Below, piece by piece: positions 1 to 40,634 of a stretch of 40,634 bases of DNA (the stretch's first letter is position 1; each line of letters starts with the position of its first letter). The notes beneath the pieces are model-generated. The model was not told where the DNA came from. It saw nothing but the letters and a program-made list of their open reading frames with translations, and made no database searches. Source of the DNA: Chthonomonadales bacterium (lineage in GTDB: Bacteria; Armatimonadota; Chthonomonadetes; Chthonomonadales; CAJBBX01); contig DAIDHP010000037.1 of assembly GCA_027459625.1 (NCBI GenBank), positions 1 through 40,634 on the forward strand, written 5' to 3'. Both the position numbers and the translations under genes were made by a program.

Positions 1-2
1 AT

Positions 3-380
3 CCCGATAATCGAGTGCAGCACGCGGGGATGGGCTTCGAGGGCGCGCACTCGCACCATCTGCATCGCTACGCCGCCGCGGACGACCCTGCGGTGACAAA
101 GACTCGCTTCGTGGATTCGGTGACCGGCGCGTGCATTATGATAAGACGCGACAATTTTTGGACCTTGGGCGGATTTGACGAGCGATACCGCAACGGCTTC
201 GAGGATGTGGATTTGTGCCTGCGAGCGGCGCAGCGCGGCTTCAAAACCATCTACGGCGCCGAGAGCGTTTTGTATCATTTCGAATCGCAAACGCCCGGGC
301 GTTTTGAATACGAGGCGGAGAACGCGGTTCGCTTCAATAATAGGTGGGAGGTTTGGTTAAAATGCCATTTGACGAATTAG
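3..380 (+). CDS. Glycosyltransferase family 2, C-terminal part (5' end outside window)
   Basis: The frame is open from the left edge, so the true start lies before the window. The visible 126 residues look like the end of a GT-A fold family 2 glycosyltransferase: an SVTGACIMIRR stretch, then LGGFDERY, then GFEDVDLCLRAAQRG, the conserved pattern in which the ED pair sits near the catalytic base of the family, and a closing YHFESQTPGR segment. It would transfer a sugar from a nucleotide-sugar donor, most likely in surface polysaccharide synthesis, but donor and acceptor cannot be read from this piece. It overlaps the next glycosyltransferase fragment by 19 bases, so the two probably belonged to one operon. 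It is unrelated in theme to the catabolic genes that follow. Confidence 0.8.
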   Translation, partial: PDNRVQHAGMGFEGAHSHHLHRYAAADDPAVTKTRFVDSVTGACIMIRRDNFWTLGGFDERYRNGFEDVDLCLRAAQRGFKTIYGAESVLYHFESQTPGRFEYEAENAVRFNNRWEVWLKCHLTN

Positions 381-796
381 TGCATATCGAGGTCGGCGGG
401 AAAATAGACTTTGAGCCTCGCGTTTACAAACCGGTGAGCGTGGAGCCATTCGAAGAGGTCGTTTCAGTGACGCAGCCTTCAAACTCGGATTCGGCGCTGG
501 CCGGAATGCGGTCGGGCGAGGAACCCCCAATGAGCGACATACGGGTTCTCTGGCGCGGGGGCGTATTCGATCCGACCGGTTACGCCGAGGAAACTCGAAC
601 CTTTTTGCTTCCGCTCTCGCGCCGGATCAGGAATCTGCGAGCGGAAAGCGTCGTCTGGATACCAAACAGCGCCCCGCTTCCCGAATCAACGCACCGGACA
701 TTGGATCGCTTGTTATCCGCGAATTTGCCCGCTCCTTACATAGAGGTGATCAATCTTTCGCCCTCCAAACCGCACAACGTTACGTCACAATCGTAG
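362..796 (+). pseudogene. Truncated glycosyltransferase, N-terminal fragment
   Basis: The chosen ATG has GGGAGG about ten bases upstream; an in-frame ATG at 344 is possible. After about 60 low-complexity residues comes MSDIRVLWRGGVFDPTGYAE, which resembles the N-terminal GT-B domain of group 1 glycosyltransferases (a glycine-rich first loop, then a hydrophobic strand ESVVWIPN). A full enzyme would be 350 residues or more. Here the frame stops after about 144 residues, and the TAG stop itself lies in the first bases of the fold-back repeat at 793-957. No continuation of a glycosyltransferase is visible beyond the repeat. I read this as a gene truncated by repeat insertion plus loss of its 3' part. 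A short genuine protein cannot be excluded. Confidence 0.55.
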
Positions 797-957
797 GGGC
801 GATCCCTTGTGGTCGCCCGCAACCCCGGCAAATGAAACAGCCATCGAATCACTAAAAACGCTGGAATACCGGTACACCCAACACCCGCAACGCAACATCC
901 GCCCGTGATTCGATCCATTTCGGATACCGCCACGTTGCGGGCGATCACGAGGATCCC
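793..957. repeat. Fold-back palindromic intergenic element (MITE/REP-like)
   Basis: The left arm begins GTAGGGGCGATCCC and runs to the CCCGCAAC ending at 823. The right arm starts GTTGCGGGCGATCAC at 934 and is its imperfect reverse complement. A second nested inverted pair lies inside: ATCGAATCAC at 843-852 and GTGATTCGAT at 905-914, a perfect match. The whole region can therefore fold into a long hairpin of about 165 bases. It holds no plausible gene. The outer arm resembles dispersed GTAGGGGCGA-type repeats seen in many environmental genomes, but copy number cannot be tested here. It lies exactly where the glycosyltransferase frame ends and 13 bases before the stop codon of the convergent apiose-type operon. 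Confidence 0.6.
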
Positions 958-970
958 GCATCTGACCCTC

Positions 971-1777
971 TTAGAATAGCCTTCTTAAATACTCCATGCT
1001 CTTTTGTGCCCAATCACGTTCATGGGCGATGGTTTTATCCAGAGATTCACACCATGGAGTCCATTGCTCAAGTATGGCGTTTGGATCGCGACCAACTGAC
1101 TGGATACGCTTCAATAACGCAGGGATGTCAAGCCTTCCCGAACCCGCGATGGCTCCTTCAATGAAAAAGCCCATCCTATGGTCCATTCTCCGGATATTAA
1201 AGTCTTTCACATGCAGACTGACGCAATGAGGCGCTAAAATTTCCGCAACCATTTCCGGTCCTTCCAATGCGCCGAAGGAGTTCACGGTGTCCAAGCACAC
1301 TCCTATCCAATTCGTTTCAAGAGCATTCAGGATGTCAAGGATATCGGATATGGCAAACCTATCATGATTCTCTATGGCCAGAGTAACTTTTGATCGCTCA
1401 AAATAAGTCACAAGAGATTTCAGGCGACGAACAAGCTCACTGGATGAGGGATGGTCGAATTCGTCGTCCGGAACCATTCTCAAAATTGGTGAGCCTATGC
1501 GTTGAGCGAGTTCCACACTGCTTTGGATATGCAACGGGGAGCTGCCACGTATCCCGTATTCGAGAGTTATTCCCTTGGATTGCGCAGTTCTAACGAGATG
1601 TTGAAAATCCGAATCAGCTAAGGAATCGAGAGGCAGATTGTCGCAGAACTGCACCACTTCCCCCCCCAATTCGTCGGTGATATTCAAAAGGTCCATTGCG
1701 CTCATGGGTTTGCGAGGTGAATAGCCAGGCACGCCTATCGCCCAGGCAAAAGCGTAAGAACCAATTCCAAGTTTCAT
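971..1777 (-). CDS. oiaC: OiaC-like 3-oxo-isoapionate decarboxylase (xylose isomerase-like TIM barrel)
   Basis: This 268-residue protein has the AP-endonuclease-2/xylose-isomerase-like TIM-barrel fold. Metal ligands are visible at the expected strand ends: E136 (AIENHDR), D163 (CLDTVNS), H189 (LHVKDF) and E237 (ILEQW). The family contains isomerases, epimerases and, in the described D-apiose pathways, OiaC, which decarboxylates 3-oxo-isoapionate to L-erythrulose. The fold alone does not fix the reaction. The specific call rests on the neighbours, since the three genes upstream match the preceding three steps of that pathway in order. The ATG overlaps the stop of the apnO-like gene (ATGA), so translation is probably coupled. 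It is the last gene of the operon. The alternative is a generic sugar-acid isomerase or epimerase. Confidence 0.7.
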   Translation of the reverse strand: MKLGIGSYAFAWAIGVPGYSPRKPMSAMDLLNITDELGGEVVQFCDNLPLDSLADSDFQHLVRTAQSKGITLEYGIRGSSPLHIQSSVELAQRIGSPILRMVPDDEFDHPSSSELVRRLKSLVTYFERSKVTLAIENHDRFAISDILDILNALETNWIGVCLDTVNSFGALEGPEMVAEILAPHCVSLHVKDFNIRRMDHRMGFFIEGAIAGSGRLDIPALLKRIQSVGRDPNAILEQWTPWCESLDKTIAHERDWAQKSMEYLRRLF

Positions 1778-2616
1778 TCACCCTCCGTAACGCCTTGAAC
1801 AATCGCTTGCACCTGCTCTTTGACGGATTCAGGCTCAAAAACACGCTTCCAGTCAGGTTGAAATATCCGTTTCCTACCGTATTCTATTATCAGTTTCGCT
1901 CCATCCGAGAAGGGGCTGGATATCTCCCCGAATACGATCGCCAATGGGATATTCACATGTCCAAGGATAAAATCTCGCGCAGCTTCATCTGGGACGCCTC
2001 GGTTTATCGCCTCCTGCATCGCTTCTCGTATGATTGTAACACATGCAGCCGTCACGGTTTCCGCCATGGCGGGTTCCAATATCGCCATCTGCTCAACGGT
2101 AATTCTGTGAGAGCGAGTGACTGGTGCGAACATAGCGATCGCGATAGCTTCCGCCCGCGCATAATCCTCCTCTTTGCCTTGCATCAAGGCGCATACAATA
2201 GGTTGCTTCGCTAATATCCCCCCGAAAAAGTCGTGTCGCGCATCCCCAGTCTCCTCATTGAATACAGGGGGATGGCAGGGATGGGTGACGAAATAGGAGA
2301 TATCATCCCGTCGAGGTAACTCCCCTGCATATGCTGCGGCGGGATCCAAAAGCATCACAATGGCCCCGCTGATGATGAGGGGAACCGCATCTGCAGCCAC
2401 CATGCCAAGACTACGGTCCGGAACCGCCAGGATAATCACGTCAGCATCTCTCACCGCCTCCGTTAACGGGATGGGTTCCAATCCCCTCGATTTTAGATTC
2501 TGAATCCCTGTTTCGCTGATCTCCACGTAACTCATTGAATATTCAGATTTTTTCAGGTTGTCGGCAAGGCGGCATCCCATTTTTCCTCCGGCGCCCACCA
2601 AAGCGATTTTTATCAT
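1774..2616 (-). CDS. apnO: ApnO-like D-apionate oxidoisomerase
   Basis: A 280-residue NAD(P)-dependent enzyme with an N-terminal Rossmann fold (KIALVGAGGKMG) and an all-helical C-terminal domain of the phosphogluconate-dehydrogenase-C type. The signature THPCHPP lies near residue 120 and a GHVNIPLA helix follows later. ApnO oxidises and rearranges D-apionate to 3-oxo-isoapionate, and the short Rossmann plus helical architecture with the HPCHP motif is what I associate with it. I start it at 2616 rather than the in-frame ATG at 2628 because GGAG precedes 2616 by six bases and this choice gives a clean ATGA overlap with the upstream dehydrogenase. Its own stop overlaps the oiaC-like start. The cofactor preference (NAD or NADP) is not resolved. 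Confidence 0.75.
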   Translation of the reverse strand: MIKIALVGAGGKMGCRLADNLKKSEYSMSYVEISETGIQNLKSRGLEPIPLTEAVRDADVIILAVPDRSLGMVAADAVPLIISGAIVMLLDPAAAYAGELPRRDDISYFVTHPCHPPVFNEETGDARHDFFGGILAKQPIVCALMQGKEEDYARAEAIAIAMFAPVTRSHRITVEQMAILEPAMAETVTAACVTIIREAMQEAINRGVPDEAARDFILGHVNIPLAIVFGEISSPFSDGAKLIIEYGRKRIFQPDWKRVFEPESVKEQVQAIVQGVTEGE

Positions 2617-3647
2617 GGTCGTCTCCATTTCCTCATATCAATACTATTGTTGGTCCGTGCGGATTCATAACTGGCGAAGACCAACCGCATCGTCATCAAA
2701 TTGTCATTTCCATGCGTCTCCGCAAGCCCTCCAGTCTGTATCGCTTGGAGCATATTCGCATTGCATGGCACTATGCTGGAATGCACCACATAGTATGCCG
2801 GATCCGCCCAGTGGTATCTAGGTGGAGGACAGCGTCGCAGCAAAGTGCCCGATTCCGTTGTGGAATGAATCCAATAGTCCGTAGAGAGATCCAATGATCC
2901 CTTATTTCCCTCAATAAACAGAAAAGTTTGGGGAAACTTCTCCTTTTCGGTGCGACTGGCATAACTCATATCGCAGACAACGGTCATGCCATTTTCCATT
3001 CCCATCATCACCGTTGCAACATCCTCCCCTTTAATATCCCCAATACGATGTGTACGACAAGTGAGAGTCTCCGCCTCCCCGAAGAGAAAACGAACGGTGT
3101 CCAGAATGTGGCTTCCGATATCGGTAAGTATGAATTGTTCCAATTCTCTCAAGAAGGGTTGATTGTCGAAGACCGGAAAGCTACACACAAATTGGACACG
3201 AGCTCGGAATGGCTTCCCTATCACCCCGGATTCCAGAATGCTTTTCACCTCTCGTATCGGTGTCTGCCAACGCCAATTATCATGGATAAAAAGTGGAACA
3301 CCCGCCTGTTCACAAGCTTCCACCATCTCCTCCCCTATCTCCAATGAGGGAGCCATCGGCTTCTGGCAGATAACAGGAACGCGATATTTGGCTCCCAATA
3401 ATGTAAATTCCCTGTGCGTACCCACGTCGGTGATAATATCGATGAAATCCGGTTTGATCTCCTTCATTAATCGCTCCGCATCGTCATACACTGCGGAAAT
3501 TCCGAAATCTCTCCCCAACGCCTCAGCCTTGGAAAGCGTGCGATTGTAAAGAGCCACACATTCGTCGCCTTTCAACTCCCGCCATGCCGCCAATTGGAAT
3601 CTGGCCCAAAAGCCTGTTCCCAATATGGCGAACCGCAAGTTATCCAT
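2613..3647 (-). CDS. apdG: ApdG-like D-apiose dehydrogenase (Gfo/Idh/MocA family)
   Basis: A 344-residue cytoplasmic Gfo/Idh/MocA oxidoreductase. The Rossmann motif FAILGTGFWA is at the N-terminus. The usual EKP is QKP here (VICQKPMAP) and keeps the catalytic lysine. The C-terminal substrate-domain motif LTDIGSHILDTVRFLFG carries the conserved D and H. ApdG oxidises D-apiose to D-apionolactone with NAD. The family is broad, so the substrate is inferred from the adjacent ApnL- and ApnO-like genes. The start at 3647 is preferred over the ATG at 3653 because GGAGG sits six bases before it. The 5' end overlaps the lactonase gene and the 3' end overlaps the oxidoisomerase gene by ATGA, so the set is translationally coupled. 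Confidence 0.75.
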   Translation of the reverse strand: MDNLRFAILGTGFWARFQLAAWRELKGDECVALYNRTLSKAEALGRDFGISAVYDDAERLMKEIKPDFIDIITDVGTHREFTLLGAKYRVPVICQKPMAPSLEIGEEMVEACEQAGVPLFIHDNWRWQTPIREVKSILESGVIGKPFRARVQFVCSFPVFDNQPFLRELEQFILTDIGSHILDTVRFLFGEAETLTCRTHRIGDIKGEDVATVMMGMENGMTVVCDMSYASRTEKEKFPQTFLFIEGNKGSLDLSTDYWIHSTTESGTLLRRCPPPRYHWADPAYYVVHSSIVPCNANMLQAIQTGGLAETHGNDNLMTMRLVFASYESARTNNSIDMRKWRRP

Positions 3648-5598
3648 CGTCATCCTCCTTTGGGCAATCCACCCGTGTCACAGCGTATGGCTGCATTCTG
3701 AGTACAATTTCATCCTCTTGCACATCCATTTTGTCTCCCATTTCCGCTCTCCAACACTCCGGTTCCATTGACGCCTTGTTCACCGTCATTGCATCCAATG
3801 TCTTGATGAATGCATATGAAGCGCGGATAGGAAATCTCGCCTCTTGCGGGTTTGAGGTGATGTTGACGAGTATGAATCTACGGATTTGATGAAGCTCAAT
3901 TTGCATTGCAATCACGCAATCCGGTCGATCCGAAGTCATCGGAACAATCCTGCCACCTCTCATTTCACAGAAATCCGCCAGAATGTGGTAGAGCGGGAAC
4001 ACCGCGCCCGGTATCGAGGGGAACAATTCCGGAGGCGATTTTCGCCCTTCGTATTCCATTACACCTCGCCATCCGATTGTTTGATAGTAGGTGATTCCGC
4101 TCGTCCCACTCTCCGCAAGATACTTCAAGCTGCCCGCCGTCCATGCCGCCCCGAAGAGTGCGCACTGACGGGCATCCACCTGAAAAGGCAATTCCCCAGG
4201 TGCGGGCAAGGTCTCTTCACGAGTGGCGTTGGGATTGAAGCGAGGCTTGAGTGTGACCGGGGTGACGAATATCGGCTTGTTTCCGCAGAAACAACGAGCG
4301 CTCCTCACTGTTTCCCCCTGTATCTCCAGTGTTTCCATGAGGGAACGATCGTCGAATACGTGCACTTGAGGGTTCACGGAATAGCACACCCCATCCAGCT
4401 GTTCGGCATGGGGACGATTACGATTCAGTTCTGCGAAATAGGCGTTCGTTCCACTTAGCAACAACGCCTCCGGGGCAAATCGCTCCATCAGACTGCGAAC
4501 ACGAAGGATGGTGTCGTCTGCGATTGCATGAAAGTCGGATCTATAGATCGCCATGAGGCATATGGGTGTGCGATTACTCTGAAGGACTTCCTCCAAACGA
4601 TCCAAGTCATGCCTCCAGTGGTCACCGAATGCCAAAGCCAATTCCAGAGGACACTCCAACGATTCACACTGCCTTCCCGCGTTTTGTAATTGTTCGACGG
4701 AATCGGATGGTTCCAGTAATAGATCACACCTCAGACGGGCGGGATGCAACGCTCTGAGCTGTCCCCGCTCCTTATCCGAAAGAGGTACCGGCGGGGTGAC
4801 ATACTCCAAACCGATTGCGGGCAAGGGGAATCCACCGCTCAGAACGGGGGATATGCTGACGATGTCGCTTGTCGGCGTTCGAGCATGCCAACCGCGTTTT
4901 TTCCTTGCGTCATCAAGACTGATTGTAACGGTTTGATGAATATTCGTGCCTTTTGCGATGCGATGAGGAGATGGAATCGCCAAGGGGGGTGCGTAAGTTT
5001 TAAACGATGCGTCCGTCCAGTTGCGTTGATCTTCAGTCTCGAAGATGTCCCCTCCCATGCTCACTTTGACGACGCTTCCATCCTTCAACCCGTAAGAAAT
5101 CGATCTCACGTTGACAAAGGGCTGAAAAGGACTAATCCTATCGGGGAATTCACTTCTCTCGGATGTTCCATCGATGTGCTCTATGACACACGGCTTCCCA
5201 GCGCATTCGCGTATGGGATGCAATACACAGAATCCAATCCGATTGGCTTCGAAATCCGCAAGAGCCTCTCCGAACATTGCGAAACTTACCATACCATTGG
5301 TATTACCGTAGATCGTCGCACGCCAATGAAAATCAATCTCATTTTCATGGTGACGAGCCGTAAATCGGATGTCAAACGAATTTTCACGAATGATCGCCTC
5401 TTCCTCCTCGATGAGGAATGGTATTGTGTTCCAGTTTGCATCCCGTACCGCCATGTATACACACTGTATTACTTCCCAGTCTCTGATGCGTATGTCTCGC
5501 AATTCGCCATTCGCCCCGTACATCAAGAGCGGCCCCGCTCTCAGTTCCCCATCCACCATTTTCGACTTTTTGTCCTCCCTGAGTCGGTTTTGACTCAT
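3640..5598 (-). CDS. apnL: ApnL-like D-apionate lactonase
   Basis: This 652-residue protein without a signal peptide would hydrolyse D-apionolactone to D-apionate. Recognisable blocks are ELRAGPLLMYGANGELRDIR at the start, AVRDANWNTIP, the segment IGFCVLHPIRECAGKPC, and EDQRNWTDASFKTY near residue 190. They form a beta-sandwich-like N-terminal half. A TIM-barrel-like C-terminal half follows (GISYYQT-type motif, here GITYYQTIGWRG). It is far larger than common lactonases, as I recall for the described ApnL enzymes. An internal ATG at 5559 with GGGAGG 13 bases upstream is an alternative start that trims 13 charged residues. It begins 11 bases after the GH140-like gene and overlaps the apdG-like gene by a few bases. 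Function is assigned by family resemblance plus pathway context. Confidence 0.72.
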   Translation of the reverse strand: MSQNRLREDKKSKMVDGELRAGPLLMYGANGELRDIRIRDWEVIQCVYMAVRDANWNTIPFLIEEEEAIIRENSFDIRFTARHHENEIDFHWRATIYGNTNGMVSFAMFGEALADFEANRIGFCVLHPIRECAGKPCVIEHIDGTSERSEFPDRISPFQPFVNVRSISYGLKDGSVVKVSMGGDIFETEDQRNWTDASFKTYAPPLAIPSPHRIAKGTNIHQTVTISLDDARKKRGWHARTPTSDIVSISPVLSGGFPLPAIGLEYVTPPVPLSDKERGQLRALHPARLRCDLLLEPSDSVEQLQNAGRQCESLECPLELALAFGDHWRHDLDRLEEVLQSNRTPICLMAIYRSDFHAIADDTILRVRSLMERFAPEALLLSGTNAYFAELNRNRPHAEQLDGVCYSVNPQVHVFDDRSLMETLEIQGETVRSARCFCGNKPIFVTPVTLKPRFNPNATREETLPAPGELPFQVDARQCALFGAAWTAGSLKYLAESGTSGITYYQTIGWRGVMEYEGRKSPPELFPSIPGAVFPLYHILADFCEMRGGRIVPMTSDRPDCVIAMQIELHQIRRFILVNITSNPQEARFPIRASYAFIKTLDAMTVNKASMEPECWRAEMGDKMDVQEDEIVLRMQPYAVTRVDCPKEDDDG

Positions 5599-5609
5599 CC
5601 TATGCGGGA

Positions 5610-6902
5610 TTAATCCGCAGGCGCAGGATAATTTTTACTAGCATCATCCAAAACCAGCACCCAGTCCGGCCCCATGGAGGGAGGTGCGAAAGCACGAATG
5701 CCGCAGCATGGAATCTCCTCAAGATGACGCAACGTGCCAGTGCGGGGATCATACCAGCCGACGGACAAGATGTCAGCGGTGAGGAGGTTGAGGTTGATTT
5801 CCACCGGCTTTCCCGACGGAATGTAGATAAGCGCGTAGCTTCCCGATTCATCTCTTGTGGCGCATACATGGTCTGTTACCTCTCCTATATCGGATGAGAC
5901 CAGGTTCTGATCCGGAATGCGTTCCGTAAACGGTCGGGACTCCAGCAGTGCTCTCGCATGCCTCATCTGACTCGCTCCTGGCAGATGGAGCGCTTCGCGC
6001 CAAGGTCTCCGCGCCCATGTGACGGATTGTCGTCCGAAATCCAGAAACTGCCAGATGGGATGGCATCCGTAGGTGTGTCCGTGCGCGCCGGAGAAGAGTG
6101 ACCAGTACGCCGCCTTACGCGCATCGTAATCATCCAAATAGCCGTTATTCAGATTGAAACTTGACGCGTGATCCTCGTAGCCGGGTTCGGCGTCCATCAC
6201 CGGCTTGACGGATGTCGATCGGTACGTACTCGAAATAAGGTCGTAGTTATTACGATTTCGGTCATGTCCGGACTGCCACATGTGAAAATCAAGCCATTCC
6301 GCATTGGGAAAATACTCGGAGGAGCATTTTCCGCCTGTTGGGTGAAATGAGATAAGATGCGATCCCCCGTCCCCTATGCGCAGTCCCATAGCCATGCTCT
6401 TGATAATTTTTCGATGGATATCCGTCTCCACGGGGCGATCTCCTCCGAGTATCCAGATGATGGGCTTGGATGCGTATCTTCGTCCGAGAAATTCTCCGTA
6501 TGTGATCGCATTTTCCGGTGTGAATATCTCCGGCCCCTCCCCCCAGCATCTATTCCACTTATCGCCCCAAGTCGGAAGCATGCCGATAAAAAGACCCAAC
6601 GACTCCGCCATATCCACCACACTATCCACATGCCGGAAGTAGTTTTCGACTGGCTGGAGCGGGTCGTTATTTTTTATCGGCATATCCCCGTTGGCGTTTG
6701 GAACTGTCAAGCCCGCGAATTCCGCGAGAATGACCGCTTGGATGACGGTGAACCGTTTCGCGACACGGTCGTGGAGGTAATGCTCTGTCTCGGATAAATC
6801 TAACCGGTGAAACAGCTCCCAAGCGGTATCCCCGAGATAAAAAAAGGGGGAATTATCCTCCCATGTTAGAAAACGATGATTTTCACTGACTCTCAGATTC
6901 AT
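5610..6902 (-). CDS. GH140-type apiosidase (DUF4038), cytoplasmic
   Basis: A 430-residue glycoside hydrolase of the apiosidase-like DUF4038 class. Diagnostic stretches are FFYLGDTAWELFHRL at residues 20-34, YLHDRVAKRFTVIQ, and IIWILGGDRP with D155. VMDAEPGYED follows with E239. The D155/E239 pair matches in position the catalytic Asp/Glu I recall for the GH140 apiosidase from Bacteroides. A collagen-binding-like beta domain with a VGWYDPRTG motif closes the chain. It would cleave an apiosyl linkage and release apiose or apiose-ended fragments. There is no signal peptide, unlike the second family member at 21154-22745, so cleavage is predicted inside the cell. AAAGGAG lies upstream of the ATG. 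It is followed after 11 bases by the lactonase gene. Confidence 0.75.
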   Translation of the reverse strand: MNLRVSENHRFLTWEDNSPFFYLGDTAWELFHRLDLSETEHYLHDRVAKRFTVIQAVILAEFAGLTVPNANGDMPIKNNDPLQPVENYFRHVDSVVDMAESLGLFIGMLPTWGDKWNRCWGEGPEIFTPENAITYGEFLGRRYASKPIIWILGGDRPVETDIHRKIIKSMAMGLRIGDGGSHLISFHPTGGKCSSEYFPNAEWLDFHMWQSGHDRNRNNYDLISSTYRSTSVKPVMDAEPGYEDHASSFNLNNGYLDDYDARKAAYWSLFSGAHGHTYGCHPIWQFLDFGRQSVTWARRPWREALHLPGASQMRHARALLESRPFTERIPDQNLVSSDIGEVTDHVCATRDESGSYALIYIPSGKPVEINLNLLTADILSVGWYDPRTGTLRHLEEIPCCGIRAFAPPSMGPDWVLVLDDASKNYPAPAD

Positions 6903-6952
6903 GTTTCCCTAGCTCCTTTTGACTTTATAGAGCGCTATTCGAATAAACTTGA

Positions 6953-9049
6953 TCATACTCTGACTTCAAAAGCTCGAAACTCCCATGATTCCATCTTCAG
7001 TTCAGCCCACTCGTTTTTTACTGGGATTCTCACTCCAGCCATTCGGTCGAAAAGAATTCCTGCAGGAGCTGGAATACGCACTCTTGCATTTACCGGATAA
7101 TTGGTGATGTTCCCTATAGTAACCACACACGGCATCCCTTCAAACATCTCCGCCATACAATTTTCGGTTTGCATCTCATATGCGGACATCGGATTTTGTG
7201 TGATTTCCGGGAAGGAATTGTAAACCCTTCTGGTATGCAGGCTGATAGTCTCCATCGCTTTTAGGTTGGAGTTATGCGAATAGATAAAGTGCCCTGTTAC
7301 AGAGTTCCAGATATGGCGATACTTCTCCATATCATCTCCGTCGTCGCTCTTTTTGCCATATCCCCAGCTTTCAAATGCGCGCATTTCAGGATATATATAA
7401 CGCACCAGAGGAACTGTAAAAGCTCCTTTGTTCCAGAAATGGCTATGGCTGATAAATCCATCCATATATTCCCGCGCCATATCCCATGCTCCCTCCGCGA
7501 ATAGAACCGTTTACGGATTCACCCTGTCCACCGCATCCCGCACTTGCCTGAGCATCTGGCGCAGTCCCCATCCCCATGTGTCCGGATGAGTGTGATTGTG
7601 CGCTGGGTTGAAGCAGCGATGAAAGTGGGTTGCGCAGCAGGAATCAATGAAAAAACCATCTACTCCGGTGCTTTTGATAATCTCGGCGCATGTCTCTGCA
7701 AGCCAGTTCCGCCATGGTTCACAGGATGGACACATATGCCAGAAGCCTTGATAATGCTCATCATATGCACCATCTTCCCGCATCAAAGCCCAATTTTTCG
7801 CAAGGGTTTTTCCAATGCGGGAACGTTTCCAAACAATCAATCCCTCAACGTAGTAAAGAACTCGCCCCCCTTGGCGATGAACCGCCTCCACGCCTTTTCG
7901 AACCGCATCAAAGCCCCCCATATTTTGCGCCGATAGATAATAATCACCTCGATTTTGCCAGTTGTGGGATTGTCCAAGAATCTCAGCATCATGAAAACCG
8001 GGAATCGAAAACAGGTCGGCGCCAGCGGATTGTTTCTTCGTCAGGATTTTGGGAAAGTCGTGAAATGTCTCTTCATGACGCACCATATCATCCCCCATAT
8101 CTTCTCCTATGAAGGTTGTGCTGCGATACCATTCCGCTTGAGATGAGCGAAAGGGGAGATAACCGCGCTTTTCACGGAGCCAATCTGCTCCAACTCGCCA
8201 GCACCCTTTATAGTGATAACATTGCACCGGGCCGAGGTCAACCGTATCTCCCCGGTATTCCATGGGAGGAACGCTTCCACGCAATTCAGCTTTCATGTCA
8301 TCATCCGACAGGGCGATATCATGGATAGACCGAAAACGACGAGTATGGCGAATCCCTGCATGACTTTCCATACGGTTTGGGGCAAGTGTTTTCAATTCCT
8401 CATTCTCCATATGGAGCACATTCCCCGCCAAATATTCCCTGTGCACCGATGCGCCAGGGTCGGCGGCGCAGTCGGTTCGGTTATCATCCAAAAAGGCGAC
8501 GCCTGAATTTCCCCCTTCATACAAAAAACATGGCGCGGATAGTCCTCCAGGATAGGAACCATGATAATGGGCGCCGCCCGGGTTTGTTAATGTCAACCCG
8601 GATACTGAGGGGAATATCGCTCTATCCTCTTCCGGAGAGTGGAAACTAATGCGGTAAAATAGAGGATAATACATCTGGACTTCGACTGCCTCTTCCCCAT
8701 TCCAACAGAGCTGACCCCGCCATATTGAGACGTTTCCTTCCACTTCTATCCACAGTCCAAGCAGCATCGGAAGGGATGCATGTTTCAAATAGACCAGAAG
8801 CGATCTATCATCATGCTCGATATGGGTGATATGGAAGGTCTCCATACCATAACAACCTGCATATTCGCCATCGGGAATTATCGCAAGAAACGGATTTCCC
8901 CGTAATCCCGCTATGCTTTGAGTAGATATGGCATCCTGAAATAACACAGGCTTGCCATCATTGCGCTCCATTTGCATCAAAGCAATGCGTCCATCTTCGT
9001 GCAGAAAGGATAATATGATCCCCGGGCCTCTCAGAATTATCTGTTCCAT
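6953..9049 (-). pseudogene. DUF6259-like putative glycoside hydrolase, interrupted by one in-frame TAA
   Basis: The reading frame runs from ATG 9049 (AAAGGAAA upstream) to the stop at 6953, about 698 codons, broken only by a TAA at 7511-7513. On both sides the protein continues without a shift: DAVDRVNP before the stop and TVLFAEGAWDMAREYMDGF after it. The N-terminal third is a beta-sandwich. The middle looks like a TIM barrel with GGRVLYYVEGLIV and GVDGFFIDSCCATHFH, a strand-end acid typical of GH36/GH-D-like hydrolases. The tail is a beta domain. I compare it to DUF6259 proteins, whose substrate I do not know. There is no signal peptide. It overlaps the aldo/keto reductase gene by 13 bases. 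If the TAA is real, the protein ends before its final 175 residues. Confidence 0.6.
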
Positions 9050-10041
9050 CTTTTTTCCTTTGACCCAATCATACCCTCTCCGTATTCGATAAACATTAAA
9101 TCTTGAGGTGAGAGCTGAACATCCAGAGCGGTCATGCTGTCCCGAACTTGCTCCGGTTTGTGGCACCCAATGATAGGAACGGTAACAAACGGTTGTGAAG
9201 TGAGGTATCCCAGAACAATCTGAGTGATCGTCAATCCCGTTCGCGCTTTCACCTGCATCATTCGCTCAAATCTCACTCCGGTCTCTTCTGACTTATAAAA
9301 TCCGCGGAACCCTTGGTTCATCTGCTCCATCGTGCCGTTTTCCATCCGTTGAAATAGCCCGAATGCCTGAGATTGGTATGGTATCATCGCCATACCGCTC
9401 TCCACATGGAAACAATAACGCTCCTCATCCATCCATCCCAAGGTCGGGTCCCCATAGGGTGTTCCGGCTAGGATGGCGGCGTTCCACAGGGACTGATCCG
9501 CCACGAAACCCGCGATATTATGCTTGTCGGCGTACTCCTGCACCTCCCGCAACCTGGCGGTTTTCCAGTTCGAGGCTCCATAGTAGCGTATCTTGCCTGC
9601 ATGAACCTGGCTTTCCAGAGTCTCAAGGATCACCTCCACGCTAAGTTTCGGATCATCCCTGTGCAGCCAATAGAGGTCGATGCGATCCGTTTGGAGATGC
9701 TCCAGGCTCTCATCCACATCCTGAAGGATTTCCTTGCGGGACATACGCGGCACATCCATGGAATCCAGGTTTGGGTGCGCTCCTTTGGTTGCGACCACGA
9801 TCCCGTCCCTGTTCCTCCGTGCCTTCATCCACGACCCGATGGTCTTTTCGCTGGGGCTATGCAAACCTGAGACCCAGCTTCCGTATACATGCGCGGTATC
9901 GAGAAAGTTACCTCCAAGTTCGACGAAGAGGTCAAGAAGTTCGAATGAATCCTTCTCGTTAAGACTGGAGCCGATCTCCCCTGCGCCCAAACAGATAGAG
10001 GAGACATCAAGAGTTGTATTCGGTATGAGTATGTTGGTCAT
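9037..10041 (-). CDS. Aldo/keto reductase
   Basis: A 334-residue NADPH-type aldo/keto reductase with a TIM-barrel fold. The catalytic tetrad is visible: D in NFLDTAHVYG, Y in the same motif, K in VATKGAH and H in LYWLHRDDP. The C-terminal phosphate-binding region includes VTVPIIGCHKPEQV. It is the first gene of the apiose-type operon and overlaps the next gene. A reductase is not needed for the oxidative apiose route, so it may act on a different sugar, on a lactone or ketose intermediate, or on a substrate of the DUF6259-like protein. These roles are inference. The upstream 113-base gap to the secreted propeller gene contains no clear terminator, so the operon may begin at 13445 or have its own promoter here. 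Confidence 0.88.
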   Translation of the reverse strand: MTNILIPNTTLDVSSICLGAGEIGSSLNEKDSFELLDLFVELGGNFLDTAHVYGSWVSGLHSPSEKTIGSWMKARRNRDGIVVATKGAHPNLDSMDVPRMSRKEILQDVDESLEHLQTDRIDLYWLHRDDPKLSVEVILETLESQVHAGKIRYYGASNWKTARLREVQEYADKHNIAGFVADQSLWNAAILAGTPYGDPTLGWMDEERYCFHVESGMAMIPYQSQAFGLFQRMENGTMEQMNQGFRGFYKSEETGVRFERMMQVKARTGLTITQIVLGYLTSQPFVTVPIIGCHKPEQVRDSMTALDVQLSPQDLMFIEYGEGMIGSKEKRWNR

Positions 10042-10154
10042 GTTTAATTTCCTTTTTCAGTTAATTGCAAAAAATCGTCTTGAGGGCATTTCATCAAGAG
10101 TGAAAAATAGGAGATCAGACTGATTTCTGAAATTATACTATTACCTCTTTTGGT

Positions 10155-13100
10155 TTATTTTATATTCCAGACACCCCATTTACCCGGGGTGAGTCGCGCC
10201 TCGGTGGGAACGTCATTCACCATGGCGGTGTCCGGGTTACTCCAGTAGATTCGTTGTTTTGTTTCCGAACCGTCTCCGCGTAAAACTCCCAAATCACCTA
10301 GCAACATCTGACCGGACTGTGGGGTGATGTTCAAAAGGGACAGCGGAACGACGAATTCAAAATTCCCGCTTGATTGAGCTAACTTCACTTCTGCACTGAC
10401 ATTACGGACGCTATCGAAATGCACCGTTCCAATTGGTGAGCCAAACAGATAGTCGTTTCCATTGGAGCCGTTCGCTATGACAGGCTTGTATAGGACTGCG
10501 CACGGCTTGCCTTTCACCAAAGCAACCAGTAAACGCATATCCCCGACAGTCGGGGCTATGCGATCCTTCGGAGCGTTTGGATCTGTTCCGATCATCATAT
10601 CCAACGCTCCACCCGTTTTGAAGAGGTAGTGGTAATCAGTACATGCATTCATTATGTCGTTTGCGCCTCCCAGCTTGTAAAACGCATACAATGCATCCTT
10701 TGTAAGCACAACGGAAACGGAGGCATTAGCATCGATCGTCGCCCAAGGTGCGTTTCGTGGCCAGTCGGTAAGATTCGCTGAAAGCTTTGGAGGGGAGGCG
10801 ACAATGGGTATATCCAGATTTTTCCGTACCGTAAGGGGTGTTGTATTCGCAGCAATTTCCGGAGGGCTTTTCCTTAAATGTACAGTACCCAAATCCATAC
10901 GTTGAACACTACTCAAGCCCTTTAATTGCACGATGCTGCAACTCTCCTTACCCACTTCCATGTAAATGGTTCCGTTCAAAGATTGCGTCATGGTGGGATG
11001 AAACTGTTCCCCTACGAAGCTCACATGATCAATGGTCATACCCCGTTTCGCCGTTGGCATTCGCAAAGAGGGAATGAAACGCTCGTCCCCTCCCAAAGTT
11101 TGAAGGAACATACCATCCATTGTTATCAGGTACATCTCTCCTTTGTCGCCATTAAGGCATTCCACGTATCCCGCGTCACCCTTCAATGGCTTCACCGGAG
11201 GGCCAATCAATCGGTTCGGGTCTTCGATGACGCCGGGACCGGGTTTTGTTTTTTGAACCGGAGAATACAGGTATTCCCATCGTTTGCCTCCATGGATGTC
11301 CGATCCAAACATAGCCGGGATGGAATCATCCGATTCAATAGTCCATTTACCTCCAATGACTGGCGAACGTTGCATTGGGTATCCGATGATTTTTTGATCT
11401 CTAATATTGTATTGCAATTCTCCGTTTGCTTCTATTTTCGGCGGCGCGATCCAAGTGCCCCATGATGTTGTGACGGACAAGTCCGGATTAACAATCGGCA
11501 TTAGTCCTATGTCATCCAACACTTTGCCATGAGTGTCTATTCTGGTAGTCACCAAATATTGTATTTCGTTTGGTTGGGCGATATGATCATTATTTCGATC
11601 GCACCAGATGAAGAAGACATGATGCGGATCATGCCCGGCCCAAAGTTTGTTGATGGATTCCATATTTTTCATTCGCCATCCCCACTGGGGACTGTTAAGA
11701 TCAGATGCGTCGGAAATCAGGACGATAGGTTTAGCAACTCCATCCTTGCCCAACCTCCAAATGCCTACTCCTCGATCCTGGTTCCAACGCTGGTCGCTGG
11801 TGTAACTATTGGTGAGATAAGTGTATCCTCCGGCGTGTATGGCGCGTTCCGGAGCGACCCCGGGTATGTTTTCAACTTTCATGTAACCGGGACGCCAAAT
11901 GATGTTTTTCACACGGGACGATCCTGTTTTCCAGTTCAGCAGGAACTCCATGCCTCCCATGCCGCTCCATTCGGAGTAGAATACATGCCTCTTATCCCAT
12001 GGGTCCAACGCCCCTCCACCGCCATACTTCGGCCCCCCGTAATATGCTCTCACAAACGCACCGTCAGTTTTCCAAACACTTATCCTCTTCGGCAAATATT
12101 CCGCTTCCGTCACCCAGAGTTGATTCTTATCATCAATAGCCATGCCACAAGGATGGCTCATGCGGAGCGGATCGTAATTCCCTATTTGAGGCCCTCCTGG
12201 CTTCCCTATGATTCGTAACAGAACCCCATTGGGGGAGAAAACCTTAATCTGATGACTTCCCCCTTGATTTATGCGTATTGTATTTCCGTTATCCGCCTTG
12301 TATTCGAAATGGGTTCCCCCCCAATCCGCCACGTATAGGTCATCCTTAGGATCCACAATTAATCTGCGAGGAGCTTCCAAGTGCGCGGTAACAATTGTCT
12401 CTGCGTTGAACAGTCCGGGAACACCGTTTCTTACCGCGAAGCGTACCACACGATCTCCTATGATCGCATATAGATTCCCCTTCGAATCAAATGCCAAGGC
12501 TCTTGGATGATCCACGGAAACGTGCCCTATTATTTTTTTAGTCCTCACATTCACGAAATAGATTCTATTTTCATTGGTAAAGCTAAAGAGCGCCATACCG
12601 TTGTAGACCGCCAAACCGTCCGATCCATATCCCTGAGAAAGGGATTTGAACTGCTTAATGACCGCTTGTGAAAAGGTGATACGCGATATCAAATGCAAAG
12701 ACCCGTCTTGCCTGAAACCTCGGACATCAACCGTGTTGTTGTCCGGGTCTCTCTCCCCGTTGGTGAATACATAAGCGAGGTAGTCCGCATCCGGGTGCCG
12801 ACCCATGTCACGGCAGGCGTGATCGGCGCCCCAAAATCCGGTATTCATACCATAGAGTCGACGCCCGTCCTCGTTCAGCCATACGAATTCATCCCCTGAT
12901 TCCCCTGAAGTGGAAACGATGAGAAAATGAGCATCACCCTTCCATAATGGAGTCGTGATGGGTTTGGGGAAATAGACAATGTCTCCCGCAGGCGTATGGT
13001 CGGCCAGCCATCCTCCGGAGCCATCCAGCGTAAACCATGGGGGTGTGCCCGGACTGTAGAATGAGAGATCATACTTCATATTAATCCTGCCGTGTACCAA

Positions 13101-13445
13101 ACCTTGCACATTATAAACTCCGGCCGGAACCGGGCGCCTCTGCAGGTTTCCCTGACTGTCCACCGTACCGATGTCATATCCATCCCAGCTCACCGTGTGC
13201 GCCCCTGCGGACATCCAAGTTCCCGAAACGAGGTTGCACACGCGATTGCCTGCTTTATCGTCCACAACGATTGTCACGTATCCTGAGGATTTCAACGTGA
13301 AGTGAATGGGAATGCCATATTCGCCAGTCACACCGAATGACTTAGCCAAGGCGGAAAGAGGTTTAATAATTATAAAAAAACATATAAGAATATGCAACGA
13401 TGCATATGAGAAATGCAAAAACCATTTATACTGATTATGCTTCAT
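10155..13445 (-). CDS. Large secreted NHL-propeller protein with Ig-like and CBM9-like domains
   Basis: A 1096-residue exported protein. A charged start and hydrophobic helix (IYFLI-rich, residues 8-35) form a signal peptide. A FlgD-like Ig segment follows (YVTIVVDDKAGNRV, then VSWDG and PVPAGVYNV). The central part carries repeated blades of the NHL/SMP-30 type (DHPRALAFDSKGNLYAI, RRLIVDPKDDLYVADWGG, HPCGMAIDDKNQLWVTEAE). The last 170 residues resemble a CBM9/DOMON-like sugar-binding sandwich that reads out LTDWPRNAPWATID to LTPGKWGVWNIK. I know no catalytic residue set, so it may bind or present carbohydrate, or be a lyase-like propeller. ATG 13445 is preferred to the TTG at 13454, with AGAAAGG upstream. 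An operator-like palindrome lies just inside its 5' end. Confidence 0.8.
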   Translation of the reverse strand: MKHNQYKWFLHFSYASLHILICFFIIIKPLSALAKSFGVTGEYGIPIHFTLKSSGYVTIVVDDKAGNRVCNLVSGTWMSAGAHTVSWDGYDIGTVDSQGNLQRRPVPAGVYNVQGLVHGRINMKYDLSFYSPGTPPWFTLDGSGGWLADHTPAGDIVYFPKPITTPLWKGDAHFLIVSTSGESGDEFVWLNEDGRRLYGMNTGFWGADHACRDMGRHPDADYLAYVFTNGERDPDNNTVDVRGFRQDGSLHLISRITFSQAVIKQFKSLSQGYGSDGLAVYNGMALFSFTNENRIYFVNVRTKKIIGHVSVDHPRALAFDSKGNLYAIIGDRVVRFAVRNGVPGLFNAETIVTAHLEAPRRLIVDPKDDLYVADWGGTHFEYKADNGNTIRINQGGSHQIKVFSPNGVLLRIIGKPGGPQIGNYDPLRMSHPCGMAIDDKNQLWVTEAEYLPKRISVWKTDGAFVRAYYGGPKYGGGGALDPWDKRHVFYSEWSGMGGMEFLLNWKTGSSRVKNIIWRPGYMKVENIPGVAPERAIHAGGYTYLTNSYTSDQRWNQDRGVGIWRLGKDGVAKPIVLISDASDLNSPQWGWRMKNMESINKLWAGHDPHHVFFIWCDRNNDHIAQPNEIQYLVTTRIDTHGKVLDDIGLMPIVNPDLSVTTSWGTWIAPPKIEANGELQYNIRDQKIIGYPMQRSPVIGGKWTIESDDSIPAMFGSDIHGGKRWEYLYSPVQKTKPGPGVIEDPNRLIGPPVKPLKGDAGYVECLNGDKGEMYLITMDGMFLQTLGGDERFIPSLRMPTAKRGMTIDHVSFVGEQFHPTMTQSLNGTIYMEVGKESCSIVQLKGLSSVQRMDLGTVHLRKSPPEIAANTTPLTVRKNLDIPIVASPPKLSANLTDWPRNAPWATIDANASVSVVLTKDALYAFYKLGGANDIMNACTDYHYLFKTGGALDMMIGTDPNAPKDRIAPTVGDMRLLVALVKGKPCAVLYKPVIANGSNGNDYLFGSPIGTVHFDSVRNVSAEVKLAQSSGNFEFVVPLSLLNITPQSGQMLLGDLGVLRGDGSETKQRIYWSNPDTAMVNDVPTEARLTPGKWGVWNIK
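13390..13407. promoter_or_regulatory. LacI-type operator-like palindrome 1
   Basis: The 18-base sequence ATATGCAACGATGCATAT is palindromic except for one position pair and is centred on CpG, as expected for LacI-family operators, where the hinge-helix leucine enters a central CpG. It lies 38-55 bases inside the secreted propeller gene and about 95 bases beyond the end of the LacI-family gene. It matches the sites at 15623-15654 and 20889-20906. Confidence 0.5.
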
Positions 13446-13500
13446 TATATGCAAACCTTTCTGGAAGCAATGTCACATCATTAGAGGCATGTCCGGGTGA

Positions 13501-14559
13501 TTACCGAAGACTCAATCGAAATGAGGCATGACGCACAAAGGATGGTAAAAAAAGGCTGATATTGCTCTCTGGATACTCGCCCTTTAACAGTTTGGGAAGG
13601 AACCGAAGCGCGATAATGTTTGCAAGATTTGTCACGTCCGTATCCTTGAACATATACCCCTCGCCGAATAGCAGAGGGGCATCCTCACCCCCCATGCCTG
13701 CCAATGTGATGTCGCCAGGCTCCCAGCCTAGCTTCAACCCGGATTTCGCCAATAACTTCTCGATGGTATGCCAGGCGCCTAAACCGGTTCCCATTGCGAA
13801 GGCTGTCGGACGATATTCCCTAGGGGCTGCAAGTATTTTTTCCAATTCCCTTTCAAGAACCGAAGTATCGTCATTGGTACATTCCATATCGTCATTAGCG
13901 GTCAGTATATATTCATCCTTCACTTCAATCCCTACACAGGAGCGCATACCACTGCGAAAACCTTCCAATAGTTTATGTTCGTAAACAAGATCATGGTCAT
14001 AACCTAAATAGGCAATCCTTGTATGCCCTAAGGAAGCCAGATACTTCACCGTATGCTCCATCATCTTGATGTGATCGAAGTCCACTTGACACCAGTAAGG
14101 ATGGCTCTCCTCGAAATGTCCTTTCACCACAAAAGGGATTTTTTCAGTTTCGAGCAGCATTGCTGATTGTTCGATATCCTTCTCCAAACCCCATAGGACC
14201 ACGGCGTCGCATACGGAGCGTGAAATCAGGTTTTTGATTCTTCTTTGAGCTTGTTCGTGGTCTCGCATCACTTTGACAAGAAGGTCGTAACCGATATTCG
14301 CCAACGTCTCCGCTAACACCTCCACGATGGCGTGCTGTCCTGGGGAATTAATGAAGAGACATGCCACTGTGTTGGTCCTTCCACTACGCAGCGCCCGTGC
14401 CGCAGCATTCGGACGGTAATTCATCTCCTTAGCGGTATTTAAAATCCGTTTACGGTTTTCCTCGGATGCCCATACGTTCGGACGTTCATTCAAAACACCA
14501 GCCACCAGGCTGATGGAGAGCTGCAGCTTCTTAGCGATGTCACGTTGCGTCACTCGCAT
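13501..14559 (-). CDS. LacI-family transcriptional regulator
   Basis: A 352-residue regulator starting at MRVTQRDIAKKL; an in-frame ATG at 14580 would add seven residues. The N-terminal helix-turn-helix (VTQRDIAKKLQLSISLVAGV) is followed by the hinge helix RPNAAARALRSGRTN with the leucine used for minor-groove intercalation. The remaining 280 residues form the periplasmic-binding-protein-like effector domain (VMRDHEQAQRRIKNLISR, GHTRIAYLGYDHD, ITLAGMGGED). Such proteins usually repress sugar-use operons and release DNA when a sugar or sugar phosphate binds. It is adjacent to and codirectional with the apiose-type operon. Three CpG-centred palindromes in the window are its candidate targets. 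The effector is unknown; apiose or an intermediate is a natural guess. Confidence 0.9.
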   Translation of the reverse strand: MRVTQRDIAKKLQLSISLVAGVLNERPNVWASEENRKRILNTAKEMNYRPNAAARALRSGRTNTVACLFINSPGQHAIVEVLAETLANIGYDLLVKVMRDHEQAQRRIKNLISRSVCDAVVLWGLEKDIEQSAMLLETEKIPFVVKGHFEESHPYWCQVDFDHIKMMEHTVKYLASLGHTRIAYLGYDHDLVYEHKLLEGFRSGMRSCVGIEVKDEYILTANDDMECTNDDTSVLERELEKILAAPREYRPTAFAMGTGLGAWHTIEKLLAKSGLKLGWEPGDITLAGMGGEDAPLLFGEGYMFKDTDVTNLANIIALRFLPKLLKGEYPESNISLFLPSFVRHASFRLSLR

Positions 14560-14946
14560 GAATTGATCACCTTCATACATTTTTGACGGACTAATATATT
14601 ATATACATCGTGAATAATGTCGATAATTCACGATACCCCAGACTCATACACATGTCAAACAATCATAATGTTACTGTCCGATCACAAAGCAGATTATTCC
14701 TTTACTTTGATTGTTTGGTATTAGGAGGTGATTGCAAAATTCAACAAAAGGTTCATTTGATCGCATATTTCACGATTTAGTGATACCCTAAACGAATTAT
14801 ACATTATCATTTTATGATAGCTATTCTTTCATGCCACACATTCCTATGGGTAATGGAAGCTGATGATCATGCATGCTATTCACAGCTTCCATATTTCCAT
14901 ATAACCACTATTCGCTTACTGACCTACATTTTCCGCTGTGGAAACA
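14560..14946. promoter_or_regulatory. lacI upstream region with inverted repeat
   Basis: This 387-base stretch holds no convincing gene. Close to the regulator start, TCGTGAAT at 14608-14615 and ATTCACGA at 14626-14633 form a perfect 8-base inverted repeat with ten bases between. A related TTTCACGA plus GTGATACCC motif recurs at 14768-14788. An AT-rich stretch (ATATATTATATACATC) lies between the repeat and the gene and contains a half match to the operator palindrome. It is likely the regulator's own promoter and possible autoregulatory site. The remainder shows nothing recognisable. Confidence 0.4.
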
Positions 14947-15219
14947 CTATCTATGAAAATAAGTCATTGGTTGGTTCATCGTAACATTGACGTATACCTT
15001 CCGCCATAACAATTGCCTCTCCAATTTGGGTGTTCTCGGATCATTCAAAAATTGCTGCGCCTGTTGCGGAGTCTATGCATCCAGTGAAGTGCCTGTACCA
15101 GGGGTGGCATTTTTTGGTATTGTATGTTTTATTTGATGCGGGAGATTATGACTGCATCCAGCAACAAATATTAGAATAATTCCAAGACATATGCATGGAA
15201 TAAAAGAGGATCATTTCAT
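14947..15219 (-). pseudogene. Small lipoprotein gene with two in-frame stops
   Basis: GGAG lies six bases before ATG 15219. The frame reads MK, TGA at codon 3, then SSFIPCICLGIILIFVAGC, a hydrophobic signal ending in a lipobox (VAGC). GTGTSLDA follows, then TAG at codon 49, and TPQQAQQFLNDPRTP before the true stop at 14947. The TPQQAQQF..DPR pattern is what I associate with small lipoproteins next to pseudopilin genes in environmental bacteria. Each internal stop can come from one C-to-T change (CGA to TGA, CAG to TAG). The gene lies 71 bases after the pseudopilin remnant on the same strand. With stops at codons 3 and 49, no functional lipoprotein is expected. Confidence 0.6.
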
Positions 15220-15290
15220 ATCGCTCTCCAATAAAAAAGACCCCCGCGAATCCATTGTGTTTCCAAACGACTGCGGATGCTTTTGTCAAT

Positions 15291-15662
15291 TCATTGATGG
15301 ATAATATCAAGCTTTCTCAAGTCGGTTCTTGCTGCAGGCGCCGGAGTATCGCAGTTTACGCTACCATTGTTGTTAGGGTCACAATTCGGACCATCCGATG
15401 CCTGATTGTCTTTAAAATAGCCCCACATATTTATCGGAGCTATCGTCTGAAAGGGTTTGAGAGCCTTCACATGGCCATCCATAAATAAGTTCTTCGCTGT
15501 TTCCTGCGGGTGATGAATGGATGAGTAAGCGGCGGCATGGAATAAGACGGCGTTTATTATGGTTCCGCTCCGTATTCCCAGCGGGATGAATCCCGAGGTG
15601 CGAGATACTTGATGATAATCGAATATATATCGTTGCATATACATTGATGCATATCGTATCAT
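15291..15662 (-). pseudogene. Pseudopilin (DUF1559/H-X9-DG type) C-terminal remnant
   Basis: The C-terminal part is typical of secreted pseudopilin-like proteins: AAYSSIHHPQETAKNLFMDG, an H-X9-DG-like signature with HVKALKPF, then NMWGYFKDNQASDG and a cysteine pair in NCDPNNNGSVNCDTP. The prepilin leader, hydrophobic helix and most of the beta domain (over 100 residues) are missing. Upstream of about 15605 the frame is AT-rich, operator-like DNA rather than protein. An internal deletion appears to have joined the promoter region to the 3' end of the gene. It sits directly before the dead lipoprotein gene, so the pair decayed together. The N-terminal ORF residues are probably not translated. 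Confidence 0.6.
15623..15654. promoter_or_regulatory. LacI-type operator-like sites 2a and 2b
   Basis: Two overlapping near-palindromes lie upstream of the pseudopilin remnant. The first is ATATATATCGTTGCATAT (15623-15640), whose right half GTTGCATAT matches the best site exactly. The second is ATATACATTGATGCATAT (15637-15654), whose GATGCATAT half matches the site at 13390. They are weaker than the sites at 13390 and 20889, but their placement in a promoter position supports a shared regulator. The gene they controlled is now mostly deleted. Confidence 0.4.
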
Positions 15663-15699
15663 ACATCAAAATGTTTGTCAAGGGTCCTGGTAAATTATG

Positions 15700-15890
15700 T
15701 TATTGCTCAGCGAAAATGTCCGGGTTAGTTGCTCAGCGATTATGTCCGTATACTGAAAGGTATGGACACAATCACTTTGAACGCAAAACAACAACGACGG
15801 GCGGACATACTTGCTCGTACGCTCGCAGGTTCTTTAACCAAAGAGGAAGCGATTAGTCTGCTTCATTGCAGCTTACGCCACTCCCAGGCA
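15700..15890 (+). mobile_element. Insertion sequence end with truncated transposase
   Basis: Two direct repeats, GCTCAGCGAAAATGTCCG (15705-15722) and GCTCAGCGATTATGTCCG (15731-15748), stand 26 bases apart, as in IS ends with several transposase binding sites. After GAAAGG comes ATG 15762 with MDTITLNAKQQRRADILART and GSLTKEEAISLLHCSLRH, the N-terminal helix-turn-helix of an ISNCY-like transposase. The frame loses similarity near 15880, so only about 40 residues of a protein of several hundred remain. The truncated element abuts the stop codon of the next gene at 15896. No second end is visible. An IS-associated deletion is the simplest reading. Confidence 0.6.
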
Positions 15891-15895
15891 AGATT

Positions 15896-17848
15896 TCATC
15901 CGCCGCGAGCCGAAAAATCCAAAAATCTTTTTATGGTGGCGACGGTCACCGAGATGTTGTCGCTGTCAAAAACCCCATTAAGATACGGGCTCCGGTAGGT
16001 CATCCACGGCCGAAGGTTCAATGGTTTTCCGTTGATGCGGGGCATTGTGAAGCGTATGGGCGTAGTAGGATTATAGGACTTCATCGAAATACAGTCGCCT
16101 GCTGGTCCAAATTGGTAATCCATCGCTTCGGGGCTCACATGCAAACGGCTCGTCAAGGCTAGGGACTGAAATTTCGCGAATGATTTCTCTGCGCTTATGT
16201 CACCGGCGCAGAGGAGGATACGCGACTTGTCGGTAGCCTTTTCGAAGGTGTGGGGCGTCGCCACCCTCCTCTGGGAATCCCACACATAGCCACCATCGAG
16301 GAACTTCACTCCGACAAACGCCTTGCCGTCGCCTGCGAAAATCCAGCCGTCTTTCTCCAGTATTTGCAACGCATTGCCGCGAAAAGCGATCCCGACCTCC
16401 TCTGTGTTATAGGATCCCAGATGACTGCCATCTCCGGGAGGGATGCGTTGGATGATGAGTACATTCTTATGCTGCACGCTCCAGAAGGAGCTCTGCGGAC
16501 GCCCGCCGGGACCATGCATGATGAAGGAATGAACGGAACATATTTCGTTGCTGGAGGGATTATCAAAAAGCATTCCGCATGCACGTTCCTGATTGGAGAT
16601 ACCGGCATAATCGAGTGTAGGGTTCAGAAGAGTGCATCCGAGAAGATAATGAGGTGTTCGATATGCATAATTTACAAGGGCGGAATCACGGGCAAGCCAT
16701 TGCCCCGTTGCATTCGAGGATGGATTGCACGCGAGTTCCCCGAGAACTCGGTTTCGGATGAGGAAGGGCTTCGCCGTCGGAAAAGTCCTATAACGCAAAA
16801 GAATTGCAGCTGGAGGCAATTGATAGGAACTGGTTTCGATAACACGTGAGTGTGTCGACCCAGCCGCTCGCCCCGGAGGGGCGTATAGCAAGTTTTTATA
16901 GAGTTCGAACGTATGGGGACCGTCGTAATTCCCCCGGCTTAAACCTCCGCCGCGCCTTCCACGAACGGAAATTTGCTCTTCCTCGACGAAAGCGAGGTCT
17001 AGGAGCAAACCGAAGCGATACCGGATAATCGGGTCAGGCGAAAGGTCGTGCAAGTTGAAAAGGATTGGCCAAGAGTATTTTTGATAGGTGTTCGATCCCA
17101 CTTCGACCCAAAGCCCTGTCTCCGCTCGGTAACGCGGCCAAAGCTGAAAGAATCTCGTGTATGCGGCGGCATGCTCGGCTACAGTGTGCCCATCGTTCAA
17201 ACGGCGATCCCTGTATTCGGAATATTGATTCAGCATGGCGGTGATAAGGTAGTAGTTGGATCGGCGATTCAGGTCAATGTTCTCCGTACCTATCAGAAGG
17301 AAGAGATCATTCGGCGTAGCCTCGGCAATCCGGCTCTCATTTTTCACCCAGATCCAAAGAGCTTGTTTCATGGCTTTTTCGGTTTCTGGCGTTAGCCTCC
17401 CCGGAAAGTGGGAACTCTTGGAATTGAAAAGGTAAAGGGTACGCACGTAGTCGGCTAGGGAAAAGAAACTCCAAGGCAGATGCCCGGTTTGCTCGGGTGA
17501 TATGCGGGGCACGTTCTTTTCTGTCTTCGATGCGATATAAGCCTGCGCACGTCGAAGCAAGCGCGCATTCGCTTTGTCCGCTTTCACATTCAGGAAGAGA
17601 GCCGAGAGGCACCAGAGGTTATCGCCCCAGACACCTCCTGGCCAGCAAATATCTTTGGAAACTGTCTTACGGAGAGACTTTTCGCGAAGTTTTAACGAGG
17701 AGGAGTGGATATACACCACCAATTGGTTAACACTTGCAATACGCTCCAAATTCTTCCAGGTTGGTTCCGGGGATCCTTTCCCTTCGGCTATCAATGGTGC
17801 GCTTAACAGAGAAAATAAAAATTCTCATCGGGTAAAGACGTTTTTCAT
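15896..17848 (-). pseudogene. Exported protein of unknown function, in-frame TGA in the Tat signal
   Basis: The frame starts at ATG 17848 behind GGGAGG and reads MKNVFTR, TGA (17825-17827), EFLFSLLSAPLIAEGKGS, then about 625 further residues without a stop. Restoring CGA gives the twin-arginine motif TRREF, close to the intact TRRAFLISLLSAPLL of the gene at 22745. The mature part begins with a helical region (WPGGVWGDNLWCLSALFLNV, HLPWSFFSLADYVRTLYLFN) that resembles an alpha-toroid, as in heparinase-like lyases. A beta-rich second half follows (SFWSVQHKNVLIIQRIPPGD). I do not recognise the family. A restart at a downstream TTG or at the next ATG would give a leaderless protein. It is the last gene of the 20836-15896 unit. 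Confidence 0.6.
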
Positions 17849-17902
17849 CGAAATCCCTCCCTATGAGCGTTCAAAACCCCCTTCCTTACGATCTTCGAAG
17901 GA

Positions 17903-18721
17903 TCAGTGAAAAGCGGCGCCGGTGACAAAAATCATCATCTCATGGTTGATGGGATGCTCCCCAACATACATTCCCCAACGAAAGGTGTTTTTACTTCCCT
18001 GAGGACGCGGAAAGGCACCGGAATCCACCTTTTTTTGATCAAGGTATACCTCATAGTCCAAACCATTGTCTCTTACGCGAACGAAAAAAGGCTTACCGAT
18101 CATATTCGTGGCGAGTATCTCGGATCTTGGGCCAATTATGTGGTTCGGACGGTGATCCAAAATAACATCTCCTTTGAAATTCATATTCAGGTGAACTATC
18201 CAAATGGATTTGTTGTTAAAAAGTTGGAAAATACACGCCCCGCCTGGCTTGATGATGGTGTAAGTGCCACTCCACTCATGCCAGGTACCATTTTGCCAGT
18301 GCAATCCGCTATATGTCTCGACTCTGGCAGCGAGCGGGCGACGATTGCGTTCGTTGCATTCCCCTTGAAACAGACGGAATATTTGGACGTTGCCATCCTC
18401 CTGATACCACCGCGACCACTTAGAGAAATCCTTGCGTTTTATCGCACTATTCCCGAGGGTATGGAGCAGGATATCTTTTGCGATCGGATGATGTGCATCC
18501 GGCCCCACATCCACGAGGCGTTTATTGATGCGGATAATTGATCCAGTCACGCCGACGGTCGATTTTTCTCCCTGTTTCAGCATGCCTTTGCTCATGATTT
18601 CGGCGAAAGTGGGGTCAGTTCCCTCCTGGGTGTAAAGAGGTTCACATTGAGCCAGTTTTGGCGTCAAAAACGGCAAACTCCAGAGCAGGGAGATGCCAAG
18701 CAGTGTCAATAACAATCTCAT
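17903..18721 (-). CDS. Secreted jelly-roll protein, polysaccharide-lyase-like
   Basis: A 272-residue protein with a clear signal peptide (MRLLLTLLGISLLWSLPFL, cleavage probably near AQC). The mature part is beta-rich. SKWSRWYQEDGNVQIFRLFQ, WHEWSGTYTIIKPGGACIFQ, IVHLNMNFKGDVILDHR, VRDNGLDYEVYLD and FRWGMYVGEHP follow the alternating pattern of a concanavalin-like jelly roll. It resembles uncharacterised alginate/glucuronan lyase-like proteins, but I cannot place it in a numbered lyase family or point to a proven catalytic site. It lies between a secreted propeller gene and a broken exported gene on the same strand, so it probably acts on the same extracellular glycan. The ATG has AAAGGA upstream. 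Confidence 0.6.
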   Translation of the reverse strand: MRLLLTLLGISLLWSLPFLTPKLAQCEPLYTQEGTDPTFAEIMSKGMLKQGEKSTVGVTGSIIRINKRLVDVGPDAHHPIAKDILLHTLGNSAIKRKDFSKWSRWYQEDGNVQIFRLFQGECNERNRRPLAARVETYSGLHWQNGTWHEWSGTYTIIKPGGACIFQLFNNKSIWIVHLNMNFKGDVILDHRPNHIIGPRSEILATNMIGKPFFVRVRDNGLDYEVYLDQKKVDSGAFPRPQGSKNTFRWGMYVGEHPINHEMMIFVTGAAFH

Positions 18722-18877
18722 TGGTATGTGTTCCTTTCACAGCTCGCTTAATAATAAGAAGGATCGAAAAGAGGACACCGCCCTAATCCCTCGTTCAGCT
18801 CTATTGTGGCATATTTGACATCGTGGCAATTCTCAATATAATGAATTATTGTTGAGCATATCGTTACAAGTCCAAGG

Positions 18878-20836
18878 TTATGGTCGCCAGAGGTAAAGAA
18901 GATTTTTCCCTCGCCAGTCCTCCTCCACGAGCAGGAGATATTCGCCATTCTTTCGTTTGGTCGCCTGTATGGCATAGGGCATATCCTCCCAGCCCCAACC
19001 CTCTCCCGTCGCCTTCCCTGGTGAGAATGTGCCTAAGTATGCGCCATTGGACAGCTTCATGATATGCACGAGCTGCTTGCCATCGTTAGGCTTAACCATC
19101 CCGACGAACATATATTGACCAGCGATATCCACCGCCTCTGGCGTTAGCGGACCCTCCTTGCCGGTGTTTCCATCGCGAGGCATATCGATTGTCCATTTCA
19201 ATATTCGTTTCCCTTTAAGCCATCCATCGTATCTTCGCGCGGCTGCCCCCGCCACCCCCCATGTTTCAACATTCTGACCATTCAAATATCCCGTCAAATA
19301 AAGTGTGTCCGTTGAACAATCGTACATCACTCTCCGAATAAGTTGCCATCCATTAGGCCATTTCCAAACTTGCGGATTGGACCAATCATAAATCGGGGAA
19401 TGTTTTTCGTTCCACCCTTTGAAAGGAAAATAACGAATGGTTTGATTCGGTCCATCCCCATTCCATATTCCCCCTTTGGCATCCACATACCAAGCCCACT
19501 GATTATCTCCATGTATCCCCCCCACCCGATGAGCCAAGTATCCTTTGGGATTACCGAAGGTATAGATATCGTATCCGCCCGCGTATTGTCCTATGGTGTA
19601 TAGGAGACGATGACCGTCCAGTCGGCGCAGAATGGCGGTGCAGCCATATTTTGCGCGGGTGGCGTTTGGTCCTTTCAGAGGATTCAGGGATATACCAATG
19701 AGGCTCCATTCGGATCCCGGGGATTTACGCTCAAGGTCAAGATGAAAAACCGCAGTGCGACCATAGACGGTTTGTCCATCGGAATTGGGGTCAAACCCAA
19801 ACGTGTCCACAAAACTGAAACACCCAAGCTTCCAAAGCAATCTCCCATTGGGAGCATAGGATCGTAACAGCATGCTGCCGTTCGGACCGTTCCCGAAATT
19901 CATGCAAACATAGATATTCCCTTTGGCATCCGTACCGGCTCCGCGCAATGCGAACAGCTTTGTCGAGGTAACCACCCCCGGGATGCCAGAGAGAATTCCC
20001 CCTTTTCCGCCGAAAGCGCGAACCAATTTGGGCGTGTTGCGAATATCGTAGAACAAAATTTGCTGTCGAGGTCCATTGTCACAGATGATAAGCCGTCCTC
20101 GGTTATCGAAGGAGACAGCGGAAGGGTTCCCCAAACCGCTCACCTTCACCCCCGAGTATTTTCCCTTCTCCGTGTATCGTAAAACGGATTTCCCCTCAAT
20201 GATCCAAAGGTTTCCATCGGGAGCTATGGTTATCCCCTTGGCATTATCAATCGGAAAGGATCGGATCACACTCATATCCGATGCCGAGCGAATCTCCGCC
20301 TCCTTCGGATAAAGTATCGCCAATTCATGATTCCGCGCAGCCATGCCTATCGCCTTGTCCGGTGTGTCAACCGAGGTTTCGAACTTTGCGGAATCGAGGC
20401 CGCCTATTTTCCATGAAAACTTGAGCAGTTTTTTACCCGTGTTGGCGAAATAAATATGGTCTCCAAGGAGCGCCACCGCATGGTTGCCGGTATTCCAGCC
20501 CCATGCGCCTTCTCCTCCTTTAAGGTTTTCGGCCTTAAGAAGTACCCTGTTTGTTTTCCCATCCTTGTATAGTCCAGCGCAACGCCCCGCCTCGTCCCAG
20601 TCCACGCCGACGAGTACCGTTCCATCAGGAGAGACATCCATCGCGTTCGCCCCTTCCTGAACCCAATATCCATATCCGTTCGGACCACCATTGCCTCCGA
20701 AGCTGTTGCCCACCCAGCTAGTTTCATACGAGCCTGGCGGGACGTGAAATTTGGATACCGTTTGCGCCGAACATGGATGGCGCCAAACAAACATCGCCGT
20801 GATGAGAAACATGAGCTTGATCCGCTTATCGAACAT
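18878..20836 (-). CDS. Secreted NHL/SMP-30-like beta-propeller protein
   Basis: A 652-residue exported protein. It starts at MFDKRIKLMFLITAMFV (AAAGG nine bases upstream), and the signal peptide ends near CSAQT. Propeller blades are visible as repeated DG-turn segments: AMDVSPDGTVLVGVDWD, GITIAPDGNLWIIEGKS, AVSFDNRGRLIICDNG and GTDAKGNIYVCMNFGNG. Later there are blades with LYLTGYLNGQ and EGWGWEDMPYAI. The length suggests six to eight blades and no additional catalytic domain. It is similar in style to the 1096-residue protein at 10155 but lacks its CBM9-like tail. A function in binding or modifying extracellular glycan is inferred from its position between hydrolase and lyase-like genes. An operator-like palindrome lies 52 bases upstream of the start. 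Confidence 0.75.
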   Translation of the reverse strand: MFDKRIKLMFLITAMFVWRHPCSAQTVSKFHVPPGSYETSWVGNSFGGNGGPNGYGYWVQEGANAMDVSPDGTVLVGVDWDEAGRCAGLYKDGKTNRVLLKAENLKGGEGAWGWNTGNHAVALLGDHIYFANTGKKLLKFSWKIGGLDSAKFETSVDTPDKAIGMAARNHELAILYPKEAEIRSASDMSVIRSFPIDNAKGITIAPDGNLWIIEGKSVLRYTEKGKYSGVKVSGLGNPSAVSFDNRGRLIICDNGPRQQILFYDIRNTPKLVRAFGGKGGILSGIPGVVTSTKLFALRGAGTDAKGNIYVCMNFGNGPNGSMLLRSYAPNGRLLWKLGCFSFVDTFGFDPNSDGQTVYGRTAVFHLDLERKSPGSEWSLIGISLNPLKGPNATRAKYGCTAILRRLDGHRLLYTIGQYAGGYDIYTFGNPKGYLAHRVGGIHGDNQWAWYVDAKGGIWNGDGPNQTIRYFPFKGWNEKHSPIYDWSNPQVWKWPNGWQLIRRVMYDCSTDTLYLTGYLNGQNVETWGVAGAAARRYDGWLKGKRILKWTIDMPRDGNTGKEGPLTPEAVDIAGQYMFVGMVKPNDGKQLVHIMKLSNGAYLGTFSPGKATGEGWGWEDMPYAIQATKRKNGEYLLLVEEDWRGKNLLYLWRP

Positions 20837-20887
20837 CCTCTCATACCTTTCTATTAAAATCAATGCTGGGCATGGAACTGAAAAAAG

Positions 20888-20907
20888 TATATGTAACGTT
20901 GCATATA
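20888..20907. promoter_or_regulatory. LacI-type operator-like palindrome 3 (best match)
   Basis: The sequence TATATGTAACGTTGCATATA is a 20-base palindrome with one mismatched pair and a central CpG. Its right half GTTGCATAT is identical to that of site 2a. It sits about 50 bases before the ATG of the propeller gene at 20836, where repressor binding would block transcription. It is the strongest of the candidate operators. Confidence 0.6.
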
Positions 20908-21013
20908 TTACGATATATATCTTAACGTGATTTGTAAAAATCTGTCAAGCCCCATGCGTCTTAGGAGAAATTATTGTATAGTCGTGTAATTGAAAATACG
21001 ATTTCAGGTGAGT

Positions 21014-21027
21014 TATCACATGTGATA
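21014..21027. promoter_or_regulatory. Perfect 14-base palindrome TATCACATGTGATA
   Basis: A perfect palindrome in the 317-base gap between the propeller gene start (20836) and the end of the frameshifted hydrolase gene (21154). The TGTGA/TCACA arms are reminiscent of CRP/FNR- or GntR-type sites, but the arms face the opposite way from the classic CRP consensus. It lies about 180 bases upstream of the propeller gene. The rest of this gap shows only the operator site at 20888 and no gene. Confidence 0.35.
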
Positions 21028-21153
21028 TGAGTGAACCAAACCGCGTGTTTTTGGAAATTGGCAATTACATCAGCCGTTATTCGGAAAGGAAGAAATGGAT
21101 AAATCGGCGTACCATCGGCTCAACGATCATGTGCGAGGGAACACCGCCAATAA

Positions 21154-22745
21154 TCAATCCTTGCTAATTACAAGCAAGGCATCCTCCCATCCCTGAGGGC
21201 GGGAGAGGGTGATCGACACGCCGACATGATTCATTTTGGACTTGGGCGTTCGCCCGCCCGTCTTTGGATCACGCCATTGAAACTCTATCGTCGAAGGAAG
21301 GCGAATGGAGGATATTTGAATGGAATCGTTATCGGGAAGATACGCCACAAGCAAGTCCCCTCTTGCTGAGGCGGCTAACGGCATATATTGTGTGGGTTCC
21401 TTGGCCTGGTTCATAACATACTCCGGATGCGGCTCCAACTCCCACCATTTCAATCCGTTTAGGAATTCCGAGAGATATTTCATCTGCATGGAGGATTCCC
21501 TATTCATTCCTTTTTCCCAACTCCACGCGCTTTCCTGAGGATCGCCGCCTCCCTTCACCCCCCAGTTCCATATCCCCGCGCACCCATACGTGTAACCCAC
21601 GCATCCGGAAAGGAGGCTCCAATACCCGCAACTCCTTGGCATACGGTCTCGCCGAAATCGCTGTCGTATCTCGATTCAAGGTCCACAACGGGTTTGACGG
21701 GTTGGAGCCGATAAAGGGCGAGACTCCATTCCACCGCATTACGCGCCGCGATATCGGCGCTGATGGGATTTCCGCCCCATCCCGCTCCCGTCTGCTCTCC
21801 ACTAATATCCAAATAAGGCTGGGCCCGATATTTGACGGAGGCGCTTAGCCCCGTTCCCGGATGCTGTGTGATGAGATGCATGGAGGAGGATTCCCTGATG
21901 GTGTTTCCGACGGAATTCGCCAAATCCATATACGGGCTGTCGAAGCTAGGCGAATATATCACGAAGTTTCCCATCAACCTAGCGACCAATTGCCGGGCGA
22001 AAGCCTGCGCCGATGCGGCGTTCGGATACCGTTTCACCGGCTCCATCAAACCCACAATCGCGACGGCAAGCCCCTGCTGATTGGCGAATTCGATTTTCTG
22101 TTCGTATTGACGCCCAAACGAGGGATTAATCTCCATGGGATTGTCGCGCAGCAGGGGCGGATCCCCTTGCCAGTCAAGACTTCCCTGCCAATCCTCAGCG
22201 CAGGATAGCTGCAATATGGAGAAACGTTTCTGCAAACGATCCGCCACGTAAACCTTCCAGTCTTCGAATTTCGCGTTCATCGGAGCCGCCCAAGCGGTAT
22301 CTCCACTCCACAAGAACGGCGTTCCATCATCATACGTTAGATATCGATTATTGGAGGAGACTCTGAAGTATCCGCGTCGGTACAAAGGGTTGGATCCGCG
22401 ATAGGGCTTCACATCCACCGTTCCGCGTTGATTGTGCAATCCGCTGTCGCTGGTGTCGGAGCAGGATGTCGCCCATTCCCATTTTCCGATATGCGGAAAC
22501 ATCGCCCTGATTTTGAACACGCTCCCTCCATCCCAGAAACCCAGCCCTTTTATAACGCTCCCCTTGTGCCCCCGATATGTCACGTATAAAATTACATCCG
22601 TGCCGGGGTTTGAGTAAGATTTCGAGCTCTGAAGGGAGTGCTCCCATCTTCTCCACGTTTGAACCAGGGGTTCTTTCGCTTCGGATAGCAGCGGAGCGCT
22701 GAGAAGGGATATTAAAAACGCTCTTCTCGTGATGGCCCTTTTCAT
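21154..22745 (-). pseudogene. Tat-exported DUF5060/apiosidase-like glycoside hydrolase, frameshifted
   Basis: The first 396-codon frame starts MKRAITRRAFLISLLSAPLL (Tat signal), then an N-terminal DUF5060-like sandwich (VILYVTYRGHKGSVIKGLGF, GKWEWATSCSDTSDSGL). A DUF4038-type barrel follows (LTYDDGTPFLWSGDTAWAAP, LQKRFSILQLSCAEDW, PVVDLESRYDSDFGE). Near 21640 homology jumps to another frame, MPRSCGYWSLLSGCVGYTYG, which carries the end of the barrel and the beta tail down to KD at 21154. A single small indel around 21630-21655 explains this. It is a secreted relative of the GH140-type enzyme at 5610-6902. The frameshift may be a real mutation or an assembly error. The upstream GH-A gene ends 21 bases before it, suggesting one operon. 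Confidence 0.7.
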
Positions 22746-22766
22746 CGGGATCCTCCTAAAGGGATG

Positions 22767-24269
22767 TCAGTGTTTTGCGCGAACGCTCAAGGCGATGTCC
22801 TCGGTGTAATCCGGGGAGGAGAGAGTCACCACATCGTCATCGCTCCGAACCGATTCGCTTTTAACGTATTTCCCGGTCTTGGTATCCAGCCACTTCACCT
22901 CGTATTCTCCCGAAGGCAGCGCCAATTGCAAGTCCGCATGAGTTCCGCCTAGAAGATAAATGGCGTATTCCTTTCCTTGGATGGCGAGAACATGCACCCT
23001 GGCGCCCTCCGGGACTCCGCCTTGGACAACCTTATCATCCGGAGCCATGCGGATGAAATCGAAACCGTTGATAAATCTCTTCAAAATGCCGAGTTGGTGT
23101 CGCAGTTCAGGACTGCCGCCTCCCGGAGATGCGTAGTCGAGGAAGGTCCCGTCGGGATGGGCGCAGGTGAAGGAGTAATCCAAATTGTTATACAGCCCGC
23201 CTCCGGCCAGAATGAACTCCCATCCCTCCGTGCGATAAAGATAATCCTCCTTTCCGCGGAAACCGGTCTCGTTCTCCCCGATGACCTTGTCCAGCCCATA
23301 GTTCAATCCCACGGTGACAGGCGGGGTGGCGTAGTGAAAATTGAAGATGGAGACGCCCGGGACCGGGTCGGTGATGAGAGCCTTGTCGTTGGCGATATTC
23401 ATGGAGATAAGATGCTTTTGAGGGAAATCCTTCTCCTCATCCTCAATCACGCTCACGATATGCCTCTGCCAATCCATCGATACGCCACCGAAATAGGGCT
23501 CGTTGCAAACCTCATAGTAGAGGTTGTCGTAATCCTTTAGCTCTCGCACGATTTTCCGCACCATCGCATCCTGCACGTGAAGCAAATCGGGATGTTTCAG
23601 GGTGTAGACCTCGTCAGCCGGGCAATCTCCGACGCCGTTTATATTGTTCCCGATGTACATGGGATTGGCTTTCCAGAGAGCGTCATCGTAATTCGGGCAG
23701 AATAGGTTCATCTCCACCACCACGCCGTATTTGGAAGCTGTGTTCATAAAATCCTTGAGACGCTTGAAATACTCGGGGTCCCATTGGGTGAGATCGAACT
23801 TATTTCCGCCGTCAGAGTATCCGGAGGTATCGCTGCGTTTCCAAGGGCAGACGTAGCGATTGGGAAGCGGCGCGAGCGTGTTGTCGGTGATGCCGAAGGA
23901 GCTATGAATTTCCCGGTAGGAGCCTGACCATGTCCGAGTGAGGTTCAATCCATCCTTGTGCAGCGTTTCCAGATACTTATGGTAATCGAAATCCAGGTTC
24001 AGCACCGCTCCATAGTGTTCTCCCGAGGTGATCAGGATAGTGGGCTCTCCTCTGAAGAGGAAATAGTGAGGGTTGATAGGATCCAAAGCCAGGAAAGCTT
24101 TTGCATGACGATCTGTTCGTTCCGAATCCGTAAGCATGTTAGCTCCTTTTCGTAGGTTTATTTGACAATGTGCGCACATGGCGAACGTTATCAATAAACT
24201 GATAATCATCATTGTATAAAACGTTACAAGATTGCATATCGAACGACGGCATGTGGTTGAAATGTTCAT
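22767..24269 (-). CDS. Membrane-anchored or secreted clan GH-A glycoside hydrolase
   Basis: A 500-residue protein starting at 24269 behind AGGAG (eight bases). The upstream in-frame ATG at 24314 has no such site. A hydrophobic stretch at residues 13-32 is a signal peptide or anchor. The catalytic TIM barrel shows GLNLTRTWSGSY, LKDFMNTASKYGVVVEMNLF and YYEVCNEPYF with the acid/base candidate E257 of the NEP motif. KVIGENETGF gives the nucleophile candidate E332. A beta domain (YEVKWLDTKTGKYV) closes it. The layout is that of retaining clan GH-A enzymes; I cannot fix the family number or the substrate. It is followed at 21 bases by the frameshifted DUF5060/apiosidase-like gene and faces the GH116-type gene across a divergent promoter region. 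Confidence 0.75.
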   Translation of the reverse strand: MNISTTCRRSICNLVTFYTMMIISLLITFAMCAHCQINLRKGANMLTDSERTDRHAKAFLALDPINPHYFLFRGEPTILITSGEHYGAVLNLDFDYHKYLETLHKDGLNLTRTWSGSYREIHSSFGITDNTLAPLPNRYVCPWKRSDTSGYSDGGNKFDLTQWDPEYFKRLKDFMNTASKYGVVVEMNLFCPNYDDALWKANPMYIGNNINGVGDCPADEVYTLKHPDLLHVQDAMVRKIVRELKDYDNLYYEVCNEPYFGGVSMDWQRHIVSVIEDEEKDFPQKHLISMNIANDKALITDPVPGVSIFNFHYATPPVTVGLNYGLDKVIGENETGFRGKEDYLYRTEGWEFILAGGGLYNNLDYSFTCAHPDGTFLDYASPGGGSPELRHQLGILKRFINGFDFIRMAPDDKVVQGGVPEGARVHVLAIQGKEYAIYLLGGTHADLQLALPSGEYEVKWLDTKTGKYVKSESVRSDDDVVTLSSPDYTEDIALSVRAKH

Positions 24270-24468
24270 CGGATATGCTCCTAAAGGATCGTTAAAGAAG
24301 ATGTTAAAACGCATTTGTATCGTAACTTATACATATTAACCCTATTTTCGATGACAAGCAACCCTTTTTGGAAATCGTCCGTACCTTCGGATACATCCTA
24401 TCGCATGCTCATTCGCCTAAGATTGGAGTAAACTACGTTATCGCGAATCCGTTACAAAAGGAAATACT
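24270..24468. promoter_or_regulatory. Divergent promoter region between two hydrolase genes
   Basis: This 199-base AT-rich region separates the minus-strand GH-A gene from the plus-strand GH116-type gene and must hold both promoters. Around 24317-24334 the arms TGTAT and ATACA are spaced as an 18-base site, a weak relative of the CpG-centred operator palindromes. AAAGGAAA serves the plus-strand start at 24469. No hexamers are clear enough to assign. Confidence 0.35.
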
Positions 24469-27279
24469 ATGAAGGCGACTTGCGTTATCATATCAACGAT
24501 TATCACATGTTTGTTTCTGTCCGTTCCGATATCGGAAATATCCCTTTGCGCCAACGCAGCCATCCTTAAGAACGCCGCATTGAAAATGAAAGGGGAGGAT
24601 CAAGCAATGAAGAACCGCGCTTATCGCTACTCGATTGTGCATTTCTCCGATGCGCCTCGCACGGTCATTGGTGTAACATATCATTCCGGCGACACCAAAT
24701 CCTTCATGCCCTTGGGAGGCTTGGGAACCGGAACCCTAGGGATGAACAGCAGAGGTGAGTTTGTGAATCAATCCATCTCCAATAGTTACCGCCCCGTGCC
24801 TTTGGATCCTCAATCCTGTCGTATCGAAATAAAATCGGGACGTACGGGGAAGTGGGAGCCGTTCAGTGAATGGTCGAAGACCTATCTGGCACATTTTCCC
24901 ATTGAGGATTACGGGTGCTCTCGCAAGGGATCGCCGATTAAAATAGACCTTCGCGCATTCAGCCCCTTCATCCCCGATGATTCACGGGATTCCGCCACCC
25001 CCGTCGCTCTGTTTCGCTTCCGGGCGCATAACGTCGGGAAAAATGCCGCAAGAATCGCGATCCGTTTCCGATGGAACTCCCCTCTCTCCGAGACGGAAAA
25101 CGGGGTGACCTCCTCCGGCAACGTGGATGGATACTTACGATGGAATTTGGGCGACATTCAAGCAGGCGAACAGATGGTGGTGCCTGTGATGTTTCTCGCA
25201 GCGAACTCGATGCGAAGCCTGCACTCACTTTTCCGGCATCCCCATGGCGATATCACGCTTGATGAAAACGGTGCGTTCAACTGGGAAAACACAGGGCAGC
25301 AGTGCCTTCACACATCGGCGGGCGGATGCCTTAGCCAGCACGGCTTTTTCTTGCATTACACCCTTTCAGGGTCGAATACTCCATCCCGCGCCGGCACTTT
25401 AATCACGGGCGGCGAGCCGACGGAGAACCTGGTTAGAGTCTCTCATACCCCGGACAAAGTGGAGTTGAAAACCGAGGACGGGGCGCTCGCAGTGGAGGTG
25501 GATCGCGGGGACGGGGTCCTCACCTATCGTATTCGGAATATCGGTTCCTCGCCGGTGCGTGACCTTCAGCTTTCCGTATACGCCAATCTGGAGGCGAATC
25601 ACACCGAAATGGATGATCACGGGTGGCTGGACGCTAACCGAGGCGCACTCATCGTGACCGATTCATCGGGCGCGGCGTGTGCGCTTGCAAGCGATATCCC
25701 TCCCTCGGCGGGTTGGTGCGGATTATGGGGAGGCACCATTCAAAGGATGGTCGAGAACCAGGCTATACCTGTCAGTCAATGGAGTTCCGCGGAGAATAAG
25801 ATCACCTCGGTTTTATCCAAAGAATCCGAGGATGTCATTCTCACTCAGGAGGGGGAGGATCATTCAGGATGCACCCTCCTTGCGCCGCAAGAGGATGGGG
25901 TGTCCGTGGAGCCGGATTATCAATCACACGGCGCCATCTCCTTGGAGCAAAGCGTCATTCTTCCCCCGGGATCCTCGCGCGATATTAGGTTCATCCTCGC
26001 ATGGTATTATCCAAATGCCAAGGACAGCGACGGGAAGTTTGTCGGACATCAATACGCGCACTGGTTCGGAAACTCAAAGGAGGTGGCGATATACGCCGCG
26101 AAACATTGGGGAAATCTCGCAAGACGAACCGGAGAATGGCAGGAGAAGATATACGATGATCCGCATCTTCCGAATGGTTTGAAGGATCAATTGGTTAACT
26201 CCCTCTACTCGCTTGCGCGCAACACCTGCTGGCTTTACGACGGTCGGTTCAGCCATAGCGAATCCTTCATTGGATGCCCGATCACGGAGACCATTGTATG
26301 CAGGTTCTACGGCAGCATTGCCACGGCGTTGCTGTTCCCCGATCTTGAAAGGAACACCATGCGGCAATTCATGCATTGGCAGCGTCCGGATGGCGCCATC
26401 CCGTTCGCGTTTGGTCCCGGAGAGCGATGGAATTCGCCCTATTACGACACCCAGAAAGTGCTGGACAGCGCCGAGTTCGTTCTTATGGCGTGGCGGGATT
26501 ACAAGCTTTGGAAGGACGCGGCATGGGCGAAGGAGGTGTTTCCCGCTGTGCGAAAGGCGCTGCACTACGCAGCCAGTTTAAACAAGCCGGGAGAATATCT
26601 GCCCAATGACGATCTCTCCATGCAGTACTACGACTGCTGGCCATTCCATGGCGTTTCCGCTTACACCGGAGGAGTGTATCTCGCAGCCTTGAAAGCGGGG
26701 GCGGCGTTTGGCGCTCTATTGAACGATCAAGCTTTTGAAAGGGAGTGCGCACATCAGTTTAAGCTCTCCCAAGCGAGTTATGTTACAAGGTTATGGACCG
26801 GCTCTTATTACCGCCTTTGGAACGATGACACAACCGGCAAACGGAGCGACACATCCCTCGCCTCGCAACTGACAGGTCAATGGTATGCGTCGCTGTGCGG
26901 ATTGGGAGATATCCTGCCGGGCAACCAGATGATAACGGCGTTGAGACATGTGGCGAAGGTGAACGGCGGGGGTGGCGTGTGGGCGCTCGTCAATGGCGTC
27001 ACGCCAGATGGTTCACGGGATCACAACGGAACCAACGGTCAGTCGGACACCGCCACTTTGGGCGAGACTTGGTGTTTCGCAGCCACGTGCTATTGGCTGG
27101 ACAAACCGAACCTTGGATTGCCGTTTGTCAAACGACTATGCGAGGACATCGCTCTCAGGCAGAGGGATGATTGGGGTACCTCCTGGAACATGGATCCGGA
27201 TACGGGAGCCATGCTTTGGGGCGGGGAGTATTACAGCGACATGTGCGTGTGGAGCCTCTGGCTGGCGATGAAAAGGTAG
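24469..27279 (+). CDS. GH116-type glycosidase (DUF608 family)
   Basis: A 936-residue exported enzyme with a signal peptide (ATCVIISTIITCLFLSVPI). The N-terminal beta domain of the Glyco_hydr_116N type contains SFMPLGGLGTGTLGMNS. The alpha-toroid catalytic domain (DUF608) contains LVNSLYSLARNTCWLYDGRF, then SHSES with E598 and QYYDCWPFHGVSAYTGG with D722. By comparison with bacterial and human GBA2-type enzymes, these are my candidates for nucleophile and acid/base. Members act on beta-glucosides, beta-xylosides or related sugars; the exact sugar is not readable. The nucleophile motif is divergent from the LEG form seen in GBA2, so a different specificity is possible. First gene of a plus-strand unit with the oxidoreductase 119 bases downstream. 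Confidence 0.8.
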   Translation: MKATCVIISTIITCLFLSVPISEISLCANAAILKNAALKMKGEDQAMKNRAYRYSIVHFSDAPRTVIGVTYHSGDTKSFMPLGGLGTGTLGMNSRGEFVNQSISNSYRPVPLDPQSCRIEIKSGRTGKWEPFSEWSKTYLAHFPIEDYGCSRKGSPIKIDLRAFSPFIPDDSRDSATPVALFRFRAHNVGKNAARIAIRFRWNSPLSETENGVTSSGNVDGYLRWNLGDIQAGEQMVVPVMFLAANSMRSLHSLFRHPHGDITLDENGAFNWENTGQQCLHTSAGGCLSQHGFFLHYTLSGSNTPSRAGTLITGGEPTENLVRVSHTPDKVELKTEDGALAVEVDRGDGVLTYRIRNIGSSPVRDLQLSVYANLEANHTEMDDHGWLDANRGALIVTDSSGAACALASDIPPSAGWCGLWGGTIQRMVENQAIPVSQWSSAENKITSVLSKESEDVILTQEGEDHSGCTLLAPQEDGVSVEPDYQSHGAISLEQSVILPPGSSRDIRFILAWYYPNAKDSDGKFVGHQYAHWFGNSKEVAIYAAKHWGNLARRTGEWQEKIYDDPHLPNGLKDQLVNSLYSLARNTCWLYDGRFSHSESFIGCPITETIVCRFYGSIATALLFPDLERNTMRQFMHWQRPDGAIPFAFGPGERWNSPYYDTQKVLDSAEFVLMAWRDYKLWKDAAWAKEVFPAVRKALHYAASLNKPGEYLPNDDLSMQYYDCWPFHGVSAYTGGVYLAALKAGAAFGALLNDQAFERECAHQFKLSQASYVTRLWTGSYYRLWNDDTTGKRSDTSLASQLTGQWYASLCGLGDILPGNQMITALRHVAKVNGGGGVWALVNGVTPDGSRDHNGTNGQSDTATLGETWCFAATCYWLDKPNLGLPFVKRLCEDIALRQRDDWGTSWNMDPDTGAMLWGGEYYSDMCVWSLWLAMKR

Positions 27280-27398
27280 AATGTAGGCTTATCATCTCTT
27301 GCCGCGGATAATGGAAAGTGGTATCCTGAAAGATATGGTTTCTTAGATTTTTTTCAAGACATTCGACCCCTTAACTCACCGTTTCATAGGAGGCAAAG

Positions 27399-28868
27399 AT
27401 GTCCGAATCTGTTTCCAGACGCAAGTTTCTGCAAGACACACTCTCCCTGCTAGCCCTCAGCGCAGCACCGGTACAGGCTTTTGGCGCTTCTCCAAAGAGG
27501 CGTAAACCCTATGGCGCCAATGAGAAAGTGAGAATCGCCGTTTTAGGAGTTCATGGCAGGGGGCTGGATCACACCGCCGCATATTTGGCAATGCCCGACG
27601 TTGATGTGATCGCCATCTGCGACCCCGACACCGCCACTTGGGATCGCGCGGTGAAAATGGTGGAAAAATCGGGACGCCCCACCCCTAAGACCTATCAGGA
27701 TATCCGCAAGCTTCTCGAGGACAAGACACTTGACGCGGTCTCCATCGCCACCCCGAATCACTGGCACTCGCTCGCCGCCATCTGGGCGATGCAAGCAGGC
27801 AAGGATGTGTACGTGGAAAAGCCGGTGAGCCATAACGTGGCGGAAGGCTGGCGCATGGTGGAATGGACGCGACATACGAAACGAATTTGCCAGGCCGGAA
27901 CGCAATGCCGCTCCAGCAAGGGACTTCAGGAGGCGATGCAATGGCTTCATGAGGGGAACTTGGGCAAAATACACCTGGCAAGGGGGCTGTGTTACAAGCG
28001 ACGCGACTCCATAGGGTATGTGACCACTCCGCAGCCTCCTCCTCCCACGGTGGATTATGACATCTGGCTCGGCCCAGCTCCTTACAAGCCGGTTATGAGG
28101 AAAAGATTTCATTATGATTGGCACTGGTTTTGGGATTACGGCAATGGCGACCTAGGCAACCAGGGACCGCATGAGATGGACAAGGCTAGGTGGGCGTTGA
28201 ACAAAACCGAATTCCCCAAAACGGTGCTGGGATTGGGAGGTCGCTTCGGTTACAAGGATAACGGACAGACCCCCAACACCATGCTCGCATTGATGGATTA
28301 CGGGGATTGCAAGCTGATATTCGAGGTGCGAGGCTTGAAAACGGAGGAGTTCAAGGTTCGCAACATCCCGGCGGGGGCGTATATCGGCGATATCATCTAT
28401 GGCGAGAAGGGGGTGATGGTGAATAGCAATTACTCTTCCGCAACCGCATACGATTACGACGGAAACCTTCTGGCGAGCTTTAACGGAGGGGGCAATCACT
28501 TCCGAAACTTTATCGATGCGGTGCGCAGCCAGGATCCTTCCATTCTGAATGCGGAGATTGAAGTGGGTTATCTCTCCACATCGCTCAATCACCTGCCCAA
28601 CATATCCTATTTGCTTGGCAAACCCACACCCTTCCAGCCGATGACATCGGAGTTCAATTCGGACAAGGACGCTTTGGAAACTTTGAACGCCTTCTCCGAT
28701 CACTTGGCGGCGAACGGGATCAACCTTGAAGACAGCAAGTATTTTCTCGGGCCATCGCTCCGAATCGGACGAAACGCCGAGCGCATAGAGGGAAACAACC
28801 GGGTAAACAGCATGCTATCGGCATCCCACCGCTCACCGTTCTCGCTCCCCGCCACACCGAAAGCTTGA
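27399..28868 (+). CDS. Tat-exported Gfo/Idh/MocA-family oxidoreductase
   Basis: A 489-residue protein with a Tat signal (SRRKFLQDTLSLLALSAAP), a Rossmann fold (VRIAVLGVHGRGLDHTAAYL), the EKP motif in DVYVEKPVSHN and a substrate domain with YDWHWFWDYGNGDLGNQGPH. Cofactor-loaded oxidoreductases of this type are exported folded, which fits the Tat signal. Secreted family members include GH109-like glycosidases that use bound NAD for redox-assisted glycoside cleavage, and others of unknown role that are very common in polysaccharide-degrading environmental bacteria. The substrate is not identifiable. AGGAGG precedes the ATG. It lies between two exported hydrolase genes, so a role in the same extracellular process is likely. 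Confidence 0.85.
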   Translation: MSESVSRRKFLQDTLSLLALSAAPVQAFGASPKRRKPYGANEKVRIAVLGVHGRGLDHTAAYLAMPDVDVIAICDPDTATWDRAVKMVEKSGRPTPKTYQDIRKLLEDKTLDAVSIATPNHWHSLAAIWAMQAGKDVYVEKPVSHNVAEGWRMVEWTRHTKRICQAGTQCRSSKGLQEAMQWLHEGNLGKIHLARGLCYKRRDSIGYVTTPQPPPPTVDYDIWLGPAPYKPVMRKRFHYDWHWFWDYGNGDLGNQGPHEMDKARWALNKTEFPKTVLGLGGRFGYKDNGQTPNTMLALMDYGDCKLIFEVRGLKTEEFKVRNIPAGAYIGDIIYGEKGVMVNSNYSSATAYDYDGNLLASFNGGGNHFRNFIDAVRSQDPSILNAEIEVGYLSTSLNHLPNISYLLGKPTPFQPMTSEFNSDKDALETLNAFSDHLAANGINLEDSKYFLGPSLRIGRNAERIEGNNRVNSMLSASHRSPFSLPATPKA

Positions 28869-28900
28869 TAGATCGTAATACATAAAGAATGGGGGTGCAT

Positions 28901-31243
28901 ATGATTTTCAAGTCCGTTTTACTATTCATAGCGGCCACGCTTATATTGCAATACGCATCGGCGGATATTCCCAAACCCGGCACGGTGGCATCGATGGGGG
29001 TGAATATCCATTTCACGGATCCACGCCCCGGGGAGATGAAGGAGCTATCCGCCGCCGGATTCAAATGGATTCGGATGGATTTCAACTGGGCGGGCATCGA
29101 GAAATCCGCAGGTGTGTATGATTTCTCCGCTTACGATGTCTTGATGAGGGCGCTGAAGAGATATCGCATTCGCCCGATCTTCATTCTCGACTATGCCAAT
29201 CCGCTATACGACAATAATCAATCCCCTCATTCCCCGGAGGCGATCGCCGCTTTCGCGAAATGGGCGGCGGCTTCCGCCGTGCATTTCAAGGGCGATGGCG
29301 TTCTCTGGGAGATGTACAACGAGCCGAACGGGGGCTTTTGGCGTCCTCATCCCGATGTCAAGCAGTACGCCCGTCTGGCGCTCGCCACTGGAAAGGCTAT
29401 CAAGGCGGCCGACCCGAACGCCATGTATATCGGACCGGGGATGGCGGGGATGGATTTCCAGTTCGCAGGATATTGTTTTATGCAAGGGTTGTTAAAATAC
29501 TGGGACGCCGTATCCTGCCATCCCTATCGACAATCCAATCCCGAAACGGTCTCTCCGGATTATCTAACCCTCCGCAACCTAATCCATCGTTTCGCCCCCA
29601 AGGGCAAGCATATCCCCATCATCTCCAGCGAATGGGGGTACTCTTCCGTATGGGGAAACATGAACCCGGATAAGCAGGGAAGATATCTTCCGAGGGAGTT
29701 TCTCACCAACATTTCCAATGATATACCGGTCTCCATATATTATGATTGGCATGACGATGGTTTGTCACCTACGGACCCGGAGCATCATTTCGGCACGGTG
29801 CTCAACCCTTATCATGCCGGAGCGAATCGGATATACGATCCTAAGCCCGCTTACATTGCGGCGAAAACGCTCTCGACTCAATTGGATGGGTACGCATTCA
29901 GCAAAAGGCTGATCCAAAACGATTCGGATATTCAATGCATGCTCTTCACCAAAGGCAAATCCTGCAAGCTCGTAATCTGGACCACCGGCAAGGAGACAAC
30001 CCTTGCGCTGCCCGGTTCCTTCAAAGGGGTCAATCACCTTGGCGATCCCCTTGATTTGACCGAGGGCGCTGATGGCAAGACGATGGTTCAGGTCACCAAT
30101 GCACCGCACTACCTCACCCCCGCACGCCCGACGGACTGGCTCAAAGCCGCATCCGGATGGGAGAGGGCTCCACTGGATGTGATGAGCGCAAATGGAGATA
30201 TGACCCCGCTGACCCTCCGCTTTCGTAACGAACTGGGCAAGACCGTGAAGGTGAGAAACAACGGGGAATGGATAACCGTTCGACCCAATCGGACAGCGGA
30301 TCTTCGATACGATCTCAAGAATAACCGGGCGGTTGAGTTCACCACCGAGGTTCTTCCGCTGGAGGTGTCGGGAGTGGGAAGTTTCACTCAGCAAACATCC
30401 CTTGTTATCTCAAATCCGATTCAAGCCACATTGGAACCGGTGGGGTATCAAGGATTGATGGTGCAAGTGCAAAACCCGAGCGGCGGCGAGGAAACCCTGG
30501 AAGCCATGCTGAACGTCGACTCCGGATCGAATGTGGGAGTGGATCGTTTCCCCATCATTTTTGGGAAGGATGAGAAGAGTTTCACACGATTCTTCCCCTT
30601 TAACGAGCAATCCGACACCTACTCCGCCTCCGTAACCATGAAGGATACGGAGGGTCGGATTGTCGCGAAATTGCCCGATCAGCAGTTCAGCGCCTTAACC
30701 TCCCTCACGGAATTCTATGATGTGCCATCAATGCCGTCCGCATTGAATTTGCAGGTGTATCCTGACGGAGATCCGAAGATCGGCTCCACGCAGAAGCTTT
30801 CCGACGGAACGCCGGAGATGATAATCCCTGGACATCAATTCAAAACCGTCAAAATCACCTACACCATGGACACCGGCTGGAAATTCCTTCGCATCGGAAT
30901 CGCGGACGGAAAGCGGCTTTCCATACAGGGCAAACCGACCGCTTTCGGAATCTGGGTGAAGGGGGACGGACAGGGGTCACTCGCGAGATTGCGATTCACG
31001 GATTCGAGCGGACAGACCTTCCAACCCAGTGGCCCAACGATCGACTTTACGGGCTGGAGATATATGCAATTCCCCATGAATGGCAATGATTCCGGACACT
31101 GGGGGGGACCGAACGATGGAATCGTTCATTACCCCATCCACTGGGATTCGATCTTTCTGCTTGACGGGGGCGGAAAGGCGATGACGGGAGCGGTGGAGAT
31201 CGCAGCTCCCATGCTGATCTATTCCGGCAATGTGGAAAAGTAA
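28901..31243 (+). CDS. Secreted clan GH-A (GH5/GH39-like) glycoside hydrolase with accessory domains
   Basis: A 780-residue protein with a signal peptide (MIFKSVLLFIAATLILQYAS). The start at 28901 has a G-rich ribosome site; an ATG at 28889 would add four residues. Residues 30-340 form a GH-A barrel: AGFKWIRMDFNWAGIEKSAG, RPIFILDYANPLYD, WEMYNEPNG with acid/base E141 and PIISSEWGYS with nucleophile E244, with SIYYDWHDDG at the closing strand. Residues 340-420 carry a beta tail. The last 350 residues are beta-rich modules, ending in a CBM-like sandwich (FGIWVKGDGQGSLARLRFTD). The barrel resembles GH39 and related GH5 members; the substrate is undetermined. The previous gene ends 32 bases upstream, so they are probably cotranscribed. 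Confidence 0.78.
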   Translation: MIFKSVLLFIAATLILQYASADIPKPGTVASMGVNIHFTDPRPGEMKELSAAGFKWIRMDFNWAGIEKSAGVYDFSAYDVLMRALKRYRIRPIFILDYANPLYDNNQSPHSPEAIAAFAKWAAASAVHFKGDGVLWEMYNEPNGGFWRPHPDVKQYARLALATGKAIKAADPNAMYIGPGMAGMDFQFAGYCFMQGLLKYWDAVSCHPYRQSNPETVSPDYLTLRNLIHRFAPKGKHIPIISSEWGYSSVWGNMNPDKQGRYLPREFLTNISNDIPVSIYYDWHDDGLSPTDPEHHFGTVLNPYHAGANRIYDPKPAYIAAKTLSTQLDGYAFSKRLIQNDSDIQCMLFTKGKSCKLVIWTTGKETTLALPGSFKGVNHLGDPLDLTEGADGKTMVQVTNAPHYLTPARPTDWLKAASGWERAPLDVMSANGDMTPLTLRFRNELGKTVKVRNNGEWITVRPNRTADLRYDLKNNRAVEFTTEVLPLEVSGVGSFTQQTSLVISNPIQATLEPVGYQGLMVQVQNPSGGEETLEAMLNVDSGSNVGVDRFPIIFGKDEKSFTRFFPFNEQSDTYSASVTMKDTEGRIVAKLPDQQFSALTSLTEFYDVPSMPSALNLQVYPDGDPKIGSTQKLSDGTPEMIIPGHQFKTVKITYTMDTGWKFLRIGIADGKRLSIQGKPTAFGIWVKGDGQGSLARLRFTDSSGQTFQPSGPTIDFTGWRYMQFPMNGNDSGHWGGPNDGIVHYPIHWDSIFLLDGGGKAMTGAVEIAAPMLIYSGNVEK

Positions 31244-31337
31244 GAACAGATAGTCATGCGGAGAATCGAAAAAGCGCATGGGAAATTGTGGCATATTGCA
31301 AACTTGTGATGTGTTAAACTAAGGGCGGAGGATTAAA

Positions 31338-32096
31338 ATGGTACCGGAAAGTCATCCCAGCTATCCTCACCCAACCATCCAAGAGGCGATCTGCGAGATC
31401 ATCTTCGATCTGCCACAGGATAAGCCTTGGAATCCGTTATTGTTTGGTGAATACTTTAAAAGTGTCCAGGGTGATTACGCCTCATTTGAACCCGTTAATG
31501 TCCCAGGATTACAGCTTCAGTTTGGATTTGGCGTGCAAGATACGCCACCACCCCCTCCTTCGCAAATCGTTCGGTATCGACATGCGAAACATCCCGCGAT
31601 GATTCAGCAATCCGAGCGAAGCATTGCGGTGACACGCATGCCTGAATATCCTGGGTGGGAGACAATGCTCGAGGATATTGAGTATGCCTTCGAGCATTTA
31701 ATATCGGTAGTATGTCCTGAAAGAGTCGTAAGAATTGGATTAAGATATATCAACAGGATCGAAAGAAGTCATCCTGAAGAAAATCTATCCGCTTGGTTTT
31801 CCCCGAGCGATTACATTCCTGAGTATTTACTCCAATCCAAATCAGGCTTTTTCTCAATGACGCATACGAAAATGGATGACAACAACCGCTTAAATATAAT
31901 CATCGGTGAGCAATCCGGTCCTCAGCCTTCCGCACCGGCGTTTATCTTTGACATTGACAGACTATTGGAAAATGAGTTACCGCCGGAGATGGATAAATTG
32001 GTTGTTGAAATAAATCAGATGCATGACGATGTTTGGAATGTATTCAATAAGGTCAAAAATGATAAGTTGGTTAGACTGCTTAACGGAGAGATATGA
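31338..32096 (+). CDS. TIGR04255-family protein
   Basis: A 252-residue cytoplasmic protein behind GGAGG. The N-terminal pattern HPTIQEAICEIIFDLPQ and the central VVRIGLRYINRI segment match TIGR04255, a sporadically distributed family often met in accessory and defence-rich regions. The biochemical role is unknown. There is no signal peptide or membrane helix. The stop overlaps the start of the next gene (ATGATGA), and a third small gene follows, so the three form one transcription unit. Position just upstream of the restriction-like pair is suggestive of an accessory island, but the unit is separated from it by 146 bases. Confidence 0.75.
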   Translation: MVPESHPSYPHPTIQEAICEIIFDLPQDKPWNPLLFGEYFKSVQGDYASFEPVNVPGLQLQFGFGVQDTPPPPPSQIVRYRHAKHPAMIQQSERSIAVTRMPEYPGWETMLEDIEYAFEHLISVVCPERVVRIGLRYINRIERSHPEENLSAWFSPSDYIPEYLLQSKSGFFSMTHTKMDDNNRLNIIIGEQSGPQPSAPAFIFDIDRLLENELPPEMDKLVVEINQMHDDVWNVFNKVKNDKLVRLLNGEI

Positions 32097-32620
32097 TGAC
32101 ATCTACTATCATGACTGAATGCGACAAGTACTACCCTGAAACAGGAATCCCTCCATCGAAGCGGAATGGAAATGTGAAGCAAAATGAAAAAAACACAGCT
32201 AATATGATTACTGCGTACCCGGAGAATTTCCCTTTAAATTGCGTAAAGCCTACACCGTTCATCGATGAAACAGATATCGAAGTATCTCGGCGGCAAAAAT
32301 TATTTCTCTATTTAACTACTATAATGGAAGAGGGGGATATTACTAAATCCACTGCAAATATCGCTTGGGATGCTTGGCGCAGACTTTATGATTTTATGGA
32401 AAAGCGACTCCCGGTTCCGGATGCCGGTCCCGGGCCGGATGGTCAACTCCTTTATGTTTGGGATAAGGGGATACACCATTTTGAAATGGAGATATTTCCG
32501 GATAATCATGCGGAATTTTTTTACCTTAATCGCGAAACGGATGGAACTTGGGAACTGGATTACATCATCGGTAATTCACTTAACGATGAAATAAAAAAAT
32601 GGCTCGGTCTTTGCGTATAG
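32093..32620 (+). CDS. Hypothetical protein paired with TIGR04255
   Basis: A 175-residue protein of unknown function. Its N-terminal 60 residues are polar and probably disordered. The C-terminal half, GPDGQLLYVWDKGIHHFEME followed by HAEFFYLNRETDGTWE and DYIIG, is compact and beta-rich and has the look of a conserved small domain that accompanies TIGR04255 genes. It starts inside the stop codon of the upstream gene and ends four bases before the next one. No enzyme motif is visible. A toxin-antitoxin-like or regulatory role is possible, with no direct support. Confidence 0.6.
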   Translation: MMTSTIMTECDKYYPETGIPPSKRNGNVKQNEKNTANMITAYPENFPLNCVKPTPFIDETDIEVSRRQKLFLYLTTIMEEGDITKSTANIAWDAWRRLYDFMEKRLPVPDAGPGPDGQLLYVWDKGIHHFEMEIFPDNHAEFFYLNRETDGTWELDYIIGNSLNDEIKKWLGLCV

Positions 32621-32624
32621 TCCC

Positions 32625-33114
32625 ATGAGTCATTTGCTTCATCCAGGAGAAACAGGGGAGCGGTTATCCAATGATGAATCGGTATATCGTCTTCTAAAGA
32701 GCCTGAAAGACGGAAAAGTGATTCCTGAACATTTCGCATTGAGTTCCAAGGATGAGGCAAGTCCTTTATGCGCCTTATCCGTTTGGGCGGAAAGCCTTAC
32801 AACCCCCTTGCAAGCTCTTGAGCTTATGACAGGGAACAAGCGCGAATACACTCACTACTGCAGCCTTCAGGTGCAACAAGTCAGATCGTTAACCATCTCC
32901 GAACTACCGCAACCGGCGCTGGATGTCGTTTGGGACCGCCTGTGCATTGAGGGAACATCGCAGGCTGATACTTCGCCCAGGTGCGAAGGGGCACGCGGGA
33001 ATTACCGGTCTTCGACGATCTTTAAACATTCCAAGAAGCAGCTACAAAACCTTGCGAACAAGGCTTGCGGATATGGCTAATCAAAATCTAGGAATGATGG
33101 TATCCACCTCATAA
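32625..33114 (+). pseudogene. Small hypothetical gene, probably frameshifted
   Basis: The frame opening at 32625 (MSHLLHPGETGERLSNDESV, then FALSSKDEASPLCALSVWAE) looks coherent up to about residue 107. The frame then reads a low-quality tail to 33080. In the next frame a coherent end appears from about 32945, RPGAKGHAGITGLRRSLNIP followed by SYKTLRTRLADMANQ, stopping at 33114. A one-base indel near 32945-32960 would join both into about 163 residues. The family is not recognised. It is the third gene of the TIGR04255 unit. The frameshift may be real decay or an assembly error. Confidence 0.5.
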
Positions 33115-33260
33115 TCTCCACCCCCTCCTCATATCGCTATTATTTCAGATATAATTTTCCTGTTATCCCGATTCTCCAAGAGTATGAAATTAGGACGGAT
33201 GCTTCTTGCATATCGATCTGGACCCTATCTCGATAAATCACTTCCTGAAGAGGAGCTTGC

Positions 33261-36200
33261 ATGCCGCGGATTTTCGACAACATTGATGAAAATCTTATGC
33301 CCGCTTTGAAAACGACCCTCGGTGTCTCCGAAAGAGCCGATTTCTGCGTGGGTTATTTCAACCTTAGGGGATGGAAAAGCCTTGACGAAGCCATCGAACG
33401 CTGGTCGGGGGAGGACAATTCCTGCTGCCGCCTGCTGGTGGGGATGCAGAAACTCCCCCAGGATGTGCTTCGGGAAGAGCTAAGCATGACACCCGCAGAC
33501 CACACGATGGATAATCTGTCCGCAGTCAAACTTAAAAAGCGACTTGCGGAGGAGTTTCGCGACCAGATATCCATGGGGATTCCAACAAACGAGGACGAGG
33601 CGGGGCTTCGCCGACTTGCAAAACAAATTCAAACCGGCAAGGTGAGAGTCAAACTCTTCCTGCGCTTCCCTCTGCATGCGAAGCTTTACCTGCTTTTCCG
33701 CGAGGACTATAACAATCCGGTCACCGGCTTTCTTGGCAGCAGCAACCTCACTCTGGCGGGATTGTCCGGGCAGGGCGAGTTGAACGTGGACGTGACGGAC
33801 CATGACGCCTGCATCAAACTGGCGAAATGGTTCGAGGATCGATGGAACGACCGTTGGTGCCTGGATATCTCCGAGGAGTTGGCTCGCATCATCGGGGAAA
33901 GTTGGGCGGGCGCGGAGATTCCCCCGTATCACATCTACCTGAAAATGGCGTATCACCTCTCCCAGGAAGCGCGCGAAGGTTTGACGGAGTTTAATATCCC
34001 GCGCGACTTCGGAGAGAAACTTTTTGACTTCCAGATCGCATCGGTGAAAATCGCCGCGCATCACCTGAATAAACGGGGAGGCGTGCTGGTGGCGGATGTC
34101 GTAGGCCTCGGTAAGACTTTGACCGCATGCGCAATCGCAAAAATCTTCCAGGATGATCACTTCCTTGAAACCCTCATCCTCTGCCCGAAAAACCTAGTCG
34201 GGATGTGGGAGGATCATGTGGCAAACTATCGTTTGTTCGCCAAAGTGCTCCCGATCAGCCGCGCCATCAATGAACTTCCCAATCTGCGCAGATACAGGGT
34301 GATGGTGATAGATGAAAGCCACAATTTACGCAATCGTGAGACTAAAACCTACCGCGCCATCAAGGATTACATCGATAAAAACGATAGTAAATGCATCCTG
34401 CTCACAGCGACACCCTACAACAAAACCTACCTGGACCTCTCCAGCCAGCTTCGGCTTTTTGTGCCGGATGATATGGACCTTGGAATCCGCCCCGAAAGGA
34501 AGATGCAGGAGCCGGGAGGCGAAGTGGAGTTTATCCGGCGTCACCAGTGCCCAGTCCGTTCCCTGGCTGCTTTTGAAAAAAGCGATTATACACAGGATTG
34601 GCAGGAGCTGATGCGCCTCTTCATGGTGCGCCGCACAAGGAGCTTTATCCAGAAAAATTACGCAAAGACAGACCCATCCTGCCAGCGTGCTTATCTCACC
34701 ATGGAAAATGGCGAAAAATCGTACTTCCCTGCACGCGAACCAAGGACGGTGAAATTCGTGGTGGACGAAAATAACCCGGAGGATCAGTATGCGAGGCTTT
34801 ATGCGCGATTTGTGGTGGACAAAGTGGCATCCCTGGAGCTGGCGCGATATGGACTGGGGAATTATCTCGTATCCACTCCACTTCCTCCGCCTAATCAGCA
34901 TGAGGAAAAGATCCTTAAAGATATTGGACGCGCAGGAAAACGTCTGATGGGTTTTTGCCGAACCAATCTCTTCAAACGGCTGGAAAGCGGTGGCGTAACA
35001 TTCCTGCAGTCAGTTCATCGCCATATTCTGCGTAATTATGTGTTCATACATGCGCTGGAAAACGGACAGCCAGTCCCCATAGGAACGCAGGACATGGAAG
35101 TGTTTGACACACGATCCAATGATGAGGAAGAGGATGCTCCCGTTGGATATATGGATGGAGAGGATAATGCTCCTCGCGAAATAGAGAGTGTGATCAGCTT
35201 CAGCCATACCGAGGACTGGTATCGCCATAGAGCGGCGGAAAAATACGCCGAATATGCAGGGGCGCATAAAAAGCGGTTCCAGTGGCTTCGCCCCGATCTC
35301 TTTGTTCCAAACTTAAAGGAAAGCCTGCGGACGGATGCCAGAACCCTGCTCTCCGTGCTGGAAAAGTGCGGGGAGTGGAACCCCCGGGAAGACGCCAAAC
35401 TTAACGCCCTGCAGGATTTGATAACAAAAAGACACCCCGGGGAGAAGATACTCATTTTTACGCAGTTCGCCGATACGGTGCGCTATCTTACAGCCGAATT
35501 GAAAAGAAGAGGCATACAATCCCTGGAGGGCGTGACGGGAGATTCCGATAACCCCACGGAATATGCATGCAGGTTCAGCCCGGTGAGCAATAACAAGCGC
35601 GATAGCATCTCCCCGGATGAGGAACTGAGAGTGCTGATAGCCACTGATGTGCTGAGCGAGGGGCAGAACCTTCAGGATTGCTCCATCATTGTCAACTATG
35701 ACCTGCCATGGGCGATTATCCGGCTGATTCAGCGGGCGGGGCGCGTAGACCGCATCGGGCAGAAGGCTGAACGGATTCTCTGCTGCTCTTTTGTGCCTGC
35801 GGAAGGGGTGGAGCGAATTATACGGCTGCGTGCAAAGGTTCGCAGACGGCTGCATGAAAACGCGGAGGTGGTGGGCACGGATGAAGCCTTTTTCGAGGAC
35901 GAAATGACGGATACACAGCTTCAGGATATCTTCACGGAAAAGTCCGGGCTTCTGGATGATGAGGAGGACGATGATGTCGACCTATCCTCTTACGCCTACC
36001 AGATCTGGAAAAACGCCATCGAGCAGGATCCCAAACTGAAAAGCATCATTCCGAATATGCCGAATGTCACCTTCTCCACAAAGGAATATCAGCCCGCCCT
36101 GCGATTTCCGGAAGGTGTGCTGGTATATATGCGCACCGCCGAGGGCAGCGATGCCCTTGCATGGATGAACACGGCGGGGAAGAGCGTGACCCAATCCCAG

Positions 36201-36647
36201 CTCGCCATCCTCAAGGCGACGGAGTGTGTTCCACACACTCCCGCCCTGCCCCGCGACGACAGGCATCACGCCCTCGTTGCGAATGGGGTGGAGCATCTCA
36301 TCGGAGAGGAGAAGTCCATCGGCGGGCAGCTTGGAAGACCCTCCGGGGCAAGATTTAAAACCTATGAACGGCTGAAGCGCTACGCCATAAACAACAAAAA
36401 CACCCTGTTCGATTCAGTGGAATTGAACAAAGCGATGGATGACATCTACCGCTATCCTCTGAGGCAAACAGCCACGGATACATTAAACCGTGTCATCAAG
36501 AGCGGTTTGGATGATGATGCGCTCGTGGATCTGGTTACGAATCTGTGGAAAGATAATAGGCTGTGCATGGTGCAGGAAGAGGCTGAATTACAGGAACCTC
36601 GATTGATCTGCTCCATGGGCTTGTTTTCGAAAGGATACGGGATTTAA
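33261..36647 (+). CDS. Helicase with N-terminal PLD nuclease-like domain (SNF2 family)
   Basis: A 1128-residue protein behind GAAGAGGAG. Residues 1-200 are phospholipase-D-like: FCVGYFNLRGW, then LHAKLYLLF (H139, K141) and FLGSSNLTLAGLSGQGELNV, the HxK...GSSN pattern of PLD nucleases. A SNF2/superfamily 2 helicase follows: ADVVGLGKT (Walker A, 278-286), VIDESHNLRN (DExH, 351-354), LLTATPYN, then KILIFTQFADTVRYL, IATDVLSEGQNLQDC and IQRAGRVDRIGQ (motif VI, about 823-833). The C-terminal 250 residues are unassigned. It may translocate on DNA and cleave through the PLD domain. The stop codon shares a base with the start of the methyltransferase gene, so the two are coupled. DISARM DrmD has a comparable helicase but, as I recall, no PLD part. 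Confidence 0.85.
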   Translation: MPRIFDNIDENLMPALKTTLGVSERADFCVGYFNLRGWKSLDEAIERWSGEDNSCCRLLVGMQKLPQDVLREELSMTPADHTMDNLSAVKLKKRLAEEFRDQISMGIPTNEDEAGLRRLAKQIQTGKVRVKLFLRFPLHAKLYLLFREDYNNPVTGFLGSSNLTLAGLSGQGELNVDVTDHDACIKLAKWFEDRWNDRWCLDISEELARIIGESWAGAEIPPYHIYLKMAYHLSQEAREGLTEFNIPRDFGEKLFDFQIASVKIAAHHLNKRGGVLVADVVGLGKTLTACAIAKIFQDDHFLETLILCPKNLVGMWEDHVANYRLFAKVLPISRAINELPNLRRYRVMVIDESHNLRNRETKTYRAIKDYIDKNDSKCILLTATPYNKTYLDLSSQLRLFVPDDMDLGIRPERKMQEPGGEVEFIRRHQCPVRSLAAFEKSDYTQDWQELMRLFMVRRTRSFIQKNYAKTDPSCQRAYLTMENGEKSYFPAREPRTVKFVVDENNPEDQYARLYARFVVDKVASLELARYGLGNYLVSTPLPPPNQHEEKILKDIGRAGKRLMGFCRTNLFKRLESGGVTFLQSVHRHILRNYVFIHALENGQPVPIGTQDMEVFDTRSNDEEEDAPVGYMDGEDNAPREIESVISFSHTEDWYRHRAAEKYAEYAGAHKKRFQWLRPDLFVPNLKESLRTDARTLLSVLEKCGEWNPREDAKLNALQDLITKRHPGEKILIFTQFADTVRYLTAELKRRGIQSLEGVTGDSDNPTEYACRFSPVSNNKRDSISPDEELRVLIATDVLSEGQNLQDCSIIVNYDLPWAIIRLIQRAGRVDRIGQKAERILCCSFVPAEGVERIIRLRAKVRRRLHENAEVVGTDEAFFEDEMTDTQLQDIFTEKSGLLDDEEDDDVDLSSYAYQIWKNAIEQDPKLKSIIPNMPNVTFSTKEYQPALRFPEGVLVYMRTAEGSDALAWMNTAGKSVTQSQLAILKATECVPHTPALPRDDRHHALVANGVEHLIGEEKSIGGQLGRPSGARFKTYERLKRYAINNKNTLFDSVELNKAMDDIYRYPLRQTATDTLNRVIKSGLDDDALVDLVTNLWKDNRLCMVQEEAELQEPRLICSMGLFSKGYGI

Positions 36648-39600
36648 TGGATAAGCTTGATATCACGCTCACAAAAGAACTTCTGAACAATTTCGATTTC
36701 AAAAGGCTGTTCATTGAGGTGCTCGGGTGGTCCTCCCCATCCACGAGTCATACCGAGATATTTAACGTCCAGGGAACGCGCTTGGAACGTCTGCAAATAG
36801 CAGAGTTATCCGGCGTACCGGTTTTCGAGATATCCTCCAATGAGGGGATTCCCTCCTCCAGCATCCGAGAGGCGGTCCACAGGGAGATCGCCAAACACTA
36901 CCATGAAAACCTGCTGATCTTCGTCTACCCCGGGCGCACGCAAAGCATCTGGCGATGGGAGAAACGAGAGGATGGAAGGAGAAGCTCGCGGGAACATGTC
37001 TACTTGAAGGGACAGCCCGGAGACCTTTTCATCAGCAAAATCAGCGCCATGATGTTTGATATCAGCCAGTTTGAAAAAGAGATTTCTATCGTCCAGGTGG
37101 CTGACGCCATGCATTCCGCGCTGGATGTGGAGCGAGTGACCAAAAAGTTTTATTCCGAGTTCACGGAGAAACGGCTGGAGTTTACGGAGCTGATACAGGG
37201 CATAGATGACCCGCGCGACAAAAAATGGTATGCGTCGATCCTGCTCAACCGCATGATGTTCATCTACTTCCTCCAGAAGAAGTTTCTGCTGAACAAGGGG
37301 GACGACCGATACCTTCAGGGCAAACTCAAGGAGTGCGAGCGCAGGTTTGGCGGCGACAGCTATTATAAATGTTTTCTCAACCCTCTTTTCTTTGAAGGGT
37401 TCGCCAAACCGCCGGAGAAAAGAAGTCCGGGAAACCGGGAACTGCTGGGGGAGATCGTCTACCTGAACGGCGGACTTTTCCTGCCGCATCGAATCGAGGG
37501 GGAGTACTCGAACATCCAAATTCCCGATAAGGCGTTTGAAAACCTTTTCCGGCTGTTCGAGAGCTACTCCTGGAACCTTGACGACACCCCGGGCGGCAAG
37601 GACGACGAGATCAACCCGGATGTGCTGGGATACATCTTCGAAAAATATATCAACCAGAAGGAGTTCGGCGCCTACTACACCCGACCGGAAATAACGGAAT
37701 ACCTGTGCGAACACACCATCCACCAAATCATCCTGGACAAAGTGAACGAGGCGTTCGGACCTCCGTTTCATCCTTCACCCCGGCGCTACGACTCGCTGCC
37801 GGAGCTTCTGCTGAACCTGGATGCGGAAATGTGCCGCCGCCTGTTTCGGGATATCCTGCCGAACCTGAGCATCCTGGACCCCGCTTGCGGCTCGGGAGCC
37901 TTCCTGGTGGCGGCGATGAAGACGCTTGTCAATATCTACGGCGCCGTGACGGGCGGGATGGAATACCTCGGTAACCAGGACCTAGACCGGGAGCTGAAAG
38001 AAATCCGCGACAGGCACAAAAGCATCCTTTATCATATAAAGCGGGAGATCATCACGCACAATCTCTTCGGAGTGGACATCATGGATGAAGCGTGCGAAAT
38101 CGCCCGGCTCCGCCTCTTCCTCGCGCTGGTCGCTTCCGCGCACTCGGTGGAGGAGTTGGAACCGCTCCCCAATATCGACTTCAACATTCTTTCCGGAAAC
38201 TCCCTGATTGGATATTTGCGCGTGGAGCCGAATGACTTCGACCGTCACGCCCGCCTTGGCCGCGATCCCTACGGTGAATTGATCCGCAAAAGAAATATCG
38301 CGGTCAAAGCTTATCAGGATGCATGCGGTTACTCCGCCGACCTGCACGCGGTCCGGCGCGAAATCGAGGAGATGGAGCGCGAAGCGTCGGAATCTCTCGA
38401 CGAAATGCTTATGGATGATTTTACCGGCATGAAGATCAAATTCGAGCAGGCCTCATGGGACTCAGGCAATGGCAAGGAGGACAAGCCCCGAAAGCGAGCG
38501 GTCACCGAGGAGGATATCGCCGAGCTGACCCCGCTCCACTGGGGGTATGAGTTCGACGGGATATTCGCCCGCAACGGGGGGTTTGACGTCATCATCACCA
38601 ACCCGCCGTGGGAGACCTTCAAACCGCAGGCGAAGGAGTTCTTCGAGGAACACTCCGAACTGGTCACCAAAAACAAGATGACTATCAAGGAGTTCGAGAA
38701 GGAGCAGGCGCGCCTGCTTAAGGACCCCGCCATTTGCGCGGCGTGGCTGGAATACCTCTCTCGATTTCCTCATGTCTCCGCCTATTTCCGCTCCGCGCCT
38801 GAATACGTCAATCAGATATCCGTGGTTGACGGCAAAAAGCAAGGTACGGATATCAACCTGTACAAGCTGTTCACCGAACGCTGTTTCCGGCTGCTGCGGG
38901 ATGGCGGGGAGTGCGGCATCGTGATACCCTCCGGCATTTACACCGACCTCGGCACGAAACAGCTCCGCGAAATGCTCTTTTCGCAGTGCCGGGTGACGGG
39001 CCTCTTCTGCTTCGAGAATCGCAAGGGGATATTCGAGAATGTGGACAGCCGTTTTAAGTTTGTCACGCTCACCTTCCGGAAAGGCGGGCGAACGGAGAGC
39101 TTTCCCGCCGCCTTCATGCGTCATGACGTGGAGGAGCTTGCGGACTTCCCCCGGCGCGGTGCGCTGCCCATCGCCGTGGAGACCATCCGCCGACTCTCGC
39201 CCGATTCGCTCTCCGTCACCGAGTTCAAAGATCCGCTGGACTTCCAAATCGCGGAGAAGATGATGGCATTTCCGCGGCTGGGCGAGGAAGTTCCGGGCAG
39301 ATGGAAGCTGGTTCTGGGGAATGAGTTCCACATGACAAACGACTCCCATCTCTTCCGCACGGAGCCGGGTCCGGGCCGCCTGCCGCTGTACGAAGGCAAG
39401 ATGATCCACCAGTTCACGCACACATGGGGGCAGCCGAAGTACTGGGTGGACGAGGCGGAGGGCCGCGCCGCCATCCTCGGCAGAACCCCCGACAAGGGTC
39501 AGAAGCTGGATTATCAGAGGTACCGGCTGGCATACCGCTCCGTCGCATCATGTACAAATGAACGGACCATCATCGCCAGCATACTCCCGGCAAATGTTTT

Positions 39601-40240
39601 TTATAGTCATTCTTTAAATGCTAACCGCAGCATGATCTCACCTGGTGAAATGCTTTTTTGTGTTTCTTTGCTGGATAGCTTTGTGCTTGATTATATGTTA
39701 CGTCATTCAGTAAGCGCAAACCTCACAATGTTCTTCATGTATGAATTACATCTTCCCCGCCTGAGCGAGGGGGATGCGGGTTTCGCGCCTCTGGCGGAGC
39801 GGGCGGCACGGCTGGTATGCACCTCCCCGGAGTTCGATGATCTGGCAAAGGCGGTGGCATCCTCATCCCCCGGCCCCTTCCCCAAGTTTGGGGAAGGGGG
39901 GGGAGGGGCTGACCGTGTTCCCCCCTCTCCATCCTTGGAGAGGGGGTCAGGGGGTGAGGGTATTGTCGGGCGGGAGGACTGTCTGCAAGCACGCGTTCCC
40001 CCCTCTCCATCCTTGGAGAGGGGGTCAGGGGGTGAGGCATTGTCGGCCGGGAGGATTGTGCCCGCCACGGAACCGGCGGAACGCGCGCAGCTCCGGGCGG
40101 AGATCGACGCCATCGTGGCGCATCTGTACGGCCTCACACGGGAGGAGTTCGCGCACATCCTCTCCACCTTCTCCCTCGTGGCGGAGGAGGTCAGGCAGGC
40201 GGCGATGCGGGAGTTCGAGAGTTCCTCCGGCACCAGATGA
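36647..40240 (+). CDS. Eco57I-type restriction-modification methyltransferase
   Basis: A 1197-residue protein. The N-terminal 340 residues (including LIFVYPGRTQSIWRWEKR and a helical bundle) resemble the leading part of type IIG and DrmMI-like methyltransferases. FGAYYTRPEITEYLCEHTI precedes the N6-adenine methyltransferase core with motif I DPACGSGAFLVA (D411) and motif IV TNPPW (N652). The long insert between motifs is typical of Eco57I relatives. About 450 residues of presumed target-recognition region follow. It should methylate adenine in a host recognition sequence, protecting DNA from the coupled PLD-helicase. Residues 1070-1140 are encoded by palindromic repeats (39861-40060) that insert a G/P/S-rich stretch without breaking the frame. 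The conserved tail AQLRAEIDAIVAHLYGL then resumes, indicating the gene is still intact. Confidence 0.85.
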   Translation: MDKLDITLTKELLNNFDFKRLFIEVLGWSSPSTSHTEIFNVQGTRLERLQIAELSGVPVFEISSNEGIPSSSIREAVHREIAKHYHENLLIFVYPGRTQSIWRWEKREDGRRSSREHVYLKGQPGDLFISKISAMMFDISQFEKEISIVQVADAMHSALDVERVTKKFYSEFTEKRLEFTELIQGIDDPRDKKWYASILLNRMMFIYFLQKKFLLNKGDDRYLQGKLKECERRFGGDSYYKCFLNPLFFEGFAKPPEKRSPGNRELLGEIVYLNGGLFLPHRIEGEYSNIQIPDKAFENLFRLFESYSWNLDDTPGGKDDEINPDVLGYIFEKYINQKEFGAYYTRPEITEYLCEHTIHQIILDKVNEAFGPPFHPSPRRYDSLPELLLNLDAEMCRRLFRDILPNLSILDPACGSGAFLVAAMKTLVNIYGAVTGGMEYLGNQDLDRELKEIRDRHKSILYHIKREIITHNLFGVDIMDEACEIARLRLFLALVASAHSVEELEPLPNIDFNILSGNSLIGYLRVEPNDFDRHARLGRDPYGELIRKRNIAVKAYQDACGYSADLHAVRREIEEMEREASESLDEMLMDDFTGMKIKFEQASWDSGNGKEDKPRKRAVTEEDIAELTPLHWGYEFDGIFARNGGFDVIITNPPWETFKPQAKEFFEEHSELVTKNKMTIKEFEKEQARLLKDPAICAAWLEYLSRFPHVSAYFRSAPEYVNQISVVDGKKQGTDINLYKLFTERCFRLLRDGGECGIVIPSGIYTDLGTKQLREMLFSQCRVTGLFCFENRKGIFENVDSRFKFVTLTFRKGGRTESFPAAFMRHDVEELADFPRRGALPIAVETIRRLSPDSLSVTEFKDPLDFQIAEKMMAFPRLGEEVPGRWKLVLGNEFHMTNDSHLFRTEPGPGRLPLYEGKMIHQFTHTWGQPKYWVDEAEGRAAILGRTPDKGQKLDYQRYRLAYRSVASCTNERTIIASILPANVFYSHSLNANRSMISPGEMLFCVSLLDSFVLDYMLRHSVSANLTMFFMYELHLPRLSEGDAGFAPLAERAARLVCTSPEFDDLAKAVASSSPGPFPKFGEGGGGADRVPPSPSLERGSGGEGIVGREDCLQARVPPSPSLERGSGGEALSAGRIVPATEPAERAQLRAEIDAIVAHLYGLTREEFAHILSTFSLVAEEVRQAAMREFESSSGTR
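39861..40060 (+). repeat. Palindromic repeats inserted in frame into the methyltransferase gene
   Basis: Three perfect hairpins lie in the coding sequence. Hairpin 1 has arms CCCCTTCCCCAA (39874-39885) and TTGGGGAAGGGG (39888-39899). Hairpins 2 and 3 share arms CCCCCTCTCCA and TGGAGAGGGGG at 39921-39946 and 39999-40024. The two latter belong to a tandem duplication with a 78-base period, exactly 26 codons, so both copies encode VPPSPSLERGSGGE in the same frame. A homologous copy of the hairpin 1 and 2 region lies outside the gene at 40470-40545. The type matches dispersed intergenic palindromes, here living inside a protein. Confidence 0.8.
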
Positions 40241-40469
40241 AACAACATAGGCAGTTTTAACGGCATTCCAACGCAAAAACGCAAGGTCGCAAAGAACGGC
40301 GGCACTGGGAGCACGGCCGTCCCGGCCGCAAACGTGGCAATAAGAAAATCGTAATGTGAGCGGAATGACCTGACATCAGACAACCGAGAGGAGCGTTAAG
40401 CGGTGGCAGTCAAAAAACAACGATTAATAACCCACCGCCCAACGATCTAACGCTCTGCCTCCAAACGGC
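40241..40469. other. Non-coding stretch with short repeats
   Basis: No gene is supported after the methyltransferase stop. The segment ACGCAAGGTCGCAAAG and the GC-rich GGCCGTCCCGGCC palindrome around 40318-40330 look like pieces of dispersed intergenic repeats. Nothing else is recognisable. Confidence 0.5.
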
Positions 40470-40545
40470 CCTCATCCCCCCGCCCCTTCCCCAAGTTTGG
40501 GGAAGGGGGGTCTGGGGCCGACCGCATTCCCCCCTCTTTATCCTT
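40470..40545 (+). repeat. Second copy of the palindromic element, cut by an insertion sequence
   Basis: The sequence repeats the arrangement found inside the methyltransferase gene: CCTCATCCCCC, hairpin arms CCCCTTCCCCAA (40483-40494) and TTGGGGAAGGGG (40497-40508), then a GGGGCCGACCGCATTCCCCCC stretch that corresponds to 39906-39926 (one base group differs). It breaks off in the second hairpin after its left part, at CTTTATCCTTT, where insertion-sequence-like DNA begins. Confidence 0.7.
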
Positions 40546-40634
40546 TGTCAATGACGACTTGAAAATGCACAGTTTTTAGCGGAATGAAAATGTACATGTT
40601 TATTAGGTTTCCATGGTTTTTCCCTCCTCTTTTT
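40546..40634 (+). mobile_element. Insertion sequence terminus (IS21/ISNCY-like), continues beyond window
   Basis: TGTCAATGACGACTTGAAAA starts abruptly within the palindromic repeat. It contains two related motifs, TTGAAAATGCACAG and ATGAAAATGTACATG, separated by TTTTTAGCGGA. This repeated GAAAATGTAC pattern is what I recall from the ends of IS21-like or ISNCY elements. No transposase start is visible before the window ends, so family and completeness are open. Confidence 0.5.

Follow-up and report, generated by a model that had tools for sequence, protein, structure and literature searches.

A predicted operon for plant apioside use in Armatimonadota joins a GH140 apiosidase to the oxidative D-apiose pathway

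Introduction

Bacteria can break down D-apiose by an oxidative pathway composed of ApdG, ApnL, ApnO and OiaC (Carter et al. 2018, Nat Chem Biol, doi 10.1038/s41589-018-0067-7, as outlined in PMC6302742 and PMC13001218). Four overlapping minus-strand genes in a contig from a Chthonomonadales bacterium, analyzed here over a stretch of 40,634 nucleotides (hereafter the window), resemble these enzymes, and we wondered whether they form a complete apiose pathway in a lineage different from the Proteobacteria and other bacteria to which it had previously been assigned. With a probability of about 0.88, the block belongs to an operon for the use of plant apiosides in Armatimonadota, by which apiose would be cut off and then broken down to erythrulose and CO2. 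The pathway is already described and the host phylum is little studied; the linked apiosidase is the main addition.

Results and Discussion

Organization of the gene block

Read in the direction of transcription, the listed open reading frames on the minus strand encode an ApnL-like putative D-apionolactonase (3640–5598, 652 aa), an ApdG-like putative D-apiose dehydrogenase of the Gfo/Idh/MocA type (2613–3653, 346 aa), an ApnO-like putative D-apionate oxidoisomerase (1774–2628, 284 aa, or 280 aa from the ATG at 2616) and an OiaC-like putative 3-oxo-isoapionate decarboxylase (971–1777, 268 aa). All four frames, spanning 971–5598 in the order ApnL-ApdG-ApnO-OiaC, were found as the original prediction had described them. 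Two ATGA overlaps had also been claimed. One joins ApnO and OiaC at 1777–1774; the other joins ApdG and ApnO at 2616–2613, given that ApnO starts at its second Met, and with the upstream start the overlap is 16 nt. Between ApnL and ApdG the overlap amounts to 8 or 14 nt, according to the ATG chosen, with AAAGGAGG upstream. The block had been regarded as complete, but as delimited it is not: the operon also takes in a GH140 gene at 5610–6902, and neither this gene nor the wider cluster had been noted. Promoter and terminator scans performed no better than shuffled sequences.

Family assignment of the four enzymes

In profile and PDB comparisons, each of the four proteins matched the family that had been named for it, with E-values from 1e-20 to 1e-95, far beyond chance, although ApnL falls under a curated cut-off and OiaC is assigned by context. 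For ApdG, which also matches Pfam GFO_IDH_MocA, the best PDB match over the full length is the group 5uhw/5uhz/5ui9/5uia/5uib (E 3e-86), the next structure reaching only 2e-17. ApnO matches 5t57 (E 3e-89) and 3c24 (E 7e-69) as well as PGDH_C (206.5 bits), and residues 116–121 of its 284-aa form read HPCHPP, the HPCHP motif being common to ApnO and 5t57. We take the 5uhw group to be ApdG and 5t57 to be ApnO, both from the 2018 work of Carter et al.

ApnL scored 320.8 bits (E 1.7e-95) against the NCBIfam D-apionate lactonase model NF049900, whose curated cut-off is 750. Because ApnL homologues of other non-proteobacterial loci score alike (291–332 bits) and the Microvirga homologue reaches 899, above the cut-off, this threshold appears to be tuned to a narrower group. 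Identity is about 28–31% to rhizobial plasmid homologues and reaches 45% with those of other phyla. Residue 121 is the start of the block IGFCVLHPIRECAGKPC, and no second ApnL copy was found in the genome. ApnL alone is no marker of apiose use, since for many homologues, among them the closest (L009, 45%), the fetched DNA contains none of the other pathway genes. Four such loci from Poribacteria and Chloroflexi (L009, L010, L012 and L014) carry ApnL homologues of 38–45% identity with the other apiose genes absent from the fetched DNA.

OiaC belongs to the xylose-isomerase-like TIM barrels (PF01261, 77.8 bits), and its putative metal ligands Glu136, Asp163, His189 and Glu237 are invariant in 11 homologues. 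The original prediction had named HPCHPP, these OiaC residues and the ApnL block, and each was confirmed at its stated place. The assignment of OiaC draws on gene context rather than on a solved or curated reference, as an OiaC homologue adjoins ApnO in Armatimonadota, Bacteroidota and Arthrobacter. In Arthrobacter, a DhaK-type kinase is encoded close to the ApnO-OiaC pair, as would suit a ketotetrose product. OiaC-like genes of alphaproteobacterial plasmids were left out as references because they are located in DhaK/transketolase/TRAP clusters without other apiose genes. Two of these clusters (L072, 10001–12608; L073, 8001–10567), in which the OiaC-like gene stands by a DhaKL-type kinase, a split transketolase, an SDR and a TRAP transporter, may represent a separate branched-acid pathway.

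The best matches, together with the co-clustering of the genes, rule out an unrelated lactonase, dehydrogenase or isomerase. The functions of the four enzymes on apiose-derived substrates are predicted from the families described. The locus shares with the described oxidative pathway all four enzyme families, their clustering and the OiaC-type ending, whereas it differs in its Armatimonadota host, the gene order ApnL-ApdG-ApnO-OiaC, the strongly diverged ApnL and the presence of an apiosidase in the same operon.

A GH140 apiosidase gene in the same operon

Directly upstream of ApnL on the same strand, a gene for a 430-residue GH140 protein (5610–6902) is preceded by the Shine-Dalgarno sequence AAAGGAG and ends with a stop codon 11 bases before the ApnL start. 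The protein consists of a PF13204 domain (388.3 bits over 1–319/320) and a C-terminal PF12904 domain (82 bits), and matches PDB 8t9w, named 'Apiosidase', with an E-value of 4e-132 and 3kzs/5msy with 1e-69. Asp155 (in ILGGD) and Glu239 (in DAEP) align with the same residues in 8t9w and 3kzs, which are presumably the catalytic pair of GH140. The enzyme thus resembles these GH140 proteins in its full-length match and in the conserved Asp and Glu, and differs from them in that it sits in an apiose-catabolism operon and has no signal peptide. Because its N-terminus, MNLRVSENHRFLTWED, shows no hydrophobic signal, the enzyme is probably cytoplasmic.

The GH140 gene links the block to apiose by evidence separate from that of the four pathway genes. 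Alternatively, the four enzymes might work on some other, related sugar acid, branched or plain. The divergence of these proteins from characterized ones, with ApnL at the identities and score given above, leaves room for such a substrate, and specificity changes easily in the Gfo/Idh/MocA and TIM-barrel families. However, a GH140-type apiosidase is encoded not only in this operon but also in nine other loci holding ApdG, ApnO and ApnL; for both ApdG and ApnO, one particular solved protein scores far better than anything functionally different; and the known alternative ending of apiose catabolism is found in sister clusters. Taken together, we consider a sugar-acid substrate improbable, and D-apiose remains the preferred substrate.

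Neighboring genes and integrity of the operon

Upstream of the GH140 gene, the minus strand carries a DUF6259 glycosidase-like gene (6953–9166, Pfam match) that is split into ORFs of 551 and 175 aa by an in-frame TAA at 7511–7513. Its homologue in the Armatimonadota locus L118 (1628–3784) is one continuous 718-aa ORF, and the break in the window copy probably marks a pseudogene or an error of assembly. It is followed upstream by genes for a 334-aa aldo/keto reductase (AKR; 9037–10041, minus strand, PF00248, 186 bits) and a 359-aa LacI-type regulator (13501–14580, minus strand, Pfam match), which are 58% and 39% identical, respectively, to their homologues in the apiose cluster of L118. A second interruption was noticed at 21154–22745 (minus strand), where a DUF5060 plus apiosidase-like gene lies in two overlapping frames with an apparent frameshift near 21.6 kb.

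These two broken glycosidase genes could indicate that the operon is decaying and that the pathway is preserved only as non-functional remnants. We regard this as highly unlikely: none of the five core genes (GH140, ApnL, ApdG, ApnO and OiaC) is truncated, and they retain conserved catalytic-type residues as well as their overlaps and ribosome-binding sites; since the genome is a 4.55-Mb draft in 114 contigs, the breaks may be assembly errors. The window also encodes two large minus-strand proteins of 1099 aa (10155–13454) and 661 aa (18878–20863) with signal-like N-terminal stretches and a repeat- or propeller-like character, neither having a Pfam match.

Proposed route and fate of erythrulose

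According to the predicted functions, an imported apioside would release D-apiose by the action of the cytosolic GH140 apiosidase. ApdG would oxidize D-apiose to D-apionolactone, which ApnL would hydrolyze to D-apionate; ApnO would then convert D-apionate by oxidation and rearrangement to 3-oxo-isoapionate, and decarboxylation by OiaC would yield L-erythrulose and CO2. The reactions of ApnL, ApdG and ApnO have received EC-level names (PMC11747546). Rhodobacteraceae strain LCG007, which combines the ApnL/ApdG/ApnO route with a kinase/phosphate decarboxylase ending, grows on D-apiose (PMC11747546). In the window cluster, Pfam recognized neither an OiaK kinase nor a RuBisCO-like protein (RLP), and OiaC is there instead.

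A further difference from the described oxidative pathway is that no Dak1 (Dak-type erythrulose) kinase was found in the genome; six FGGY-type kinase matches lie elsewhere without a tie to the apiose locus. The AKR may act on L-erythrulose, reducing it, or on another cluster intermediate, which is a guess. No transporter was recognized within the cluster, whereas Bacteroidota apiose clusters include either a sugar permease or an ABC transporter of the ribose type. The missing transporter and Dak1 kinase, like the low ApnL score and the isolated ApnL homologues, weigh against the apioside reading. The LacI-type regulator probably controls the cluster. A more elaborate scheme, in which whole apioglycosides would be processed inside the cell under LacI control by the cytosolic apiosidase with the DUF6259 protein as an undescribed partner glycosidase, and the AKR would reduce L-erythrulose in place of the usual kinase, is speculative and rather doubtful.

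Host lineage and recurrence across phyla

RpoB of the window genome is 68% identical over about 1,100 residues to that of the Armatimonadota genome of CAIVZM010000065.1, whereas the other 11 genomes tested gave 51–62% in their respective top segments. The host therefore belongs to Armatimonadota, which bears out the suggestion that the organism comes from a different lineage.

Of 291 Armatimonadota genomes, 55 carry ApnL-type genes. ApdG, ApnO and ApnL were found together in 11 Bacteroidota/Verrucomicrobiota loci and 8 further Armatimonadota loci. The last step in these 19 loci is provided by OiaC in 11 and by a kinase plus RLP in six; one locus (L033) has both, and one (L113), where the DNA stretch stops just after ApnO, has neither. 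The reading as an oxidative D-apiose pathway thus holds up, in that the families match and other genomes show the gene combination again, the last slot being filled by OiaC or its known alternative. Clusters of the OiaK plus RLP branch (Microvirga plasmid L061 and Armatimonadota L116, L117 and L120) have ApdG, ApnL and ApnO in common with the window but end by phosphorylation and RLP rather than by OiaC. L120, from the same taxonomic order as the window genome, reads GH140-ApnO-kinase-RLP-ApdG-ApnL. With one slot occupied by turns by OiaC or by a kinase and RLP, the pathway is a clear case of a modular last step.

Clusters in the Bacteroidota Telluribacter (L025/L026), Chryseolinea (L036) and Mucilaginibacter (L043) likewise bring together GH140, ApdG, ApnO, OiaC and ApnL, but add a ribose-type ABC transporter and arrange their genes differently. 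Eight genes (DUF6259, ApdG, ApnL, ApnO, OiaC, GH140, AKR and LacI) are common to the window and the Armatimonadota locus L118, also in a different order. We found no paper on apiose use in Armatimonadota in the literature library searched, and the present locus adds this phylum to those with the oxidative apiose route, here equipped with its own apiosidase. These observations suggest that the Armatimonadota carriers are able to use plant apiosides or rhamnogalacturonan-II fragments.

In phylogenetic trees, the supported set that includes the window ApdG consists of 11 Armatimonadota rows and one Verrucomicrobiota row, and the window ApnO pairs with that of L118 (support 95/87). A recent transfer from Bacteroidota is unsupported, as both proteins group with Armatimonadota. 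In another Armatimonadota cluster, L115, ApnO groups with Bacteroidota and ApdG with Armatimonadota, which suggests gene replacement inside that operon.

What the first reader, a model, noticed from the sequence alone, without database searches (positions are those of the whole stretch)
33261..40240. Two-gene PLD-SNF2 helicase and Eco57I-type methyltransferase module
One protein joins a PLD-like nuclease (H139, K141, GSSN) to a complete SNF2 motor. The other is an N6-adenine methyltransferase. The genes share a base at the stop/start junction. The pair has the parts of a minimal restriction system: motor, nuclease and modifier. It recalls the DrmD/DrmMI part of DISARM but has no DrmA, DrmB or separate DrmC, and the nuclease is fused to the helicase. 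It may be a reduced or distinct defence type.
Basis: partly seen in the sequence, partly recalled or inferred. Interest (0 to 1): 0.7.

Follow-up and report, generated by a model that had tools for sequence, protein, structure and literature searches.

The report
Two-gene ATP-driven restriction-modification system
Two adjoining bacterial genes encode a DNA-cutting motor protein and a DNA-tagging enzyme that almost always travel together, so they are most likely a compact restriction-modification defence in which the cutter stays the same while the tagging and recognition half is swapped.

Summary
Gene A (33261-36647) is a single-HKD PLD nuclease fused to a complete SNF2 motor. Gene B (36647-40240) is a gamma-class, BrxX/MmeI-like adenine methyltransferase. 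They share one base (TTTAATG). The pair recurs: of 41 relatives with enough sequence after A, 39 have B next on the same strand, one has a cut-off B-like start, and one has an MmeI-type methyltransferase. In 151 related genomes, all 18 with B's N-terminal domain also have A (A: 20).
The best reading is a two-subunit, ATP-dependent R-M system. A is the restriction subunit and B is modification plus specificity, like a Type ISP enzyme split in two with a different nuclease. B's N-terminal domain lacks a conserved D/ExK site, so PADLOC's Type IIG label looks wrong. B is exchanged while A is kept: Synechocystis PCC 6803 and 7338 have 97% identical A, but B matches closely only over its first ~100 residues. 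The 6803 B is slr6050, by elimination M.Ssp6803IV (GAm6AGGC).
DISARM, BREX and BREX-related membership fail: no DrmB, PglZ or DUF499 was found in the genome. The contig ends in a repeat 394 bp after B, so a third gene (DprA-like or ATPase, seen in relatives) cannot be excluded. No phage test exists.

The parts
33261..36647 (+). Gene A: HKD (PLD) nuclease fused to SNF2 motor, 1128 aa; proposed restriction (R) subunit
33261..33860 (+). A residues 1-200: PLD-like nuclease domain; H139 at 33675, K141 at 33681, GSSN 159-162 at 33735-33746
   Evidence: Pfam PLDc_2 111-195; residues invariant; motif present in 46 of 46 homologues by pattern
33963..35900 (+). A residues 235-880: two-lobed SNF2 motor (Walker A, DESH, QRAGRVDR)
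   Evidence: Pfam; structural match to SWI2/SNF2 cores, e.g. 1z63 Z 18.3, ZorD 8qy7 Z 17.4
36647..40240 (+). Gene B: BrxX/MmeI-like gamma-class N6-adenine methyltransferase with its own target-recognition part, 1197 aa; proposed modification + specificity subunit
36647..37126 (+). B residues 1-160: N-terminal alpha/beta domain in the position of the Type IIG/IIL nuclease but without a conserved D/ExK site; possible docking domain
   Evidence: model secondary structure; DrdV alignment starts at residue 5; no conserved ExK; breakpoint after ~100 aa in Synechocystis
37133..39226 (+). B residues 163-860: helical spacer and gamma-MTase core; motif I DPACGSGAF 411-419 (37877-37903), NPPW 652-655 (38600-38611)
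   Evidence: invariant columns; aligns to BrxX from its residue 1, Z 27.1
39227..39826 (+). B residues about 861-1060: probable target-recognition region, fast evolving
   Evidence: identity past residue 660 falls to 39-44% in pairs whose MTase core is 76-85% identical; low model confidence here
39861..40037 (+). Palindromic repeat insert, in frame in B (SPSLERGSGGE...), absent from the nearest relative
31338..33080 (+). Three-gene cassette (TIGR04255 family protein + two small unknown proteins) just upstream of A; candidate accessory, reappears downstream of B in the same-genus relative L016
   Evidence: 57%, 42%, 47% identity
40546..40634 (.). End of contig in a repeat that is also found at or near the ends of other contigs; hides any downstream gene

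Best explanation
A and B form a two-subunit, ATP-dependent restriction-modification system. B recognises an asymmetric DNA site through its C-terminal part and methylates one adenine in it, protecting the host. On unmethylated incoming DNA, the A/B complex is switched on: A's SNF2 motor translocates along DNA and its PLD nuclease (one HKD motif, so probably acting as a dimer) cuts. Functionally this is a Type ISP enzyme (nuclease-translocase-MTase-TRD) split into two chains, with a PLD instead of a PD-(D/E)XK nuclease. B is the exchangeable specificity module and A the constant cutter. Shown here: the domains, intact motifs, near-obligate pairing and B swapping. Inferred: complex formation, translocation, cleavage, and phage restriction.
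For: 1) Near-obligate pairing: 39 of 41 loci from many phyla have B directly after A; L038 has a cut-off B-like start and L067 an MmeI-type MTase. In an independent draw, 10 of the 11 relatives with A at 44% or more and readable sequence after it have B next (the exception is L100). Of 151 genomes, 18/18 with the B N-terminal domain have A, and 18/20 with A have B (my tally). 2) Motifs of nuclease, motor and MTase are invariant. 3) B's structure model aligns with BrxX (Z 27.1), Type ISP LlaBIII (Z 24.4, its MTase half) and MmeI (Z 23.9). 4) Specificity turnover: TRD 39-44% against core 76-85% within pairs; B class changes 8 times on the A tree, close to shuffled labels (mean 9.7); Synechocystis 6803/7338 A 97%, B 86-90% for ~100 aa and then lower, mostly 20-65%. 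5) In actinobacteria the partner is an MmeI-type MTase without a match to the MmeI nuclease domain, which fits a separate R subunit. 6) A homologue of B, slr6050, sits on pSYSX; PMC6604393 places M.Ssp6803IV on pSYSX, PMC7296061 gives its motif GAm6AGGC, and only slr6050 and slr6095 (= M.Ssp6803V) carry the MTase motif there. A motif methylated on one strand only is what Type ISP and BREX enzymes use. 7) Patchy distribution (20 of 151 genomes) and plasmid carriage.
Against: No biochemistry or phage assay for any A. Nuclease activity is inferred from motifs. At least one B (Calothrix plasmid) has no A beside it, and two genomes with A lack a detectable B. The contig ends 394 bp after B, so a further subunit is possible. 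The C-terminal third of B is modelled with low confidence, and the repeat insert might harm B in this particular strain.
Confidence: 0.77

Rival explanations
1. B is a self-contained Type IIG/IIL enzyme with its own nuclease, and A is an accessory or unrelated neighbour.
For: PADLOC's best family for B is REase_MTase_IIG, E 6.5e-113; the N-terminal 160 residues sit where DrdV has its nuclease.
Against: No conserved D/ExK in B's N-terminal domain across 41 homologues. B with this domain was never found without A in 151 genomes. The actinobacterial MmeI-type partner shows no nuclease domain.
Confidence: 0.08
2. A BREX/DISARM-like exclusion system, in which the pair blocks phage replication without cutting, possibly needing further subunits such as the DprA-like protein or the RecF-like ATPase seen downstream in relatives.
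For: B's MTase is closest in fold to BrxX. A DprA-like gene follows B in 12 of 20 class-2 loci, and an ATPase gene overlaps the end of B in several class-1 loci. The window contig ends before this position.
Against: No DUF499, PglZ or DrmB hit in the genome (an absence in an incomplete assembly). The third genes are variable and absent in many loci; in G116, a guaB-like gene lies 2 bp after B, so two genes appear enough there. The HKD nuclease motif is kept in all homologues checked.
Confidence: 0.12
3. A degenerate or host-domesticated methylation system (gene regulation), not defence; in this strain possibly non-functional because of the repeat insert in B.
For: In-frame palindromic insert in B's C-terminal part; orphan MTases of this kind exist (Calothrix).
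Against: All catalytic motifs of A and B are intact, and A and B are both open at full length; a regulator would not need a conserved nuclease-motor.
Confidence: 0.06

Closest known systems
Type ISP R-M enzymes (LlaGI, LlaBIII)
   Same: Nuclease + SF2 translocase + gamma-MTase + TRD; B aligns with the MTase half of LlaBIII (Z 24.4); one-strand methylation of asymmetric sites
   Different: Type ISP is one polypeptide with an Mrr-like PD-(D/E)XK nuclease (PMC3874165); here two genes and an HKD nuclease
Type-2 BREX-related (BR) systems, NAR 2026 (PMC12839542)
   Same: HKD endoDNase fused N-terminally to an SNF2 helicase, plus an N6-MTase
   Different: BR systems are anchored on a DUF499 ATPase and carry DUF3780; no DUF499 hit in the window genome and no recurring third core gene of that kind in relatives
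PADLOC 'C3a139 HKD+Snf2' candidate family
   Same: A is a full-length but distant match (E 6.6e-51)
   Different: Strong members (E ~1e-120) sit beside DUF4391 and/or a Type III MTase in the loci examined, not a gamma-MTase
DISARM (DrmD, DrmMI)
   Same: SNF2 helicase and adenine MTase families are distant kin
   Different: No DrmB-type protein, PLD fused rather than separate, far under the curated cut-offs
Type IIG/IIL enzymes (MmeI, DrdV) and BREX BrxX
   Same: B's spacer, MTase and TRD order; Z 23-27
   Different: B's N-terminal domain lacks a conserved nuclease site; its cutter is the neighbouring gene
M.Ssp6803IV / slr6050 of Synechocystis 6803 plasmid pSYSX
   Same: Direct homologue of B, downstream of an A homologue (slr6047 by numbering)
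   Different: Class-2 B (about 36% identical to the window's); described in the literature as a methyltransferase, the A neighbour not linked to it in the papers I could read

Membership tests
DISARM | DrmB (DUF1998/MZB) core protein | tested here: not met
   0 matches to PF09369 in the genome; control genomes positive. Assembly 96.6% complete
DISARM | DrmD-type SNF2 helicase above curated cut-off | tested here: not met
   139 bits vs cut-off 610
BREX-related (BR) Type-2 | DUF499 ATPase | tested here: not met
   0 matches to PF04465 in the genome
BREX-related (BR) Type-2 | HKD nuclease fused to the N-terminus of an SNF2 helicase | tested here: met
   Pfam domains in A
BREX | PglZ | tested here: not met
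   0 matches to PF08665 in the genome
Type ISP R-M | Nuclease, translocase, gamma-MTase and TRD in one polypeptide | tested here: not met
   Two separate ORFs sharing one base
Type ISP R-M | Mrr-like PD-(D/E)XK nuclease | tested here: not met
   Nuclease of A is PLD/HKD
Type ISP R-M | ATP-driven translocation and cleavage between head-to-head sites | not testable with these tools
   needs biochemistry
Type IIG R-M | Active nuclease in the same chain as the MTase | tested here: inconclusive
   No conserved D/ExK in B's N-terminal domain; nuclease-like topology and position; activity not measured
Type III R-M | Res helicase-nuclease with beta-class Mod | tested here: not met
   B is gamma-class (Eco57I/MmeI, BrxX)
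PADLOC C3a139 HKD+Snf2 | Full-length match at the level of its members | tested here: inconclusive
   E 6.6e-51 over 3-875 vs 1e-123 and 5.8e-121 for members; no curated cut-off
R-M system in general | Genetically linked nuclease and DNA methyltransferase | tested here: met
R-M system in general | Methylation-dependent restriction of foreign DNA | not testable with these tools
   needs methylome and plaque or transformation assays

The most novel reading that the evidence does not exclude
A widespread, so far unnamed class of two-subunit ATP-dependent R-M systems in which one conserved HKD-SNF2 cutter accepts interchangeable modification/specificity subunits, including ones from different MTase families (Eco57I-type class 1 and class 2, MmeI-type), through an inactive nuclease-like N-terminal docking domain. 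A DprA-like or RecF-like/DUF4276 gene is an optional third layer. Many proteins now filed as Type IIG enzymes would really be the M/S half of this class.
Probability: 0.45. Interest if true: 0.68.

Novelty: new variant of a known kind. Interest (0 to 1): 0.55.

Why it matters
It explains a pair of large proteins that annotation splits into 'helicase-related protein' and 'Type IIG/DNA methyltransferase', and gives a natural example of a restriction cutter that keeps its place while its recognition half is swapped. Because a member sits on the pSYSX plasmid of the model cyanobacterium Synechocystis PCC 6803, with a known methylation motif (GAm6AGGC, assigned here by elimination), the mechanism can be tested directly. 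It could also matter for transformation barriers in cyanobacteria.

Tried and rejected
DISARM, BREX and BR membership: rejected on absent DrmB, PglZ and DUF499 and on scores far below cut-offs. Type IIG as a stand-alone reading of B: disfavoured, no conserved nuclease residues. Idea that B's first ~100 residues always travel with A: only the Synechocystis pair shows it; in older swaps (window/L007, L056/L008) that part is 34-42% identical while A is 75-81%, so whole-gene exchange also happens, and docking stays a hypothesis. Idea of a fixed third gene: a DprA-like gene occurs in 12 of 20 class-2 loci but 0 of 6 class-1 loci (the window is class 1), so not core here. Literature: no paper found describing this two-gene layout; the original methylome paper (Hagemann 2018) is not held, and my memory that its abstract calls slr6050 essential could not be checked. 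The paper library is open-access only, so 'not described' is weak. Calothrix 'helicase' next to a B was a D5 primase, not an A.
Full report
WHAT IS THERE. A has a PLD-like domain (PF13091, PF09565; residues 111-195) followed by a two-lobed SNF2 motor. H139, K141, GSSN 159-162 and the main Walker A, DE(S)H and QRxGRxDR residues are invariant in 39 homologues. There is only one HKD motif, so a dimer is likely by analogy with other single-HKD nucleases (inference). The AlphaFold model of A (mean pLDDT 76) matches SWI2/SNF2 cores (1z63 Z 18.3) and ZorD (Z 17.4). B is an Eco57I/MmeI-type methylase with invariant DPxxGSxAF and NPP motifs. Its model (pLDDT 74) aligns from residue 163 on with BrxX residue 1 on (Z 27.1), with the MTase half of Type ISP LlaBIII (Z 24.4) and with MmeI (Z 23.9); DrdV aligns from residue 5 (Z 23.0). 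B's first ~160 residues therefore sit where Type IIG/IIL enzymes carry their nuclease, but show no conserved D/ExK.

IT IS A RECURRING PAIR. 62 loci from many phyla were fetched with A. Where at least 1.2 kb follows a near-complete A, 39 of 41 have B on the same strand, 27 of the 38 with a scorable N-terminus within 200 nt; L038 has a B-like start cut by the contig end and L067 has an MmeI-type MTase. In 151 genomes related to the host, A (44% or better) is in 20 and B with its N-terminal domain in 18, all of them A-positive (my tally). In fresh loci from those genomes, 10 of the 11 with A at 44% or better and readable sequence after it have B next; the exception is L100, and L095 ends too soon to tell. 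In G116, a guaB-like gene lies 2 bp after B, so nothing else belongs to the pair on that side. Distribution is patchy and partly plasmid-borne. The host is probably an Armatimonadota: L007, titled Armatimonadetes, is the same record as a genome marked 'same phylum' (inference).

B IS SWAPPED, A IS KEPT. B falls into two well separated classes. On the A tree B's class changes at least 8 times among 38 rows, close to shuffled labels (mean 9.7). Window and L007 share 75% of A but 35% of B; L008 and L056 81% and 40%. In Synechocystis 6803 and 7338 the operon A-antitoxin-VapC is 97/96/91% identical, but B is 86-90% identical for about 100 residues and then falls to mostly 20-65% in 50-residue blocks. 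Within class 2, pairs with 76-85% identical MTase cores are only 39-44% identical past residue 660. In actinobacterial relatives the partner is an MmeI-type MTase with MmeI_hel, Mtase, TRD and C domains but no match to the MmeI nuclease domain. This is how an R-M system with a constant cutter and a changing specificity subunit should look.

A TESTED RELATIVE. On pSYSX of Synechocystis 6803, A is at 43696-47151 and B at 47827-51129. PMC4963859 places ssr6048/slr6049 between them, so B is slr6050 and A slr6047 by consecutive numbering. PMC6604393 puts M.Ssp6803IV and V on pSYSX; PMC7296061 gives GAm6AGGC for IV and assigns V to slr6095-97. Only slr6050 and slr6095 on pSYSX carry an NPPY/F MTase motif in my scan, so slr6050 is M.Ssp6803IV by elimination. 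The motif can be methylated on one strand only, as in Type ISP, MmeI and BREX. From memory, unchecked: Hagemann 2018 reported slr6050 as probably responsible and essential, which would fit an active partner nuclease.

THIRD GENES. After B, class-2 loci often have a DprA-like protein (PF02481; weak PADLOC PsyrA match) (12 of 20 with room). Class-1 loci often have a RecF-like ATPase gene overlapping the end of B by 4 bp and sometimes a DUF4276 gene. Other slots hold Fic, VapC, AlbA-like, HNH and similar genes (names by inspection or record annotation). The window is class 1 and its contig ends 394 bp after B inside a repeat found at or near the ends of other contigs, so its own third gene, if any, is hidden. 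A TIGR04255 cassette lies upstream of A here and downstream of B in the same-genus L016.

WHAT IT IS NOT. A scores far below cut-offs for DrmD and for the PLD antiphage family NF042964; the genome has no MZB/DUF1998, DUF499 or PglZ hit. Type-2 BR systems (PMC12839542) share the HKD-SNF2 + N6-MTase idea but are built on DUF499 and DUF3780. Type ISP shares the logic but is one chain with a PD-(D/E)XK nuclease (PMC3874165). PADLOC files B as Type IIG and A as a distant C3a139 member (E 6.6e-51), whose strong members go with DUF4391 and/or a Type III MTase.

MECHANISM AND CONFIDENCE. Shown: the domains and motifs, the linkage and the swapping. Inferred: B methylates one adenine of an asymmetric site; an unmethylated site licenses A to translocate and cut. 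I put 0.77 on the R-M reading and lower values on the rivals. Novelty: new variant of a known kind, since every part and the overall logic are known, while this two-chain HKD/gamma-MTase layout was not found described in the papers I could search.

Noticed in passing
L105 (G000:C2) 917-7509, minus strand: A second PLD-SNF2 (1061 aa) + Eco57I-type MTase (1084 aa; PADLOC IIG E 4.6e-229) pair with the same gene order sits elsewhere in the same genome.
   Followed up: partly
L106 (G000:C3) 2371-9784, minus strand: A third HKD-SNF2-family protein (C3a139 E 5.8e-121) with a Type III methyltransferase in the same genome.
   Followed up: partly
window 39861-40037 and 40470-40545; G000:C62: GC-rich palindromic repeat inserted in frame in B, second copy after its stop, weaker copies on C62; looks like a MITE/REP-like element that tolerates insertion in coding sequence.
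   Followed up: partly
window 31338-33080; L016 14390-16063: TIGR04255 protein plus two small unknown proteins form a cassette that changed sides relative to the A-B pair between two species of one genus; function unknown.
   Followed up: partly
window 40546-40634: Contig ends in a sequence also found on four other contigs (C62, C63, C40 and at the first base of C19), probably an insertion-sequence end.
   Followed up: partly
L022 17391-18044, L011 17525-18142 and 13 other loci: DprA-like single-domain proteins recur downstream of class-2 B genes; a link between a DprA-like SLOG protein and an HKD-SNF2 R-M pair that I found in no paper.
   Followed up: partly
L069 and L109 (Synechocystis pSYSX and pSyn7338-2): A VapC-type toxin-antitoxin pair is lodged between A and B in Synechocystis and is kept across the B swap.
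   Followed up: partly
L078, L080, L081 (archaeal and Paenarthrobacter plasmids): More distant HKD-SNF2 genes have a large Eco57I-type MTase (1313-1375 aa) upstream instead of downstream.
   Followed up: partly
window 21555-31243: The pair adjoins carbohydrate-metabolism genes (apiosidase-like, GH116, cellulase-like GH5, Gfo/Idh/MocA), with no tRNA in the window.
   Followed up: no
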